Shown: piece by piece, positions 1 to 64,000 of the stretch
Layout: each line of letters begins with the position of its first letter
Position numbering within the stretch: position 1 is the stretch's first letter
DNA from: Gammaproteobacteria bacterium
GTDB taxonomy: Bacteria; Pseudomonadota; Gammaproteobacteria; Pseudomonadales; Azotimanducaceae
Assembly (NCBI GenBank): GCA_005799745.1
Contig: SYFY01000191.1
Location: 1-64,000, forward strand
Reading direction: 5' to 3'
Length of the DNA stretch: 64,000 nt
Made by a program: the position numbers and the translations under genes
Notes under the pieces: generated by a model
Seen by the model: the letters and a program-made list of their open reading frames with translations, nothing else
Told to the model about the DNA's origin: nothing
Databases searched by the model: none

Positions 1-982
1 AAAAATCACGAATGGCTTCAGGCGTATAACCACGGCGGCGTAGACCGGCGATGGTCGGCACCCGCGGGTCGTCCCAGCCTTCAACATGACCATCATCCAC
101 CAAACAATGCAGCAGGCGTTTGCTCGTCACGGTGTATTCGAGACCGAGCCGTGAGAATTCAATCTGCGGCGGGTGGTAGTTGACGTTGATGTTACGAATC
201 ACCCAATCGTACAGCGGTCGGTGATCTTCAAATTCGAGAGTGCAGAGCGAATGCGAAATGTGTTCGAGCGCATCACAGATGCAATGGGTATAGTCATAGG
301 TGGGGTAGATCGGCCAGGCATCTCCAGTACGCTGATGGGGCACTTTGCGAATGCGGTACAACACGGGATCACGCAAGTTGACGTTGGGTGATGCCATATC
401 GATCTTGGCACGCAATACGCGAGCGCCGTCGACAAACTCACCCGCACGCATGCGTGTAAAGAGGTCGAGGTTTTCCGCTACGGAGCGAGCACGATGCGGA
501 CTATTCCGCCCCGGCTCCGTCAGCGTACCGCGGTATTCACGCATCTCTTCTTGAGTGAGGTCACAAACAAACGCTTTGCCGTTGCGGATCAAGTCGCGGG
601 CGAACTGATAAAGCTGTTCAAAGTAGTCCGATGCGTGAGTGAGTTTGTCACCCCAGTCGAACCCGAGCCAACGTACATCGGCCTTGATGGCTTCAACGTA
701 ACGGTCATCTTCCTTCAGCGGGTTGGTGTCGTCAAAACGCATGTAGGTCGCACCACCGTGTTCACCTGCGACCCCAAAGTTCAGGCAGATGCTCTTGGCA
801 TGACCGATGTGCAGAAATCCGTTCGGCTCTGGTGGAAAACGTGTGATGACACCCTGAGGCAGGCGACCATCAACGATGTCCTGACGGACCCGAGCGCGGA
901 CGAAATCGTTGCTGGTGGCGATGTCGATACTGCCCACTGTTGGGCTTTCTTTCCCACTCATTGCCGTAGGTTTCCGGGGCAT
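1..982 (-). CDS. glnS: Glutaminyl-tRNA synthetase, 3' end cut by window edge
   Basis: This class I synthetase attaches glutamine to tRNA(Gln) in the cytoplasm. The minus strand reads a continuous GlnRS N-terminal and catalytic region: the HIGH-type motif appears as [16 protein letters not shown], followed by [42 protein letters not shown] and [17 protein letters not shown], ending near [17 protein letters not shown] where the window begins. Roughly the first 320 residues are present; the KMSKS-like loop begins at the edge and the beta-barrel anticodon domains lie outside. Two in-frame ATGs (982 and 961) could start it and neither has a strong ribosome-binding site. It is divergent from the hypothetical gene at 1083. 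Confidence 0.95.
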
Positions 983-1082
983 CTTGGCCCGCTGTGGTGA
1001 TGCCACGCAGTTTAACTCAGGCGGACTGCGCATGATGCCGAGCCCGCCCGTCAGATTCTCGAAAATGCACTACGCTTTCGGT

Positions 1083-1655
1083 ATGGACACATCGAAACAG
1101 CCCAAAGAATCCATCGCCGACCTGATCCGTCAGGCGCGTCGCGCCCAGGAGATCATTTCTCAAGTCGACTTCAGCAAGATTGCCGACCACGACAGCGATG
1201 AGGTCAATAAACTCGGTGGTATCACCGAGGCACTGGAAAAACTCGCCAACGGCGAGGAAGTGGATCGTGTGGATGGGGTGGATGAAGTCCGCAACACCGA
1301 CCCTCGCCAGGCCTGGATCGCGGAGCTTCTGGAGTTGCTCGACGGTGTGGGCTACAGCGATCGCGTAGGACGGGTGTATTCACTCGCGGCAGGTGATGAA
1401 AAAGGCAGCTGGAAACCACTGGCGATGGTGCCCCACTGGGAAGGCGTGCCCTTACACGACCTTTGTCTCGCACCGAACTTCTCTCCCGCCGAAGGCGCCC
1501 ACGGCATCTTCGTGTCCGCAACTGGGGTCTTTGCTGCTCACGTGGCGCAGCCCTTCAACCGCCACAAATGGAAAGTGCTGCACAGCCAACGCTACGACAG
1601 CAACGCCGAGCTGCTCGCCATCGTGGTTCGGTACCTGAACTCCACAGAGGCCTGA
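1083..1655 (+). CDS. Hypothetical protein, no domain recognised
   Basis: I do not recognise this 190-residue protein. The frame is open further upstream, but that part overlaps the divergent glnS gene. The ATG at 1083 gives a sensible start (MDTSKQPKESIADLIRQARR). The N-terminal 70 residues are charged and helical, rich in Glu, Asp, Arg and Lys. The C-terminal half is more globular, with several Trp and aromatic residues. No signal peptide or membrane segment is visible, so it is probably cytoplasmic. A three-copy 14-base tandem repeat begins immediately after its stop. Confidence 0.6.
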   Translation: MDTSKQPKESIADLIRQARRAQEIISQVDFSKIADHDSDEVNKLGGITEALEKLANGEEVDRVDGVDEVRNTDPRQAWIAELLELLDGVGYSDRVGRVYSLAAGDEKGSWKPLAMVPHWEGVPLHDLCLAPNFSPAEGAHGIFVSATGVFAAHVAQPFNRHKWKVLHSQRYDSNAELLAIVVRYLNSTEA

Positions 1656-1697
1656 GCCCCGGAGTCCTAGCCCCGGAGTCGTAACCTCAGAGTCCCA
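1656..1697. repeat. 14-bp tandem repeat, three copies
   Basis: Three imperfect copies of a 14-base unit follow directly after the stop codon of the preceding gene: GCCCCGGAGTCCTA, GCCCCGGAGTCGTA and ACCTCAGAGTCCCA. The first two differ at one position and the third is more diverged. A second array with the same 14-base period lies at 4472-4527. Confidence 0.75.
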
Positions 1698-1739
1698 GTG
1701 CCATGGCCCCCAGCGTCATAGGAAGGACAGCCTGATAAA

Positions 1740-1759
1740 CTCCCGGCCCATATCGGGAG
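1740..1759 (+). promoter_or_regulatory. Hairpin covering the ribosome-binding site of the next gene
   Basis: CTCCCG (1740-1745) and CGGGAG (1754-1759) are perfect inverted repeats around an 8-base loop. The right arm contains the GGGAG that would serve as ribosome-binding site for the TTG start at 1770. If the hairpin forms in the mRNA it would hide that site, so it could limit translation. The structure is short and its role is inference. Confidence 0.4.
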
Positions 1760-1769
1760 ATGACTTCAC

Positions 1770-3119
1770 TTGATCCGCTTCGCCGCAGGCTTAGGTCTCT
1801 CGCTGGCGCTGATTCTCTTTCTTGTCTGGCAACAATCCGTATTGCCTTTGGAAGTTCGTATCAGCCGGCAGTTGAGTGGTGAATATTGGTACAGCATCGA
1901 GGTGTCCGGGCGCAGCGTCGGTTATCTGCACACCCGTTCTTTCGGATTGCCCGATGGTGGGTGGCGGTATACGTCGCACACCCACATCCTGCTTGAAGCC
2001 GACAAGCCGGTGAACATCCGCAAATACCTCGAGTTTGATAGCCGGGCGCCCTGGTCACTGCGGGAGGCACAGCAGTCCATACAACGGGGTAGCGCCGCAG
2101 CAGAAACGGTCCGGTTTGTTAGGGTGATCGATGGGCTGCAGGCTACGGACACCTTTGGAAAGACCATTTCCACCGTCCACAGAGACTTTGTGTTAGGGGA
2201 TTTTTTGCTGATCGAACGTTGGTTGCTCGAAGACAGCCCACCGCTGTATAGCCGCATTCGGGCACCTGCCCTTGCCTTCGAAAGTGGCCGTGTACGTAGT
2301 TCCGCCTACACGCTGATTGAGCGAGAACCATCCGGGTACGCACTGCAGAGTGAAGCCAGCATGGGCGCTACGGTGACGCGTCTCTTACCCTCGATGTTGC
2401 CCGATTCCATCGATGTCGCCGGGACCTTCAGATTTCAGCGTACCGATCAATCCACGGCCCTCAACATCTCCAGCCCCGCATTTCGCGAAGTGTATTTGTT
2501 GCCTGTGACCGCACGTATTCCAGAACTGGAGAAGATCGAGTCGATGCGGCTGACTGCGATGGATCGAGAGACATCGGCTTCGATTCTTAACATCTCCGCA
2601 CGTCGGCAAACGCTCTCCGAGCACCGTGGTACCTCTTTAGCCACGCGTGGATTACCCGATGACCGAATCGAAGCACTTCTACGAGAATCTGAACTTGAAT
2701 CTGATCAAAAAGATGAAGGCGCACGGATCGATCGGCTACTCAACCTTTTGCAGGAACGCATTACTTACCGAGAAGGCGCTGATAGCGCCTCGCTCACCGA
2801 AGTGCTCGACAGGGGCTATGGTGAGTGCGCGGATTTTGCTGATCTTTTGACGGTGCTCGCTGAAAAATCGGGGATGGCCGCGCGAACCGTCATCGGCCTC
2901 GCCTACCGAGATCGCAAACCCTACGGCTTTGCATTCCATGCCTGGAATGAAGTGCGTGTGGATGGCACCTGGCAAGTGGTGGATCCGACTTGGGGACAAC
3001 GTTTTGCCGACGCCACACATTTGCCGCTGGACGACGAGGATCTCGCCACGCTCAAGCTCTACGGCTCGCAACAAAACGCGTTGATTGAAGTCAGCGAGAT
3101 CGTGCACCACGAAAGCTGA
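1770..3119 (+). CDS. Transglutaminase-like protein with N-terminal membrane anchor
   Basis: This 449-residue protein has one N-terminal hydrophobic segment (about residues 3-22), a long central region of unknown fold, and a C-terminal transglutaminase-like (papain-fold) domain at about residues 320-425. The catalytic triad is visible: Cys353 in GYGECADF, His390 in FAFHAWNEV and Asp405 in VVDPTWG. It is probably anchored in the inner membrane and faces the periplasm, acting as a peptidase or amidase on an unknown substrate. The start is TTG at 1770, preceded by GGGAG; the only nearby ATG (1760) is out of frame. It converges with tesB. Confidence 0.8.
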   Translation: MIRFAAGLGLSLALILFLVWQQSVLPLEVRISRQLSGEYWYSIEVSGRSVGYLHTRSFGLPDGGWRYTSHTHILLEADKPVNIRKYLEFDSRAPWSLREAQQSIQRGSAAAETVRFVRVIDGLQATDTFGKTISTVHRDFVLGDFLLIERWLLEDSPPLYSRIRAPALAFESGRVRSSAYTLIEREPSGYALQSEASMGATVTRLLPSMLPDSIDVAGTFRFQRTDQSTALNISSPAFREVYLLPVTARIPELEKIESMRLTAMDRETSASILNISARRQTLSEHRGTSLATRGLPDDRIEALLRESELESDQKDEGARIDRLLNLLQERITYREGADSASLTEVLDRGYGECADFADLLTVLAEKSGMAARTVIGLAYRDRKPYGFAFHAWNEVRVDGTWQVVDPTWGQRFADATHLPLDDEDLATLKLYGSQQNALIEVSEIVHHES

Positions 3120-3145
3120 TCGTTGCGCAACTTGACGCCGGTGAA

Positions 3146-4066
3146 TCAGGCTGTCAGAGCCGCATCGCGGCGCAGCAGTCCTTCTTGAGTCACCGAACCC
3201 AACAACTCACCATGACGATCAAAAAACTGGGCGTGACAAAGTCCGCGCGCCGCATCGGCCCAGGTCGTCGTGCGATGAAACAGGATCCATTCGTTCACGT
3301 CCGGATCACGATGGAACCAGATGGCATGATCGAGACTTGCCATCTGTAGTCCCGCGCGCGGAACTTCTGATTGATGCGGCATCGCCGCTGTGCCTACAAA
3401 TCCCATGTCCGACGCATAGGCAAGCAGACAACGCGTCAATCCTTGGTCAGCGGCATCCACGGGCACCAAAAACCGGATCCAAACCGGATTCCAGTAACGG
3501 TCCTGCCCCCACTCGCGGCTACCTGGAACAAATACCGAACGCATCTCGAATGGTCGTGCATGGCCCGCGAATGGCGATAGGCGTGGGTCCTTCACCCCGG
3601 CCTCAACAAGCCGACGCACGTGAGTGAGATCATCTTCAAGGTCTTCCGGTCGTGGCACATTGGGAATGGGGTCCGCATGCTCAATACCGGACTCATCCAC
3701 ATGAAACGATACATCCAGATTGAAGATCGCCTCGCCATTCTGGATCGCCACCACTCGGCGGGTTGAAAAACTGCGGCCATCCCGAATGCGTTCAACTTCG
3801 TACAATACTCGTCGACTCGCATCGCCAGCACGCATGAAGTAGCCATGCAAGGAATGTGGTTTAAGGCCAGACGCGGCATCGATGGTTAACGTCGCTGCGC
3901 GCAATGATTGAGAGAGGACCTGTCCACCAAACAAACGCACCGGTGCACGCGCTTCGTTGTGGCCAAGAAAAAGATTCTCTTCAACGGGCTCAAGTGCGAG
4001 CAGCTCCATGAGCCGCTCGGCACGTTCACGGCCATGTTGGCGCGTTTCGACCTTCATGGCTGCCAT
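3146..4066 (-). CDS. tesB: Acyl-CoA thioesterase II
   Basis: TesB hydrolyses medium- and long-chain acyl-CoA to free fatty acid and CoA. The double hot-dog arrangement is evident: the N-terminal half carries FGGQVLSQSLRAA, SLHGYFMRAGD and RDGRSFSTRRVVAIQNG, and the C-terminal half carries LAYASDMGFV, ASLDHAIWFH and a late RGLCHAQFFDRHGELLGSVTQEGLLR. The last two motifs hold the usual Asp and Gln positions of the family. The frame extends to 4138, but that overlaps the upstream gene. ATG at 4066 (or 4057) lies about 10 bases after the stop of the DUF4870 gene, so the two are probably co-transcribed. Confidence 0.92.
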   Translation of the reverse strand: MAAMKVETRQHGRERAERLMELLALEPVEENLFLGHNEARAPVRLFGGQVLSQSLRAATLTIDAASGLKPHSLHGYFMRAGDASRRVLYEVERIRDGRSFSTRRVVAIQNGEAIFNLDVSFHVDESGIEHADPIPNVPRPEDLEDDLTHVRRLVEAGVKDPRLSPFAGHARPFEMRSVFVPGSREWGQDRYWNPVWIRFLVPVDAADQGLTRCLLAYASDMGFVGTAAMPHQSEVPRAGLQMASLDHAIWFHRDPDVNEWILFHRTTTWADAARGLCHAQFFDRHGELLGSVTQEGLLRRDAALTA

Positions 4067-4076
4067 GTTTGATTGA

Positions 4077-4463
4077 TCAGTTGATAAGCCGCAGCGTGAA
4101 GGGATAACGGTAGTGCTCGCCATCATTAGCTCTGACACCCGCGATGATGCAGAACACCAACGAGGCTAGACCAACCACAGCGAGCAGCAGGAACCCGATG
4201 AGTACAACAATGAGAATGGAAGAGACGATCGCCGCGATTGTGACCGTAATCTGGAAGTTGAGCGCTTCCCGGCCTTGATCATCAACAAACGGCATCGTGT
4301 TCTTCTTGATCTGCCAGATCACGAAAGGTCCGATCAGGTTCCCAAGTGGAAAGATGAATCCGAAGAGGGCCGAGAGGTGCGCAAACATCCCCCACATGCG
4401 AGCGTCGGAGTCGGACTCAGTGCCGCCTGCGTTCGATGATGAATAAGGACCTTTGTCAGCCAT
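4077..4463 (-). CDS. DUF4870 small membrane protein
   Basis: This 128-residue protein matches the DUF4870/Tic20-like pattern: an N-terminal polar stretch, MWGMFAHLSALFGF, a helix ending FVIWQIKK, the conserved DDQGREALNFQIT motif, and two further long hydrophobic helices. It is expected to be an inner-membrane protein; its biochemical role is not known. A strong GAGGAGG ribosome-binding site sits nine bases before the ATG and overlaps the edge of a 14-base tandem repeat that occupies the leader. tesB follows closely downstream. Confidence 0.88.
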   Translation of the reverse strand: MADKGPYSSSNAGGTESDSDARMWGMFAHLSALFGFIFPLGNLIGPFVIWQIKKNTMPFVDDQGREALNFQITVTIAAIVSSILIVVLIGFLLLAVVGLASLVFCIIAGVRANDGEHYRYPFTLRLIN

Positions 4464-4471
4464 CGCTACCT

Positions 4472-4527
4472 CCTCGATTCATCTTCCTTGATTCACCTTC
4501 CTCGATTCACTTTCTTTGATGCACGCG
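4472..4527. repeat. 14-bp tandem repeat, four copies, in a 5' leader
   Basis: Four consecutive 14-base units: CCTCGATTCATCTT, CCTTGATTCACCTT, CCTCGATTCACTTT and a diverged CTTTGATGCACGCG. The array lies between the PNPOx-like gene and the DUF4870 gene, and on the minus strand forms the leader of the latter, running into its ribosome-binding site. Confidence 0.8.
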
Positions 4528-4582
4528 CCCGAACCCGGATGACCGCAGGTGTCTTCCGGGTCGCCTCAGCGGTTCTGCTACA

Positions 4583-5182
4583 TCAACGGGGTGGCAGACC
4601 CTTCGCTGCACGCGCCCGGTTCATGCGCTCGAGATCACTCTCCATCCGTTCGCCAAGTTCCGCTTCGGAAATGGTACCCGTCATGTGTTTACCGGCGGTC
4701 GCGCCGTTGTACATGATCTTCTTCACCGGCGTGACCACCAGAATGGTGCGCAAGGGTGAATCCAGCAGGTTGAAGAAAAACTCTTCACCCTGCTTGTTGC
4801 TCGGATTGAGTTTTCTCGACAGTGCCGTGTAGAAAAATTTCTTCGTAGCGTCGTCGCTCTTGAACTCCGCGGTGCCCTTGAAGGTGATGGCGCCTCGTGG
4901 CAGTGACGGATCGGCGGCGAGTGCGGGCGGGTAGCCGTGGCTCGAAACGTTGACCGAAACACGTGGATCACGCTTGATGGCAGCCGCGCGGTGACGGTGT
5001 TCGGAGAAGGTGATCCAGATCTTGCCTTCGTGCCACACAAAGGCGTGGGTGACGCCGACGGGCCAGCCGTCTTTGGTCGCCCACATTAGCACGCACTCAA
5101 CGGATTTGTTCATGATCGTATCCACTTCGGCATCGCTGAACGGATAGATCGATACGATTTCGTGATCGTGTGTTTGTGCCAC
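4583..5182 (-). CDS. Pyridoxamine 5'-phosphate oxidase-like flavin-binding protein
   Basis: This 199-residue protein has the split-barrel pattern of the PNPOx-like/F420-dependent reductase superfamily: WATKDGWPVGVTHAFVWHEG, KIWITFSEHRHRAAAIKRDPRVSVNV, then ITFKGTAEF. Such proteins bind FMN, F420 or heme and reduce small substrates, but the sequence alone does not fix the cofactor or substrate. The N-terminal ATG at 5182 gives a full-length barrel. The C-terminal tail is basic and rich in Arg. It is cytoplasmic and points the same way as DUF4870 and tesB but is separated by about 120 bases. Confidence 0.8.
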   Translation of the reverse strand: MAQTHDHEIVSIYPFSDAEVDTIMNKSVECVLMWATKDGWPVGVTHAFVWHEGKIWITFSEHRHRAAAIKRDPRVSVNVSSHGYPPALAADPSLPRGAITFKGTAEFKSDDATKKFFYTALSRKLNPSNKQGEEFFFNLLDSPLRTILVVTPVKKIMYNGATAGKHMTGTISEAELGERMESDLERMNRARAAKGLPPR

Positions 5183-5272
5183 GGCGGCCCTTCTCCCCTG
5201 TGATGGATTGTTCAGTTTTTTTGTGGGATCGTCTCAGCTGCGCACGTAAAACGTGTGTGCATTAGGGTTTTA

Positions 5273-6268
5273 TCAAAGCATCACCCGCAAGGCCGCTGAA
5301 GGTGGATGGGATTCAAGATAGACCTGCTCATCCAAGTAACGATCCGGGAAACGGCAGAGATGATGTTTCATCAGCGACAGCACCGCAAGCAAAGGCTGTT
5401 CGCCTAGACGGTAGCTCTGAATGAGCGCTGCAAGCTCTTGCCGCGTCGCGCTGTCGAGGTCATTTTTGAGGTAGCCCTGGATGTGAGAAAGCACATTGGC
5501 ATGACCCTGGCGCGTCGCCGGTCTCGCTAACCCTGCCATCAACTCGAGAATGTAAGCCGCTGCTTTAGCCTCAACCTGACCTTTCAGATCGGCCAACAGG
5601 CGTCCCACCTGCTGATAGGCGTTAATACTGTGTGCCATGAGCAGGTACTTGTAGCGACTGTGAAATCCGATTAATCCGGCCGCCGTCATACCGGCTTCTT
5701 CTAATGTCCGCCAGTGAGCGTAGGCAAAGACGCGGGTTACGAAGTTCTCACAGAGCACCGGATCTTCCAGACGCCCTGACTCTTCACCGGGTAAAGCGGG
5801 CCAAGTCCGCGTTATCGCCTCAGCAAAAACACCTCGTCCTCTATGTACAGGTATTGAACGATCCGCGGTGAGAGTTTCCGACTCTGGGTAGACCTTGACC
5901 CGAAAAAGGCCACAGCTAGGTGAGTTCTTCATAAACACATAACCGACGATTCCCTCCTGGCGAAGACGGTCTGCGGCATTTATCCCGAACTGTGCAAGCG
6001 CATCCGTAACATCTTGATTACGGTCAGTGACGCCAACTGCTCGTGGTGATTCCGTGGTCCCGACCAACCGAATGGGCGGGCGCGGCACCGGCATGCCAAT
6101 CGCCATTTCGGGGCAGACGGGTAACAGTTCGAAAAGACCGGCAAGCCGCTCATGGGGATAGGAAGAACGGGCGCCACTGCCATCATAACGAACCGCAGCA
6201 CCCGTCAAACACTCGCTAACGGCAATCTTGAGTGGCGCCGTCGGGCGCGGCGGTAAAACGTCTTTCAC
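5273..6268 (-). CDS. DUF523 and DUF1722 two-domain protein (YbgA-like)
   Basis: About 331 residues if read from GTG at 6268, which overlaps the stop of the upstream acyl-CoA dehydrogenase by four bases (GTGA). The N-terminal half is DUF523: IAVSECLTG, VRYDGS, LLPVCPE and NSPSCG, whose conserved cysteines suggest metal or cluster binding. The C-terminal half is DUF1722, with FHSRYKYLLMAHS, SHIQGYLK and the closing RFPDRYLDEQVYLESHP. The combined architecture is common in gammaproteobacteria, often near photolyase or stress genes. Its biochemical role is not established. A longer in-frame ATG at 6340 would overlap the upstream gene by about 75 bases and is less likely. Confidence 0.88.
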   Translation of the reverse strand: MKDVLPPRPTAPLKIAVSECLTGAAVRYDGSGARSSYPHERLAGLFELLPVCPEMAIGMPVPRPPIRLVGTTESPRAVGVTDRNQDVTDALAQFGINAADRLRQEGIVGYVFMKNSPSCGLFRVKVYPESETLTADRSIPVHRGRGVFAEAITRTWPALPGEESGRLEDPVLCENFVTRVFAYAHWRTLEEAGMTAAGLIGFHSRYKYLLMAHSINAYQQVGRLLADLKGQVEAKAAAYILELMAGLARPATRQGHANVLSHIQGYLKNDLDSATRQELAALIQSYRLGEQPLLAVLSLMKHHLCRFPDRYLDEQVYLESHPPSAALRVML

Positions 6269-7242
6269 CGCCCGGTGACAAACGACCATACGTGATCGGC
6301 ACCCACACCCGCAATCATGGCGCCGAGGCTGCGTTGCCAATCAAACTCATTGCCAAACTCATCCCGCCAAGCCCACGCCCTTCGCGTGAAGTGATGCAAC
6401 CGGTGTTCATGGGTATAACCGATGGCGCCGAGCACCTGGTGAGCGGCTTCACCGACCATGGTTGCTGCATCACCAGCACGAATTTTCGCGGCCGCAATTT
6501 CGGCAGCCGCTCTCGGCGTATCGAGCGCGTCGACGGCGCCGGTAGCAGCCCGTCGGGCTGCCGCAACTTCCGCAGCCTGAACCGCGAGGGAATGCTGGAT
6601 CGCCTGGAATTTGCTTAAGCTCCGGCCAAATTGCTCACGCTCACCAGCATATTGCAGCGCGATATCCAGCACCGTGGACAAGGCACCGGCCGTTTGCACC
6701 GCACGCGCCAATGCGAGTTGAGACCAAGCATTGCCGTGATTCAAACGAATCGTGTGACGGCTCGCGCCCTCCGGAACCCTCACCACATCACGCGGTTCCC
6801 CAGCGAGATTCGCACTTCGCTCAATGACTTCAACCTGTTCAACGATGACACATTCCGCAGAATCGGGACGAATACCAATGACGCGCGTCGAACTTCGGCC
6901 CCAGGGCACGTCAGTGATGCGTTGACCTTCCCACAGCCCGATGCTGGACACACCTTCTGACAAGCCGACCCACGCATTGGCCAGAAGTGTCTCCGCCAGA
7001 GGTAGTGGCGCAGCATGCCGTCCAGCCACATCGAGCAACGCAAAGAGTTCGACAACACCTGTGCCACTGTCCTTGGAACCTACGGCGTGGAAACCGGTTG
7101 CGACGACTGAAGCCCAGAGGCTTTGCGCAAACTCCCCACGCTCTGCCGCATCCAGAAGCCCTTTATCGACGCTGTCGCCAAACAGGCGGTTGGCGGTGTC
7201 AATGATGATGCTGAGCTGTTCATTCATGTTGTTATCACTCAT
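6265..7242 (-). CDS. Acyl-CoA dehydrogenase, smaller partner subunit
   Basis: This 325-residue protein has the acyl-CoA dehydrogenase fold but a degenerate N-terminal region. The C-terminal helical domain is clear: YAGEREQFGRSLSKFQAIQH and HQVLGAIGYTHEHRLHHFTRR, which carry the FAD-interface Arg and Gln and the late glycine-rich segment. It follows a second dehydrogenase (7239-8375) with an ATGA overlap, the arrangement known for alpha2-beta2 heterotetrameric dehydrogenases in steroid and other bulky acyl-CoA degradation. I infer that this is the partner chain. The DUF523 gene overlaps downstream through GTGA. Confidence 0.85.
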   Translation of the reverse strand: MSDNNMNEQLSIIIDTANRLFGDSVDKGLLDAAERGEFAQSLWASVVATGFHAVGSKDSGTGVVELFALLDVAGRHAAPLPLAETLLANAWVGLSEGVSSIGLWEGQRITDVPWGRSSTRVIGIRPDSAECVIVEQVEVIERSANLAGEPRDVVRVPEGASRHTIRLNHGNAWSQLALARAVQTAGALSTVLDIALQYAGEREQFGRSLSKFQAIQHSLAVQAAEVAAARRAATGAVDALDTPRAAAEIAAAKIRAGDAATMVGEAAHQVLGAIGYTHEHRLHHFTRRAWAWRDEFGNEFDWQRSLGAMIAGVGADHVWSFVTGR

Positions 7243-8375
7243 CGCAGACCCAGCCCCCGGGCAATCACGCCACGCAGAATTTCCCGCGTGCCGCCGCGTA
7301 ATGTGAACGACGGCGACAGCAGCTGGGTTTGTTCAAAGGCACTACGCCACGCCGCTCGACCCGATCGATTCGAGGACAACGCCAGCCGCGTCATTTCCGG
7401 CAGCAGCTTCTCGTAGTTGTTACCGAGCTCCTTGACGAGCGCGGCTTCAACATCCACCTGCTTACCTTGATTGAGCATGCCTGCAACCGAGGCGGACATT
7501 TTTCGCAGCGTCATCAGGTGTCCTGCTGCACGACCGATCACCGCCGCTTCGTGAGGCAGTGGATTCGGACCCACCAGACGAACAAATTCAACCAGCACAC
7601 GAAAGGCCGACAGGAATCGTTCCGGACCACTGCGCTCATAAGAAAGCTCGCTGGTGACCTGCTTCCAGCCGTTGCCGGCCTCACCAACGATGCGATCCTC
7701 CGGCACCAGGACATCCTGAAACACGATCTCGTTGAAGTCCTCGCCGCCCGCCATGTTGCGGATGGGTCGCACCTGGGCACCGTCGTTGCGCAAATCGACG
7801 ATGATCTGTGACAAGCCCACATGCCGGTTCTCACCTTGAGCAGGGCTCGTTCGCACCAACGCGATCAGGAAGTGGTTGCGATGCGCATCGGTCGTCCAGA
7901 TCTTGCTGCCATTGATCACCCAACCCCCATCCACCTTTTTGGCTGCGGTGCGCACCGACGCGAGATCCGAGCCGGTATTGGGTTCGCTCATACCGATGGA
8001 GAAGTACGACTCTCCCCGGGTAATGGCAGGAAGGTAAGTCTGTTTTTGTTTTTCGCTGCCGAACTTGAGCAACAGCGACCCACTCTGTCGATCCGCAATC
8101 CAGTGCGCACTGACCGGCGCGCCCGCTGCCAACAGCTCTTCTGTGACCACATAACGATCAAAGAACGTGCGTTCGCTGCCACCGAACGATTTCGGCCAGG
8201 TCATACCGATCCAGCCCCGCGCGCCTAATGCGGCGGAAAATTCAGGGCTATGTCCGGTGGTGAAATCCGAGTTGGGCTCCCCAATCAGATCACGGTGTTG
8301 TTGAAGAAACGCGCGCGCGTCAACACGCAGCGCTTCGCTCGATTCGGGCAAGGAAACCCGATCCAGTTCCAGCAT
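7239..8375 (-). CDS. Acyl-CoA dehydrogenase, larger partner subunit
   Basis: This 378-residue flavoprotein dehydrogenase oxidises an acyl-CoA to the 2-enoyl-CoA. It has the full family pattern: GWIGMTWPKSFGG, the substrate/FAD signature SIGMSEPNTGSDLASVRT, INGSKIWTT, the conserved NMAGGEDFNEIVFQDVLVP and a C-terminal GGTREILRGVIARGLGLR. It is the first gene of a minus-strand run of three overlapping genes. An 8-base inverted repeat lies 24 bases before its ATG and may be an operator. The native substrate cannot be read from sequence; pairing with a small partner argues for a bulky one. Confidence 0.9.
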   Translation of the reverse strand: MLELDRVSLPESSEALRVDARAFLQQHRDLIGEPNSDFTTGHSPEFSAALGARGWIGMTWPKSFGGSERTFFDRYVVTEELLAAGAPVSAHWIADRQSGSLLLKFGSEKQKQTYLPAITRGESYFSIGMSEPNTGSDLASVRTAAKKVDGGWVINGSKIWTTDAHRNHFLIALVRTSPAQGENRHVGLSQIIVDLRNDGAQVRPIRNMAGGEDFNEIVFQDVLVPEDRIVGEAGNGWKQVTSELSYERSGPERFLSAFRVLVEFVRLVGPNPLPHEAAVIGRAAGHLMTLRKMSASVAGMLNQGKQVDVEAALVKELGNNYEKLLPEMTRLALSSNRSGRAAWRSAFEQTQLLSPSFTLRGGTREILRGVIARGLGLR

Positions 8376-8398
8376 GGCTTAAGGCTCCACGAAGTTGA

Positions 8399-8420
8399 TT
8401 ACCCCGACCACACGGGGTAA
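8399..8420. promoter_or_regulatory. Perfect 8-bp palindrome ahead of the acyl-CoA dehydrogenase pair
   Basis: TTACCCCG (8399-8406) and CGGGGTAA (8413-8420) are perfect inverted repeats separated by six bases. The element lies 24 bases upstream of the dehydrogenase start and about 140 bases from the divergent plus-strand gene. Size and symmetry suit an operator for a dimeric TetR-type repressor, though it could also be a leader hairpin. Confidence 0.5.
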
Positions 8421-8560
8421 CTGCAAGGGCGCGATGTTAGCAGCGTTAGACGATCAGCCGAAGACTCAAGGGTAACCGCGCACAATACTCGCGTCGGCTT
8501 CAGGCCTTGTTTATCCTCGACCCTCCTTCCAATTCGGATCTCTTCCTCATGGGCGAATAT

Positions 8561-9118
8561 ATGAGCGAACACACGAAGAAGCCCTCCTACCTCGGCCTAC
8601 TCAACGCCATCGCGGTCGGGGAAAGCCGCGGCGGGGAATTGTTGTCCGCCTGGGCAAAGACCACCTCCCGTGCTGATGTTCGGGCCGTTCTGGACGTCGT
8701 GGCGATCCGTGAGCGGGAACACGGCGCCGCGTTCACGAAGAGAATGTGTGAGCTCGGCTTCTCGGTGCGAGAAAAACCCTCTGACCGATTCAGCGCAGAC
8801 CTCGCCTGCGTTCGCTCTGAAGCGACAGACCGCGAAAAATTCGAGCAAATCCTGCGTTATCAGGAACCTGCGCGACCCGATGCGCTGCGTTCATTGTTCG
8901 ATGATCAAAACATCGATCCGGAAACGGGTGCACTACTCGGACGATTCATTGCCGAAGAGCGGGACAGTGAAAATCGTCTGCGCGCTTGTTACGCCGCGCT
9001 GTGTTCCGAAACCTCTGTACCAACAACCGAAGAGCCGCTGCTTCGAGACCTGGTGGCCCGGCTAGATCGCCTGACATCAACCCTGGCGGAAATCAAGGCA
9101 CTTCGCACGAGCGCATGA
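8561..9118 (+). CDS. Ferritin-like / rubrerythrin-like protein
   Basis: About 185 residues, all helical in appearance. The order LLNAIAVGESRGGELL, then VVAIREREHGAAF (an ExxH) and a later RFIAEERDSENRLR, matches the Glu and ExxH spacing of ferritin-like diiron proteins related to rubrerythrin, but no rubredoxin domain is present. The function is unproven; such proteins often handle iron or peroxide. Two ATGs (8549 and 8561) are possible; 8561 has GGGCGA upstream. The last codons overlap the start of the next gene through ATGA, so the two are translationally coupled. Confidence 0.6.
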   Translation: MSEHTKKPSYLGLLNAIAVGESRGGELLSAWAKTTSRADVRAVLDVVAIREREHGAAFTKRMCELGFSVREKPSDRFSADLACVRSEATDREKFEQILRYQEPARPDALRSLFDDQNIDPETGALLGRFIAEERDSENRLRACYAALCSETSVPTTEEPLLRDLVARLDRLTSTLAEIKALRTSA

Positions 9119-9531
9119 ACGAACTGAATCAACCACTGCTCGAGCAGCTCCGTCCAGTGTTGGAAGACATCACTGAACGAAGCCAGCTGATTGAGGCCTT
9201 CATCGATAAGGACACCTACTGCATCCTCGCCGGAACGGTGTGGGCCAACGTCGTCCTCGACCCAGGTGCAGCCGGACTTCATGAAGACGATCTGCCCGAT
9301 CTGCACGACATCATTGGGCATTGGTCGGCACCGATCCTCGGAAAAGAAGAAGGCACCATCGGTGGCATCTTCAAATTCCTTAATTCCAAAGCCGGTGAAC
9401 GGGCCATGCAGGCCGCGCAGATCACCCCAAATCACAAGGATCTGTTGTTGTTCTTTGCCTCGATGATCCTCGATCCAGAAGGTCACCGTCGCTGGACGGA
9501 CGCGATTCGCGACCGACAAACCAAAAGGTAA
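9115..9531 (+). CDS. Hypothetical protein coupled to the ferritin-like gene
   Basis: A 138-residue acidic protein beginning MNELNQPLLEQLRPVLEDIT. It starts inside the stop of the ferritin-like gene (ATGA), which shows that the two belong together. I see no signal peptide, membrane helix or familiar motif. Its N-terminal half is helical and Glu/Asp-rich, with a hydrophobic LLLFFASMILDP segment near the end. Function unknown. It converges with yjbQ, whose stop is only six bases away. Confidence 0.7.
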   Translation: MNELNQPLLEQLRPVLEDITERSQLIEAFIDKDTYCILAGTVWANVVLDPGAAGLHEDDLPDLHDIIGHWSAPILGKEEGTIGGIFKFLNSKAGERAMQAAQITPNHKDLLLFFASMILDPEGHRRWTDAIRDRQTKR

Positions 9532-9537
9532 TCAAAC

Positions 9538-9951
9538 TCAAACGCTGCCGATCACACTGACCACGATTTCCCGTGATCGCCGCGCATGCCGGTGCTCCCA
9601 CAAAAAGATCCCCTGCCAGGTGCCTAGCACCATCGCACCCTGCGCAATCGGGACCGAAACACTCACGGCAGTGAGCATCGCCTTGATGTGTGCCGGCATG
9701 TCATCCGGTCCTTCATCGTTGTGGGTGTACAGCGGGTCTCTTTCTGGAACCAAACGGTTGAGCCATGCCTCGAGGTCGTTCTTGGCCTCGGGCGCCGCGT
9801 TTTCCTGGATGAGCAGACTTGCCGACGTATGTCGCAAAAAGAGTGTGACCAATCCCTCACTCACGCGAGCGCCGTCAACAACCTGACGAACCCTGTGCGT
9901 GATGTCATAGAGGCCTTGTCCGGCCACCGGTAGTGTCAGAAATACATTCAT
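9538..9951 (-). CDS. yjbQ: YjbQ family protein (UPF0047)
   Basis: A 137-residue member of the YjbQ/UPF0047 family. The signature is complete: FLRHTSASLLIQENA, YTHNDEGPDDMPAHIKAML, then IAQGAMVLGTWQGIFLWEHR. The conserved His and Asp residues form a metal-binding site. Some members have weak thiamine-phosphate synthase activity, but the physiological role is unsettled. The frame extends upstream, but ATG at 9951 gives the standard family length. Cytoplasmic. Confidence 0.93.
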   Translation of the reverse strand: MNVFLTLPVAGQGLYDITHRVRQVVDGARVSEGLVTLFLRHTSASLLIQENAAPEAKNDLEAWLNRLVPERDPLYTHNDEGPDDMPAHIKAMLTAVSVSVPIAQGAMVLGTWQGIFLWEHRHARRSREIVVSVIGSV

Positions 9952-10014
9952 CGTGATGCTCCGGTGCAAGTCACCCGCTGAGCATAACCGGTCGTTCAGT
10001 CGGAACAATACTCG

Positions 10015-10662
10015 ATGCAGCAGGGCTGGCGGGAAGCACCCATATCAAGAGGCTTGGTCGCCTTCGTCGCGACAACGATCCTCTGCGTCGGCTTTACCGT
10101 GCAGGCCTTTCAAACCGACAACAACCTCGCCATTCCGGTGTTTCTGGTGGCGCTCACCGTCTCCAATCTCGCCACGCATCGTGGACTAACGCTGCTGATT
10201 GCGGCCATTGCCTCGGCCATGTTGGCAACTGCATATGCCACTGAACTCCTGCCGCTCCTTGAAAGTTCTGCGGGTGGCAGAGTCCCCGAAGATTTCCTGA
10301 TCGCGCTCGCGGCGATCAGGATCGCGACGTCCATTCTGCTCTAGGATCCTCGTCGAAAATCCGTAACGCTCGATGCCTTGAACCATGCATTCGCTAATGC
10401 GCCGGCTGGCATGTTGATGGTGAGTGATCGTGGGCAGGTCATTAACGTCAACGCAACACTGCTACAGATGCTCGCCATGGAACGAGAAGTAGTGGCGGAG
10501 GGTGTGGAAACCGCTGAGCAATTGCATTTCCTTGAAAGTCAGTCCTGCGACTACGTCCAGGGCTATTTCTTTAGCCGACCCGTTTCATTGGACAACTTCA
10601 AGAAGCTGCTTGCGCCCAACATCGCGATGTTGCGCAACGGTGAACAGCGCCTCAACGGCTAA
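10015..10662 (+). pseudogene. Remnant of a membrane PAS-(GGDEF)-EAL signalling protein
   Basis: One reading frame runs from 10015 to 10662 with a single TAG at 10342-10344. The first part has three hydrophobic segments, as in a membrane sensor. After the TAG comes the start of a PAS domain (FANAPAGMLMVSDRGQVINV), then, within about 20 residues, the extreme C-terminus of an EAL domain (VAEGVETAEQLHFL, VQGYFFSRPVS). A normal protein would have the rest of the PAS domain and about 400 residues of GGDEF and EAL between these points. I infer an in-frame internal deletion near 10490 plus a nonsense codon, so cyclic-di-GMP enzymology is lost. Confidence 0.8.
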
Positions 10663-10680
10663 CCCCTGCTCCTGGCGGGC

Positions 10681-12420
10681 CTAGCGGGGGTAAAGCACCT
10701 CGTGGGCCTGGCTGAACCGCTCCACAATTCGTCGTGACTCCAACGTGTCCGCCGCAATTTCTCCCGCCGGCGTGAACTGATGTCCTGCAACCGTCCACTG
10801 ATAGAACCTGCCTCCTCGAGCGAGAATCGTGAGGCGGTCATTCAGCAGCTCGCCCACGTGATAATCGTGTTCAATCCAAACAGGACCATCTTGGCCATCC
10901 AATAACGAAGGCGCCCAGAACTGCTCCTTTGTCGGGAGATGGAAAAGGCTGAGTAGCGTCGTAGCGATGCCGGTACTGGATCCACGCTCGGTGATTACCG
11001 CGGGCTGCACCTCGGGAGAAGAAATCAGCAGCATGGGAATTCGATAACTTTCGACCGGAATCAGGCTGTCTCCATAGATCCTCGGTGCATGATCGGCGAT
11101 AACGACAAAAACCGTGTCATCAAACCAATTTCGTTTGCGCGCTTCAGCAAAAAACCAGCCGAGGGCAGAATCTGCATAACGCATCGCTGCCTGCAGAGAC
11201 CGCTGCTCTGCATTAGCCTCCCCCGACGGCACAACAAAGGGGCGGTGGTTACTAACGGTGAGCGTCGACAGAAATATGGGCTGCGCGGCAAGCGTGAGTT
11301 CATCCATCAGCCCGAGCACGTGCGCAAAAAGATCACGATCACTGACACCCCAACTGGTTTCAAAGGTGCCTTCGGGAAAATCATAACGGCTCGTGGTTTT
11401 TTCAAACCCGATGCCTTGCCAATAGGGCGTGAAATTCGAGAAGCCAGGCCAGCCGCCATAGGCAAACACCGTCTTGAAACCGTGGTCGCGAAACGCCCGG
11501 GGAAGTGACGGCAGGCGTTCAAATCCCTTGCGCTCGGTAGCAGAAATCCCCGGTAACGGCACAAACCCGTTGAGGATGGACTCCATGCCACGCGTCGTTC
11601 GAGTACCTGCGGCGTAGACGTTATCGAACCGCAGCCCCTCCCCTGCTAACGCCGAAAACGCCGGGAGGTGCAGCGCGCGTTCCTTCGGATCCTCCCAAGT
11701 CTTTCCAGCAAAGGATTCCTCGATGATGAGCACCACATGTTTGGCATCGACGCTGACCATCGGTGGCAACGAAGGTTCCGCTTTGAACGCTTCTCGCGCT
11801 GGCGTGACACCTGGAAACAATCCGTTCCACCGTGTTTCGTTCACACGCGCCGCGGTCAATATACCCACGTATCCGTTACTCGCAAGCTGCGTCAGCAGGC
11901 GTGATTGTTCGATTACCGGTTGTCCACTCAGCCAGGCGGCAATGCCCGCACCAAGCCACACAACTGCAACACTGCGTAGCGACAATTCAGGTGGTTCAGC
12001 TAATAGCCGTGCCAACAGCACCACGATGAGGGCGAAAGGAATCAGAATCCACTTCAGGTAGAACTGCTCCTCCAGAAAGACGAGCACCTCAACTGGATAG
12101 GCCAGATAGTGGAAAACCAAACGATCCAGTCGCGCCTGAAACTCAAACCAAAAAAACACTTCAGCGATCGCCACGATAAGTACAACCGCGATCACCACAC
12201 CGGACACGACCCAACGAAACCATGGTCGTGAACTCAAGCAGCCGAGCGCCAGCAGGCAGCTCACCATCAACAACGCCACCGCATCGGCCAGCACACCGTT
12301 TATCCATACGTGTATCCACGCAGCTGCGGGCACCGAATCCAACGAGAAAGCTGTGAAAGCACGAATGGCCAACAAAAGCCCAAGGAAAAACAGCGGAAAA
12401 CGCCAGATGAACGCCGTCAT
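10681..12420 (-). CDS. LtaS-family membrane phosphoglycerol transferase / sulfatase-fold protein
   Basis: A 579-residue inner-membrane enzyme with about four or five N-terminal membrane helices (residues 5-165) and a C-terminal extracytoplasmic alkaline-phosphatase-fold domain. Active-site elements are visible: IIEESFAGK near residue 235, the nucleophile region AGTRTTRGMES (Thr at about 275-276), and VVIADHAPR near the end. The family transfers phosphoglycerol or phosphoethanolamine from phospholipid head groups to acceptors such as glucans or lipid A. It starts within the stop of the RND gene (ATGA) and ends the TRAP-Mla-RND operon, so an envelope lipid role is likely. The acceptor is unknown. 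Confidence 0.85.
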   Translation of the reverse strand: MTAFIWRFPLFFLGLLLAIRAFTAFSLDSVPAAAWIHVWINGVLADAVALLMVSCLLALGCLSSRPWFRWVVSGVVIAVVLIVAIAEVFFWFEFQARLDRLVFHYLAYPVEVLVFLEEQFYLKWILIPFALIVVLLARLLAEPPELSLRSVAVVWLGAGIAAWLSGQPVIEQSRLLTQLASNGYVGILTAARVNETRWNGLFPGVTPAREAFKAEPSLPPMVSVDAKHVVLIIEESFAGKTWEDPKERALHLPAFSALAGEGLRFDNVYAAGTRTTRGMESILNGFVPLPGISATERKGFERLPSLPRAFRDHGFKTVFAYGGWPGFSNFTPYWQGIGFEKTTSRYDFPEGTFETSWGVSDRDLFAHVLGLMDELTLAAQPIFLSTLTVSNHRPFVVPSGEANAEQRSLQAAMRYADSALGWFFAEARKRNWFDDTVFVVIADHAPRIYGDSLIPVESYRIPMLLISSPEVQPAVITERGSSTGIATTLLSLFHLPTKEQFWAPSLLDGQDGPVWIEHDYHVGELLNDRLTILARGGRFYQWTVAGHQFTPAGEIAADTLESRRIVERFSQAHEVLYPR

Positions 12421-14936
12421 CGAGCTGGCTTGAGCAGTACAGGCAGCAGGAAAATCGCGAACAACAACAGAAGGCCCACCGCGAGGGTCAGATAGAGACC
12501 GATGGATGCTGTACCGACATGGGGAGATAACATCAACGAAGCAAACGCACCAACCGTGGTCAACGTACTCAGCATCACCGCACGTGGTGTGCTGGAGTGC
12601 ATGAGACCGGCCACATCTCCACCTTGGTGATAGCGGTGATAAACGTGAATGCCGTTGTCTACTCCGAGCCCAAAGATCAGCGGCAACACCAGGATATTAG
12701 CCATATTCAGCGGTGCGCCGATCAGTTCTCCAACGGCCAGCGTGAAGAGGCCGGCGAGCAACAGCGGCACTGAAATCAGGAAGGCACTCTTCAGACTGCG
12801 GAACATGATGAGGAGAATGAGCAGGATGACGCCCGCCGCGGTGAGCGTCGCCTGGATAAACGAGCCGATTACAATCTCGCCCGCGCCCTTTTCGATCACC
12901 GGTCGACCTGTCGCGGTAGGCGCAATGGTATGAACACTGTCGATAAATTCGCCGAGGGAAGCGACGTCCGTTATGTCGTCACGTGGTGTGATGACCGACA
13001 GATGACGTCCATCCGCCGTAACCAGGCGATGCACGAGATCCGGCGGCAGGTCATCGAACGTGACCGGTTCCATGGACAGTGCGCGAGACAACCAATCAAG
13101 CTCTTTTTGAAGCGGCTCAACCACATCGCCTTGCCAGGCCATCAGCGGTTCATCAGGAAGTGCGGCAAGCTTCCGCCAGGTCGCTACACCTTCGAGGTTT
13201 TTTGATTCGAGCTGGTCTGCGAACTCCGTGATGGCTTCTCGCAGCGCCTGGGCGCCTGGCGCTTCAGCCACCTCCAGTGGCATCAACGCACTCTCGAGTA
13301 GCAGATTTAACTCCTCGATCACATAACGCTTGTCGTCCTGATCATTCGGCACGTAGTCCGCAGGAGTCAGAACCGAATCCACCATGGGCAGCGCTTCTAA
13401 CGCCTCGATATTAAGCTCTCCGGGTTGATGCACCACGTACAAGGCATAGTCCGTCGCGACACCTTCTCGCTGCAGGAATCGCAACATGCGCATGGACTCG
13501 GTGTTCTCATCACGCAGTGCGAGTACGCTGTAATCAAACTGCGCACGCGACGCAAACACGGTGGCGATGACCGCGGCGATGGATATGACGCCGATCACCC
13601 AGCGGCGATGCGCGATCAACTTGCGCACGATAGCGTCACTGCTGGGCATCTCCAGACGATGTGCACGCACAGGACCACTCAACACATAGACGGCCGGCAG
13701 TAACGTAAACGTCAGCCAGAGAGCAATGAGCATACCGGCAGCGGAGATCACGCCAAGGTCGGCAAGCCCACCATAACGTGTTGGCCAGAAGGCAAGAAAA
13801 CCGGCGGCCGTGGTGATCGCACACAAAGCAATCGCATCACCAACACCCTTCGCAGCGTGAATCAGTGCTTCCCCTACATCGTTGTGTTCACCGATCGATT
13901 CTTGATAACGCAGCGAATAATGCAGCGAGTAGTCCACACCCAAGCCGAAGAACATCACGATGAAAACGAGCGACAGCGTATTGAATTCGCCGATGGTTGA
14001 CATCGCAAACGCCGTGGTGAAGATCACGCCGACGAGGAGCTTCAGTAATGTCGTCAGTACGATTTTCCAGGAGCGCACACCGATGATCATCATCAGCGCG
14101 AGCACCGCGGTGGACAACCAACCCGCGAGGTTCACACCGCCCGTCGCCGCCTGGATTTCTTCATGAGTGAGTGCAATTTCACCGGTGACACCAACTTCCA
14201 CCCCCGGTGCTCGTTTGACGCTCTTGATCGCTTCATCGAGAAGCGCCAAAAGCTCAGCACTCGGCAGAGACACATCAAAGTTTGGCTTGCCCTTCAACGT
14301 AATCACGCGAATCTGCGGCGGATCCGGTGAAAAAAGTTCATCCGTCCACGCCACCCGCGCCGGTTCACCGGCAAGCGCACGTTCGCCACTCTTCGTGACA
14401 AGTTCCAGCACGGTCGCGAACATTTCTGCGTCATCGGCGTTCTCAACCGCGTCACCCAGAACTTCAAGAACACCACGTAGCGACGGGTCTTCGGCGATGG
14501 CTGTCAATACCGGCTGGGCATCGGCGAGTCGTTCTGACATCTCATCGAGATCTTCGGCGGACAGATACAGCAAGGCGCGGTCACGCAAGAAATCGAGATT
14601 TTGGGGTGCTGAGACCGCGACAAATTTCGACTGCGCGCGGATCGCCACTTCCAGCGCTTTTGCCGCGGCTTCAACGTCGCCAAAAGAATCGCCATGAACG
14701 ACAACGACTGCGGTCTTTAGTTGGTCGGGGAACGCCGCTTCAAAATCATCGAAGTGACCGCGCCAGGTGGAGCTTTGGTCGATAAGGTTCGAGAGTTCGG
14801 AATTGATGCGGAACTTTTCGAAGGAATACACCCCACACACCACCGTGAGCAGAGTGAGCAGACCCAAGGTGACGCGTGGATTACGGCAAACCCAGGCCAC
14901 GTAGGCGACGAGCGCATTCAGAAAGGCCTGCGTCAT
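12417..14936 (-). CDS. RND/MMPL-family lipid-type transporter (HpnN-like)
   Basis: This 839-residue protein has the two-fold RND architecture: one N-terminal helix, a periplasmic loop of about 200 residues, five clustered helices with the MFFGLGVDYSLHYSLRY motif, then a repeat of the same plan with LPLIFGLGVDNGIHVYHRYHQ. The GxxxD motifs are typical of MMPL/HpnN-type exporters of lipids (hopanoids, glycolipids) rather than drug-efflux AcrB. It needs no ATP and would use the proton gradient. It begins inside the mlaA stop (ATGA) and overlaps the LtaS-type gene by four bases. No hopanoid synthesis gene is present in the window. Confidence 0.88.
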   Translation of the reverse strand: MTQAFLNALVAYVAWVCRNPRVTLGLLTLLTVVCGVYSFEKFRINSELSNLIDQSSTWRGHFDDFEAAFPDQLKTAVVVVHGDSFGDVEAAAKALEVAIRAQSKFVAVSAPQNLDFLRDRALLYLSAEDLDEMSERLADAQPVLTAIAEDPSLRGVLEVLGDAVENADDAEMFATVLELVTKSGERALAGEPARVAWTDELFSPDPPQIRVITLKGKPNFDVSLPSAELLALLDEAIKSVKRAPGVEVGVTGEIALTHEEIQAATGGVNLAGWLSTAVLALMMIIGVRSWKIVLTTLLKLLVGVIFTTAFAMSTIGEFNTLSLVFIVMFFGLGVDYSLHYSLRYQESIGEHNDVGEALIHAAKGVGDAIALCAITTAAGFLAFWPTRYGGLADLGVISAAGMLIALWLTFTLLPAVYVLSGPVRAHRLEMPSSDAIVRKLIAHRRWVIGVISIAAVIATVFASRAQFDYSVLALRDENTESMRMLRFLQREGVATDYALYVVHQPGELNIEALEALPMVDSVLTPADYVPNDQDDKRYVIEELNLLLESALMPLEVAEAPGAQALREAITEFADQLESKNLEGVATWRKLAALPDEPLMAWQGDVVEPLQKELDWLSRALSMEPVTFDDLPPDLVHRLVTADGRHLSVITPRDDITDVASLGEFIDSVHTIAPTATGRPVIEKGAGEIVIGSFIQATLTAAGVILLILLIMFRSLKSAFLISVPLLLAGLFTLAVGELIGAPLNMANILVLPLIFGLGVDNGIHVYHRYHQGGDVAGLMHSSTPRAVMLSTLTTVGAFASLMLSPHVGTASIGLYLTLAVGLLLLFAIFLLPVLLKPAR

Positions 14937-15742
14937 TGCGGAGAGTTTCCGGAAGAATCCCCCGAAGAATCGCTCGCTTCGGTTTCGGCATCCAACACGG
15001 CTTCAAAGTCCTCTTCGAATTCCTCAAAGAGATCATCCACGGGCGGATCACCGTCGAAGGCCACGAATTTGCGCCGTTGGTACCAGGCATCTCGTGTGAA
15101 CACATAGGCATCGAGCGCAGTCTGGTCGCGGGCGTCGGACAATGGCAACGCATCGGCTCGGACGGACAAGAGGTCCATGGCGCCTACCCAGAAGGTATAA
15201 CCGCCACTCAAAATCACGCTGGGAATCCAGGACTTGAAGGCAGTACCGGGCGCATCTCGTATCGTTGCTGGACCTGAAGGCAGATAGATGTACCGGGTGC
15301 GGGTCACACCCCACACGGCGAGTGTCTGCCCAAAGTCCTCATCGTGGTGTTTGAGCCCCATCCGGCCACCCACTTCCAACAGTCCACCAAGCCCGAGCGT
15401 CGTGTTCACCAGGAGCCCGGCGAAGTCCTCTCCGGCATTTTTCGCCTTCCCCTGCAACAAACTGTTGGCGACGCTGTCGATCCGTCGAACATTCCGAAAA
15501 AAGTTGGTGACCCCTCGCTCTGCCCAGTCCGGCATGATTGTCTTGTAGCCCCGCGCTACCGGTGCGATTACCCGACGGTCAACCGCATCGATCGCCGTAT
15601 GGAACTTTCGATTGGTGGGCTCGAGTGGGTCATAGACCGCCCAGGGATCCCCCTCTAGCGTCGCGCAGCCGCCCATCAGCCCCGTGAAGACCAAGACCAG
15701 TGGGAGCAGGATCAGGCGTTTGAAGCTATCGCAGTTCTTCAA
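14933..15742 (-). CDS. mlaA: Outer-membrane lipid asymmetry lipoprotein MlaA (VacJ)
   Basis: MlaA sits in the outer membrane and removes misplaced phospholipids from its outer leaflet, passing them to MlaC. The MlaA/VacJ pattern is clear: DPLEPTNRKFHTAIDAVDR, VARGYKTIMPDWAERGVTNFF, NTTLGLGGLLEVGGRMGLK and EDFGQTLAVWGV. Reading from TTG at 15742 gives a lipoprotein signal ending LMGGC, and the start then overlaps mlaC by 17 bases. A longer ATG frame would lie deep inside mlaC and spoil the signal. An acidic tail (EEFEEDFEAV) closes the protein. The RND gene follows with an ATGA overlap. Confidence 0.92.
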   Translation of the reverse strand: MKNCDSFKRLILLPLVLVFTGLMGGCATLEGDPWAVYDPLEPTNRKFHTAIDAVDRRVIAPVARGYKTIMPDWAERGVTNFFRNVRRIDSVANSLLQGKAKNAGEDFAGLLVNTTLGLGGLLEVGGRMGLKHHDEDFGQTLAVWGVTRTRYIYLPSGPATIRDAPGTAFKSWIPSVILSGGYTFWVGAMDLLSVRADALPLSDARDQTALDAYVFTRDAWYQRRKFVAFDGDPPVDDLFEEFEEDFEAVLDAETEASDSSGDSSGNSPQ

Positions 15743-16289
15743 TGTTGCGCTCGATATGGGCCAGCAGTGCAGGAAATCCCTCACGACGCAAAATGCTGCC
15801 ATAGTCAGCGCGCCTAAGCGCAAGGTCGCTCACACCATCGGCGACGACATTGAAGATGCGACCATTACGAAAGTAGTAGTGCAGCGAAACTTTCTCGCCA
15901 TTGCTGCGCAGAATGTGGGACTTAACGACTGTACCACTCTTGCCCTTGACCTCGCCTTCGCTCACAAATTTCTGGTTCTCGAAACTGTCGAACCGATCCG
16001 CGTAAGTGGCGAGCGACAACTGGCGCAGGAGATCGACGATCTTCTTCTGCCCGTCGGCGCCAATCTTTTGCCATTCCCGACCAACGCTGACCTTGGCAAT
16101 GGACTCAAAGTCAAAGTTATCGACCACCACTTTTTCAACGATGCCGACCCGTTCGCTCGCCGTGCCACCATGTTTCATGGCCTTGATCAGCACCTCGTGC
16201 AGGGCATCAATTTGGGCCGCGGGTTCAGCCGCCCAAACCCACGGAGCAAGTGAAAACAGTGCAAGCAGCAGCAGCGTTCGAAGGTTCAT
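15726..16289 (-). CDS. mlaC: Periplasmic lipid shuttle MlaC (Ttg2D/HpnM-like)
   Basis: This 187-residue periplasmic protein has a signal peptide (MNLRTLLLLALFSLAPWVWA) followed by the Tol_Tol_Ttg2 fold: SIAKVSVGREWQKI, LRQLSLATYADRFDSF, then LHYYFRNGRIFNVVADGVSDLALRR in fragments typical of MlaC/HpnM. Such proteins ferry phospholipid or hopanoid between membranes. It starts inside the stop of dctM (ATGA). No MlaFEDB ABC complex is encoded here; the RND gene two positions downstream may supply the inner-membrane partner, as in hopanoid loci. That last point is inference. Confidence 0.92.
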   Translation of the reverse strand: MNLRTLLLLALFSLAPWVWAAEPAAQIDALHEVLIKAMKHGGTASERVGIVEKVVVDNFDFESIAKVSVGREWQKIGADGQKKIVDLLRQLSLATYADRFDSFENQKFVSEGEVKGKSGTVVKSHILRSNGEKVSLHYYFRNGRIFNVVADGVSDLALRRADYGSILRREGFPALLAHIERNIEELR

Positions 16290-17566
16290 TGCACAAACAC
16301 CAGAGATAGCCAAGGCACATAGGTGATGATCAATACCGCCAACAACAGCACCACGAAATACGGCCCGCAGGCGGAATACAGCTCCACCATGGACTTGCGA
16401 AAACGGTAACTCGCAATGAAGAGGTTCATACCAATGGGCGGCGTGAAATATCCGATCTGCATATTGGCCAGAAAAATAATCCCAAGGTGAACCGGGTGTA
16501 TGCCATAGCCAACTGCCACCGGCAACAAGAGCGGCACCATGATCACAGTGGCCGCAAAGATGTCGAGGATCGCTCCTAACACCAACAAGAGGATGTTCAA
16601 GAGCAGCAGGAACATCAACGGGCTCTGGACATAACCCTGCATGAAATCAAAGAGCTGCTGCGGCACCTGGGCGTCGATCAGGTAATTCGTGAACGCGAGG
16701 GCAACACCGAGGATGAGCAGAATTCCGCCGACTATGACCATGGACTCAACGACCAGCTTCGGCAGTGCTTTGATTTCGACATCCCGATACAACAACACTT
16801 CGGCCAGGACGACGTAAACCGCTGTCACTGCGGCAGCTTCAGAGATCGCGAATACGCCGCTGAAGACACCACCCAGCACTACAAACGGCAACGGAATCTC
16901 ATAACGCGCGGCCCAAAGTGCCCGTTTGAGTTCGGCCTTGGAAAACGGTTGGCGTTGAAGCCCACCACCGCGGTGTTTCCACAACGTGTAGGCAATCAGC
17001 AGCGACAACATCAGAAGCACCGGAAGGATGCCTGCTTTAAAGAGATCAACGATCGCAAAAGGCACGCCCACATCCATCTGCTGCGCGATAACGCCATAGA
17101 GAATCAAAGGCACCGATGGAAAGATCAGTAGACCCAGACTGCCCGACGAAGTGACGAGGCCCAGACTGAATTTTTCGCTGTAACCCTGACTCATCAGCGC
17201 CGGTAACAAAAGTGCACCGAGAGCCACGATGGTGACGCCACTCGCACCGGTTAACACGGTAAAGAGCGCACAAGCAATGAAACCCACCACAGCAAGTCCA
17301 GCAGGCATGCCCCCAAATAGACTCTGCACAACATCCACAAGACGCTGCGACGTCTGCGCAGCTGACAACACATAACCGGCAAACGTGAAGAGCGGCAGTG
17401 CGACCAGTAGCGGCGTATCCACAATACGGTAAAGCTCTATGGCGACGACGCTGAGATCGATCTCCGCTGTATGAAAACCCACCATCGCGCCCGCAAGGAT
17501 CACAGCAAACAGTGGCGCACCAGCCAGAGCCATGAGCACGACACCCAGAATGAGCAACATGGTCAT
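16286..17566 (-). CDS. dctM: TRAP transporter large membrane subunit
   Basis: A 426-residue DctM-type protein with about twelve membrane helices, the ion-coupled import channel of a tripartite TRAP transporter. Typical motifs are LPLFTFAGYVLS, LTGASGVTIVALGALLLPAL, IFPSVPLILYGVIAQ and the C-terminal IFLANMQIGYFTPPIGMNLF. The ATG at 17566 overlaps the stop of dctQ (ATGA); the longer frame runs into dctQ. It couples to DctQ and to the periplasmic receptor encoded upstream. Substrate unknown, but the TatT partner and downstream mlaC/mlaA suggest a hydrophobic ligand. Confidence 0.93.
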   Translation of the reverse strand: MTMLLILGVVLMALAGAPLFAVILAGAMVGFHTAEIDLSVVAIELYRIVDTPLLVALPLFTFAGYVLSAAQTSQRLVDVVQSLFGGMPAGLAVVGFIACALFTVLTGASGVTIVALGALLLPALMSQGYSEKFSLGLVTSSGSLGLLIFPSVPLILYGVIAQQMDVGVPFAIVDLFKAGILPVLLMLSLLIAYTLWKHRGGGLQRQPFSKAELKRALWAARYEIPLPFVVLGGVFSGVFAISEAAAVTAVYVVLAEVLLYRDVEIKALPKLVVESMVIVGGILLILGVALAFTNYLIDAQVPQQLFDFMQGYVQSPLMFLLLLNILLLVLGAILDIFAATVIMVPLLLPVAVGYGIHPVHLGIIFLANMQIGYFTPPIGMNLFIASYRFRKSMVELYSACGPYFVVLLLAVLIITYVPWLSLVFVQ

Positions 17567-18048
17567 GCTGACGGTTCCGTTTCGGGGGCTTGCTCGGGTC
17601 GTTCCGGCGGATTGAACACGTGTAGGAGGTAGCGAAGGCACATGACAGCGGCCGCTACCGGCATGATCGCTTCACACAACCACGCCGGAACTTCGGCGAA
17701 CGCCAAAATGCCATCCTCGTATTCAAGCTTCACGAACTGGAAGCTGAACCAGGCAAAGATCCCGAGGATGATCGCCGTGAGGAGCGAACCGATGCGTTGC
17801 ATCACTCGCTTACCCGCATCGGGTAGAAACTTCGACATCAGATCAATACGAATGTGATCATCGTTACGTGCCGCGACCATGGCGCCTAACATGGCAATCC
17901 ACAACACGATCACACGTACAAAGGCGTCACCCCAAGGTAGGCCACCGTCCAAGAACACCCGCGCCAGAACCTGCCACGCCGAAACCGCGATCATGCCGGC
18001 AAGCAGTAGAACGAGCAGTCCGGATTCGATGGCACGAAGCGCTTTCAA
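17563..18048 (-). CDS. dctQ: TRAP transporter small membrane subunit
   Basis: A 161-residue DctQ-type protein with four membrane helices. It has the family motifs VSAWQVLARVFLDGGLPWGD and VLWIAMLGAMVAARNDDHI, then FSFQFVKLEYEDG. DctQ pairs with DctM in the inner membrane. The start is TTG at 18048 with GGAGG eight bases before it. The gene follows the receptor gene by 27 bases and overlaps dctM by four. Confidence 0.92.
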   Translation of the reverse strand: MKALRAIESGLLVLLLAGMIAVSAWQVLARVFLDGGLPWGDAFVRVIVLWIAMLGAMVAARNDDHIRIDLMSKFLPDAGKRVMQRIGSLLTAIILGIFAWFSFQFVKLEYEDGILAFAEVPAWLCEAIMPVAAAVMCLRYLLHVFNPPERPEQAPETEPSA

Positions 18049-18075
18049 CGTTGACCTCCGTGCGGGTGTCAGGGA

Positions 18076-19092
18076 TCAGGGCGCGCTGCGCAGGCGAGCG
18101 AGTTCCGTCTGAAAATCCGCATACAGTTTGGCACTGATAAACCCTTCGGCCGCGAACCGGTCATTAGCCGCCTTTGCGAGTGACCGCCACTCTGCTGTTT
18201 GTTCAGGTGTAGGGGTAATCCACGCTACACCCTGAGCACCTACTGCAGCTCGAGCACTCGCATCATCTTTCTTCGCCAGTGCATCCACCTGCGCAACCGC
18301 ATCAGCGAGCACCTTTCTGACGACCGCTTGATCGGCGTCCGACAACTTGTTAAATGCCTTCCCTTGGACCGCAAGAGTGCCGTAGACATACATCAACGGC
18401 ATGTCCACGGCGTGTTTCACCTGCGTGTACCACTGCAGCGCAATCGCGCCGACAGGTGGCGCGGCGATCGTGTTGATGAGCCCCGTTTGCAAACCTGTCA
18501 GCACATCCGCAATAGAGAGGGGAATGCCGCTCAGGCCAAAACTGCTCATCAGGCGTGTTGCGCCCGGATCGTTATCCGGAATCCAGATTTTTTGTTGTTT
18601 GACTTCAGCAACCCCACGCACGGGTGATTGCGACATGATGTAGGCGAAACCAATCTCAGCGATGCCGAATCCCTCGAAACCCCTAACACGAAGACCCTCG
18701 ACCAATCGTTGATCGAAGACTTTGCGAACCGCTTCAGCTTCTTCACGCGAGTTGAACACCAGCGGCAAGCTGTACATCTGAAAATCCGGGTCGATGCCAA
18801 CAAGACCACCTGACGTAAACGTTGCACCATGCAACTGGCCGGTGCGAATCTTGCGCAGCACCGCCTTGTCATCACCCATCACACCACCGGGATAGAACTT
18901 GAGCTGCACGCGCCCAGCCGTTTCCGTTTCGATGGTTTTGCCGGATACTCGCAACTGCTTCATCCACACGGAACCATCCGGTGAAACTGCAGCGATTTTG
19001 AGCACCGTCGCCGACCAGGCGAAGAGCGGCATGCACAGCAGAACTGCGAACGTGCAGCGAACGACGTAGGAGAGGGGTTTAGAAGTAATCAT
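18076..19092 (-). CDS. dctP: TRAP transporter periplasmic substrate-binding protein
   Basis: A 338-residue DctP/TatP-type receptor with a signal peptide ending near AWSA. It then has VLKIAAVSPDGSVWMKQL, the conserved GRVQLKFYPGGVMGDD and LRKIRTGQLHGATFTSGGL of TRAP receptors, and a late IPLSIADVLTGLQTGLINTI. It captures the ligand in the periplasm for DctQM. The usual ligand arginine sits in the PxRG/NPxG-type region, read here as SPVRGVAEV. ATG at 19092 overlaps the end of the TatT gene by 14 bases. This receptor type associated with TatT was proposed, from Treponema work, to bind hydrophobic molecules. Confidence 0.92.
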   Translation of the reverse strand: MITSKPLSYVVRCTFAVLLCMPLFAWSATVLKIAAVSPDGSVWMKQLRVSGKTIETETAGRVQLKFYPGGVMGDDKAVLRKIRTGQLHGATFTSGGLVGIDPDFQMYSLPLVFNSREEAEAVRKVFDQRLVEGLRVRGFEGFGIAEIGFAYIMSQSPVRGVAEVKQQKIWIPDNDPGATRLMSSFGLSGIPLSIADVLTGLQTGLINTIAAPPVGAIALQWYTQVKHAVDMPLMYVYGTLAVQGKAFNKLSDADQAVVRKVLADAVAQVDALAKKDDASARAAVGAQGVAWITPTPEQTAEWRSLAKAANDRFAAEGFISAKLYADFQTELARLRSAP

Positions 19093-19930
19093 CAGCCGAT
19101 TCCATGAGTGAACGCGCCCGACCTTGGGCGACAACGTTGATTAAAGTGAGCCCTGGGCTTTTTGCATCCGCGGCCAGCACTTCGCCGAGCAATCGATCAT
19201 GCAGCTCGCGATCAAAGACGAGCCGAGCATAACTTTCCGCATACATCACCTTAGTCAGCAGATGACGGCCATTGGAGAGTTCTGTCGCCTTTTCAAAATG
19301 GGCTTGGCCAACCTCGGGCTTACCGCCCATCGCCGGTGGAAACAACGTTTCGAAAACGCCGAGATAGAGATGTGCACCTCCTTGGTCGAGCGTCTCATCG
19401 AGCTCAACAACCCTTTGCATCAGTGCCTTCACGCGGGCGAGCTGGGCAATGGCGTTGAAGTCATCACTATGCACCTGCATCCAGCCGGCCCACGTTGAAC
19501 CAAGACCGTAGAGCAGCGCCGCGTCATCCTCGTCACGCTCGGTAAGCCAGGCATTAAAGGTCGACAGTTCAATCTTCTCGAGATCGCAGCCGTTATCGAT
19601 TTCTTCACATACGGCTTTCTTGGCAAGGTTAAGCGCCTTGGTGTGCATGCGGCGCGCGCGCTCCTTCTCTTCGACGAAGGCGCCTGCGTACGCCGAGTTA
19701 AGCCGTGCTGCTGTTGACAACAACGCTGCATCATCGGGACTGCCGGCGAGCAACCCATCAATCATGAGGAGATAGGCAGGCGCGCCATCTCGCACCAACT
19801 CGATGTCTTCACTATCGAGAATCGCGTTCGACAGGTTATCGGTAAAGCCCTGGGAAACGCCGGAAATAATGGAAGTACACCCGCTGCTGAGAACGATCAG
19901 CAGTAGGGCGGTCAATCGAAAAGTCAGCAC
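19079..19930 (-). CDS. TatT, TPR-like lipoprotein of a TPAT-type TRAP transporter
   Basis: This periplasmic lipoprotein of about 283 residues belongs to the TatT family. The diagnostic run is present: LYGLGSTWAGWMQVHSDD, ARVKALMQRVVELDE, GGAHLYLGVFETLFPPAMGG, and SYARLVFDRELHDRLL with the closing ESADDYF. TatT forms a TPR-like helical trimer that docks to the TRAP receptor. GTG at 19930 gives a clean lipoprotein signal with lipobox LSSGC; a GTG at 19978 is an alternative. It opens the TRAP-Mla-RND operon and lies 93 bases after the redoxin gene on the same strand. Confidence 0.9.
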   Translation of the reverse strand: MLTFRLTALLLIVLSSGCTSIISGVSQGFTDNLSNAILDSEDIELVRDGAPAYLLMIDGLLAGSPDDAALLSTAARLNSAYAGAFVEEKERARRMHTKALNLAKKAVCEEIDNGCDLEKIELSTFNAWLTERDEDDAALLYGLGSTWAGWMQVHSDDFNAIAQLARVKALMQRVVELDETLDQGGAHLYLGVFETLFPPAMGGKPEVGQAHFEKATELSNGRHLLTKVMYAESYARLVFDRELHDRLLGEVLAADAKSPGLTLINVVAQGRARSLMESADDYF

Positions 19931-20023
19931 CTGTGGAATTCCGTCAGTCCGTGTTTTCGGGCTGGAGCATTGTGCCACAACCCGGTAAAGGAACCCGTTG
20001 AAGAAGGCACCGCGACCCGCCGT

Positions 20024-20581
20024 TCAGTCCATCACGCGATCACGAACCACCGCAAGCACCTCTTCGAGAGGCGGCCGCTGACGATAACCCGGCACCGCAA
20101 AACGGGCCAGAACCTTGCCTTCCGGGCTAAGAAGCAGAATGCCCGGATGGGGAATGCCGTAGGCGCTATGACCCTCGGCGTACTCGGTGTTGCGAATCCC
20201 GAGGGCGCTCACGTGTTTTGCTTGATCGTCGTAAAGCAGTGGGTAACCCAGGGTCGATCGGTCATGGAACGCCTTGAGTTTGTCGACCGCGTCGTAGGTC
20301 ATGCCCGCAACGTTGACACCCAGGGCTTCAAAACTTGCTCGCTCACTTTCCAGTTGGACCAACTGGCGTTGACAGAAGGGTCACCAATCGGCGGAGCGGT
20401 TAAAAAAAACTAACAGCCCCTTGGCGCCAGTCATCGACTTAATGGTCTGGTAAGCACCGTTCTGATCGGCGGCTTCAAGGGAAACAACCGTGCCGTGGGC
20501 AGGACCCCAGGTCAACGATTCCGCGGCGATGGTGTGAGTTGCAATAAGCCACATCGTCGCGACTGAAAAGAGGCGTTTCAT
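20024..20581 (-). CDS. Periplasmic redoxin, candidate selenoprotein with in-frame TGA
   Basis: Read through one in-frame TGA (20381-20383), this is a 185-residue AhpC/TSA-like redoxin: signal peptide of about 20 residues (MKRLFSVATMW...), then VFFNRSADW, the TGA at residue 67, PFCQRQLVQLE, MTYDAVDKLKAF, YPLLYDD and AYGIPHPGILLL. Homologous proteins have Cys-Pro-Phe/Tyr-Cys here, so the TGA stands for the first active-site Cys, where selenocysteine is chemically expected. A 7-bp hairpin 14 bases after the TGA has bacterial SECIS geometry. Without recoding the product would be 66 residues and useless. A plain nonsense mutation or sequence error remains possible. It would act in periplasmic thiol or peroxide chemistry. 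Confidence 0.72.
20350..20366 (-). promoter_or_regulatory. SECIS-like hairpin just downstream of the in-frame TGA
   Basis: On the minus strand CCAGTTG and CAACTGG form a perfect 7-bp stem closed by the three-base loop GTC. It begins 14 bases after the TGA, so the loop is about 21 bases from the codon. Bacterial SECIS elements bound by SelB lie in the coding region directly after UGA, with a short loop having G among its first positions; this fits. The same bases also encode QLVQL, so chance symmetry cannot be excluded. Confidence 0.5.
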
Positions 20582-20612
20582 CGTTCTCAACGCATCGATC
20601 TCCACTTGTATG

Positions 20613-21367
20613 TCACTGAGTCCGTTTTGGTGTTGGAGCAAGCTCCGGAGGCCATTCTAACGTCGTCAGCACCCTCTCGACCCTGTTTACCTGGCGGTTG
20701 AGTGCCTTCTTCGCTTGCCTTCGGGGAACACCACGCACCCGTTTTTGCTTCATCGCCTTGAGGACATAACGCAGCTCAAGAAGCCGCTCGAGCAACATAA
20801 CCAGGGCGCGCAGTGCATCTCCTGCAGGACGCTCCATCAGCTCGCCGCTGTACGCCAACTGACGAAAGTCACGAACACGGTCGATTACCTCAGCGCACGA
20901 GAGTTTGGACACCGGCTGCTGAACTGAAGCCCAACAGGACTTCCACAGCACGTCGAGGACCACTCTACTGCCTCGCTTGCTGTCGTTCTGACTCGCGGCC
21001 GGGAAAATGGTTCCCGCACTCAGCGCGACGAGCCATCTAATGGTGGCCTCAGGCGACCAGCCATCTTTGGTGGAAATGCCCCACGTTTGCTGCAGAACAC
21101 GTGCCGCACCGGCTCGAGCAAAGCGCGCTTCCCCTTCAGCGAATACGTCGTTCAGAGCCGCCGATCAGGCTGTGACGAGAAGTCCATGACGCAGAGCTCG
21201 AGATCGAGCTTCGCCCATTCAAAGTGAATTCGCTGAAGCCGTTCCCATACGGGCGTGCTCTCTGCATGCAGCGCCGCGAGAAGTCCTGGCGCCCTCGAAT
21301 CCATGGCGGGTACCAGATCCTCGGTGTCCGCATCAGGGCCATATGCCTCAACCATCGCCCAGGTCAT
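20613..21367 (-). pseudogene. Hypothetical protein split by a one-base frameshift
   Basis: Two minus-strand frames make one continuous unrecognised protein of about 250 residues. The first runs from ATG 21367 (MTWAMVEAYGPDADTEDLVP) to a TGA just after SSQPDRRL. The second carries on without a start codon as SAALNDVFAEGEARFARAG, through GISTKDGWSPEATIRWLVAL, to a very basic, helical C-terminus rich in Arg and Lys, ending at 20613. The junction near 21166 is consistent with loss of one base (GATTCGG to GATCGG). I recognise no domain. It lies upstream of the redoxin on the same strand and may have been co-transcribed with it. Confidence 0.6.
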
Positions 21368-21476
21368 GTGCTCTCTGCTGTTTTCTTTACAGACTGAACA
21401 CTAGCCCACCATCTTGGGGCCCGCTACCCTGAGCCCAAATCCAACCACTGTTAAATCTTAGGGCCTGTAGGACACC

Positions 21477-22256
21477 ATGACCGAACCGCTTGTACTTGTT
21501 GATCACCAAGATGGCATCGCCATCGTCACCCTGAACCGCCCAACGGCACTCAATGCGCTCTCCACCGGGCTGCGTAACGCCATCAGCGATACCTTCGTTG
21601 AGCTCAAGAGTGATGAAAAAACCGAAGTTATCATCCTCACGGGCGCCGGTCGGGCTTTTACAGTAGGGCTTGATTTGAAAGAGCTAGGGGGCGAAAAGCC
21701 TGCTGATGCCGCTCGGGCAGCGATCGACCTCGCGGATGCGTTGGCTGACGTGCCTCAGCCTATCATCGGTGCGGTTCATGGCTTTGCGATCACGGGCGGC
21801 TTTGAGCTCGCACTCATGTGTGATTTTTTGATCGCTTCTCCAGAGGCTCGCTTCGCCGATACTCATGCACGTGTTGGTGTCGTACCGGGTTGGGGCCTGT
21901 CGCAGCGTCTGCCACGGCTCATCGGCGCCAATCGCGCAAAAGAACTCAGCCTCACCGGCAACTACTTGGATGCGCCGACAGCGTATGCCTGGGGATTGGT
22001 GAATCGAGTGGTTCCTGCAGATCAACTCATGCCGACGTGTCTGCAGCTCGCGCGCGACATCCTCACGACAGAACCGGTGACCCGTGGCGAGATCAAAAGA
22101 TTGATCAACGCCGGTTGGTACTCAACCCTGGCTGAAGGGCTGCAAATCGAAGACGAAGCGAGCAAAGCGCATGGTCGTCGTGAAGTTCGACCCGAAAAAG
22201 TTGCCGCGCGCCGGGCGTCGATTCAGGCTCGAGGCCGAGAGCAATCAGGAAACTAA
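21477..22256 (+). CDS. Enoyl-CoA hydratase/isomerase (crotonase family)
   Basis: A 259-residue crotonase-fold enzyme that hydrates or isomerises an enoyl-CoA in the cytoplasm. Family motifs: LNRPTALNALS, the oxyanion-hole segment ILTGAGRAFTVGLDLKELG, then GAVHGFAITGGFELALMCD and RFADTHARVGVVPGWGLSQRLPR. The usual catalytic Glu positions read HARVG (no Glu) and VPGWG, so it may be an isomerase or hydratase of unusual specificity. A single gene, not in an obvious operon; it converges with cnoX, with a hairpin between them. Confidence 0.88.
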   Translation: MTEPLVLVDHQDGIAIVTLNRPTALNALSTGLRNAISDTFVELKSDEKTEVIILTGAGRAFTVGLDLKELGGEKPADAARAAIDLADALADVPQPIIGAVHGFAITGGFELALMCDFLIASPEARFADTHARVGVVPGWGLSQRLPRLIGANRAKELSLTGNYLDAPTAYAWGLVNRVVPADQLMPTCLQLARDILTTEPVTRGEIKRLINAGWYSTLAEGLQIEDEASKAHGRREVRPEKVAARRASIQARGREQSGN

Positions 22257-22266
22257 GCAGAATTGT

Positions 22267-22291
22267 CAGGGCTTCAGCAAAGGAAGCCCTG
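22267..22291. terminator. Hairpin between convergent genes
   Basis: CAGGGCTTC (22267-22275) and GAAGCCCTG (22283-22291) form a perfect 9-bp stem around a 7-base loop. It lies in the 43-base gap between the crotonase gene and the convergent cnoX gene. There is no long T run on either side, so it is a probable but not classic terminator that could serve both directions. Confidence 0.6.
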
Positions 22292-22299
22292 GTTCTCGA

Positions 22300-23157
22300 T
22301 CAATGCAGGTAGTTGAACATCCGCCGTCTGAAGGTCGCCGCAAGCGGAGCGCCTTTACCGAGTAAGTCAAAGATGCGGATCAACATGAGCCGGCCGATGT
22401 CGTCACGAAAAGTCCGGTCCTTACGGACGATTTCGAGGCCGAGCTCCATGGCCTCTTCGTAACGTTCTTCAGCGACCAGCTGAATGCAAAGCGCATAACG
22501 GGTCTCTAAATCATTGGGTGAAGCTGACAACTTGTTGCGCAGCGTAGTCACGTCGTCAAGACCCGCCGCCTCTTCCGCAAACTCGATACGCATCATGGGA
22601 CGCTTGCGATCCGGTGCGTCATCAGGGATCGATGCCAACGCCTTGCGGGCTTCTTCCACTTCACCAGCACGTGCAAGCACGTCGGCCAACTCGACACGAA
22701 AGGCGGGGTTATTGGGTTCCGCCTGAATGGACGATTCGAGGATCTGTAACGCCGTATTGAAATCCCGGGCAGCGAGCACATCTTCAAGCGAGGCGCGCAG
22801 CATCTCGCCCGAGGACATCGTCAGTTGGTCGAGTACTTTTTTGTAGACACGCTCACTCTGCGGCCCATCCAACTGCTCAACCATCTGACCCTGATGCACC
22901 ACACGCAGCGCTGGCAGGTTCTGGATCCGCAGTTGCTGAACGAGCATCTGTTCGCGCGCTGCGTCGACCAGGGCCAGTGCTGCTTTACCTTGATACGCAG
23001 GCATCAATCCTTCGAGCGCTTTGCGTGCCGTGACGGAGGTTGGCATCTGTGCTACCCAGAAGAAGAGCAAGACAGGCATTGAACGCGAACGTTCGGCCAC
23101 CTCTTTCTGGAAATTCTGAGGATTTGCTTCAAAGATATTGCTGTTGCCTAGTTCCAT
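22300..23157 (-). CDS. cnoX: Thioredoxin-like co-chaperone CnoX (YbbN)
   Basis: This 285-residue protein has an N-terminal thioredoxin-fold domain (residues 1-110) and a C-terminal TPR-like helical domain, the plan of CnoX/YbbN. YbbN holds unfolded proteins under oxidative stress and passes them to DnaK or GroEL. At the CxxC position this copy reads FWVAQMPTSVT, with no cysteine, so it cannot act as a thiol reductase; loss of one or both cysteines is known in the family. The TPR part reads EPNNPAFRVELADVLARAG and ALASIPDDAPDRKR. Start ATG at 23157. Confidence 0.88.
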   Translation of the reverse strand: MELGNSNIFEANPQNFQKEVAERSRSMPVLLFFWVAQMPTSVTARKALEGLMPAYQGKAALALVDAAREQMLVQQLRIQNLPALRVVHQGQMVEQLDGPQSERVYKKVLDQLTMSSGEMLRASLEDVLAARDFNTALQILESSIQAEPNNPAFRVELADVLARAGEVEEARKALASIPDDAPDRKRPMMRIEFAEEAAGLDDVTTLRNKLSASPNDLETRYALCIQLVAEERYEEAMELGLEIVRKDRTFRDDIGRLMLIRIFDLLGKGAPLAATFRRRMFNYLH

Positions 23158-23255
23158 AACTGCTCTGTGTTGGTTGCCGCGCCGCTATCGACACGACTGG
23201 GTGCCGATGAGCATGAGGATAATGGGGAAATTTGATCGATCTTCAAGTAGCTGTC

Positions 23256-24071
23256 TTAAAGCGCCAGCATGGGTTGGACGTCAACACGCCCCCATCCTTC
23301 GTGGCTGACTGGCGCCTCTCCTTGCAACATGATCCACAGCATTCCCGTGGACTGTGTCGCGATCCGGAATGTCTTCACCCGGTCGCGAAGCGGAGCAAAC
23401 ACGGCGTCAAGCAAGGAATCACCGTTGTTCTCTTCACTGACATGCCCGATCACCACATGCAGGTCATCGTGAGCCACCGCTTCCAGAAGCTCTGCAGACT
23501 GTCCATTGGACAGGTGCCCAAGATCTGATCGGATTCTCCGCTTGAGCATGGGTGGATATCGTCCGTTTTCGAGCGCGCCAACATCATGATTGGCTTCTAG
23601 CATGAGAAGACTGGTCGACGAAAATTGCTCCACCACGTGCGGTGTTACACAACCGAGATCAGACAACACTCCGATCTTCACATCGCCTCGTGACAGGACG
23701 AACTGTGTAGGTTCCCGCGCATCGTGGGGTACACGTACAGGGTTAATGAGCACATCACCAAGCGTAAACGGCACATCACCGTCAAACGCCGAGCCCACTA
23801 ACGAATAACTCTTGTTAGACAAGGTGCCGTAAGATCCAAACACTGGTATCGCATACTTGTGCGCAAACGCCGCGACACCGGACGCATGATCAGCATGTTC
23901 ATGGGTCACCAGAATGGCGGTGATATCCCCAGGGCGCACACCCAGTCGCGCCAATCGCGCTTCGGTTTGTTTAACCGTGAAGCCACAATCGATGAGAAAC
24001 AGCGAACGATCAAAGCGCACCAGGGTGCCGTTACCGCGACTACCACTGCCGAGCGATGCAAGCCCAATCAA
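23256..24071 (-). CDS. MBL-fold metallohydrolase (YycJ/WalJ-like)
   Basis: A 271-residue metallo-beta-lactamase-fold hydrolase. It opens with LASLGSGSRGNGTLV, as in the YycJ/ElsH-like group, and has the metal-binding motif THEHADHASGV, then HDAREPTQFVL and LMLEANHD. It probably coordinates two Zn or Fe ions and cleaves a phosphodiester, possibly nucleic acid. It starts inside the bamC stop (ATGA), the usual dapA-bamC-MBL order of gammaproteobacteria; purC, often next, is absent here. Confidence 0.9.
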   Translation of the reverse strand: MIGLASLGSGSRGNGTLVRFDRSLFLIDCGFTVKQTEARLARLGVRPGDITAILVTHEHADHASGVAAFAHKYAIPVFGSYGTLSNKSYSLVGSAFDGDVPFTLGDVLINPVRVPHDAREPTQFVLSRGDVKIGVLSDLGCVTPHVVEQFSSTSLLMLEANHDVGALENGRYPPMLKRRIRSDLGHLSNGQSAELLEAVAHDDLHVVIGHVSEENNGDSLLDAVFAPLRDRVKTFRIATQSTGMLWIMLQGEAPVSHEGWGRVDVQPMLAL

Positions 24072-25183
24072 ACGGAGAACTCGCGAATCAGCGCCAGTAC
24101 TTGCTCAGCCAGATCGTCTTCTGCGGCCGCACCGTCGAGCAGATCAACCAGTACTTTGTGATCCTCATCCTGACCAACAAGTCGCACACGAACGTCATCG
24201 ATATCGTCATCACCAAAACTGAGCATACGCTTGAAGAAACCGGGCTCTTCGCCGCGGAACACTGCTTCGCTGACCCGCACATCGTAGGTGCCAGCCTTTT
24301 CATCTTCGGCCAGGATTTCCACACCACCGTTTTCAAGTGCACGACTGAGCGCTGCCCAAGCGCGCGCTTGATCGAGACGCAAACGCAGGATCGGCCGACC
24401 GTCAGCATCACGATCGAGTTCAGCTTTTTCTGCGCCCGCAATCTCCGTGGCCACACGAGACACCGTCTGTTCAGCAACGCGCGCGGCGATGTAGGCACCG
24501 ATCTCCTTCAACAGCTCGTCTTCGGCCTGAGGTAAAGACGATTGAACAGCAGACAACGAAGCGATGCCTGCCGGTGAAGGCAACCCTTGACTGTCATTTT
24601 CGTAGCGCAGATGCAGCTCGCTGCTCGAATCCTGCATGCCGCGCTCAAGGCGAATACGCAGCCGTTCTTGACCTATCGCAAGTCCTCCTTTTGCGCGCGC
24701 ATCCTGGATGACGAGGCGTACGACATCGCGATAAGTCTGCTGTGCTACCGCTTCAACCCGAAACCAGTCAGTGTCGATACGTCCATCCGTCGGTTGTTCA
24801 TAAACGACGTTGACACCATTTTCTGCGAGGAACTGTTTGAGCTTGGGCCACACGGTTGTCGGCGGTTCAGGAATCGCCAACCAGCGGCGATCTGACAAAC
24901 GCTGAATGCGGACTTCACGCCGGTTATCACTGGAATAGATGGCGTCCGGCAATGGGGGCCGCTCCGGGAAATACCGGGCATTGGCCTGTGCCGGTGTCGG
25001 CGGAATTGGAAACGGATCCTTCAAGTCTTCCGCATTCAGATCTTCCGGAACTTCCAGCGGCGGCAGCTGTTCGGCCTTGAGATAGTCGTCTTTGCGATCG
25101 ACGAACATCCCCTTGTCGTCGTTCATCCATCCGCAAGCGCCAAGCGTGAAGCAGACGAGTACCAGTCCTGTGTAACGAATCAT
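24068..25183 (-). CDS. bamC: Outer-membrane assembly lipoprotein BamC
   Basis: BamC (NlpB) is a lipoprotein of the BAM complex that inserts beta-barrel proteins into the outer membrane. The 371-residue product begins with a lipoprotein signal (lipobox LGAC), then an unstructured BamD-binding stretch (DDYLKAEQLPPLEVPEDL), and two helix-grip domains: the first with DRRWLAIPEPPTTVWPKLKQ, the second with RLRLDQARAWAALSRALENG. It is flanked by dapA upstream and the MBL hydrolase downstream, the conserved context. Confidence 0.93.
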   Translation of the reverse strand: MIRYTGLVLVCFTLGACGWMNDDKGMFVDRKDDYLKAEQLPPLEVPEDLNAEDLKDPFPIPPTPAQANARYFPERPPLPDAIYSSDNRREVRIQRLSDRRWLAIPEPPTTVWPKLKQFLAENGVNVVYEQPTDGRIDTDWFRVEAVAQQTYRDVVRLVIQDARAKGGLAIGQERLRIRLERGMQDSSSELHLRYENDSQGLPSPAGIASLSAVQSSLPQAEDELLKEIGAYIAARVAEQTVSRVATEIAGAEKAELDRDADGRPILRLRLDQARAWAALSRALENGGVEILAEDEKAGTYDVRVSEAVFRGEEPGFFKRMLSFGDDDIDDVRVRLVGQDEDHKVLVDLLDGAAAEDDLAEQVLALIREFSV

Positions 25184-25247
25184 GTGTCGTATCCGATCTT
25201 GTGTTTGAACGCCGGGGCCCAGATCAGCTTTTGGATCAGTTTTTATA

Positions 25248-26126
25248 TCAGTTCAGCGCACCGACCGTCCGGAGGCGGCGCAGCAGCTCGGGACGGTTCT
25301 TCTCCGACAGTTCGACCAGCGGCAGGCGGATACCACGGTCGATCTTGCCCATCTCATAAAGTGCCCACTTGGTGGGTGTCGGCGACGACTCCACAAAGAG
25401 AATCTGATGAATCGGCTGCAACTGACGATCCAGTTCCGCGGCGCGTGTGGAGTTACCCAACAGGTAGGCATCGCAGAACTCAGACATCATTTTAGGGAGT
25501 ACATTGGCGGTGACGGTGATCGTGCCGACCGCACCAAGTTCCATCATGCGTAATGTCTGTGCATCCTCACCGGACAACATGATGAAGCCTGGAGGTGTCA
25601 TAGCCTTGATCTCAGCGACGCGTTCAGCATCCCCACACGCTTCCTTGATGCCAATGACACCCGGCAAGGTGGCGATGCGACCCACCGTTTCTGGCTTCAT
25701 GTCGCAGGCGGTGCGTGGTGGTACGTTGTAGAGCACCACCGGCACATCACAGGCCTCGGACACCGCCTTGTAGTGCTGATAGAGGCCTTCCGGCGTTGGA
25801 CGGTTGTAATAGGGGGTGACCAAGAGACACGCATCCGCGCCAAACTTGGCCGCAGCCTGCGTTTGATGAACGGTCTCGCGGGTAGAATTGCTGCCGGTAC
25901 CTGCAACTACCGGCACCTGTTTGGCGACGATCTCGACGGTACGACGGATCACCTTGAGGTGTTCGTCGGTATCCAGCGTCGCACTCTCGCCGGTGGTCCC
26001 CATTGGCACGATGCCATGGGTGCCATTGTCGAGATGCCATTGGATCAGCTTTTCAAGCGCCACCCAGTCCACATCCCCATTCGCCTGCATGGGTGTAACC
26101 AGGGCAACGATGCTTCCCCTCAACAT
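25248..26126 (-). CDS. dapA: 4-hydroxy-tetrahydrodipicolinate synthase
   Basis: DapA condenses pyruvate with aspartate semialdehyde, the first committed step of lysine and diaminopimelate synthesis. The 292-residue protein begins MLRGSIVALVTPMQANGDVD and shows GTTGESATLDTDEH, VVAGTGSNSTRETV, the YNVPPRTACD segment with catalytic Tyr, and GVIGIKEACGD with the Schiff-base Lys. ATG at 26126 matches the family length; the longer frame adds seven residues. bamC follows 64 bases downstream. Confidence 0.96.
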   Translation of the reverse strand: MLRGSIVALVTPMQANGDVDWVALEKLIQWHLDNGTHGIVPMGTTGESATLDTDEHLKVIRRTVEIVAKQVPVVAGTGSNSTRETVHQTQAAAKFGADACLLVTPYYNRPTPEGLYQHYKAVSEACDVPVVLYNVPPRTACDMKPETVGRIATLPGVIGIKEACGDAERVAEIKAMTPPGFIMLSGEDAQTLRMMELGAVGTITVTANVLPKMMSEFCDAYLLGNSTRAAELDRQLQPIHQILFVESSPTPTKWALYEMGKIDRGIRLPLVELSEKNRPELLRRLRTVGALN

Positions 26127-26220
26127 GCCATCTGTCCAGATTCTCAAAGTGTGCGCATGGTACCAGCGTAGGCTTGCGCCACTCTACGGGCAGCGCCGTT
26201 CCGAACAGGAAGTCGACCGA

Positions 26221-26463
26221 CTACACCGGCTTTTTTCGCAGGAGATAAGTGAAAACACCATCCGCTGAAGTGGATTCGAGCAACTCATGTCCGCTTTGGC
26301 GTGCGAAAGTCGCGAAGTCTCGCACCGAGCCCGGGTCGGTCGCGTAGACACGCAAGAGCGCCTGAGCCGGTAACCGATTGAGGGCTTGCTTGGCCTTCAG
26401 AAGGGGCATCGGACAGGTGAGTCCCTGGGTATCGAGGACGGTCTCGGTGGCGGATTCAGTCAT
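26221..26463 (-). CDS. tusA: TusA-family sulfurtransferase
   Basis: An 80-residue protein with the TusA/SirA signature LDTQGLTCPMPLLKAKQAL; the Cys of CPxP carries persulfide sulfur for tRNA thiolation or other sulfur transfer. The C-terminal LLRVYATDPGSVRDFATFAR and the final FTYLLRKK complete the small alpha/beta fold. ATG at 26463 is preferred over 26493. It is divergent from bepA, 48 bases apart, a pairing common in gammaproteobacteria, and lies upstream of dapA on the same strand. Confidence 0.92.
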   Translation of the reverse strand: MTESATETVLDTQGLTCPMPLLKAKQALNRLPAQALLRVYATDPGSVRDFATFARQSGHELLESTSADGVFTYLLRKKPV

Positions 26464-26511
26464 GCCGGCAGTATATCCGGATTCAGCAGGCATTCAGTCC
26501 GACCATTCACT

Positions 26512-28086
26512 ATGATCCTGGCCATGATCCTCTCCTATCTCAAGCGCGCTTTGGGTTGCGCCCGCCCCCACATTTTTCGGATCGGGGCGATGCTGTTGTT
26601 TGCAGGAACTCTGCAGGCAGCAGAGCTCGGCACACGTGTGAGCCTCGAAGATCCGGATCTTTCCGACGCTACAGGCGATGCCATCGAAGTGGACGAACCA
26701 CTGGCCATGCCGAGTTTGGGTGATGCGTCATCCGGCACCATTTCTCCGCAACTTGAACGCGAAATCGGTGAGAGTTTTCTGAAACAGGTTTATGCCAACC
26801 TGCCGACCTCACGCGACCCCCTCATGAAGTACTACGTGAGTGTGCACATCAGCCAGCTCTCTGCTTATTCAGACCTCGCCGATTCACTGCTGCGGGTAGT
26901 GCTGATTGATAACAAGGACATCAACGCATTCGCTGCTCCTGGTGGTGTTGTGGGTGTAAACGTCGGGCTCTTCTTGAGCGCTCACGACGTTCACGAATAC
27001 TCTTCGGTGATGGCGCACGAATTGGCCCACCTTTCGCAACGGCACTTCGCTCGAGGGGTAGAAGAACAGCGAGCCCAAACCCCCCTCACCATCGCCAGTT
27101 TGATTGCTGCTATCGCCATCGCGGCGATGGGTGGTGGAGATGCTGGTATGGCGGCCATCACCAGCGTGCAAGCTGCAGCACAATCCAGACAGCTGCGTTA
27201 CAGCCGGACCCGCGAGACGGAAGCTGATCGAATCGGACTGAATACCTTGGTTCGTGCAGGGCTCGATCCCCAAGGCATGCCGCGCATGTTTGAACGTATG
27301 CACCATGTCTATCGATTTACGCGTCGTCCCCCTGAATTTCTGCTCACGCACCCGATGACCGATCGGCGTGTCTCCGATACTCGCCAACAGATTCAGAGCC
27401 TTGAAACACCCGCTACAGGGCCTGCCAACAGCCGACTCAATGAACTCGACTATCGACTCATGCGTGCACGGGCTCAGGTCCATTACGCCGACAGTCCCGC
27501 CGCAGCAGTTGCGCTCTTTGAAAAAGCGCTCCGGGAGAACCCCGACGACATGGCTGCCGAGTATGGTCTTGCCCTCGCCCTCGGGAAGAGCGGCAAACAT
27601 GGGGAGACTCTAGCCATCACCGAATCCTTGCTCGGCTCCGATCCACAGAAAATTCTCTATGTGGGTGCCCACGCAGAATCGCTGATGGATGCCGGCAAGG
27701 CAGATCAGGCGGCGCACCTGCTCAGCCATCACCTTGTGCTTAATCCGGACAACACGCCGCTGTCCGTGCTCTACGCGCGTGCGCTCGGCACCGCCAATCG
27801 CCACAACGAAGCCCAGGCCGTGCTCGAACGACAAAGTCAGGCAAATCCAAGAGATATCGATATCTGGTATGAACTGGCGGAAACCGCGGGACTTGCGGGT
27901 GACGTCATTGCGGTTCATCGCGCTCGAGCGGAGTACTTCGCATTACACGGCGGCTACAGCCGTGCCATACAACATCTGGAATATGCACAGCGACTCATTA
28001 GCCGTTCCGATGAGCGGTTACGCGCACAGTTGGATCAGCGAATTATGGATTTAAGAACGGCACTTCGAGCAGCAGACGCAAGCTGA
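26512..28086 (+). CDS. bepA: Periplasmic M48 protease BepA with TPR domain
   Basis: BepA is a periplasmic zinc protease and chaperone that helps assemble LptD and removes stalled outer-membrane proteins. Numbered from ATG 26512 (about 524 residues), a signal segment ends near TLQAAE, the HExxH motif sits at about residues 169-173 (MAHELAHLSQRH), the third zinc ligand is in TRETEADRIGLN, and a TPR region fills the C-terminal half (NPDDMAAEYGLALALGKSG, NPDNTPLSVLYARALG). The longer open frame overlaps tusA and is unlikely. Confidence 0.93.
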   Translation: MILAMILSYLKRALGCARPHIFRIGAMLLFAGTLQAAELGTRVSLEDPDLSDATGDAIEVDEPLAMPSLGDASSGTISPQLEREIGESFLKQVYANLPTSRDPLMKYYVSVHISQLSAYSDLADSLLRVVLIDNKDINAFAAPGGVVGVNVGLFLSAHDVHEYSSVMAHELAHLSQRHFARGVEEQRAQTPLTIASLIAAIAIAAMGGGDAGMAAITSVQAAAQSRQLRYSRTRETEADRIGLNTLVRAGLDPQGMPRMFERMHHVYRFTRRPPEFLLTHPMTDRRVSDTRQQIQSLETPATGPANSRLNELDYRLMRARAQVHYADSPAAAVALFEKALRENPDDMAAEYGLALALGKSGKHGETLAITESLLGSDPQKILYVGAHAESLMDAGKADQAAHLLSHHLVLNPDNTPLSVLYARALGTANRHNEAQAVLERQSQANPRDIDIWYELAETAGLAGDVIAVHRARAEYFALHGGYSRAIQHLEYAQRLISRSDERLRAQLDQRIMDLRTALRAADAS

Positions 28087-28102
28087 GTGCCGTCTCCGTG
28101 CC

Positions 28103-28393
28103 TTACGCGTATCGGGCGTCGTAGGCATAGGCTTTTTCACCTTTGTGCCCGATCCATAGACCTTCTGGTGGTAGGTCGACCTGATCGTGTGGCAGGACAT
28201 CCCAGGATCATCCGGTGATTCGTCCTTGTGGATCATCCACCACTACCCACCCGTGATTCGCTCGCCGAATGAGCCACACATCCCGATCGTGGCGTTTGAG
28301 TGCGGGCCGTCCGTCATCAAGACGTGATGCCTTGAATCGATACTCATGGCCGTCACTCCGCGGTGTCATGACCAGTTCGAGCACCTTGCTCAT
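28103..28393 (-). pseudogene. Small conserved hypothetical protein with one in-frame TGA
   Basis: A 96-codon frame runs from ATG 28393 to TAA 28103 with one TGA at 28208-28210. Before it the protein reads DVWLIRRANHGWVVVDDPQGRITG, in parts resembling a small cytoplasmic protein seen in gammaproteobacteria; after it comes SWDVLPHDQVDLPPEGLW and GHKGEKAYAYDARYA. The continuity on both sides shows one gene. The stop fits a CGA to TGA change (Arg). I see no convincing SECIS hairpin after it. It lies between nadA and the convergent bepA. Confidence 0.6.
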
Positions 28394-28453
28394 CTCCTCT
28401 ATCCCCTCAGCTTTCGCCTGCTCCCTTTACCTGCATTCGGGATTAACTCGTCA

Positions 28454-29527
28454 CTAGACCCGGAAGTCGAGCATTCGATTGAGCGGCACCATCGCGCGCT
28501 GCCCCACTTCTGGATTCACATGAATTTCATTGGCGATCATCTGCGTCGCAGATGCGAGCGTATCGGCCAGCACCTGTAAACGATTCATCGCCATCCAGGG
28601 GCAATGTGCACAACTTTTACAGGTTGCACCATCACCCGCCGTGGGGGCTTCGATAAACCGCTTGTGTGGGTTCTTCTGTTTGAGCTTGTGGAACATGCCT
28701 TTATCGGTAGCGACGATGAAGGTGTTATGCGGCAGTTCTGTGGCCGCTTTGAGAATACCACTGGTGGAGCCAACCGCATCTGCGAGGGCGATAACGTCCT
28801 CGGGCGATTCCGGGTGCACCAACACCCCGGCTTCCGGGTAGAGTTTCTTGAGGTCCAAGAGGCCCTTGGTCTTGAACTCGTCATGCACCACACACGCACC
28901 ACGCCACAACATCATGTCGGCACCGGTTTTGAGCTGGATATAACGCCCGAGGTGTCGATCCGGTGCCCACAGGATTTTTTCACCCCGAGCATGCAAGTGT
29001 TCAACGATGGGTAGTGCCACACTCGAGGTCACGACCCAGTCTGACCGCGCTTTGACACGTGCCGAGGTATTCGCATAAACCACCACCGTCCGATCTGGAT
29101 GTTCATCACAGAAAGCTTCGAACTCATCGGGTGGGCAGCCGAGGTCGAGGGAACATTCGGCCTTCAACGTCGGCATAAAGACGCGCTTTTCGGGCGAGAG
29201 AATTTTCGCGGTTTCGCCCATAAACCGAACACCGGCAACAATCAACGTGCTCGCGTTGTGTCGCTTGCCAAAACGTGCCATCTCCAGTGAATCAGATACG
29301 AATCCACCGGTGGCTTCGGCGAGATCCTGGATTTCGCCGGCAACATAATAATGCGCGATCAGTACCGCATCCCGCGCCGTAAGCTGCGCGGTGATTTCCT
29401 CAATGAGTTCCTGCTTGCGGCTTTCACTCAACGGCACCGGACAATGGTCCGGAATCTGATCGACGGGTAAGGTGTGATCTTTGAGTTGATCTTTGAGTTG
29501 CAAGGGGGCCCGTTCCAGTGGCTGCAT
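28454..29527 (-). CDS. nadA: Quinolinate synthase A
   Basis: NadA makes quinolinate from iminoaspartate and dihydroxyacetone phosphate in NAD synthesis, using a [4Fe-4S] cluster. The 357-residue product has [56 protein letters not shown] and [15 protein letters not shown], which include the expected cluster cysteines. ATG at 29527 or 29554 is possible; the N-terminus contains a 12-base tandem duplication (29476-29499) that encodes the QLKDQLKD repeat. Confidence 0.96.
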
Positions 29528-29578
29528 CGGTAGCAGGCATTGTACACAGGGCATCGCCCGGCATGACCGGAGTTCTGC

Positions 29579-30439
29579 ATGCCTTCGATCCTGTTTCTGG
29601 CCGATCCCGACGGTCCACCGTCGAACAACAACATTGAAACCCTCCCCGCGGCATTTGAGGCTGCGGGTTGGTTAACGGTCTTGGGAACCCACTCGTTATC
29701 CTGGCTCGATGGTGCCGTCTACGCGGGTCGCGAACAGTTGACCGATTTTGATCTGGTCTGGCCCATCGGTCTCGGCAAACGTCACGACTTTATTGATCGC
29801 ATGCAACTCCTCGCCCACAGCGGCGCTCGTTGCATCAATCCACCGTCGGCCTACTTGTTACTGCACGGCAAGTTGATGTGGGCCGATCTCATGCCACTCA
29901 CTTTTGCGTCGGCCAATCCGGAAGAACTGGTCCCACATCTTCCTAGGCGTGAACGCTGGATACTCAAACCTGCGGCTGGGAGTTTTGGGCGTGGCGTCCT
30001 CCGCCTTGCATCAACTGACACAAACCAGTTGTTCAGCACGATGCGCAGGTCTCCCGGCGAGTGGTTCCTTCTTCAGCAAGAGAATCCGGACATCAGCCGT
30101 GGGGAACATCGAACGCTTGTCGCCGGTGGTGAGATTGTAGGTAGCTATCGACGCGAACCCGGTGCACGTGGTATCGCCAATCTCGCAGCCGGTGGCATCG
30201 CATCAGCGGGTCAACCGCAGGGTCGAGAAGCAGAGGTTGTCGAGTTAGTGCGTGCGCGCCTGGATGGGCAGAGTGTGGGCTTCGCTGCCATCGATACGAG
30301 TGGTGATCATCTTGTTGAGGTTAACGTCGCCAATCCGGGTGGGCTCGGAACGTTGCGCCAAGTATGGCAAGCAGACTTCGGTGCGCGCCTGGTCGATTCC
30401 GTGAGTCGTTGGTCGAGCCTGCCGACGAACAAGAATTAG
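29579..30439 (+). CDS. ATP-grasp protein resembling glutathione synthetase
   Basis: A 286-residue protein with the GshB/RimK-type ATP-grasp plan: an N-terminal Rossmann-like part ([18 protein letters not shown]), the ATP-binding [41 protein letters not shown] and a Mg-binding [14 protein letters not shown] near the end. It likely ligates an amino acid or short peptide to an acceptor with ATP; it is related to, but shorter than, glutathione synthetase (about 315 residues). Divergent from nadA; the last bases overlap the convergent small gene. Confidence 0.8.
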
Positions 30440-30678
30440 TGCGGCGTCTGCCGCGCAAGCAACAGATCCTTCACCTCATCCAGCCGGTCCTGGCGTTCAT
30501 CAAGTGCTTGCACATGCCGAATGATGATCTGTTCTTTCTGGGGGTGATCGAGCAGGCGATACATTTCAAGTGAAGCTTTGAGTCGTTCAATTTCACGTGC
30601 CAGCAAATCGACCATATCGTCGAGTGACAAATCGAGATCAGGTTCGGGACTACGGCTAGCTTGAATGGGTTTCGGCAT
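30436..30678 (-). CDS. Small hypothetical coiled-coil-like protein
   Basis: An 80-residue, highly charged protein. The central part (DLLAREIERLKASLEMYRLL) and the end (ALDERQDRLDEVKDLLLAR) have heptad-like Leu spacing, so helical or coiled coil. No signal peptide or membrane segment. Its stop overlaps the stop of the convergent ATP-grasp gene by four bases. Function unknown. Confidence 0.6.
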   Translation of the reverse strand: MPKPIQASRSPEPDLDLSLDDMVDLLAREIERLKASLEMYRLLDHPQKEQIIIRHVQALDERQDRLDEVKDLLLARQTPH

Positions 30679-30797
30679 GCGTTACTCGAAAATTTCTTGG
30701 TCGCCGATTGAAACGGCAAGATTCACTACACAGATGGAACTATAGCCCTGCCGCCGCACCCGACGGAATCCACGTGTGCGCGGGTTCGCATTTTTTA

Positions 30798-30817
30798 CTC
30801 ACTGACATCTCACTGAC
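30798..30817 (+). promoter_or_regulatory. Two direct 9-base repeats one helical turn apart
   Basis: CTCACTGAC occurs at 30798-30806 and again at 30809-30817, an 11-base period, just upstream of a candidate -35 box. Same-face tandem sites of this kind often bind an activator dimer. The link to regulation of the SDR/CoA-transferase operon is inference. Confidence 0.4.
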
Positions 30818-30823
30818 GTCGGC

Positions 30824-30851
30824 TTGCCTTATCAATGCCGGCACGTAGACT
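30824..30851 (+). promoter_or_regulatory. Candidate sigma-70 promoter of the SDR operon
   Basis: TTGCCT (30824-30829) and TAGACT (30846-30851) are separated by 16 bases and match the sigma-70 consensus at four of six positions each. Transcription would begin near 30858, about 30 bases before the ATG at 30887. A weak match, supported mainly by position and by the repeats just upstream. Confidence 0.35.
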
Positions 30852-30886
30852 GCCACGGGCCGAAAAAAAGATTCCTAGGGAGAATC

Positions 30887-31759
30887 ATGGGGATGCTCGA
30901 CGGAAAAGTGGCGCTGATCACGGGGGCTGGCGGTGGGCTCGGTCGTGCTCACGCATTGTTGCTAGCCAAAGAAGGCGCAGCGGTTGTCGTTAATGACCTG
31001 GGTGGAACTCGAGACGGTTCCGGTGGTTCGAGCTCTATGGCTGATGCAGTGGTCGCGGAAATTCGCGCTGCGGGCGGCAAGGCCGTGTCCGACTACGGCA
31101 ATGTGACCAAGCGGGAAGATGCTGCAGCGATGGTCAAAGCCGCCGTCGATAACTTCGGAAAACTCGATATCTGCATCTGCAACGCCGGCATTCTTCGAGA
31201 CAAGTCATTCAAGAACATGACTGACGACATGTGGGACATCGTGGTCGACGTGCACTTGAAAGGCACCTACCTCGTCACCAAGGCCGCCTATGATCACATG
31301 GTTGATCAAGGCACCGGTGGTCGCATCATCATGACCAGCTCCACATCCGGTCTGCTCGGTAACTTCGGTCAAACCAACTACGGCGCCGCCAAAGCAGGTA
31401 TCGCCGGTTTCATGCGTTGTCTCTGGCTTGAAGGCATGAAGTACCGCATCACCGTGAACGTCCTCGCGCCAACAGCATTGTCACGCCTCACGGAAGATAT
31501 CTTCCCGGAGGGGGTAGGCGACAAGTTTCCACCGGAAAACGTTTCACCACCCGTGGTATGGCTGTGCACCGATGAAGCCAAGGACGTCACCGGCCGGCAG
31601 TGGCTGGTAGCCGGCAATCGTGTGAGTTTGTTGTCCTGGCAAGTTACTCCAATCGCCGATCAACCCCTCGGACAAGGCACGTGGGATGTTGCGTCTATCG
31701 GACGCAAGATTCTCGATAGCAAAGGAAACTGGCCGCCCATCAATCCGCTCCGTGGCTGA
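30887..31759 (+). CDS. Short-chain dehydrogenase (HSD17B4/MFE-2-like)
   Basis: A 290-residue NAD(P)-dependent SDR: cofactor motif GAGGGLGRAHALLLAKEGA, NDLGGTRDGSGGSSS (a loop typical of the peroxisomal multifunctional-enzyme type 3-hydroxyacyl-CoA dehydrogenase), NAGILRDKSF, catalytic Ser in MTSSTSG and YxxxK in NYGAAKAG. It probably oxidises a 3-hydroxyacyl-CoA. ATG at 30887 has AGGGAGA six bases upstream. It heads an operon with a CoA transferase and two acyl-CoA dehydrogenases. Confidence 0.9.
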   Translation: MGMLDGKVALITGAGGGLGRAHALLLAKEGAAVVVNDLGGTRDGSGGSSSMADAVVAEIRAAGGKAVSDYGNVTKREDAAAMVKAAVDNFGKLDICICNAGILRDKSFKNMTDDMWDIVVDVHLKGTYLVTKAAYDHMVDQGTGGRIIMTSSTSGLLGNFGQTNYGAAKAGIAGFMRCLWLEGMKYRITVNVLAPTALSRLTEDIFPEGVGDKFPPENVSPPVVWLCTDEAKDVTGRQWLVAGNRVSLLSWQVTPIADQPLGQGTWDVASIGRKILDSKGNWPPINPLRG

Positions 31760-31797
31760 ACCACAACCTTCCAACCATCTAGAAAAGGGGAATAGCC

Positions 31798-33000
31798 ATG
31801 GCCGGTCCGCTAACCGGATTTAAGATCGTCGACCTGTCGGCTGTGGTCTCGGGACCTTTTACCGGCGCACTGCTCGCTGATCAAGGCGCCGATGTGATCA
31901 AGGTTGAACGAGTCGGTTCTGGCGACATCCAGCGCCACGTCGGGAGTGCCCGTAACGGCTACTCCGGTTTTTTCCACGTGATCAACCGTGGTAAACGCAG
32001 CATCGCCGCCGACATCAGTAAGGCGGAAGGAAAGTCGATTGTTGAAGCGCTGGTGAAGGACGCTGACGTCATTATCCAGAACTTCAGGCCAGGTGTCGTG
32101 GATCGACTCGGCATTGGTTATGACGCGCTCTCGAAGATCAATCCGGGGCTCGTTTACTTAAGCATCAGCGGTTTCGGTCAGTCTGGTCCTCGTGCTGGTG
32201 ATCGCGCCTACGATCCGATCATTCAGGCTTACTCCGGCATCGGTGCCATTCAGGGACGCATTCATCGGGAACATCCGGAGAAGCCCGAACAGGTCAACAT
32301 GCTATTGCTCGACAAGTTGACCGCATGGACTGGTTTTCAGGCGGTCACTGCCGCATTACTCGCGCGCACCAAATCAGGTAAAGGCCAGCACATTGAGCTT
32401 TCAATGCTCGATACAGCCCTGCAATTCATCTGGGCAGATACAACCGCCGACATCATCCTGCAAGGTGACGACGTGGATCAGCGGCCGCCCGTGGGTGCAT
32501 CCGGCACCGTGCATCAGTTTCGCGACGGCTGGGGTGTCACCATGACGTTGTCCCAGGATGAGTTTGCCGGGATGTGTCGTGCTTTCGACATGGCTGATCT
32601 GGCAGGAGACCCCCGATTTTCAACGTTACAGGCACGAACGCAGAATCGACTCGCACTTCAGGATATCTATGCCGAACGCGCGGTGCCGGCCGCCGCACGT
32701 ATGACGGTGGCCGAAGCCACCGAAGCGATGCAACGAGAGGATGTGCCCTTTACTCGTTTTCGTACCCTGCCTGAGCTCGAAGCGGATCCGCAGATTCAGC
32801 ACAACGCCAATCTGCGGCACCGCACACACGCAGTAGCAGGGCATCTGATCGAGTCGCGCCCTGCGCCTATCTTCAGCGGCACACCACTGGAACTCACTCG
32901 GGATGCGCCAGCAGTGGGGCAACATACCCGAGAAATACTTGCGGAACTTAATCTCGCCGGTCACTACGACGACTGGCTCGCGAAGGGAGTGATTTCATGA
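31798..33000 (+). CDS. Class III (CaiB/BaiF) CoA transferase
   Basis: A 400-residue CoA transferase: VVSGPFTGALLADQGADVIKVE, NRGKRSIAADISK, NFRPGVVDRLGIGYD, SISGFGQSGPRAGDRAYDP and HIELSMLDTALQF, where the Asp is at the catalytic position. It moves CoA between two acyl groups by a covalent aspartyl-CoA intermediate. A strong AAAAGGGG precedes the ATG. Its stop overlaps the next start through ATGA. It probably activates the acid degraded by this operon; the substrate is unknown. Confidence 0.92.
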   Translation: MAGPLTGFKIVDLSAVVSGPFTGALLADQGADVIKVERVGSGDIQRHVGSARNGYSGFFHVINRGKRSIAADISKAEGKSIVEALVKDADVIIQNFRPGVVDRLGIGYDALSKINPGLVYLSISGFGQSGPRAGDRAYDPIIQAYSGIGAIQGRIHREHPEKPEQVNMLLLDKLTAWTGFQAVTAALLARTKSGKGQHIELSMLDTALQFIWADTTADIILQGDDVDQRPPVGASGTVHQFRDGWGVTMTLSQDEFAGMCRAFDMADLAGDPRFSTLQARTQNRLALQDIYAERAVPAAARMTVAEATEAMQREDVPFTRFRTLPELEADPQIQHNANLRHRTHAVAGHLIESRPAPIFSGTPLELTRDAPAVGQHTREILAELNLAGHYDDWLAKGVIS

Positions 33001-34100
33001 ACTTTGGCTTCTCCGAAGAGCAGGAGATGCTGCGCGATCAGGTGCGGCGTTTTATGCAGGAAGACTTAGGTCTGCCACAGGTCAAAGCACTGACAAAAGC
33101 ATCCACGGGGTTCGATCCAGCGCTGTGGCAGAAAGCCGCATCACTCGGCTGGCTTGGTCTCACCATTCCGGAGAAGTTTGGTGGCCTAGGGCTTTCTTGG
33201 GTAGATCTCACCGTACTGCTCGAAGAAGCAGGCCGAGGGTTGAGTCCCCTGCCCTTCGTCTCTCATGCCCTCACCATCGAAGCCATTCTCGCGGTATGCG
33301 GCAAAGCGCAAAAGGAAATGTGGTTGTCCGCTATGGCGCAGGGTCAGGCCATCTGCACAACAGCGCTTTACGATGAGCCGAACTGGATTCATCCCGATGC
33401 CATCACTCTCAAAGGCGTGCGCGAATCGGGTGGGGTACGTATCAACGGCTCCAAGCACTTTGTCAGCGACGCCTGTGCCGCTGACTACTTCATGGTCGCG
33501 ATCCGGATTGAAAAACAACTGGCCATGGTGGCCGTCGGCAAGGAGCAGGTGAGTGTGAAGGCACAGCCGCAGATGGATGCGACTAAGCCTTCGGGCAGCG
33601 TTACGTTCAACAACGTCCTGATCGATGACAGCATGGTGTTCAAACTGAGCCGCAAACAACTCGACTTCCTGACTAACTGCGGTGCAGTCGCCGTCACCGC
33701 AGAAGCGGTCGGTGCAGCGGAAGCCGCACACAAGCTCACCGTCAACTATGCCAATCAGCGCGTGCAATTCGACAACCTCATCGGTAAGTACCAGGGGGTG
33801 AAACACCGCCTTGCCGATATGTATGTGGATATTGAGTCTTTCAAGTCGCTGTTGTACTACGCGGCCTGGGCTGTGAATCAATCACCCGCTGAGCTGCCGC
33901 GCGCGATTTCCCTCGCGAAAGGTTATGCGGCAGATGCATTCGCCCAGATCGGTATCGATGTCGTAGGCCTGCATGGTGCCATCGGCTTCACCGCCGAATA
34001 CGACGCACAGCTCTATCTCAAACGGTCTAAGTGGGTGCGCCCGGCTTTCGGCGATTCGGATTTTCATCTGCAGCGTGTTGCGACGCTGGGAGGCGTGTAA
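32997..34100 (+). CDS. Acyl-CoA dehydrogenase, smaller partner of a pair
   Basis: A 367-residue dehydrogenase-fold protein. It begins MNFGFSEEQEMLRDQVRRFM, has GWLGLTIPEKFGGLGLSWVD, a degenerate middle region lacking the usual TEPxxGSD motif (read as ALYDEPNWIHPD), and the C-terminal RVQFDNLIGKYQGVKHRLADM and GLHGAIGFTAEYDAQLYLKR. Overlaps the CoA transferase by ATGA and the next dehydrogenase by TAATG. It is likely the non-catalytic or FAD-sharing chain of an alpha2-beta2 enzyme. Confidence 0.88.
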   Translation: MNFGFSEEQEMLRDQVRRFMQEDLGLPQVKALTKASTGFDPALWQKAASLGWLGLTIPEKFGGLGLSWVDLTVLLEEAGRGLSPLPFVSHALTIEAILAVCGKAQKEMWLSAMAQGQAICTTALYDEPNWIHPDAITLKGVRESGGVRINGSKHFVSDACAADYFMVAIRIEKQLAMVAVGKEQVSVKAQPQMDATKPSGSVTFNNVLIDDSMVFKLSRKQLDFLTNCGAVAVTAEAVGAAEAAHKLTVNYANQRVQFDNLIGKYQGVKHRLADMYVDIESFKSLLYYAAWAVNQSPAELPRAISLAKGYAADAFAQIGIDVVGLHGAIGFTAEYDAQLYLKRSKWVRPAFGDSDFHLQRVATLGGV

Positions 34101-35260
34101 TGGACTTTGATTATTCACCCGCAGAAGAGGCCTTCCGTCAGGAAATCAGGGCATTCCTCAAGGCTAACCTGCCACCCAAAGAACAACGAGGCCCCGAGTT
34201 CCTGAAAAAGTGGCTGCAGAAGGTCCGCGTCAAAGGCTGGGTGGGCTTTTCCTGGCCGAAGGAATTTGGTGGTGGTGGTGGCGGTATCGTCGAACAAGCG
34301 ATCCTGCGAGAAGAGATGGCCCTGGCAAAGGCGCCACCACTCGGCACGTCTTTCATGGGCCTCGCCTGGGTGGGCCCCGGGATCATTCAATACGGTACCG
34401 AAGAACAGAAGCGACGGTTCATCCCCGACATACTCGACAGCAAGGTCATCTGGTGTACCGGATATTCCGAACCCAACCATGGGTCGGACCTCGCCAAGAT
34501 CCAGTGCAAGGCAGTGCGTGAAGGTGATGAATACGTCGTCAACGGCCAGAAGATCTGGACGTCTGGCGCACCCTGGTCCCAGTGGATCATTCTGCTCACC
34601 CGCACTGAAATCAACACAGAGAGCAAACACAAAGGCATCACCTGTCTGCTGGTGCCTATGAATAGCCCGGGGCTCGAAGTGAAGCCCATCGAGAACATGG
34701 CCGGTGACCGCCACTTCGCTGAAGTGTTCTTTAAGGATGTCCGCGTGCCCGTGGCGGATCGACTGGGAGACGAAGGTGATGGCTGGAAAGTCACCGTATC
34801 GGCGCTCGCCAACGAACGATCGAGCATAGGCGAAGTTACACAAATGTTCGAAAAACTCGACTCACTGAAAGGTCTCGTGCAGTCGACCCATCGCAACGGT
34901 CAGCCCGCCGCTAAAGACCCGGCTGTGCGCAAGCGCCTCGCAACCTTCGAAATGAAAATCGCAGCCATGAAGTACAACGGTCTGCGCTACCTGACGAAAC
35001 AGATTCGTGGTGAGCCGCTCACGAGCGAAACCTCAGTGAACAAACTGCACCGCGCCAGCCTTGAAATCGAGATGGATGACTTCGCGGTTGCATTGACGGG
35101 ACAATCAGGGTTGCAGCTCAGAGGATCAGACAGCGCTGTCGACAGAGGCTCCTGGGCGAAGTCTTCGCTTTCCTGGCCGAATGTTGTGATCGGAGGCGGC
35201 ACGCCGAACATCCAACGCAACATCATCGCTGAGCGGATTTTGCATCTTCCAAAAGATTGA
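34100..35260 (+). CDS. Acyl-CoA dehydrogenase, larger partner of a pair
   Basis: A 386-residue catalytic-type dehydrogenase: GWVGFSWPKEFGGGGGGIVE (an unusually long glycine run), TGYSEPNHGSDLAKIQCKA, VNGQKIWTSGAPWSQWIILL, ENMAGDRHFAEVFFKDVRVP and the C-terminal GGGTPNIQRNIIAERILHLP. ATG at 34100 overlaps the previous stop by one base. With its partner it would desaturate the acyl-CoA made by the CoA transferase; the SDR then acts on the hydrated product. Ends before a strong hairpin. Confidence 0.9.
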   Translation: MDFDYSPAEEAFRQEIRAFLKANLPPKEQRGPEFLKKWLQKVRVKGWVGFSWPKEFGGGGGGIVEQAILREEMALAKAPPLGTSFMGLAWVGPGIIQYGTEEQKRRFIPDILDSKVIWCTGYSEPNHGSDLAKIQCKAVREGDEYVVNGQKIWTSGAPWSQWIILLTRTEINTESKHKGITCLLVPMNSPGLEVKPIENMAGDRHFAEVFFKDVRVPVADRLGDEGDGWKVTVSALANERSSIGEVTQMFEKLDSLKGLVQSTHRNGQPAAKDPAVRKRLATFEMKIAAMKYNGLRYLTKQIRGEPLTSETSVNKLHRASLEIEMDDFAVALTGQSGLQLRGSDSAVDRGSWAKSSLSWPNVVIGGGTPNIQRNIIAERILHLPKD

Positions 35261-35271
35261 GCGGGGATTTG

Positions 35272-35297
35272 GAGGCGACCACGCCCGTGGCCGCCTC
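35272..35297. terminator. Hairpin between convergent genes
   Basis: GAGGCG-A-CCAC and GTGG-C-CGCCTC form a 10-bp stem with one internal A/C mismatch and a four-base loop. It sits in the 44-base gap between the end of the acyl-CoA dehydrogenase operon and the convergent hydroxyacid dehydrogenase gene. No clear T run; a probable bidirectional terminator. Confidence 0.6.
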
Positions 35298-35304
35298 TGC
35301 CTGC

Positions 35305-36315
35305 TTATCGACGGTGTTTCAAGAACTCCGCGTTCACACAATTCTGCAACCGCCCCGTTGACAAGTACGTCAACGCAACCTCACCTGCCTTGAAGCGCAT
35401 ATCGTAAACACTCTCCGGCGTGAAGAACGCGGAGTGTGGCGTCAGTACAAGTCGGTGATCGATCCAGTCCTCATCGGCAGACCAGGCCCGAATCAACGGG
35501 TGATCGGGATTCGCAGGTTCTTCCGGCAATACATCCAGTCCTGCTGCTTGCACCGTGCCCGCCTTGAGCGCGTCATGCAGCGCGTCGAGATCAATAATCG
35601 GGCCACGCGCGGTGTTGACCAGAATGAGTCCAGGCTTACTTGCAGCCAGGACTTCGGCGTTGATGAGCTTGGTCGTACTCGGCGACAACGGTGCATGGAT
35701 GCTCACCACATCACTCATGCCGAAAAGTTCTTTCAACGAGTGCACTCGTTTCACACCGATAGACAGATCGGTACCGTTGGAAACAAAGGGATCGTAGAAC
35801 ACGACCTTCATTCCAAACGCCTTCGCCCGCAGCGCTGCGGCGGTTCCGATGCGCCCGAGACCAACAATTCCAAACGTGCAGACAGAGAGGCGTTTGCTGA
35901 AGGGGTTGAGTGCGGGTCGCCAGTTTTGACGAGGAGACTTCTTGAGTTCTCGTGTGTGGAAGGTGATGCCTTTCATCAGGTCCATCATCAACGCGATCGC
36001 GTGATCGGCCACTTCCTGAGTGCCGTAATCCGGGACGTTGCATACGGGAATGCCAAGATCTCCCCACGCTTTGAGGTCGATGTTGTCGAAACCAACGGCC
36101 GGCTTCACGAAGATGCGGCACTTGGTGAGTTGTTTGCGAACGGCATCATCCAGGTCGATGCCATTTACCAACGCATCTGCATTGCCCCAGACCCCCGCAG
36201 GAACCGCCTTCACCGAGTCAAAGAAGAGCGCTTCACCACCACTTTGCACACTTGCGAGCTCCGGAGCCCGATCGCCTGGCCAACGCATCACGGGCCATAA
36301 TATCTTGAACGTCAT
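35305..36315 (-). CDS. D-2-hydroxyacid dehydrogenase (CtBP-like)
   Basis: A 336-residue NAD-dependent dehydrogenase. It has the NAD motif FGIVGLGRIGTAAALRAKAFG, VVSIHAPLSPSTTKLI, LVNTARGPIIDLDALHDAL, the Glu of DVLPEEPANPDHP and the catalytic His in LTPHSAFFTPESV. The SAFFTPES end and the DHAIALMM motif place it near C-terminal-binding-protein-like dehydrogenases. It overlaps the upstream luciferase-like gene by ATGA, so the two form an operon. Substrate unknown. Confidence 0.9.
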   Translation of the reverse strand: MTFKILWPVMRWPGDRAPELASVQSGGEALFFDSVKAVPAGVWGNADALVNGIDLDDAVRKQLTKCRIFVKPAVGFDNIDLKAWGDLGIPVCNVPDYGTQEVADHAIALMMDLMKGITFHTRELKKSPRQNWRPALNPFSKRLSVCTFGIVGLGRIGTAAALRAKAFGMKVVFYDPFVSNGTDLSIGVKRVHSLKELFGMSDVVSIHAPLSPSTTKLINAEVLAASKPGLILVNTARGPIIDLDALHDALKAGTVQAAGLDVLPEEPANPDHPLIRAWSADEDWIDHRLVLTPHSAFFTPESVYDMRFKAGEVALTYLSTGRLQNCVNAEFLKHRR

Positions 36316-37247
36316 GAGTTTCTTCTCCTTTCAAGAACGGAAATTTGGTTGGCGAGAATGTCCGGCAACCGACTAACAGAACGACGCACGCGATCCATGT
36401 CCAGCCCCGGCAAACGCAAGCGTGTCGCCAGCAAATGTGTCATGCCGAGCACTTCCTGGTACTTCTGTACCTGGTCGCACACAAACGTGGGATCACCAAT
36501 GATCGCCCAGTCGTCCACATCACCGGCATCTCTAGCGCGAGGCCTTGGAACCTGAGCCAGTCGTGCCTTCAACGCGTCGGCCTCAGCGCGATCATCCGTC
36601 ACATAAACGGTTCGCATCACCGGCACACAGTCCACCTGATCTGCACCGGCCAGACGATGGCTTGCGTAGTTTTGTTCGAGTACTGCCAGGCTTTCCATCG
36701 GGGATGCCAAGTACGGAAGTTTCAATCGCCCAGCTTGTGCGAGTGCTTTGGGGCCAAATGCCGCTACCCAGATCGGGGGGTGCGGTCGTTGCAAGGGCTG
36801 TGGTGCGACGGTGATGCCTTGAGTGCCTTCAATCGCGACCGGCTCACCCAGCCACGCGCGTTTCATCAGATCCAGGGTCGCTGCAAAAATCTCGCGTTTC
36901 TCGCCTGGGATCACGTTGAAGGCTTTCAGCATGTCGGGTGCATATCCGCGCCCAACACCGAGAATGACGCGCCCTTCTGACAACTGATCGAGTACGGCAA
37001 CCTGTTCTGCGGCAAGTAACGGGTGACGAAGGGTAAGCAGATAACTCGTGGTTCCCAGTCGAATCGATGACGTCGCACCCGCGACCCCTGCGAGCAGCAT
37101 CAGCGGTTCTGGAATCGCACCCACATTGAAGTGATTTTCGGGCAGCCAGAACGACTCGTAACCGAGCTTCTCCGCGAACACCGCCTGTTCCTGGAGATTA
37201 CGTGCTCCGGGATTCGAAAAATCCCACGGTGTGAGTCCGAGATGCAC
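36312..37247 (-). CDS. LLM-class flavin-dependent oxidoreductase
   Basis: A 311-residue luciferase-like monooxygenase: FAEKLGYESFWLPENHF, SIRLGTTSYLLTLRHPLLAAEQ, DQLSEGRVILGVGRGYAPD, PHPPIWVAAFGPKALAQAG and VDDWAIIGDPTFVCDQVQKY. It uses FMNH2 or F420 supplied by a partner; no reductase partner is adjacent. Start is GTG at 37247. The downstream hydroxyacid dehydrogenase overlaps its stop. A tandem 16-base repeat lies directly upstream in its leader. Confidence 0.9.
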   Translation of the reverse strand: MHLGLTPWDFSNPGARNLQEQAVFAEKLGYESFWLPENHFNVGAIPEPLMLLAGVAGATSSIRLGTTSYLLTLRHPLLAAEQVAVLDQLSEGRVILGVGRGYAPDMLKAFNVIPGEKREIFAATLDLMKRAWLGEPVAIEGTQGITVAPQPLQRPHPPIWVAAFGPKALAQAGRLKLPYLASPMESLAVLEQNYASHRLAGADQVDCVPVMRTVYVTDDRAEADALKARLAQVPRPRARDAGDVDDWAIIGDPTFVCDQVQKYQEVLGMTHLLATRLRLPGLDMDRVRRSVSRLPDILANQISVLERRRNS

Positions 37248-37267
37248 TGGCCCTAACCCCTCGCTTG

Positions 37268-37315
37268 CTCGTTCTGTCTATGACTCGTTCTGTCTATGCC
37301 TCGTTCTGTGTATGA
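37268..37315. repeat. 16-bp tandem repeat, three copies
   Basis: Three adjacent 16-base units: CTCGTTCTGTCTATGA, CTCGTTCTGTCTATGC and CTCGTTCTGTGTATGA, differing at one or two positions. They occupy the leader of the LLM oxidoreductase gene (minus strand) in the 157-base gap to the divergent TIR-like gene. The rest of that gap holds nothing I can identify beyond a weak GCCGG/CCGGC inverted repeat. Confidence 0.85.
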
Positions 37316-37404
37316 ACTGCGGCAATCGAATGCCGCCGGCATTGCCGACCGGCAGGATTATGCCTCGGGCCTGACGACGCCGCGAAAAAAGCTAACCTTG
37401 GTGC

Positions 37405-38148
37405 ATGACCTGGTTGATCTACCACTCGCCTGAAGACGCGCACCTGGTGCGGCCACTGCACCGTTTCCTGTAACTCTCAGGGCTCAATTGCACCTGTCAT
37501 GAAAAACCGGTCTACGCACCGTTCGATGGTGTGCTGGTGGTCTGTGGGGAATCATTTGAGACCCAAGAGTGGTTGAAACGGGTCGTTCAGGAAGAAGCCG
37601 AAGCGATCTTGGTGCTGCTTGCTCCGGTCGACTTTGATGTGCATCCACGAACAGCAATAGACCTATGCAACTGGCCGTCGAGGACCGCAGATAAAACGCT
37701 TGTCACCTTGGTGGATTCGCTGAAAAAAGGTCGGCACGGCACATTTGAGGCCGCCTCGCGACCTCAGCCTCCCACAACAGCGGCGCCATCGTGGTTTAGC
37801 GAAAATCGAACGGGGGTGATTTTACTGCTCGCGGTGCTCGCAGGTCCCGTAGCTCTGGTTTCAGTCGCGCCTCAGCAGGTTGCACCCACGCCACGTGCCG
37901 AAGCCACAGTAACCGCGCAACCACAGAGAACGCTCACGGCTTCGCGAACAAATGCTGACGGGACGGACAAGCGCCAACCAACGATCCACAATGTTGAAGA
38001 ACGCCACGAACCAGAATCGAGCAATGAGGAAGGATATCCAGCGATCATTCCTGATACGGGTTGCAATGGTGAGTTTGGATTCGGCTGCACGATCTTTTCT
38101 TGTGACAAGACACTCCACACAGAACGGCCGGCGTTCGCTTCTCAGTGA
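37405..38148 (+). pseudogene. TIR-like domain protein with membrane segment, interrupted by TAA
   Basis: A single frame of 247 codons from ATG 37405 to TGA 38146-38148, broken by TAA at 37471-37473. The start MTWLIYHSPEDAHLVRPL, then LSGLNCTCHEKPV, FDGVLVVCGESF and AILVLLAPVDFD, follow the strand-helix rhythm of a TIR-like domain (about 105 residues). After a linker comes a membrane helix (TGVILLLAVLAGPVALVSV) and a low-complexity polar tail. CAA to TAA (Gln) would explain the stop. The TIR assignment rests on pattern only; the usual catalytic Glu is not obvious. No defence genes are adjacent. Confidence 0.5.
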
Positions 38149-38150
38149 CG

Positions 38151-40490
38151 CTATTTGAGAACACCGGCTGCATCGAGTGCCGCAACTTTCTCGGCGCTGT
38201 AGCCCAGAACCCCGGTTAGCACCTCAGCGTTGTCCACACCAAACCAAGGAGCGACTTCCGGCGCCTTCGCCCGCGTTCGCGACAGGATCAGTCGGGTGCT
38301 CTCCACATAGGCGCCTTCATGACGGTTGTGGCTCACAGGAAGAAAGTGTTCACGGTGTTGAAGCTGTGGGTCATCAAAAAGCTGATGCGTATCGAGCACC
38401 CGATGCGCAGGTATTCCCGTAGCCTGTAATCGACTTTCGAGCAGAAGCCCATCAGCATCGATGCTCCAGGCTTCAATGGCAGTTTCGATTTCATCCTCGC
38501 GAGCGCGGCGTGCATTGTGATCAAGTGCACGCAAAAAACGCAGCGTCGGATCGGCGGAGAGATCACAGAATCGTATCCACTCCTGGTCACTGCGAATCGA
38601 CAGCGCGATCCACTGATCATCACCCTGCACCGGGAAAACACCTTGCGGAACACACCGCGGATCCCGATTACCATCGGCAGTGTTCACCTTTCCTGTCGCG
38701 AAGTACCGCGCACATTCTGCACCTAGGAAATTGAGTGACGCTTCCGCTTGCGCCATGTCGATAAACTGCCCTTCTCCGGTTCGACGTTGGTGGTCGAGCG
38801 CACGTATTAACGCGAGCGCATTAAAACGAACCGCAAGGAAATCCGTATAAGGACCAAAACACCCGGTGGGTGCTTCTCCCGGCCAGCCGGCGAGGCCATG
38901 AAACCCACTCACCGCTGCGGCAAGATTGCCGTAACCTGCATAGCCGCTGAAGGCACCCGTTTGCCCGAGTAGACAACTCGACACCAATATGGCGCGCGGA
39001 TTGATGCGTTGAATGTCGTCGTACCCCAAACCCATCCGCGCAATCGCGCCTGGCGCAAAACTCTCCGTCACCACGTCCGCCCAGCGAACGAGGTCGTAAA
39101 GCACCTCACGAGCCTCTGGTAACCCCAGGTTGAGCGAGAGGTTGAGTTTGTTGGTATTGGTGGTGTGGTGGGCAGCAGCGTTCTCGGGATCTGTCACCGC
39201 ACCGTAATACGGCGGCACATTGCGGATCATGTCCACACGTGTAGATGACTCCACATGAATCACGGTTGCGCCATAGTCCGCCAACATGCGCGTTGAACCA
39301 GGACCAGCAACTACCCAGAAGAGATCGAGGACTTTGACGCCTGCAAAAGGAAGTGCGGCATTAACTGGATTTGGCGTCGGATGCGTTTCACGCACCTTCC
39401 ATTCGGAGCCGTCGCTGCGAGTGAGTGGCAACGCTGACTTTGACAAGCGCGCAAACGGACCAAGCCGCCGCTCACCAAATCGTTTGATGACCAGTTCCCG
39501 CTCATGCGCATGGCGGCTCTCAAGAATATCCGCAACGGACAAGACCGGTGCGACTAACAACCGCCGCTCTACCGCGATTTCCATCAATTCAGCCTTGCTG
39601 AATCGCGCGATCGCAGCGGCCAGCCCTTCCTGAATCGGCGCCCACTGCTCAGCAGTAATCGCTCCTGTCACCATCCGCATGGCGGATTGGCCCCAGGGTT
39701 GGCCGAGCAGCGACGCGTCCAAAAAGCCCAGCTCATGCAACCATTCAGTGAGCCGCACCATGAACGCGTGCAGCGGCGGCAGGATGCCTTGCAGCACCAC
39801 AACATGACCGTCTGCAGCTTCATAAAGGCTGCGTAGCCGAACCTGACCGATCTGTTGCCCCGCTGCGGCACGCACCGCCTTGGGTTGTCCAGTGGGTTTG
39901 TCGAGTGCTCGGCTGAGCAGAGCAAAGGTGGTGCTTTCCTGTGCGCTCACATCGATGTGTTGGCCTAAACCGGAAAGTTCGCGCTCAGCCAATCCGATGT
40001 GTACACCGACGGCCGCATCCGCAGCCGCATGGTGAAACGCCTGCGGTGCACCGATTCGAAGAGGGGCACGATCGGGTGATCCGGATAGGTAGAGAAATCC
40101 GGACGCGGCAGAGGCGACCAAGTCAGTAGTTACATAACCCGCTTTGGGGCCTTCGCAGCCAAATCCGGTGATCGACACGTGTATCAAACGTGGAAATCGG
40201 AGCGCCAGCACCTCCCGTGAAACACCAATGACCTGGTCAAAGGCCCGTCCCAACGATTCGATAAGCACATCTGTGTGCGTGAGTTTGTCAAACAGCGCGG
40301 ATTTGTCTGACTGCCAATCGAATACCCGAGAGAACTTCCCGTTCGCATATGCACTTCGCCAGTAAGGATCGACAGAGGACGTACTAGGCAGTTCCCACTG
40401 GTGCACATCTGCACCCATGTCGGCGAGTAGCTGCCCTGTTAACCATGCCTCTGGTGCCGACAGGTCCAGTACGCGAACATGACTACTCAT
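38151..40490 (-). CDS. Double-length CaiB/BaiF CoA transferase (two fused units)
   Basis: A 779-residue protein made of two consecutive class III CoA-transferase units. The first (about residues 1-370) has LTGQLLADMGADVHQWE and SITGFGCEGPKAGY; the second (about 385-779) has VLDLFWVVAGPGSTRMLADY, ESFAPGAIARMGLGYDDI and LLGQTGAFSGYAGYGNLAAA. At the position of the catalytic Asp both halves have Glu (IDVSAQES and IDMAQAEA). Family enzymes are normally interlocked dimers, so the fusion may form the dimer in one chain. ATG at 40490 overlaps the upstream gene by eight bases. Confidence 0.88.
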   Translation of the reverse strand: MSSHVRVLDLSAPEAWLTGQLLADMGADVHQWELPSTSSVDPYWRSAYANGKFSRVFDWQSDKSALFDKLTHTDVLIESLGRAFDQVIGVSREVLALRFPRLIHVSITGFGCEGPKAGYVTTDLVASAASGFLYLSGSPDRAPLRIGAPQAFHHAAADAAVGVHIGLAERELSGLGQHIDVSAQESTTFALLSRALDKPTGQPKAVRAAAGQQIGQVRLRSLYEAADGHVVVLQGILPPLHAFMVRLTEWLHELGFLDASLLGQPWGQSAMRMVTGAITAEQWAPIQEGLAAAIARFSKAELMEIAVERRLLVAPVLSVADILESRHAHERELVIKRFGERRLGPFARLSKSALPLTRSDGSEWKVRETHPTPNPVNAALPFAGVKVLDLFWVVAGPGSTRMLADYGATVIHVESSTRVDMIRNVPPYYGAVTDPENAAAHHTTNTNKLNLSLNLGLPEAREVLYDLVRWADVVTESFAPGAIARMGLGYDDIQRINPRAILVSSCLLGQTGAFSGYAGYGNLAAAVSGFHGLAGWPGEAPTGCFGPYTDFLAVRFNALALIRALDHQRRTGEGQFIDMAQAEASLNFLGAECARYFATGKVNTADGNRDPRCVPQGVFPVQGDDQWIALSIRSDQEWIRFCDLSADPTLRFLRALDHNARRAREDEIETAIEAWSIDADGLLLESRLQATGIPAHRVLDTHQLFDDPQLQHREHFLPVSHNRHEGAYVESTRLILSRTRAKAPEVAPWFGVDNAEVLTGVLGYSAEKVAALDAAGVLK

Positions 40491-41379
40491 CTGTTTGCCC
40501 CTCCGATTCCTCGCGTGAACTTGAGGGCAGCCCCCGCAGATGCGCCAGCAGCTGCAACGTTGCAGACACCGCAGCAGCATGCCTTGCAGCCGCGAAGTCG
40601 AGATACAACGGATCATCGTCGAGCAGCACACACCGACCGCCATCACCGCACTCAAACTCAATATCATGACCGAAGTTGTTTCCAGCCGGTCCGTAGTCAC
40701 CAAATTCACCGTCAGTGTCGGCAAACTGCCAGAACGCTTCCCAGCTGACGTTCATTCCGGGAATCGGCTCTCGGACACGACCACGCGTATCTTCAGCAAT
40801 AACATGGAGCATCTGATTAAGGTCCGGCTCCGCATCGCTGATGTGACGGCAGGGATCACCGAGCGCTGCAAGAATTCGAGCCTCATCGGGTTCGACTACA
40901 TCAAAACGATCGGAGAACGACATCCGCCACAACCGATTGGTATACACCGGCACCACCCGCTGTGGCGTGGTCACGTGGTGCAGATAGAAATTCACTGCGC
41001 CGTGGGCTTCAAGTTGGTCAACCTCGGAGTCACCTGCATCAAGTGCATCAACCAGGCTTTCGTAGTGCTCGTTAAACCGTGTATCCACCAGGCCGCCGAG
41101 TACGCGCCCTGAATAGTCTGCCGGTGCGTAGTAGTTCCATCGAAACATACGCACAAACGCGCTGCGATCCGCCATGTCGACGGTCGCGCGCGCGAGATAT
41201 CTGACCTGCAACGCGGTGAGCGGGGTTTCTCCTGATGCTTCAGCACACTGGTTGAACAGCCTTGCCGCCAGAAACGTCATCGACTGGTGCGTGGAGGCTG
41301 GATAGGCCCAGGCTGACATGCTGGAAGTTGTCAGCGCGATCAACAGAAGAGGCTTAAACCAAACGTTCAACACATTCAT
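40483..41379 (-). CDS. Secreted hypothetical protein, possibly S1/P1 nuclease or phospholipase C-like
   Basis: A 298-residue protein with a clear signal peptide ending SMSAWA before YPASTHQSMTFLAARL. Scattered His and Asp residues (THQS, DMADRS, EAHGAVNFYLHHV, FGHDIEFE) recall the three-zinc S1/P1 nuclease and phospholipase C fold, but the match is too weak to name. Two Cys pairs may form disulfides. The end is acidic and polar. It overlaps folK upstream by 26 bases and the CoA transferase downstream by eight, so the three are co-transcribed. Confidence 0.65.
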   Translation of the reverse strand: MNVLNVWFKPLLLIALTTSSMSAWAYPASTHQSMTFLAARLFNQCAEASGETPLTALQVRYLARATVDMADRSAFVRMFRWNYYAPADYSGRVLGGLVDTRFNEHYESLVDALDAGDSEVDQLEAHGAVNFYLHHVTTPQRVVPVYTNRLWRMSFSDRFDVVEPDEARILAALGDPCRHISDAEPDLNQMLHVIAEDTRGRVREPIPGMNVSWEAFWQFADTDGEFGDYGPAGNNFGHDIEFECGDGGRCVLLDDDPLYLDFAAARHAAAVSATLQLLAHLRGLPSSSREESEGQTDE

Positions 41380-41869
41380 CGGTATCCAACTTGGCGAGCA
41401 GTTCGCTGACCGTCATTTGTGTTCCCGGCCAAACGTGATCAGGAGCGATTTCTGCGAGAGGTACCAGGACAAAGGCTCTTTGCGTGACTCGAGCATGAGG
41501 AAGGGTGAACTCTGCCGTGTTGCGTTGCTCATTCCCGAAAGTCAGCACATCCACATCGAGTGGTCGTGGAGCATTACGTTGCCAAACACCACCACGCCCG
41601 AAACTTCGTTCGAGCGCTTTCACTTCCCGCAGCAGTTGCTCTGGCGTCAACCCTTCGACTGCATTGAAGGCCACCGCTGCATTGATGAAATCAGCGCTAT
41701 CTGGTGGGCAATCAACAGGAGACGTGCGATAGATCGACGACATCCGGTATCCATCCCGTGCGAATGTTCGAAGTGATTCAAACGCTGCATGCACGATGTC
41801 CACGCAGCTGCCGCCTGCCCACGGCAGATTGCTGCCAATCCCGATGAGAACGAGCGACGATCGGTTCAT
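41354..41869 (-). CDS. folK: HPPK, dihydropteridine pyrophosphokinase
   Basis: FolK transfers pyrophosphate from ATP to 6-hydroxymethyl-dihydropterin in folate synthesis. The 171-residue product has LIGIGSNLPWAGG near the N-terminus, YRTSPVDCPPDSADFINAAV, and the hallmark RNAPRPLDVDVLTFG followed by LPHARVTQRAFVLVPLAEIA. No folB or folP is next to it; instead a secreted protein and a CoA transferase follow, an unusual setting. Confidence 0.94.
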   Translation of the reverse strand: MNRSSLVLIGIGSNLPWAGGSCVDIVHAAFESLRTFARDGYRMSSIYRTSPVDCPPDSADFINAAVAFNAVEGLTPEQLLREVKALERSFGRGGVWQRNAPRPLDVDVLTFGNEQRNTAEFTLPHARVTQRAFVLVPLAEIAPDHVWPGTQMTVSELLAKLDTDECVERLV

Positions 41870-42011
41870 GGGACGATGTTATCAGTTTGACGACATTGGC
41901 CAGTGCTGACTTTCATGATCGCGTAGCGGCTGACGAGTCATGCTGTAGTAAATCCACAGGGCCTTTGGCACACTCCCGGGCAACTTGAATACATACCATC
42001 CGGGGGAAGTG

Positions 42012-43094
42012 ATGAAGGCTGCCGTTCTGCGTGAAGTCAACAAGCCGCTATCCATCGAGAACATCAGCCATGGCAAGCCTGGCCCACGAGAAGTGCTGGT
42101 GCGCACGGTGGCTGCCGGTGTTTGTCACAGTGATCTCCATTTCCAAAACGGCGCCTATCCGTACCCGTTACCTGCTGTGCTCGGTCATGAAAGTGCCGGT
42201 GTCGTGGAAGCCGTTGGCGCAGACGTGCGGTATGTGAAGAAAGGCGATCACGTCATCACCTGTCTGTCCGCATTCTGCGGTCACTGTGAACAATGCCTCA
42301 CCGGCCACTTGTCGCTCTGCCAGGAGCCCGAGCTGCAGCGTGACGCGACTCAAGAGCCGCGGCTCGGAAACAAGGCTGCGCCGATCGCCCAGTTCCTGAA
42401 CCTCTCCTCCTTCGCTGAATACATGCTGGTGCACGAACATACCATCGCCAAAATTCGTCCAGATATGCCTCTGGATCGAGCGGCGTTGATCGGTTGTGGC
42501 GTGACCACGGGTGTGGGTGCCGTCATTCACACCGCCAAGGTCGAGCCGGGTGCGACAGTCGCAGTGATCGGTTGTGGTGGGGTAGGTCTCTCCGCCATCA
42601 ACGGTGCTGCGATCGCGGGTGCTTCACGCATCATCGCCGTCGATATGGTGCCGGCAAAACTCGATCTGGCCCGTAAGTTCGGCGCCACCGACACGGTCAA
42701 TGCGAAGGACGTAGACGCCATCGAAGCGGTCCGCGAAATGACCAGTGGAGGCGTGCACTACTCCTTCGAAGCCATCGGTCTTAAGAAGACTGCAGAACAA
42801 GCCTTCAAGATGTTGCGTCGCGGCGGTACCGCCACGGTCATTGGCATGATTCCTGTCGGCACGATGGTCGAACTGCACGGTCCGGAATTCCTGCAAGAGC
42901 GCAGGATGCAAGGCTCGAATATGGGTTCAAACCGCTTCCGGGTGGACATGCCGCGATTCGTCGAGTTCTACCTGCAAGGTCGCCTGCACCTCGATGACCT
43001 GATCTCCCGTCGCATCAAACTGGAAGACGTCAACGACGGTCTGAACGCGCTGTACACCGGTGAGGTCGCTCGTTCGGTGATCATGTTCGAGTAA
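42012..43094 (+). CDS. Zinc-dependent alcohol dehydrogenase
   Basis: A 360-residue medium-chain dehydrogenase. Catalytic zinc ligands lie in GVCHSDLHF and GHESAGVVE, the structural-zinc loop is CGHCEQCLTGHLSLC, and the NAD fold has VAVIGCGGVGLSAINGAAIAG. It resembles the class III/aryl-alcohol group and oxidises an alcohol or formaldehyde-glutathione-like adduct; specificity cannot be read. ATG at 42012 has GGGGGA upstream. It ends at a strong hairpin convergent with degQ. Confidence 0.92.
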   Translation: MKAAVLREVNKPLSIENISHGKPGPREVLVRTVAAGVCHSDLHFQNGAYPYPLPAVLGHESAGVVEAVGADVRYVKKGDHVITCLSAFCGHCEQCLTGHLSLCQEPELQRDATQEPRLGNKAAPIAQFLNLSSFAEYMLVHEHTIAKIRPDMPLDRAALIGCGVTTGVGAVIHTAKVEPGATVAVIGCGGVGLSAINGAAIAGASRIIAVDMVPAKLDLARKFGATDTVNAKDVDAIEAVREMTSGGVHYSFEAIGLKKTAEQAFKMLRRGGTATVIGMIPVGTMVELHGPEFLQERRMQGSNMGSNRFRVDMPRFVEFYLQGRLHLDDLISRRIKLEDVNDGLNALYTGEVARSVIMFE

Positions 43095-43105
43095 CGCGCT
43101 CGCGG

Positions 43106-43147
43106 GGGCTGCTTCACACTCAACTTCGCCCTTTGCGGAAGCAGCCC
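43106..43147. terminator. Long-stem hairpin between convergent genes
   Basis: GGGCTGCTTC (43106-43115) and GAAGCAGCCC (43138-43147) are a perfect 10-bp stem around a 22-base loop, in the gap between the alcohol dehydrogenase and the convergent protease gene. It has no T run. It probably ends both transcripts. Confidence 0.6.
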
Positions 43148-43159
43148 ACACAACGCGCC

Positions 43160-44572
43160 TCAGCGAATCATGAGGTAACCGAATTCACTGTTGCGAAGCA
43201 CGTGCAGCATCAGCTGTTGATTCTTGTTAGCGATGACCTCACGCAACGCCTCGATATTCTTAACCGACTTCCGGTTGGCACCCACGATGATGTCGCCCTG
43301 ACGTAAACCCGCCACCGCCGCGGGGCTATCAACCGCAATACCGATGATGAGAACACCCGCACTACCCGACGGGTCTTCCGACTGGCGGAAATTCTGCAAC
43401 TGAACGTTCCGTAGCTTCACGCTCAACACCTGGCCTGCGATCTTCTCGCCATCCCAGGCATCAAGTGCCAGGATGAGTGAACGGCTCTGGCCACCTCGCA
43501 GTACATTGACCGGAAGTTTGCCACCTGCAAACACCACCGCTTCCTGAGAACGGTAATCGCCGATTTTGTCGATCTTGCGATCACCCAGTTGCACGATGAC
43601 ATCACCCGGCTGGACTCCAGCACGACCGGCGGGACTGTCAGCGTCGACCTGCACCACCACCACCCCTTCTTTGCGAGAGGCGCCAAAAGCTTCGGCCAAT
43701 TCAGCGGTAAGCCCCTGAACCTCAAGGCCGACATAACCTCGCCGAACCTTGCCAAAGGCAACGAGCTGTGTGAGTACCGCTTTTACCATGTTGGCAGGGA
43801 TCGCAAAGCCGATGCCGACGTTGCCACCACTCGGCGCAAAGATCGCCGTGTTGATACCCACGAGCTTCCCTGACAAATCCACCAACGCACCCCCCGAGTT
43901 ACCAGGGTTGATGGGGGCATCGGTCTGTATAAAGTCCTCGAAGCCTTCGATTCCGAGGCCACTTCGACCCAGCGCACTAACAATGCCACTGGTGACCGTC
44001 TGGTTAAGACCAAAGGGATTGCCGATGGCCACAACAAAGTCACCCACACGTAGACGCCCGGAGTCGGCGAATTGAATCGCCTTCAACCCTTTGGGATCCA
44101 CGCGCACCACCGCAAGATCGACTTGTGAATCACGACCAACCAACGTCGCGTTCATCACTCGGCCGTCAGAGAACCCGACCGTGATTTCATCAGCACCTTC
44201 AATCACGTGATTGTTGGTGACGATGTATCCCTGCGCCGCATCAATCACCACCCCGGAGCCTGCGCTCTGGGTTCGCCGCCGTTGTTGTGGCGCACCGGGT
44301 ACACCAAAGAATCGTCGGAAGAAGGGGTCATCCAGTAGCGGGTTGCGACGTTCTTGAACGGTCGTAAACGTCGCGATGTTCACTACCGACGGATTCACCC
44401 GTTCCAGCATCGGTGCGAGGCTGGGTAACGGTTGACCCTCTGCATTCGTCAACGGCAGTGCAGCGTGTGCAGACAGGATGGAAAACAACATCGACAACAC
44501 ACACAGCAACAATGCAGGCTGGCTGCCTGCTCGGGTTGGCGTCTCCAAACGACGCGAATCCCTGAGTTTCAT
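43160..44572 (-). CDS. degQ: Do-type periplasmic serine protease with two PDZ domains
   Basis: A 470-residue HtrA-family protease and chaperone. Signal peptide ends near LSAHAA; the protease domain has the triad His in IVTNNHVIEGADE, Asp in SQVDLAVVRVD and Ser in DAPINPGNSGGALVD; two PDZ domains follow, the first starting RRGYVGLEVQGL and the second LIIGIAVDSPAAVAGL. It degrades misfolded periplasmic proteins, comparable to DegQ or MucD. ATG 44572 is preferred since the longer frame runs into the regulator gene. A response regulator precedes it by 14 bases. Confidence 0.94.
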   Translation of the reverse strand: MKLRDSRRLETPTRAGSQPALLLCVLSMLFSILSAHAALPLTNAEGQPLPSLAPMLERVNPSVVNIATFTTVQERRNPLLDDPFFRRFFGVPGAPQQRRRTQSAGSGVVIDAAQGYIVTNNHVIEGADEITVGFSDGRVMNATLVGRDSQVDLAVVRVDPKGLKAIQFADSGRLRVGDFVVAIGNPFGLNQTVTSGIVSALGRSGLGIEGFEDFIQTDAPINPGNSGGALVDLSGKLVGINTAIFAPSGGNVGIGFAIPANMVKAVLTQLVAFGKVRRGYVGLEVQGLTAELAEAFGASRKEGVVVVQVDADSPAGRAGVQPGDVIVQLGDRKIDKIGDYRSQEAVVFAGGKLPVNVLRGGQSRSLILALDAWDGEKIAGQVLSVKLRNVQLQNFRQSEDPSGSAGVLIIGIAVDSPAAVAGLRQGDIIVGANRKSVKNIEALREVIANKNQQLMLHVLRNSEFGYLMIR

Positions 44573-44586
44573 GAAGTAGACCTCTC

Positions 44587-44961
44587 TCAGACGGGCAGTG
44601 CTTTCGCCATGATGGCGCGAAGTTCTGCCACAGAAAACAGTTTGCCCAGCAACCACGTCGGCGTACCGTCTTTGAGAAGCTCGTCCGCCGACGTGGTGTT
44701 TAGGCCCGTCATGATAATCACAGGGAGGTTGTAGTGCTGCTCGCGCAGCGCCGAATAGAGTTGCCCGCCGGACATATCCGGCATGGCGAGGTCGAGTAGC
44801 GCAGCATCAAATCGCTGCCGATTACACGCAGCCAGCGCTTCTTCACCTGAGGACACAACCTGGAAAAGGCAATTCGGGGGCTCGAGCATTTCGGAAGTGA
44901 CCTGACGTACAGCGGGATCGTCATCGACGACCAGGATGTTCCGTCTGGGTGCAGACACCAC
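44587..44961 (-). CDS. Stand-alone response regulator receiver domain
   Basis: A receiver-only protein of about 124 residues: NILVVDDDPAVRQV (acidic pocket), the phosphorylated Asp in ALLDLAMPDMSGG, IIMTG with the conserved Thr, and a Lys in LLGKLF. No output domain is present. GTG at 44961, with AAGGA seven bases before it, is the likely start; the frame is open to 45012. It is followed within 14 bases by the Do protease gene, so signalling and envelope quality control may be linked. No kinase gene is adjacent. Confidence 0.82.
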   Translation of the reverse strand: MVSAPRRNILVVDDDPAVRQVTSEMLEPPNCLFQVVSSGEEALAACNRQRFDAALLDLAMPDMSGGQLYSALREQHYNLPVIIMTGLNTTSADELLKDGTPTWLLGKLFSVAELRAIMAKALPV

Positions 44962-45173
44962 GGGATTCCTTACCCTGCTACGTAATGGGTCCGGACTATA
45001 ACAGAGGCCCATGATCGCTCGAGGTACGTTTCAAGTACGGGAACCAGCGATTATTGACAAGACAACGAACGCACAATACTAAATGGGATTCCTTTTAGGA
45101 AAATCATCTGAAAGTCCGCAGCGTGGATGAGGCTGCTACCATTTACCCCTCAACAAGCGAAGGGGAATACAGG

Positions 45174-45941
45174 ATGGAGATTCACAACCGCATCGCGGTG
45201 ATTACGGGAGGAGCGAGTGGCATTGGCCGAGCACTCGCCGAACGGTTCATTCGCGACGGTGCAAAACAAGTTGTCATCGCCGACATCAGCGACAACGTAC
45301 TTTCGGTCGCCCGTGAGATCGGTGCCGTGGGCAAGAAGGTCAACGTGGCGGTCGAGACAGAAGTCGCTAGCCTCGTTAACGAAGTTGAAACAGAACTTGG
45401 ACCGATCGATCTCTTCTGCTCCAACGCCGGAATTGGGATCGGTCGCGACATCCAGGAGTCGGAAGCGGTATGGGATCGAATCTGGCACGTCAACACCATG
45501 TCACAGGTCTACGCGGCCAAACACGTGGTCCCACCGATGCTCGCGCGTGGTCACGGTTATCTACTTAACACCGCTTCTGCCGCGGGCCTGCTCTCACAGA
45601 TTGGTTCTGTGACCTACGCGGTCACAAAACACGCCTGCGTGGCCCTGGCCGAGTGGCTCTCTATCACCTACGGTGACCGTGGCATTCGGGTGTCCGTGCT
45701 CTGTCCTCAAGCCGTAAGAACGCCGATGACCGCGGGTGGTGCAGGCGTAGCCGGGGTGGATGGGATGCTAGAAACTGCCGATGTCGCCGAAGCCGTAGTG
45801 CAAACCATGCGTGATGAGCGTTTTCTGGTTCTGCCTCATGCAGAAGTTGGGGAATACATCAAACGCAAGACATCGGACTACGACCGTTGGCTCAAAGGCA
45901 TGCGCAGATTGCAGGAGCAGTACGTCAGACCTTCTGCTTGA
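45174..45941 (+). CDS. Short-chain dehydrogenase
   Basis: A 255-residue SDR with TGGASGIGRALAERFIRDGA (cofactor motif), CSNAGIGIGRDIQES, NTASAAGLL with the catalytic Ser region, and YAVTKHACVALAEWL containing the YxxxK pair. The C-terminal part includes RTPMTAGGAGVAG. The ATG at 45174 has AAGGGGA upstream; an earlier ATG at 45123 lacks one. The 165-base region upstream contains nothing I can identify beyond an AT-rich stretch near 45075. Substrate unknown. Confidence 0.87.
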   Translation: MEIHNRIAVITGGASGIGRALAERFIRDGAKQVVIADISDNVLSVAREIGAVGKKVNVAVETEVASLVNEVETELGPIDLFCSNAGIGIGRDIQESEAVWDRIWHVNTMSQVYAAKHVVPPMLARGHGYLLNTASAAGLLSQIGSVTYAVTKHACVALAEWLSITYGDRGIRVSVLCPQAVRTPMTAGGAGVAGVDGMLETADVAEAVVQTMRDERFLVLPHAEVGEYIKRKTSDYDRWLKGMRRLQEQYVRPSA

Positions 45942-45995
45942 TGGCTGGAAACGCCAGACCACTCAAGTCGAAAAGGAACCGACCGGTGTCACTGG

Positions 45996-46315
45996 TCAGC
46001 AGGCGCTGAACTGCCCGGGTGAAGTATTGGGGAACCCGCCCACCGGCACCGAATCAGCACCGTCATGGTTGACGGTGCGGAACCGGTCATCGTGACGAAA
46101 GTTGTAGATGATGCGTCGACACGCCTGCGGATTCGGTGCCTGTGCGAGTTGGGCAATCAGCAGTGCCGCCACCACATCGGCATCGAACTGGGTGGGATAA
46201 GAGCCCAACGGATGTCCTTCGCGGGTTTTGACAAGCCAGCCTCCCCGTGCGAGACGGTGCGACCTGAGCGTTCCCGCTCAGCTGCGATCTCTCCTTCACG
46301 AGCAGTGATGGCCAT
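45996..46315 (-). pseudogene. Small conserved protein (DUF6316-like) split by a one-base frameshift
   Basis: The ATG frame at 46315 gives MAITAREGEIAAERERSGR, then after SHGE the coding sense moves to another frame: GWLVKTREGHPLGSYPTQFD, DADVVAALLIAQLAQAPNP and on to a TGA at 45996. The TREG...G.Y pattern resembles the DUF6316 family of small gammaproteobacterial proteins. The junction at 46239-46243 fits loss of one G (GAGGGC to GAGGC). With that base restored it would encode about 106 residues. Assignment to DUF6316 is by memory of pattern and is tentative. Confidence 0.55.
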
Positions 46316-46441
46316 ACGGTTCGATTCTTCCGACGAGGGTTAACAGGACTTCGGCCGACGAGTATAGCCGGACCTGGCAACGAGTCGCACAGCTCTTCGC
46401 GGCCTACATTTACCCGGGGTATCCCCTTGCATGCGTCGACC

Positions 46442-47236
46442 TCAGCAGAGCGCTTGCACTGCCCGCTTCGCCAGCACCTTCACCAAATGCGCGCGATACT
46501 CCGCTGATGCATGTAAGTCGCTGTTGAACCCGGCATCTGGAATTTCCACCGCATTCAGTGCATCAGGGTTAAAAGATTGATTCAGTGCGTTTTCGAGGGC
46601 AGTCGCTCGGAATGCACAAGGTCCCGCACCGGTGACACCCACGCGGACGCCACGTGGAAACCGTGCCACCATCACGCCTGCCACCGCATAACGGGAAGCC
46701 GGGTTTGGGAACTTTCGATAGACGGCCTTTTCTGGAATAGGAAACTCGATCGCCGTAATCAGCTCGCCGGGCTCAAGGGCCGTTTCAAACAGATCCTGGA
46801 AAAATGTATCCCCTGCGATCTGTCGTTGGCTAGTGACGATGGTCGCACCAAGCCCCACCACCGCTGCAGGATAGTCTGCCGCAGGATCACTGTTGGCAAC
46901 CGAGCCACCCAGGGTTCCACGGTTACGAACCTGGTTGTCGCCGATCTGTGCAGCGAGGTAGGCGAGCGCGGGAATGGCCTTTGCAACTTCTGCGGAGTTC
47001 GCTACCACCGCGTGGCGGGTGAACGCGCCAATACGGACGAGACCACTATGGAAGGTAATGCCAGTGAGGCCCTCAACCTGGGAGAGATCAATCAGGTCAG
47101 TCGGTGATGCCAGCCGCTGCTTCATCGTCGGGATGAGTGTCATTCCACCGGAAAGATACGAAGGGTCATCGCAAGCTGCGAAGATGGACTGCGCTTCATC
47201 GATGGTGGTGGGACGGTGGTGTTTGAAGCGATACAT
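46442..47236 (-). CDS. Molybdenum hydroxylase medium (FAD) subunit
   Basis: A 264-residue CoxM/CutM-type FAD-binding protein: YLSGGMTLIPTMKQRLASP (first FAD motif), NRGTLGGSVANSDPAADYPA (second FAD motif), AVYRKFPNPASRYAVAGV near the C-terminus. It passes electrons from the iron-sulfur subunit to its acceptor. It lies 51 bases after the large-subunit gene in a G-S-L-M order. In true CO dehydrogenase operons the order is usually M-S-L. Confidence 0.9.
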   Translation of the reverse strand: MYRFKHHRPTTIDEAQSIFAACDDPSYLSGGMTLIPTMKQRLASPTDLIDLSQVEGLTGITFHSGLVRIGAFTRHAVVANSAEVAKAIPALAYLAAQIGDNQVRNRGTLGGSVANSDPAADYPAAVVGLGATIVTSQRQIAGDTFFQDLFETALEPGELITAIEFPIPEKAVYRKFPNPASRYAVAGVMVARFPRGVRVGVTGAGPCAFRATALENALNQSFNPDALNAVEIPDAGFNSDLHASAEYRAHLVKVLAKRAVQALC

Positions 47237-47287
47237 GATTTCCTCTAATGACGGATCAACGACGGGCAGTTCTCACTTCGAAACCGA

Positions 47288-49714
47288 CTAAGCCATACGA
47301 CGGGGCGAGCGCCCCTGCAATATGCGCCAGACCTTTTCCGGTGTCGCAGGCATCGACACCTCATCGACACCCAGCGCATCGGTTACCGCATTCATCACAG
47401 CCGCGGGCGAACCAATCGCACCGGCTTCACCACAACCCTTCACGCCGAGTGGATTGTGGGTGCAGTGGGTGACGGTTGTGCCGACGACGAAATCAGGCAG
47501 GTCATCGGCCCGAGGCAAGCAGTAATCCATCATCGAACCGGTCAGCAATTGTCCATTGCTGTCGTACAGCCCGATCTCCAGCAGTGCCTGACCAATGCCC
47601 TGCGCCACACCGCCGTGTACCTGACCATGCACGATCAGGGGGTTGATGATGCGACCAAAGTCATCCACGGCTACAAAGTTGACCACCGAAACCACACCCG
47701 TCTCGCCGTCGATCTCGACTTCGGCGATATGTGTACCGGCGGGATAGGTGAAGTTTTGAGGATCGTAGAACGCTTTCTCCGAAAGCCCGGGCTCCAAGTC
47801 GTCGGGGTAGTTGCCAGGAACATAGGCAGCGAACGCCACTTCCTGGATGGACAGACTGCGATTCGAATCGCGCAAACTGAATCGACCGCCAGAGAAATCC
47901 ACCGCCTCTTCCGCACCTTCCATCAAGTGAGCTGCGATCTTTCGGCCTTTGTTGATGATCTTTTCAGAGGCGCGAATCAGCGCCGATCCACCAACGGCGA
48001 GTGAACGCGAGCCATAGGTTCCAAGGCCAAACTCCACTCGACCTGTATCACCGTGCACGACTTCGACAGCATCAAACGGCACTCCCAACTTGTCAGAGAC
48101 CACTTGTGCAAACGTCGTCTCATGACCTTGACCATGGGAGTGTGAGCCGGTGAACACGGTCACTGAACCGGTGGGGTTCATACGCACTTCACCACTTTCA
48201 TAGAGACCCACACCGGCACCCAGGGCAATGGCGAGTTTCGACGGTGCAAGTCCACATGCTTCGATGTAACACGCGAGACCAATGCCGCGGTGATGACCCT
48301 TCGCTTCTGAAATCTTGCGACGCGCGCTAAACCCATCGTAGTCAATGAGACCGAGTGCCTTGTCGAGACTCTTTTCGTAGTCGCCGACGTCATAGACCAA
48401 CGCGACGGGCGTTTGATACGGAAACTGATCTGGTTGAATCATGTTGCGACGACGCAGTTCCGCCGGATCCTGCTGCAGTTCTCGCGCTGCGTTTTCAACG
48501 ATACGTTCAACCACGTACGTGGCTTCCGGTCGACCCGCGCCACGATAGGCATCCACAGGCGCGGTGTTGGTGAAAACGCCTTGCACCTCAACGTGAATGT
48601 TAGGCGTGCGATATTGGCCGGCGAGCAGTGTTCCGTAGAGATAGGTCGGAACCGACGATCCGAACGTCGAGAGGTATGCGCCAAGATTGGCGACGGTGTG
48701 CACCTTGAGGGCGACAAAGTTGCCACTCGCATCGATGCCAAGTTCCGCATGGGTGAGATGGTCTCGCCCATGTGCATCCGCGAGAAAAGACTCGCTACGG
48801 TCCGCCGTCCACTTCACCGGTCGACGCACCCGCCGAGCGGCCCAGATGACTGCAGTTTCTTCGCTGTAGATGAATATCTTCGAACCAAAACCACCGCCGA
48901 CGTCCGGCGCGATCACTCGCAGTTTGTGTTCCGGTGCGATGTTGACGAACGCTGACAACACCAGCCGCTCCAGATGCGGATTCTGGCTTGTTGTGTAGAG
49001 CGTGTGCTCGCCCGTTGTGGCATCAAAGACGCCCAATGCGGCGCGAGGCTCAATCGCGTTGGGGATCAGGCGGTTGTTAGTAAGATCGAGCCGCGTGACG
49101 TGAGCTGCAGAAGCGAGAGCGGCATCCGTTGCTGCGCGATCTCCGAGCTCCCATTCGTAAGCCAGGTTGTTAGAAATACCGGGGTGAATCTCTGAAGAAT
49201 CCGTCGCGGTACCGAGGTCGATAATCGCCTGCAGCTCGTCATAGTCGACGGCCACCGCATCGGCGCCTTGTCGCGCCGCTTCCACCGTCTCGGCGATCAC
49301 AATCGCCACCGGCTCACCGGCGTAGTTCACCTTGTCGACCACCAACGGGGGATGGTTGGGTGAACGCATGTCGGTACCGTCTTTCTGTTTCACCATCCAG
49401 CCACACGGTAAACCGCCGATGCCATCGGCCTGCATATCCGCACCGGTGAGTACTGCAATGACACGAGGTGTCGCCAGCGCATCACCGATATCCACTCGAG
49501 TGACCTTGGCATGGGCATAAGGAGAGCGCACAAAGACGGCGTAGACCTGCCCTTCGACACGAATGTCATCGGTGTAGCGGCCGTTGCCAGTGATAAAACG
49601 CGCATCTTCGCGGCGCAGTACGGAGGCGCCAATCCCTGAAGGGTTGAGTCCTGATGGTTTCAGTCCGGATGAGGAAGTGGATGCAGATTCAGACGACGCG
49701 ACGGACGTAGACAC
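47288..49714 (-). CDS. Molybdenum hydroxylase large subunit, form II CoxL-like
   Basis: An 808-residue molybdopterin cytosine-dinucleotide subunit. It has [20 protein letters not shown], the FG-GG segment [20 protein letters not shown], the active-site loop [12 protein letters not shown], and a Glu base in [20 protein letters not shown] dehydrogenase form I has AYXCSFR at the active site; this has AYRGAGR, so it is a form II enzyme whose substrate is not CO with certainty. The GTG at 49714 has GGAGG upstream, 10 bases after the small-subunit stop. Confidence 0.92.
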
Positions 49715-49724
49715 GGCGCCTCCT

Positions 49725-50195
49725 TCAGGCCTTCGCGGCCATTTTTTCTGCAGCAGAGAGCACCGCCCTGACGATGTTGTGATAACCCGTACAGCGACAG
49801 AAGTTGCCTTCGAGGCCCTCGCGCACGGACTTGTTATCGAGTTCTTTGTGGTTTTCGACGAGGTCAATCGCCGCCATGATCATGCACGGCGTGCAGAACC
49901 CACATTGCAGCGCGTGACATTCGCGAAAGGCAGCTTGCATCGGATGCAGCACATCAGGTGTACCGATTCCTTCGATGGTGAGAACCGATGTGCCATCAGC
50001 TTGACCCGCGAGCACGGTGCAACTTTTCACCGCACGGCCATTCAGGTGCACCGTGCACGCACCACACTGGCTGGTGTCGCAACCGACGTGTGTTCCAGTG
50101 AGCCTGAGTCTTTCTCTCAGGATGTCGACGAGTAACGTATTTTCCGGCACGTCGAGCTCACGAAGCGTGCCGTTGACGGTCAGCGTGATCTGCAT
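49725..50195 (-). CDS. Molybdenum hydroxylase small (2Fe-2S) subunit
   Basis: A 156-residue protein with two iron-sulfur domains: the plant-ferredoxin type ([16 protein letters not shown] with the closing SCTVLAGQ) and the helical type ([15 protein letters not shown] and [12 protein letters not shown]). It relays electrons from molybdenum to FAD. Start ATG at 50195 has AAGGGGAC upstream; an ATG at 50219 is in frame but lacks one. It lies between the coxG-like and the large-subunit genes. Confidence 0.93.
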
Positions 50196-50334
50196 GATGT
50201 CCCCTTCCCCTGAGGACAATGAAGAACCACCGGCTCTTTGTCGTCAATACCTCAGAGCGAGTTAGGGAATAAAGATCCACAACAATTTGTGTGGTGCGAG
50301 CACCCAGTGGTTCGCAATCCATGCAGGCATGACG

Positions 50335-50934
50335 TCAGATAGCGAGCACCATCGCGACGACAAATAAGCCGAAAACGACCGCCCAGACCTTCCACTGATC
50401 GTTGTTTGCCGGAGCGGCCTCTGCTGCTACCGCGGTTTTTTCCGGCTCTGAATCGTCCTGTGAACTTACGTCGGCTACAGAGTCGGCCTCAGATTGTCCA
50501 ACTTCCGCTCTGAATGCAGTGAAGAACTCATCCGCGATCTTACGGGTAGCCGCATCGATGAGCCGAGATCCTACCTGGGCGAGTTTGCCACCGATGGACG
50601 CTTCGACTTGATAGGTAAGCAAGGTCTGACCTTCCGAAACGGCTTCGATGCGCACCTTGGCCCCCCCTTTCCCAAATCCTGCCGGACCACCTTTGACTTG
50701 ACCATCGATGCGGTAACCCGTCGGAGGATCGACGTCAGCCAGCTCCAATAGCACATCAAAGGTCGCGCTGACCGGACCGACTTTCGCCTTCACCTTGGCG
50801 CTGAAGTGAGTGTCGTCAGTTTTCTCCATTGACTGGCAGCCCGGAATGCACCGGGCGAGTACCGCTGGATCGTTAAGCGCCTGCCAAACTGCTGCCTGCG
50901 TTGCCGGTATCCGGTATTCCCCCTGCTGGTCCAA
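50335..50934 (-). CDS. CoxG-like SRPBCC protein with C-terminal membrane anchor
   Basis: A 199-residue protein. The N-terminal START/SRPBCC domain has YRIPATQAAVWQALNDP and ARCIPGCQSMEK, GPVSATFDVLLEL and GGKLAQVGSRLIDAATRKI. An acidic linker then leads to a C-terminal membrane helix (VWAVVFGLFVVAMVLAI). CoxG anchors CO dehydrogenase-type enzymes to the membrane and may carry quinone. It is first in the G-S-L-M operon; about 140 bases separate it from the small subunit, with no feature I can name. Confidence 0.88.
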   Translation of the reverse strand: MDQQGEYRIPATQAAVWQALNDPAVLARCIPGCQSMEKTDDTHFSAKVKAKVGPVSATFDVLLELADVDPPTGYRIDGQVKGGPAGFGKGGAKVRIEAVSEGQTLLTYQVEASIGGKLAQVGSRLIDAATRKIADEFFTAFRAEVGQSEADSVADVSSQDDSEPEKTAVAAEAAPANNDQWKVWAVVFGLFVVAMVLAI

Positions 50935-51282
50935 TTCGACATGACTCCGCTGTTAGATGATTGACGATATTGCGCGGTCAAAGCCCACAAATTGCAACCT
51001 GAACGACTCCCCCACGAGGACACACCTCGTGAAATCTCCTCCACTTCCTCCGACAAACAGCTACTTACGTAGTCTTCTTGCGCACCACCTCACAACCACC
51101 TGCAAAAAAGCTCCGGATTTAATGTAAATCGAGTTGCCCTCATTCAAACGTTGGGTAGACAATACTGCCGGGTTTTTACCCAGTGATTGCGGCAGCCCCG
51201 CCAAAAGCCAAGTACGGTGAATGGCGAGGGATACATCCAAAATCCTCCGGAAAAGTTCCGGGGACTCTTCGAGACAGGTGAA
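50935..51282. other. Divergent regulatory region between the hydroxylase operon and MarR gene
   Basis: 348 bases without a confident gene. It contains an inverted repeat TGGGTA (51152-51157) / TACCCA (51177-51182) with a 19-base spacer, AT-rich stretches near 51105-51130 (AAAAAAG, TTTAATGTAAAT) suitable for promoters, and the leader of the MarR gene. The MarR frame is open back to 51187 but lacks a good start there. The inverted repeat could be the operator for the divergent regulator; inference only. Confidence 0.45.
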
Positions 51283-51792
51283 ATGGACAACCAGACTTCC
51301 CAATCGTCAGTGAACACAGCAGTACAGGATGCTCCTCAGGAGCTGCTCATGCGCGACCTGCTGCGCGCTTACTATTGGATGGACGAGAGCCTGCAGAACG
51401 GCCTGGAACGCGCCGGTTATGTACCCCGTACGCGCACCCAGACCATGATCCTCATCAATGTTGCTAACGGCGTAGCTCGAGCCGCGGAATTGGCCCGAGT
51501 TCTCGGTGTCAGCCGCCAGGCCATCCAGCAGCAGATCAACGATCTGGAGCAGGACGACATCGTCACCCAGATTCCCGATCCGAACGACAAACGCGCCAAT
51601 CGAATCGTTTTCAGCGAACGTGGCGCAAGGTTGATCCAAACGGCAATGGGCACCCTCCGCGAAGCCGAACAGGTTCTGGCTATGCGCGTGGGTTATGACG
51701 CCCTAGAGTCGTTGCGCCGCTCCCTCTCGATGGACTGGGGACGTATCGTCGGTGACAAGCGCGCTCCGGGCCGGAAGCGTTCCGTCGGCTGA
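51283..51792 (+). CDS. MarR-family transcriptional regulator
   Basis: A 169-residue winged-helix protein. The DNA-binding region reads NGVARAAELARVLGVSRQAIQQQINDL in pieces, followed by the wing DPNDKRANRIVFSERGARLI, the MarR signature of DxRxxxxxLT type. N-terminal and C-terminal helices would form the dimer. ATG at 51283 has AGGTGA just upstream. It lies divergent to the hydroxylase operon and may repress it in response to an aromatic or acyl-CoA ligand; that target is inference. Confidence 0.83.
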   Translation: MDNQTSQSSVNTAVQDAPQELLMRDLLRAYYWMDESLQNGLERAGYVPRTRTQTMILINVANGVARAAELARVLGVSRQAIQQQINDLEQDDIVTQIPDPNDKRANRIVFSERGARLIQTAMGTLREAEQVLAMRVGYDALESLRRSLSMDWGRIVGDKRAPGRKRSVG

Positions 51793-51918
51793 AGTTCAGA
51801 TTGTGGGGATCACGCCGGCACGATTCCGTCGGCGTATTCCCCGGTTCATCGCGAGTTTGTGGCGACCACAAAGCCCACTCCACTAGGCTCTGCGCCATCG
51901 AGACTATCTGGAGCTGAC

Positions 51919-52362
51919 ATGCGTACCCCCGTTGTTTCCCGCCTGTACCCGGCACTGCTCGTACTCGCGTTACTGATCGCGTTCTGCACCAACCGTGCGC
52001 GCGCCGATGAACTGAATATCGTCTTTGAAGGTATCCAAACGGCCGATGGCAAACTCATGGTGATGGTTGGTGATGCCGCCGCCTTTGATAACAAAGGTCC
52101 TGCCGCAGCGCAGCTGGTGTTACCCGCGCGTATCGGCAATGTGGCCTTCTCAATCGATGCACTGCCGGCCGGCGATTACGCGGTGCGTGTGATGCACGAC
52201 GTCAATGGCAATGGCGAACTCGACAGCAATATGGTCGGCATGCCCAAAGAGCCCTGGGGTATGTCCAACAACGCCCGCGGCAACTTCGGACCACCGAAGT
52301 TTGAAGATGCTAAATTCACCTTGAATGGCAGCGCCAAACTCACGATTCGCGTGGAGAAATAA
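51919..52362 (+). CDS. DUF2141 secreted protein
   Basis: A 147-residue secreted protein. The signal peptide (LYPALLVLALLIAFCTNRARA) is followed by DUF2141 features: IQTADGKLMVMVGD, PAGDYAVRVMHDVNGNGELD and GMPKEPWGMSNNARG. The repeated acidic DxNxNGxxD loop suggests calcium binding. DUF2141 genes are commonly next to carotenoid oxygenase genes, as here. GGAG lies eight bases before ATG 51919. The carotenoid oxygenase frame begins two bases after its stop. Confidence 0.87.
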   Translation: MRTPVVSRLYPALLVLALLIAFCTNRARADELNIVFEGIQTADGKLMVMVGDAAAFDNKGPAAAQLVLPARIGNVAFSIDALPAGDYAVRVMHDVNGNGELDSNMVGMPKEPWGMSNNARGNFGPPKFEDAKFTLNGSAKLTIRVEK

Positions 52363-52363
52363 C

Positions 52364-53878
52364 GTGGCCGCGCGACGTGATTTCCTGAAGCTCTCGGTCG
52401 CCGCTACGCTGCTGTCTCAACTGCCCCACGCCTTCGCTCAGGTCCGCGACGAATGGGCGCAGGGGTTCGACGACGCACTCAAGCTGGAAGGTTGGTTCAA
52501 AGCCTTTCGTACCGCATAGCAGGACCGCTTTGAATCCGCCGCGGTCGTCTCCGGTAAGTGACCCGTAGGTCTAACGGGAACACTCTATCGCAACGGCCCT
52601 GCCAAACATGAAATCGCCGGATTCCGTTATCGTCACTGGTTCGATGGCGACGGCATGTTGCAGGCCTGGCGCATGTTTCCGGACGGTGTGCGACATCAAG
52701 GTCGGATGATCCAGACCAAAAAACTCGCTGCCGAAACCGCTGCGGGGCGAGCCCTCTATCCCGGCTTCGGAAGCGTGCCACCGAATCCCGCACCCGTATC
52801 CAGCGCCGACCTCGTCAACGTTGCTAACATTTCCGTTCTGACGCATCACGGCAAACTTCTGGCGCTGCGGGAAGCGGGTTCGCCATGGGACATGGACGCG
52901 AACGATCTATCGACGCGCGGGATCTATTCCTTTGGGTCGGACGCTGAGGGTGTGCCCTTCTCCGCACATCCGCGCATTGAGCCCGACGGCACGCTCTGGA
53001 ACTTCGGTTATGTCTCCGGAGCCGGGTTGATCGCGCTTTGGCACATCGACGCTTCTGGAAAACTGGTCAAGATGGGCGCAGTACCGGTTTCGCCGATGAC
53101 CATGCCCCACGATTTCATCGTCACTGCAAAACACCTCGTGATACTGCTGCCACCCTTTCACTTCAAACCGAAAGGTGGAATGACCAACTTCCTGGACGGT
53201 CACATCTGGGAACCGGATCAACCCACTCGCGTGATGGTGGTCAACAAGAACGACTTCTCAAAAGTGCGCTGGTTCGAGTTGCCCGCGCAGTGGGTGTTCC
53301 ACTATGGCAATGGTTGGGAAGACGGTGACGTCATTCACTTCGATGCGGCACGTGCGCCGGATCCCCTCTCGATGATCGACAGCTTTCGTGAAGTGATGCG
53401 TGGTCAACGTGGCAAGTCCAGCGCCAGCCACCACTATCGCTACTGCATTGACCTCGCGCGAGGCACTGCCAACGAAGTACCGATGTTCGGGCCAGGGTTC
53501 GACAGTGAGTTTCCGGTGATTGATCCACGCATCAGTACATTGCGAAATCGGCGCCTGGTGTTTCTCTGTGCGTCTATGGACCAACCCGCTCCTCATCCAC
53601 TGCTGAACGGCGTCGCCGTTTGGGAAGATGGAGGGGATCGCCTCACTACGTTCCGATACGCGGATCATGTGATGCCAGAAGAGCACTTGTTCGTCGCAGC
53701 GCCCGGAAGCGCGCCAGAAGAAGATGGTTGAGTAGTCGGTAGCGCTCTCGATACCCGCGCGGATCGCATGCTGCTGAACGTTTTTGACGTTTGTGCCATC
53801 GACGCCGGCCCCGTTGCCACCGCGACGTTACCGTACGCGCTGCCCCTCGGGTTACACGGACGCTTTGTCGCCAGCTGA
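52364..53878 (+). pseudogene. Carotenoid oxygenase with Tat signal, interrupted by three stops
   Basis: One uninterrupted frame of 505 codons, from GTG 52364 to TGA 53876-53878, carries three stops: TAG 52517-52519, TGA 52559-52561 and TGA 53729-53731. The N-terminus is a twin-arginine signal (ARRDFLKLSVAATLLSQ). The oxygenase parts are plain: LTGTLYRNGPAKHEIAGF, HWFDGDGMLQAW, AHPRIEPDGTLWNFGY, TMPHDFIVTAKHLVIL, and FHYGNGWEDGDVIHFDA, which hold iron-binding His residues. Both TGAs sit where the family has Trp (SGK-W-P, EEDG-W-V). It should cleave carotenoid or stilbene double bonds; as read it cannot. No frameshift exists in 1.5 kb. Confidence 0.85.
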
Positions 53879-54908
53879 TGGTCTATTCAGGAACCAAGCA
53901 GTGGAAACAGGTTGCAGCCGGCTATCTACTAACAGCAACCTTCTGCTTTGCCATCGCGGTACTGCTCTCGCTCATGGGCATGTCATACTCGTTCAACGCC
54001 TCGCTCATCATCTCTTTGTGTATCGGGTTATCGATCAATACGGCCTTCGTGCTCTTGTCAGACCGGCTGAACACGTGGGAGTCGTGGTATCTCGGGCCAA
54101 TCATCATATCCATGGTCGGCCTCGGCGTCGGGTTGATCATCGCCGGTCTCATCATCCTGCGTGATCCGTGGTTCTTCTTCTCGAGTGATTATTCAAGTCT
54201 CATCGCTGGTGTTTTCTTCGGCATTGTTGGCTTTCTGATCTTCAGCACCCGGGAACAACTGCTGAAGGCACAGACACAACTGGCAGAAGCGGAAACCAGC
54301 CGTCTCGCGTAAGAACGACGACTGCTAGAAACAGAGTTGCGACTGCTACAAGCCCAGATTGAACCTCACTTCTTGTTCAACACCTTAAGCAATGTCCAGA
54401 GCCTCATTCATACCAATGCCGATGCGGCCGAGTCGATGCTCCAGAACCTCTCTCGTCTGCTGCGGGCATCCCTCCGGCGGACTCGCGGAGAGTCGCCAGC
54501 CTCGCTGAAGAGCTCGATATCGTGACGGCGTGCCTCAATATCCAGAAGGTACGTATGGGTGAACGCTTGCAGATTTACATCGACGTCCCGGAATCACTCC
54601 GCTCGTTTGCTCTTCCACCATTGTTGTTGCAGCCGCTCGTGGAAAACGCCTTGGTACACGGTCTCGATCCCAAACTCGAAGGTGGCCGTATTGACGTCGA
54701 TGCACGATCCATGGGTGATTTCGTTCTGATTCGTGTCGCGGACACGGGACGCGGTTTTGGTTGGACGCAACAGGGCAACGGTGTTGGACTACGCAACGTG
54801 AGAGAACAATTGGCCGAGCTCTACGGCAATCAGGCAGAACTGAACCTCTTCGAAAACCCCGGCGGTGGTGTCACCGCAGAATTGAAGCTGCCAGAGCCAA
54901 AGGCATGA
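53878..54908 (+). pseudogene. LytS-type sensor histidine kinase, interrupted by stop and frameshift
   Basis: The frame starts inside the carotenoid oxygenase stop (ATGA), encodes four membrane helices and a coiled coil (LLKAQTQLAEAETSRLA), hits TAA at 54310-54312, then continues in frame with ERRLLETELRLLQAQIEPHFLFNTL, the His-kinase phosphoacceptor motif. At 54492-54495 the sense moves frame (one base lost), then ASLAEELDIV, LQPLVENALVHGLDP (N-box) and ADTGRGFGWTQQGNGVGLRNV (G-box). Two independent lesions in a His_kinase/HATPase protein of about 340 residues. Confidence 0.85.
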
Positions 54909-55651
54909 CCACTGCGATCATCGCTGATGACGAAGTGCTTCTCGCAGGTCACCTGCAATCACGTCTCGAGTAGCTCTGGCCAGAACTCGAAATCGCAGGT
55001 GTGGCCTTCAACGGCGTCGAAGCTCTGGCACTCATCGCGCGCACCACACCCGACATCGCGTTTCTCGATATCCGCATGCCGGGTCTGACGGGTCTCGAAG
55101 TCGCACGCTCCGTGCCACCCGGAACACGGGTCGTGTTCGTCACCGCCTACGACCAATATGCGGTAGACGCCTTAACCACGTCAGCCACGGACTATCTGCT
55201 CAAACCCGTGGATGACGAACGACTGCAATCGTGTGTACAGCGACTGCGTAGTCTGCCGCCACCTGCTCATCAGAATCTTGCGACATTGCTCGATCAACTC
55301 GTAGCGCACAAGCAGCCCCCGCCACAACGATTGCAATGGTTGCGTGTCGGTCATGGTGAAACCACGCGGCTCGTCTCCATTGACGAAGTGCTCTATTTCC
55401 AGAGCGACAGCAAATACACCACGGTGGTCACCGCAGACCGGGAGCAGGTGGTGCGACTGTCCATCAAGGAACTCGAAGACCAGCTCGATCCGGAGCACTT
55501 CTGGCGCGTCCACCGCAGTGCCATCGTCAATGCGCGTGCTATCGATGAGGCCAAACGTGATCTGCGTGGTCGTTATGTGTTGAAAATTCGGGGCCGCAAG
55601 GAAGAACTGCGTACCAGCGAGGCTTACGCCCATCTCTTCAGGCACATGTAG
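54905..55651 (+). pseudogene. LytTR response regulator interrupted by TAG
   Basis: Frame from ATG 54905 (overlapping the kinase stop) to TAG 55649-55651, broken by TAG at 54971-54973. Before it: AIIADDEVLLAGHLQSRLE; after it: LWPELEIAGVAFNGVEAL, the phospho-acceptor FLDIRMPGLTGLEVAR, VTAYDQYAVDAL and a C-terminal LytTR DNA-binding domain (VSIDEVLYFQSDSKYT, FWRVHRSAIVNARAI). CAG to TAG (Gln) explains the stop. The downstream part could be re-initiated as a receiver fragment but would lack the acidic pocket. Confidence 0.85.
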
Positions 55652-55707
55652 CGGATAGGTCTCTCGATGGTTTAACGTCGACGGCCCGATCCAGAAGTAC
55701 CTCGCCG

Positions 55708-57237
55708 ATGCAAACTCCAGCGACCGAACCTGCCAACGCCATAGTCGTGCTGCTCGACAGCCTGAACCGACACCTGATCGGCGCTTTCGGTGGCACGGAA
55801 TTCGAAACGCCAAACCTCGACCGGTTCGCACGTTCGGCGATGTGTTTCGATAATCACTTCGTGGGGTCGCTGCCGTGTATGCCCGCACGTCACGACATCC
55901 TCGTCGGCGCTCTGGATTTTCTATGGCGGCCGTGGGGCTCCATCGAACTGTGGGAAGAAGCCATCACAGTGCCGCTGCGCAAAGCGGGTGTGACAACGAT
56001 GTTGGTTTCTGATCACCCGCACCTCTTCGAAGTGGGTGGCGAGAATTACCACACCGAGTTTCGGGGTTGGGAATATCTGCGCGGCCACGAGAACGATCCG
56101 TGGAAAACCCGTGCTGATCCGAGTTGGGCCGGTGCACCTGCTCTGCCTGCGCAGGCGTCACGCGGTCAGTACTACCATGACAACCGCTCCTGGTTTCGTG
56201 ACGAGATGGATTTCCCCGGACCCCGCACCATGCACACGGCGGCGACGTGGCTCGACCACAACGCCAACGCACACAAACAATTCATGTTGTTCATCGATGA
56301 GTTCGATCCCCACGAACCCTTCGACACACCGGATCCATGGGCGAACAAATACGACCCCGACTGGACCGACGAGCTCATCATCTGGCCACCTTACAGTGTC
56401 GGGACTGTCGAACGTGGCATCCTGAGTGAACGCCAGGCGCGACACATCAGGGCCAACTACGGCAGCAAGCTCTCGATGATCGATCACTGGTTTGGTCGAC
56501 TGCTCGATTCCATTGATCGCAATGGTCTCACCGACAACACGACGGTGATCGTCTGTACAGATCATGGCCACTACCTCGGTGAACGGGACATTTTTGGTAA
56601 ACCCGGCGTGCCACATTTTGAAGCGCTTGGCCATACACCACTCATGATCCGGATGCCCGGCGCAACACCGGGACGAACCCACGCACTCACCACCAATGTG
56701 GACATCAACGCAACGCTCTACGCGCTTTTTGGCCTTGCGCCAAAACACGTCAATCACGGTAAATCCTTGTTGCCACTGCTGACAAAGGAACAAACACAAG
56801 TCCGTGAATGGGCGTTAGCTGGTGTGTGGGGGAAATGGGTTCACATCCACGACGGTCGTCACAAGTACGCCCATGGACCAGCGAGTGCCGACAACATGCC
56901 GCTGTCCATGTGGTCAAATCGTTGGTCGACGATGCCGATCGTTCCAGAACATACCTTCGAACTGCCGAAACCAGATCGTCGCGCCTTCCTGGATTTCATG
57001 CCTGGCTCTGAGGTACCCGTTATCCGTCAACCGTTTGCAGCGGGTGATCCCCTCCCCTTCTGGGCACTTGGCCACAAACCGAACCAGCACCACCTCTATG
57101 ACTTGAACAATGATCCGGATGAGGGAGAAAACCGGTGTGGCGATGCACAGGAAGCGCGCATGATCGAGTGTCTGCAGGCCGCGCTCAAATCGATTCACGC
57201 GCCTGACGAGCAGCTCAAGCGGCTCGGCATCAGCTGA
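55708..57237 (+). CDS. Type I sulfatase with formylglycine motif
   Basis: A 509-residue cytoplasmic or exported (no clear signal) sulfatase: VVLLDSLNRHLIGAFGG near the start, the formylglycine motif LPCMPARHD (Cys57, CxPxR) that maturase converts to the catalytic residue, FIDEFDPHEPFD, and TDHGHYLGERDIFGKPG with the metal ligands. It hydrolyses a sulfate ester or possibly a phosphonate ester. ATG at 55708 follows the broken regulator by 56 bases. Intact, unlike its upstream neighbours. No sulfatase maturase is in the window. Confidence 0.9.
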   Translation: MQTPATEPANAIVVLLDSLNRHLIGAFGGTEFETPNLDRFARSAMCFDNHFVGSLPCMPARHDILVGALDFLWRPWGSIELWEEAITVPLRKAGVTTMLVSDHPHLFEVGGENYHTEFRGWEYLRGHENDPWKTRADPSWAGAPALPAQASRGQYYHDNRSWFRDEMDFPGPRTMHTAATWLDHNANAHKQFMLFIDEFDPHEPFDTPDPWANKYDPDWTDELIIWPPYSVGTVERGILSERQARHIRANYGSKLSMIDHWFGRLLDSIDRNGLTDNTTVIVCTDHGHYLGERDIFGKPGVPHFEALGHTPLMIRMPGATPGRTHALTTNVDINATLYALFGLAPKHVNHGKSLLPLLTKEQTQVREWALAGVWGKWVHIHDGRHKYAHGPASADNMPLSMWSNRWSTMPIVPEHTFELPKPDRRAFLDFMPGSEVPVIRQPFAAGDPLPFWALGHKPNQHHLYDLNNDPDEGENRCGDAQEARMIECLQAALKSIHAPDEQLKRLGIS

Positions 57238-57256
57238 CATTCACAAGAGAGGTTCT

Positions 57257-58213
57257 ATGGCACAGTCCTTCGACGCAACATCTACCACGGACGAAGTTCT
57301 CGACGGTGTTGATCTCCACGGAAGACGTATTCTCGTCACCGGTGCATCTGCTGGGCTTGGTGTGGAGACCTGTCGCGCGCTCGCAGCACACGGCGCCGAC
57401 GTCGTCGGCCTGGTGCGTGATATCAACAAAGGAAAACGAGCAACGGCGAATGTCACCGTCACGGCAAAGGCGAACGGTGGATCCTTTGAAATGGTTCAAG
57501 GGGATCTTGCAGATCTACGCAGTTTGCGCCGCTGCAGTGATCAGCTTCTCGCTGCCAACAACCCACTCGACGCGATCATTGCCAACGCAGGTGTGATGGC
57601 CTGTCCTGAAGGCAAAACCGCAGACGGCTTCGAAACTCAATTCGGGACCAATCACCTCGGCCACTTTGTGCTGATCAATCGGCTGGCTCCGTTGCTGCGT
57701 TCAGGCGGCCGCGTGGTGAATCTCTCCTCTGCCGGACATCGATTTGCCGACGTTGATCTTGATGACCCGTTTTTCCAGAAGTCGTCCTACGACCCCTTTG
57801 TGGGTTACGGCCGGAGCAAGACGGCCAACATTCTTTTTTCTGTCGCGCTGGATCGAAGGCTGAAATCCCGTGGTATTCGAGTTAATGCGGTACATCCCGG
57901 CGTGATTCAGACCGAACTTGGACGGCACATGACGCCGGAAATGATCGCGCGGATCACCAGTGGTGCCGGCACGACATCAGCCCTTGTCTTCAAGACGGTT
58001 CCACAAGGTGCTGCCACGTCCGTGTGGTCAGGTTTTCGCGCGACGGCTGATGAGGTCGGTGGTCGATTCTGTGAAGACTGCCATGTTGCTGAAGTGACCA
58101 ACGATCCCATGACCCGTTCGGGCGTGCGCGCCTATGCCCTTGATCCTGATCGTGCTGAAGGACTCTGGTCGCTGAGTGAATCTCTGGTGAAGGAAACGTT
58201 TCGACATGCCTGA
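57257..58213 (+). CDS. Short-chain dehydrogenase (retinol dehydrogenase-like)
   Basis: A 318-residue SDR: LVTGASAGLGVETCRALAAHGA, VQGDLADLRSLRR, ANAGVMACPEGKTADGFE, NHLGHFVLINRLAPLL, catalytic Ser in VVNLSSAGHRF and YGRSKTANILFSVAL with YxxxK. This pattern is typical of RDH/WW-oxidoreductase-like enzymes acting on retinal or other lipophilic carbonyls, which would suit a carotenoid cleavage setting. GAGAGG precedes ATG 57257. Its stop overlaps the acyl-CoA dehydrogenase frame. Confidence 0.9.
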   Translation: MAQSFDATSTTDEVLDGVDLHGRRILVTGASAGLGVETCRALAAHGADVVGLVRDINKGKRATANVTVTAKANGGSFEMVQGDLADLRSLRRCSDQLLAANNPLDAIIANAGVMACPEGKTADGFETQFGTNHLGHFVLINRLAPLLRSGGRVVNLSSAGHRFADVDLDDPFFQKSSYDPFVGYGRSKTANILFSVALDRRLKSRGIRVNAVHPGVIQTELGRHMTPEMIARITSGAGTTSALVFKTVPQGAATSVWSGFRATADEVGGRFCEDCHVAEVTNDPMTRSGVRAYALDPDRAEGLWSLSESLVKETFRHA

Positions 58214-59318
58214 ACACGCGGGTGAACATCCTGTCCCGGATCGGCACGGTGACAACCTCTACACCACCGATCCCCTCTTTGGCCGGCTGCTCAAGCTCTA
58301 TCTGCCGGGCCCCCTGTTCGCGCACCTGGAACCACATCTCGAACGGATGGGTGAACTTGCTGGAGGTGTGCTCGATCAGCTCGCACTGATCGCGGACAAG
58401 AACCCGCCAGCGCTCGAACATCGCGCCCGGACAGGCATTGATCAGTAGCAGATCAACAAACATCTCGCTTATGTGGAGATGGAACGCATCGCCTTTTCCG
58501 AGTATGGCCTCGCGGCGATGTCACATCGGCCAGGCGTGCTGGACTGGCCGGACGTGATGCCGCCTCTGGTGAAGTACGCGTTGACCTATCTCTTTGTGCA
58601 GGCGGAGTTTGGGCTGTGTTGTCCACTTTCCATGACGGATTCGTTAATCCGTACGCTGCGCAAGTTCGGCAGTTCGGCATTGATCAAACGATACATGCCG
58701 GCGCTCACCACCCAGGATTTTGATGAGCTCTGGCGAGGCGCCATGTTCATGACCGAACAAGGGACCGGGTCCGACGTTTCAGCAACCAGCGTTCGTGCAG
58801 AACCTCGAGCTGACGGCAGCTATCGCCTGCACGGCGACAAGTGGTTCTGCTCGAATCCCGACGCTGACCTCGCCATGGTGCTCGCACGAATCGATGGCGC
58901 ACCCTCGGGTATGTCGGGCATTTCCTTGTTTCTGCTGCCACGACGCTACGAGAGCGGCATCGATAACCGCTACCGCATCATCCGTCTCAAAGAAAAACTC
59001 GGCACACGCTCCATGGCGAGTGGCGAGATACGTTTCGAAGGTGCAACCGCTTACCTCATCGGTCAGCCCGGGCGCGGCTTTAACATGATGGCCGACATAA
59101 TCAACAACTCACGTCTGTCCAATGGCATGCGTGCTGCCGGACTCATGCGTCGGGCGACCACAGATGTGCTCTTTGTGGCTCGTCATCGTCAGGCATTTGG
59201 CAAGAGGCTCATCGACTTGCCATTGATGCAGCGTCAGCTGGTGAAACTCCTGATGCCTACCGAACAGGCAAGGACCATGGTGTTGCAGACCGCGGAAGCA
59301 CTACGCCGCGCTGAGTGA
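58206..59318 (+). pseudogene. AidB-like acyl-CoA dehydrogenase, stop-interrupted and truncated
   Basis: The frame begins at ATG 58206, has TAG at 58446-58448 (IDQ-stop-QINKHLAYVEM), then reads on as a good dehydrogenase: YLFVQAEFGLCCPLSMTDS, FMTEQGTGSDVSATSVRAE, LHGDKWFCSNPDADLAM, RLKEKLGTRSMASGEIRFEG and SNGMRAAGLMRRA, then ends at 59318 in the second helical domain. AidB-like enzymes continue for about 170 more residues. The following 109 bases hold a short out-of-frame stretch (LSEGISYGEYNSSGLL) that I cannot assign. So both a nonsense codon and a 3' truncation. Confidence 0.8.
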
Positions 59319-59427
59319 AGGCATCAGCTACGGGGAGTACAACAGCTCAGGCTTGTTGGTCTCGATGACCGGCTTCTTCGAAACACAGGCGTCATAGCTC
59401 AATGCATGCAGACAGACACTGATCAAC

Positions 59428-60309
59428 ATGAACTTCCTGGCGCAAATTCAGAAAGGCATCGACCTGATTGAGGATCGACTCGATACCGAGATCGACGCCG
59501 CTGAAATCGCGCGTGATGCAGGTATCAGCCAATGGCACTTCCAGCGTATGTTCAAGGCGCTGACCAACGAGACGCTGAAGACGTATATCCGTTCGCGGCG
59601 ACTCGCCAACGCACTCGACAAACTGGCTTCGACAAATGCGCGGATCATCGATATCGCGTTGGCGAGTGGCTTTGAAAGTCAGGAGAGTTTTACCCGAGCG
59701 TTCAACAAGGCCTTCGGTGTAACGCCGGCGTCCTATCGACGACATCACCAGGCCTTCCCCTTTCTGCGCAAGGTCAGGTTTGATTCGGAGTACCTGCGTC
59801 ACATCAATCACAACATCTCGCTGCAGCCAGAGATTTTCGATCGACCGGAGATGAAGCTGATCGGGCTACGGACGCAGTATTTCGGCGTTGATTCAGAGAA
59901 GAACAATCTCGCGCAAAAGTTGCCAGGATTGTGGGACAAATTTCTCGCGAGGCTGGACGAAGTTCAGGAACAGGTCGGCAACCTCTGTTACGGGATCATC
60001 CGGCAGACGCCGGCCAACAGCGACGAACTGGAGTATTTCGCGGTTACTGAGGTTCCGGACTTTCAGCACGTACCTGCAGGCATGACCCAAATGACGTTGC
60101 CAGCCACACGTTATGCGAGGTTCACCCACCACGGTGAAGTCGACAATCTCGACCGAACCGTCAACTACATCTATTCAAGTTGGCTGGCGGGAACCGGTCT
60201 CAGACATACCTGGGCGGCAGACATCGAGTACTACGGACCGGAATTCCAGGCGAACTCGCCGGCTTCGCTGATGCATTACGCCATCCCCGTGACTCCGGAG
60301 ACCCGCTGA
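59428..60309 (+). CDS. AraC-type regulator with GyrI-like effector domain
   Basis: A 293-residue regulator: N-terminal AraC HTH (IARDAGISQWHFQRMFKALT, then IALASGFESQESFTRAFNKA and FGVTPASYRR) and a C-terminal GyrI-like/BmrR-type effector domain (LIGLRTQYFGVD, VPAGMTQMTLPATRYARFTH, AADIEYYGPEF). Such proteins sense small hydrophobic molecules and activate drug or stress genes. It stands alone with unclear targets. Confidence 0.9.
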   Translation: MNFLAQIQKGIDLIEDRLDTEIDAAEIARDAGISQWHFQRMFKALTNETLKTYIRSRRLANALDKLASTNARIIDIALASGFESQESFTRAFNKAFGVTPASYRRHHQAFPFLRKVRFDSEYLRHINHNISLQPEIFDRPEMKLIGLRTQYFGVDSEKNNLAQKLPGLWDKFLARLDEVQEQVGNLCYGIIRQTPANSDELEYFAVTEVPDFQHVPAGMTQMTLPATRYARFTHHGEVDNLDRTVNYIYSSWLAGTGLRHTWAADIEYYGPEFQANSPASLMHYAIPVTPETR

Positions 60310-60344
60310 GAACATGCTTTACCCGCGTTCCGGTCCCTGCAGAT

Positions 60345-61142
60345 CTATGTAGAGGTGACTGCGCTCACCAACCCCCGCATCGCATCGAGCACCTCATTGG
60401 GTTTTTCGCCCAACATCGAGTGTCCACATCCTGGCAGTTTCACCACCGTGGAATGGCTGAATCGCTTGGCAACACCCAGCCCTGCTTTAACCGGTGTCAT
60501 CTGATCCGATTCGCCGGCAATCACAAGCACAGGGCAACTGAGGGGCGTCTGGATTGTCGAGGGGTCAAACCGGTTACATGCGTTAAAGTCTGCGGCATAG
60601 ACCCCCGGGCGATTGCGGTCGAGCAATCGGCGGCCCGACGCCATCAACCATGTGCCAGGCTGTGGATTGCCACCGAGTCGTCCACGCAAACTGTGGCTCC
60701 AGGTATTGGCCATGTCGAACGCCGCAGGATGATTGTCACCGGCTGCGTTCAACAAGGGGTCGGACACACGCATGGGTTCGGAGGTGCCGAGCAATCCAAG
60801 TGCGAGCGTTCTGTCGGGGTGTAATGACGCCATGGCACTCGCGATCAGTGATCCCATGCTGTGGCCAAACAAAACAGCTTTCTCCACCTTCAGCGCATCC
60901 AGCAAACGCCAACTCCACGCTGCGAGCGCCGGAATGGAATCAAGCGCTTCGCCACCGGAGCGACCATGTGCCGGTAGATCCGGCGCAATGACCTGAAAAC
61001 CATGGCGTGCGAAGTAGCGCGCGGGCAGTGTCCACACGGTGTGGTCCATACCCGCACCGTGCAACATCAGGATCGCGGTGCCATCGCCATGACCACTGCC
61101 TTGACCCACAAAGACTTCGTGCCCGTCCACGTGTGTCCGCAT
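60345..61142 (-). CDS. Alpha/beta hydrolase
   Basis: A 265-residue hydrolase. AILMLHGAGMDHTVWTLPAR carries the oxyanion loop, VLFGHSMGSLIASAMASLHP the nucleophile Ser, LVIAGESDQMTPVKAG the acidic residue, and GCGHSMLGEKP the catalytic His. It may be an esterase or lipase-like enzyme. ATG at 61142 lies one base after the metY stop; a longer frame overlaps metY. Co-transcribed with metY, which may hint at cleavage of a homoserine ester, but the family is too broad to say. Confidence 0.9.
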   Translation of the reverse strand: MRTHVDGHEVFVGQGSGHGDGTAILMLHGAGMDHTVWTLPARYFARHGFQVIAPDLPAHGRSGGEALDSIPALAAWSWRLLDALKVEKAVLFGHSMGSLIASAMASLHPDRTLALGLLGTSEPMRVSDPLLNAAGDNHPAAFDMANTWSHSLRGRLGGNPQPGTWLMASGRRLLDRNRPGVYAADFNACNRFDPSTIQTPLSCPVLVIAGESDQMTPVKAGLGVAKRFSHSTVVKLPGCGHSMLGEKPNEVLDAMRGLVSAVTST

Positions 61143-61143
61143 G

Positions 61144-62472
61144 TTATTTCGCTCCCGCTTTTTCAACGGCACGAAGTGCGCGTCCAAGATCTTCAATGAG
61201 ATCACGTGGATCTTCGAGCCCGATGGAAAGTCGAACCAGACCTTCACCGATGCCCGCAGCACGTAGCGCGTTGGCGTCCATACGGTGATGCGTGGTGCTC
61301 GCCGGGTGAATCACCAGTGATTTCGCATCACCGACGTTGGCGAGATGGCTGAAGAGTTCGAGCCGTTCGATGAAGAGACGCCCCGCAGCGCGACCTCCTC
61401 GAATCTCGAAGCTGAGCACTGCACCGGCTCCACGTGGCAGAAGTCTCGCTGCGAGCTCATGATCGGGGTGTGTCTTGAGGCCAGGATAGTTCACCGATTC
61501 CACGACCGAACTCTTCGCGAGAAACTCCGCGACAGACTGTGCATTCTCGACGTGCCGCGCCATACGCAGCGGTAGCGTTTCGATTCCCTGAAGAATCTGG
61601 AACGCCGTCATCGGTGCCATACACGCGCCGAAGTCACGCATCCCTTCTTTGCGCGCGCGCATCAGGAGCGCAGAGGGGCCGAACTCTTCTGCGAAAACCA
61701 GATCGTGAAAGCCGGCATAAGGCTTCGTGAGTGTCGGGAAACGATCCTGTCGTTCCCAGTCAAACGTTCCGCCATCCACGAGCAATCCACCAATCACCAC
61801 ACCGTGACCACTCAGGAACTTCGTTGCGGAATGCACCACGAGATCGGCGCCATGATCGAGGGGCTTGAACAGAAAGGGCGTCGCAAACGTTGCGTCGATG
61901 AGGAGCGGCAGACCTTTGGCATGCACCGCTGCAGCGAGTCGGGGCACATCAAGGACTTCAAGGCCCGGGTTACCCAAGATCTCACCAAACACCAGTTTCG
62001 TTTCCGGATGGATGGCGTTAACAAAGGCGTCCACGTTCCTCGGGTCAACAAAGGTGGTGTTGATACCAAAACGTGGCAGCGTGTATTCGAGCAGGTTGTG
62101 TGTGCCACCGTAAATCGAGCGGGAGGCAACGATGTGATCACCTGCACTGCAAAGCGTAGCGATTGCGAGATGCATCGCTGCCTGGCCACTCGCGGCTGCT
62201 ATAGCGCCGACACCTCCGTCGAGTGCGGCGATGCGTTCTTCAAGCACCGCGTTTGTTGGATTCGACAGCCTCGAATACACATGTCCCGCCCGCTCAATAT
62301 TGAAAAGGCCCACCGCCTGATCCGCATCGGTGAAGACGAAGGAAGCGCTCTGATAGATCGGTGTAGCGCGAGCGCCTGTCGTCGGATCAGGGGCTTGTCC
62401 GGCGTGAACGGACAACGTGTCGAAACCGAAACCAGCTGGCGACTTGTGAGGTGATGCAGAGTCCGTGGCCAC
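61144..62472 (-). CDS. metY: O-acetylhomoserine sulfhydrylase
   Basis: A PLP-dependent enzyme of about 442 residues that makes homocysteine from O-acetylhomoserine and sulfide. Motifs: FDTLSVHAGQAPDPTTGARA, GHVYSRLSNPTNAVLEERIA, AAASGQAAMHLAIATL, VDPRNVDAFVNAI and the PLP lysine in LVVHSATKFLSGHGVVIGG. Start GTG at 62472 has AAGGAG six bases upstream; the longer ATG frame (62556) lacks one. I see no SAM riboswitch in the 130-base leader. Confidence 0.94.
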   Translation of the reverse strand: MATDSASPHKSPAGFGFDTLSVHAGQAPDPTTGARATPIYQSASFVFTDADQAVGLFNIERAGHVYSRLSNPTNAVLEERIAALDGGVGAIAAASGQAAMHLAIATLCSAGDHIVASRSIYGGTHNLLEYTLPRFGINTTFVDPRNVDAFVNAIHPETKLVFGEILGNPGLEVLDVPRLAAAVHAKGLPLLIDATFATPFLFKPLDHGADLVVHSATKFLSGHGVVIGGLLVDGGTFDWERQDRFPTLTKPYAGFHDLVFAEEFGPSALLMRARKEGMRDFGACMAPMTAFQILQGIETLPLRMARHVENAQSVAEFLAKSSVVESVNYPGLKTHPDHELAARLLPRGAGAVLSFEIRGGRAAGRLFIERLELFSHLANVGDAKSLVIHPASTTHHRMDANALRAAGIGEGLVRLSIGLEDPRDLIEDLGRALRAVEKAGAK

Positions 62473-62606
62473 GGCCACTCCTTCAGTGATGTAAGGCAGA
62501 GGGACGGCAGTGTACCAGTGGGTGTGGCGGTATCGGACGCATCGGATCGGGTACACAAGGTGTTGTGACGGCGATAAGCTGCGCTACCGCCCTTCGGAAA
62601 CTTCCG

Positions 62607-63532
62607 ATGACTGCAGCCACCCCTCAACTTTGGCGAACGGTGCTGTGGAGCCTCGTCGGCCTTTTGGTTTTGATTTTCGCGACGAGCCTGCAGTTTCGTT
62701 TGCCTGCGGGAGAAACCGCAGCCTTTACGTTCGACGCCAACTTCCCACGTTGGCTGCTTGGCTTCAGCGGAGGCGCCTTGCTCGCGCTTGCTGGCGCGAG
62801 GTTCGATAAACACATCACTTCTCCTTTCACCTTTCTCGCCGTGTCGACCGGTGCCATTGCCGGATGTGTGGCAGGGTTCCTGAACCTTGGTGAGATCGGC
62901 GCAGCAGGTGGCCTGGTGCTGGGTGCGGTAGTCGGGGGTGCGTTGGCGTGTTTGGTTCCACCACACAACACATTCGCCATCCTCGCTGGTCTGGCACTCG
63001 CGGGTCTCGGCATCTACCTCGCATCACAGGTGAAGGTTGAACCCAATCTCGGCCGAACACTGACATGGCTTGCAGCAGGCGACACAAGCCACGCGACGGT
63101 GTGGTTCGCCACAACCGCACTGCTCATCACAACAGCGATTGTCGTTTTCCGTTCACTTGATCGATGGCCTGCATTGGGTCTGGGACTTGGTGCAGGACTG
63201 ATTGGCCCGGTCGCCTTCGTCAGCTGGTGGGTACCACTTGCCGAAGCACGTCTGACGCGTCTCAACGGTTTGCAACGGGATCTCATGCTGGCTTTCGCAG
63301 GTGGCGTCATCGTCGTCACCGTCGATGCAGTGCAACGCTGGCTGATCGGTGGTTATGGCTTGGTCTCAACTTCCCGCTTGCCCTGGTGGGTACACCGGTG
63401 TGGATGTGGTGGTACGGATCTCGTTTGGTGGGCTGGCAAAGTTACATCGCGCGCATCACCGCGGTCTTGATCGCAGCCGGAGACTTTCTGTTTGCCAGTT
63501 TTGCTGTGGGGACGATTCAGTCTGCGACGTAA
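62607..63532 (+). pseudogene. FecCD-type ABC permease split by a one-base frameshift
   Basis: From ATG 62607 the frame gives a membrane protein with the FecCD pattern: NFPRWLLGFSGGALLALAGA, LAVSTGAIAGCVAGFL, LGLGLGAGLIGPVAFVSWW and LAFAGGVIVVTVDAVQRWL. At 63359-63362 the sense moves frame (GGCTTTGG to GGCTTGG fits) and continues LNFPLALVGTPVWMWWYGSR, IARITAVLIAAGDFLF to TAA at 63530. FecCD permeases import iron-siderophore or vitamin B12. No binding protein or ATPase gene is next to it in the window. Confidence 0.8.
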
Positions 63533-63534
63533 CG

Positions 63535-64000
63535 TCAGCTGGTCAGTGAACGCAGCCCATCGGCACGAACATGTTCGATCAATGCATAACGGAGCAGCTG
63601 ATCCGAGGACTCAACACGTTCAACTTGTCCAAGATCAGCCCGATATTCTTCGAGCGCATAGTCGATGGTGGCGATGCGATAAGTCCTCGCCGGATCGATC
63701 TTGCCAAGGCGTTGCCTGATCATCTCGCCGAGTTGATCGCCACGTATCTGTGCCGCAACCAGATGATTGGCAAAAGGATCAAAAGTGAACATCGTTCCTG
63801 TGGTGACTGGCCCCGGGACAATTCGCGCCGGTAACGGCCCTGGCATCAAGGCGGCGTCTGCATCAAAAACTACGCTCATCGCCGGCTCCATAAAACTGCG
63901 AACAGACGCGCCTTCAACCTGCTGATGCGCTTCAGCCAGGGTCTCCCCAACGTGTTGACGCAGGGGATCACGTGTCAATCGCAGATATGCATGCACGTGT
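63535..64000 (-). CDS. 5'-nucleotidase/UDP-sugar hydrolase C-terminal part, cut by window edge
   Basis: The final 155 residues of a UshA/5'-nucleotidase-type enzyme: LMPGPLPARIVPGPVTTG, FTFDPFANHLVAAQIRGDQL and ARTYRIATIDYALEEYRADL are typical of the 5_nucleotid_C domain that binds the nucleotide. The metallophosphoesterase domain lies outside. The frame is still open at base 64000. Convergent with the FecCD pseudogene, three bases apart. Confidence 0.8.
   Translation of the reverse strand, partial: HVHAYLRLTRDPLRQHVGETLAEAHQQVEGASVRSFMEPAMSVVFDADAALMPGPLPARIVPGPVTTGTMFTFDPFANHLVAAQIRGDQLGEMIRQRLGKIDPARTYRIATIDYALEEYRADLGQVERVESSDQLLRYALIEHVRADGLRSLTS

Follow-up and report, generated by a model that had tools for sequence, protein, structure and literature searches.

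Why should a TatT-associated TRAP transporter (TPAT) be encoded in one predicted operon with proteins of envelope lipid transport, and does this arrangement reveal what the transporter carries? In the window, the whole stretch of 64,000 nucleotides that was analysed, eight packed minus-strand genes occupy positions 10681-19930, and each scores above the Pfam cut-off for the family named for it in the initial annotation (Table 1). The predicted operon divides into two modules that also occur apart: a TPAT (TatT-DctP-DctQ-DctM) and a set of hopanoid-export type (HpnM/MlaC, MlaA and an HpnN-type RND pump), the LtaS-type transferase being present with the second module in about half of cases. Overlaps of four nucleotides (ATGA) were read from the sequence at the dctQ/dctM, dctM/mlaC, mlaA/RND and RND/LtaS junctions; tatT and dctP overlap by 14 nt, mlaC and mlaA by 17 nt, given a TTG start at 15742, and dctP and dctQ are separated by 27 nt, given a TTG start at 18048. 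The same gene order is found in other genera and is thus not an assembly accident, and a chance neighbourhood in one MAG is ruled out by recurrence across genomes of the same family.

Table 1. Genes of the predicted operon and the recurring upstream neighbour, with positions in the window
Gene or product	Position	Strand	Family match	Remark
redoxin gene	20024..20641	-		in-frame TGA (SADW-TGA-PFC), probable selenoprotein; recurs upstream of tatT, may or may not belong to the operon
tatT, TPR-type lipoprotein	19079..19930	-	PF16811 (TAtT) 6.5e-75	GTG start at 19930
dctP, TRAP binding protein	18076..19092	-	PF03480 3.8e-36	Trp184 replaces carboxylate-binding Arg
dctQ, TRAP small permease	17563..18048	-	PF04290 1.8e-27	
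dctM, TRAP large permease	16286..17566	-	PF06808 3e-75; TIGR00786	over TIGR00786 cut-off
mlaC-family periplasmic lipid carrier	15726..16289	-	PF05494 7.8e-31; TIGR03481 156.4 bits	nearest HpnM
mlaA-family outer-membrane lipoprotein	14933..15742	-	PF04333 8.8e-56	TTG start likely
HpnN-type RND (HAE3) pump	12417..14936	-	MMPL 9.2e-28; TIGR03480 713.6 bits	
LtaS/phosphoglycerol-transferase-type sulfatase-fold enzyme	10681..12420	-	PF00884 (Sulfatase) 6.5e-31	

In the source locus a TatT of the TAtT family is encoded together with DctP, DctQ and DctM, the combination by which TPATs are recognised. Among 80 TatT-seeded loci, 73 contain all four genes, in every case in the order T-P-Q-M, and in the remaining seven DctP, DctQ or DctM was undetected. 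The cysteine of the lipobox-like end of TatT is nearly invariant in the alignment, and the predicted model (pLDDT 90.7) has as its closest solved fold TatT 4di3_A (Z 28.3, 253 aligned, 2.2 A), with a resemblance also to the sterol carrier BstC (Z 19.3). The DctP model was assigned by fold search to the ordinary TRAP binding-protein fold (4oan_A, Z 33.4; Tp0957 3u65_A, Z 30.2), a search in which TPAT and other TRAP binding proteins were not separated; a paper describing structures 8g52 and 8g53 was not found in the open-licence literature.

Evidence on the cargo comes from a single position of DctP. TRAP binding proteins have been reported to carry an arginine there in 96.8% of 6142 sequences, and Tp0957 an alanine within a hydrophobic pocket (PMC4646407). 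The conserved arginine of canonical carboxylate TRAP transporters (SiaP Arg-147 position) is absent from the source DctP, the numbering of Trp184 referring to a 352-aa ORF that starts at 19134; the equivalence of the site is supported by arginine in five of five displayed PDB alignments, and both other DctPs of the source genome, taken as controls, retain it. An ordinary carboxylate TRAP transporter was rejected on these grounds. Tryptophan occupies the position in all 107 TPAT DctPs examined (rows above 300 bits in a custom HMM, from loci L013 onward; 105 of the 107 rows are distinct, some repeat one genome, and repeats were equated by identical contig number and coordinates), which makes the Arg-to-Trp change a one-residue marker common to all TPAT binding proteins examined. 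Since it is general to these TPATs, Trp184 supports a hydrophobic ligand and not a coupling to the lipid module. It is the predicted operon shared with a lipid-moving pump and carriers that points to a lipid-like cargo for the TPAT; the initial annotation had taken this coupling as a hint of lipid handling, a suggestion strengthened by the joined loci and the loss of the selecting arginine and weakened by the fact that the modules also occur apart.

The RND exporter had been described as HpnN-like, and its TIGR03480 (HpnN) score, slightly below the curated cut-off of 751.85 bits, agrees with that description; similarly, MlaC scores just under the curated cut-off of 160.1 bits for TIGR03481 (HpnM). 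In a tree of 97 HpnN (like the DctP tree, computed with FastTree with local support values) the clade of the operon stands apart from most hopanoid-cluster HpnN, and the HpnN of G682 (L228), from the same family, is over the cut-off and groups with hopanoid-cluster HpnN. The hopanoid cluster L132 reads hpnH-hpnB-mlaC-mlaA-X-hpnN (HpnH and HpnB by family model) and L137 shares this order but has no hpnB call; in L219 (genus g462, same family) mlaC-hpnN adjoins HpnH and an HpnB-like gene. A stand-alone mlaC-hpnN lineage exists without adjoining mlaA. The LtaS-type enzyme matches VP1736 (3lxq) at 3.3e-47 and LtaS-family chains at 1e-10 and weaker in the PDB, and lies below the NCBIfam cut-offs for LtaS (39.5 vs 970 bits) and phosphoglycerol transferase I (41.3 vs 572). 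Its Thr, His and Asp-His align with LtaS-family chains, and its Glu with 3lxq alone because the other alignments begin later; these are candidate active-site residues of the LtaS kind.

No match to SQHop_cyclase_N (PF13249) was obtained in the source genome, which is 86% complete, and all 11 operon relatives tested were likewise negative (completeness of those genomes not given). A self-made hopanoid or sterol is thus unlikely, and hopanoid export by a hopanoid producer was rejected as the likely reading. With the cyclase undetected, any hopanoids or sterols would come from other organisms. That the operon moves such foreign lipids appears rather improbable: it would accommodate the nearness of the RND pump and MlaC to HpnN and HpnM, the BstC-like fold of TatT and the hopanoid genes of L219, but it is opposed by the separate position of the operon's HpnN clade and by the presence in the cassettes of an LtaS-type enzyme or of a glycosyltransferase whose best models, both scoring far under cut-off, are glycerolipid enzymes (GlcN-PG synthase and an LTA glycolipid-anchor enzyme).

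Of 120 genomes surveyed in the source genome's family, 24, from 10 genera, carry the operon that joins a TPAT to mlaCA-hpnN (21 on a single contig, three across contig ends), and a version with a glycosyltransferase and another HpnN lineage (GT-hpnN) occupies the same site in two further genomes of one genus. The physical joining of a TPAT to envelope lipid-transport genes, first noted at the source locus, is thereby confirmed in 10 genera and, for a second HpnN lineage, at the same site in another genus. That the order would be conserved past close relatives was borne out beyond the genus and not outside the family's part of the DctP tree, no join having been found in the other half of that tree. 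The family is represented here mainly by environmental genomes; L026, L028, L030 and L032, whose family membership is not given, nest among its rows in the DctP tree. The site of joining is marked by the TGA redoxin upstream and by a PAS/GGDEF protein and YjbQ downstream; between these flanks HpnN lineage III comes with mlaCA and lineage II with the glycosyltransferase. Gene neighbourhoods thus show two different cassettes that joined an HpnN-type module to a TPAT at one site, within one family.

The redoxin gene lies directly upstream of tatT on the same strand, its TGA is kept in 38 of 38 loci matching the motif pattern, and selB scores over cut-off in the source genome. In L221 and L235 the redoxin sits, in another reading frame, at the ORFs that precede mlaC, and these ORFs had no Pfam or NCBIfam match where scanned. 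Elsewhere in the window, two acyl-CoA dehydrogenase pairs were scanned; three genes obtained sub-cut-off names only, and the gene at 6268-7242 obtained no family name at E 1e-20.

The two modules also have separate histories. TatT and HpnN are both present in 49 of the 120 family genomes and in 23 of these were not seen in one operon; HpnN without TatT occurs in eight more. Of the 64 TatT-seeded loci that could be judged, 53 have a TPAT without mlaCA, the other 16 of the 80 having been left out for less than 1.5 kb after dctM or for lack of dctM, and one further set of TatT matches carried 1.5-kb flanks only, which placed the slot after dctM outside view. A TPAT alone is found in Alcanivorax, Desulfobacterales, Acidobacteriota and others. 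The cassette without a TPAT occupies the syntenic site in L221 and L235 and lies at other sites in L179, L209 and L223; the genomes of L024 and L025 encode mlaC-mlaA-hpnN at a locus separate from the TPAT. Close relatives with an empty slot after dctM were also found; L213 and L245 carry a different gene there, on the same strand as dctM (GAF-GGDEF in L245). MlaC is present alongside MlaA in L190, and LtaS is present in L015. Such separate occurrence of the TPAT and of the trio, and a slot that, within one family, may be occupied, vacant or differently filled, would be expected if one promoter merely co-regulated two independent envelope modules, a hydrophobic-nutrient TPAT and an unrelated HpnM-MlaA-HpnN lipid exporter, with no exchange of substrate. 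We regard this explanation as tenable but on the whole unlikely, since two HpnN lineages with different partners joined the TPAT at the same site and a third lies on the other strand at about 7 kb (G766) and about 13 kb (G742) from dctM. Synteny conserved inside a family can, nevertheless, outlive function.

The absence of MlaFEDB had also been pointed out, and it is true of the operon and not of the cell: contig C43 of the source genome encodes an ABC ATPase, MlaE, MlaD and MlaC consecutively, followed by an ORF that, judged by eye, resembles MlaB. The cell has thus kept the ABC engine, and loss of the Mla engine was rejected. The proposal that the TRAP permease replaces MlaFEDB, returning phospholipid to the inner membrane, is consequently very improbable; gene adjacency and a DctP devoid of the selecting arginine speak in its favour, and against it stand the C43 cluster, the predominance of judgeable TPATs without mlaC/mlaA alongside and the ordinary predicted fold of DctP. 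Better placed, if still short of probable, is the explanation in which the RND pump acts as the inner-membrane motor of the operon's MlaC/MlaA instead of MlaFEDB, the TPAT being a side function. The mlaC-mlaA-hpnN cluster occurs both with and without a TPAT, L132 and L137 contain it, and inspection of the grouped neighbours of these loci revealed no mlaFED; however, the separate mlaF-E-D-C cluster could also serve the operon's MlaA, and one stand-alone mlaC-hpnN lineage has no neighbouring mlaA. Literature linking TRAP transporters with MlaA/MlaC was not found among the matches listed (open-licence papers; titles and abstract starts).

Several known systems resemble parts of the operon. The Treponema pallidum TPAT TatP(T)-TatT (Tp0957-Tp0956) shares the TatT fold, the TRAP binding-protein fold and the absence of the selecting arginine, replaced by Ala there (PMC4646407) and by Trp here; unlike the source operon, with separate dctQ and dctM joined to mlaC-mlaA-hpnN-ltaS, it is described in a review as having one dctQM homolog. 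In the BstA-BstB-BstC system of Methylococcus capsulatus an RND pump, a periplasmic binding protein and a TatT-fold carrier are likewise clustered for an envelope lipid (PMC10942540). The source proteins match its models weakly and below curated cut-offs (BstC, 21.6 of 350 bits; BstA, 184.8 of 1400 bits). BstB is of the PhnD type where the source operon has DctP, sterol genes adjoin Bst whereas no cyclase was found in the source genome, and the available text of that paper describes no DctQM and does not contain the term 'Mla' (PMC10942540). The source RND pump and MlaC are similar to those of HpnN/HpnM hopanoid transport, with the trio shared by hopanoid clusters, but they differ by scores just below the family cut-offs, a separate HpnN clade, an undetected cyclase and the joined TPAT. 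The Mla pathway (MlaA-MlaC-MlaFEDB) has MlaC and MlaA family members in common with the operon, which lacks MlaFEDB and places these genes beside an RND pump. In AmeABCD of Castellaniella defragrans an HAE3 RND pump is co-expressed with periplasmic and outer-membrane partners, reported as DUF1302, DUF1329 and COG4447 rather than MlaA/MlaC, with a monoterpene cargo (PMC6394551).

Taken together, we give an even chance to a reading, with direction and ligand inferred, in which RND-MlaC-MlaA exports lipid and the TRAP part, coupled to it, takes up a hydrophobic ligand. The operon would then join two ion-driven envelope lipid machines: the RND-MlaC-MlaA half would export lipid, the LtaS-type enzyme, or the glycosyltransferase in the sister arrangement, would edit the head group, TatT and DctP would capture a hydrophobic ligand (a lipid, a product of its breakdown or a lipid from outside), which DctQM would carry into the cell, so that both halves would form an export/uptake loop for one lipid class. 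A more specific form, which we put forward only tentatively and consider unlikely as it stands, is an ATP-free two-way lipid cycle, in which the HpnN-type RND pump would drive MlaC-MlaA outward, the LtaS-type enzyme or glycosyltransferase would edit, and a tryptophan-gated, ion-driven TPAT would return the lipid or its product.

The published work consulted here names no exact ligand for TPATs. The locus provides a concrete, recurring genetic link between a TPAT and a lipid module, which makes the question of a lipid cargo testable, and it supplies environmental proteins for TPAT binding studies outside Treponema. A further suggestion of the locus is that MlaC/MlaA can work alongside an RND pump, as they would in certain hopanoid clusters; in the two-way cycle, if true, TPATs would have a natural cargo and Mla proteins a motor of a second type.

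The eight genes that the initial annotation had assigned to one minus-strand operon stand as described, in the same strand order, tightly packed and each with a Pfam match: tatT, dctP, dctQ and dctM, together a TatT-associated TRAP transporter (TPAT), then mlaC, mlaA, an HpnN-type RND pump gene and an LtaS-type gene. The junctions, read from the sequence, consist of four 4-nt ATGA overlaps, 14-nt and 17-nt overlaps and one 27-nt gap. The nearest NCBIfam models are HpnM for MlaC (156.4 bits, cut-off 160.1) and HpnN for the pump (713.6 bits, cut-off 751.85); weak matches of TatT to BstC and of the pump to BstA lie far under the cut-off. Short ORFs convergent with the operon end, one of them with no more than the end of an EAL domain, occupy the place where relatives carry a full PAS/GGDEF/EAL protein, and are likely a remnant of such a gene.

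Among surveyed loci of relatives (L-numbers), recurrent flanks, incomplete in some, give the order redoxin, TPAT, a slot after dctM, PAS/GGDEF/EAL, YjbQ and acyl-CoA dehydrogenase. The slot is empty in L021, L027 and L034, or holds mlaC-mlaA-hpnN (the trio) with or without ltaS; in L189 and L197 a glycosyltransferase gene takes the place of mlaCA before hpnN, and in L246 mlaA alone follows the TPAT, with no MlaC or HpnN beside it and no HpnN match in that genome at E 1e-60. L221 and L235 have the trio at this site and lack the TPAT, and in L213 and L245, which sit on a different branch, dctM is followed by another gene. Stand-alone mlaC-mlaA-hpnN-ltaS cassettes occur in L179, L209 and L223, and TPAT and cassette lie at separate places in the genomes of L024 and L025. 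The L179 hpnN is broken into two reading frames, so either this copy is damaged or the assembly is wrong there.

Coordinates of features in the window and in loci of relatives
Feature	Sequence	Positions	Strand
TatT (modelled)	window	19079-19930	-
Redoxin gene, upstream of tatT	window	20024-20641	-
Short ORFs at operon end	window	10015-10662	+
Acyl-CoA dehydrogenase-like pair, just downstream of operon	window	6268-8375	-
Gene without match at E 1e-20	window	6268-7242	
Second acyl-CoA dehydrogenase-like pair	window	32997-35257	+
GT4 glycosyltransferase	L197	6531-7685	
GT4 glycosyltransferase	L189	10541-11701	
GT4 glycosyltransferase	L224	6007-7269	
mlaA alone	L246	3613-4395	-
Broken stand-alone hpnN	L179	6816-9493	-

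In a TatT-seeded scan limited to the best 80 of 102 loci, all four TPAT genes were present in 73, always in the order T-P-Q-M (73/73); dctM was followed by mlaC-mlaA in 11 loci and not in 53, a class that required at least 1.5 kb beyond dctM, and 16 were truncated. An even sample of 397 genomes across the phylum gave TatT in 11, 8 over cut-off. The family survey (120 genomes, 37 genera) found 97 genomes with TatT over cut-off, 57 with an HpnN-type pump (E <= 1e-60) and 49 with both. Of these 49, 23 have tatT and hpnN 4.0 to 4.7 kb apart on the same strand and contig, and three further genomes (G752, G747, G696) show the join across contig ends; the 26 joined genomes comprise 24 of the mlaCA-hpnN type, from 10 genera, and 2 of the glycosyltransferase type, from one genus. 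No operon link is visible in the other 23; four of these have both genes on one contig outside a common operon, with HpnN about 7 and 13 kb from dctM in G766 and G742. The proposed tatT-dctPQM-mlaC-mlaA-RND order is present in 10 family genera and is found nowhere in the other half of the DctP tree, where 39 loci, four of them from family members, were scored empty. The mlaCA label switches 11 times on this tree, at least six via starred branches, so mlaCA has been gained or lost beside the TPAT repeatedly. Of the 24 TPAT-linked rows of full length, 13 have an LtaS-type gene after hpnN (12 by the counting rule, with L015 added separately).

It had also been supposed that MlaFEDB was absent, leaving the TRAP or RND part as a possible substitute engine. 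For the cell this does not hold, because the genome of the window (3.87 Mb in 218 contigs, 86% complete, with one TatT) encodes, on another contig, a consecutive ABC ATPase, MlaE, MlaD and MlaC, followed by an ORF that resembles MlaB by eye. The genome, at this completeness, gave no match to SQHop_cyclase_N, a domain family which we take to span hopene and oxidosqualene cyclases, nor did the genomes of 11/11 mlaCA-bearing loci examined; the single match among 25 relatives comes from a genome whose TPAT is without the trio. Within draft-genome limits, neither hopanoid nor sterol synthesis is thus indicated.

According to one study, TRAP binding proteins select carboxylates through a conserved Arg (SiaP Arg-147), present in 5943/6142 sequences, and Tp0957 has Ala there and a hydrophobic pocket (PMC4646407). 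The window DctP carries Trp184 at this position, as do all TPAT DctPs of the sample (107/107, window included); Arg is found in the five displayed PDB alignments and is kept in the two other DctPs that the window's genome encodes, as well as in one other DctP of L080. The replacement of the carboxylate-selecting Arg argues against a small acid as ligand; being TPAT-wide in the sample, Trp184 is not on its own a sign that the TPAT is coupled to the trio. The predicted TatT model (pLDDT 90.7) matches TatT 4di3_A (Z 28.3), the TPAT protein 8g52 (Z 26.7), the TPR domain of PTPIP51, a eukaryotic lipid-transfer protein (Z 19.9), and the sterol carrier BstC (Z 19.3).

The LtaS-type enzyme has as its nearest PDB match the uncharacterised protein VP1736, followed by LtaS-family chains; a Thr, a His and Asp-His align with the latter and a Glu with VP1736. 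A GT4 glycosyltransferase directly precedes hpnN in 14 loci, two of them after a TPAT. For that of L197 the best models are GlcN-phosphatidylglycerol synthase (79 bits, cut-off 480) and the LTA glycolipid-anchor transferase (75, cut-off 460), and the L224 enzyme has the same two, under cut-off. Short of a family assignment for either enzyme, these matches hint at glycerolipids.

Among the neighbours, the redoxin gene has an in-frame TGA within the motif SADW-TGA-PFC. The motif pattern was matched in 38 loci (152 sequences scanned), with TGA in 38/38 and a Cys codon in 0/38; as selB is over cut-off in the window's genome, this redoxin is likely a selenoprotein family accompanying the TPAT. The acyl-CoA dehydrogenase-like pairs match IpdE2 and pimeloyl-CoA dehydrogenase under cut-off, and possibly serve catabolism of cyclic or isoprenoid compounds.

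In an unrooted FastTree phylogeny of 97 HpnN proteins, 56 form one clade with the operon pump (local support 100), apart from most hopanoid-cluster HpnN and from that of the family genome of L228. Three lineages make up part of this clade: mlaC-hpnN; GT-hpnN, where two members are TPAT-linked; and mlaC-mlaA-hpnN, where 24 of 30 rows are. Two HpnN lineages have thus been joined to the TPAT, although a local swap of one cassette for the other may account for this. Both MlaC and MlaA lie within the fetched region of 6/40 HpnN loci from the class (L129, L132, L133, L137, L150, L160). By family model, L131 has a squalene-hopene cyclase, L132 has both HpnH and HpnB, and L216 and L219 each have HpnH. 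The order in L132 is hpnH-hpnB-mlaC-mlaA-X-hpnN, X being a glycine-zipper, 17-kDa-antigen-type protein, and L137 has the same order but no hpnB call. In L219, from family genus g462, hpnH and an hpnB-like gene (HpnB match under cut-off) adjoin mlaC-hpnN; the family survey detected no TatT in the L212, L216 or L219 genomes.

Searches of the open-licence literature found no paper treating a TRAP transporter, MlaC and MlaA together, nor a published account of TPAT coupling to an HpnM-MlaA-HpnN module. The nearest published ideas are hydrophobic ligands for TPATs (PMC5812351, PMC4646407) and a role of T-component proteins in lipid trafficking, suggested in the Bst paper (PMC10942540). In the arrangement that we infer, with exchange between the two halves of the operon, the RND pump would most likely lift a non-hopanoid envelope lipid out of the inner membrane, MlaC would ferry it and MlaA hand it over, while TatT, DctP and DctQM would bring in a hydrophobic ligand, which may be that very lipid or a product of it. 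A simple history, whose direction the unrooted tree leaves to inference, would have the TPAT-bearing genera adapt a hopanoid-type export set to another lipid.
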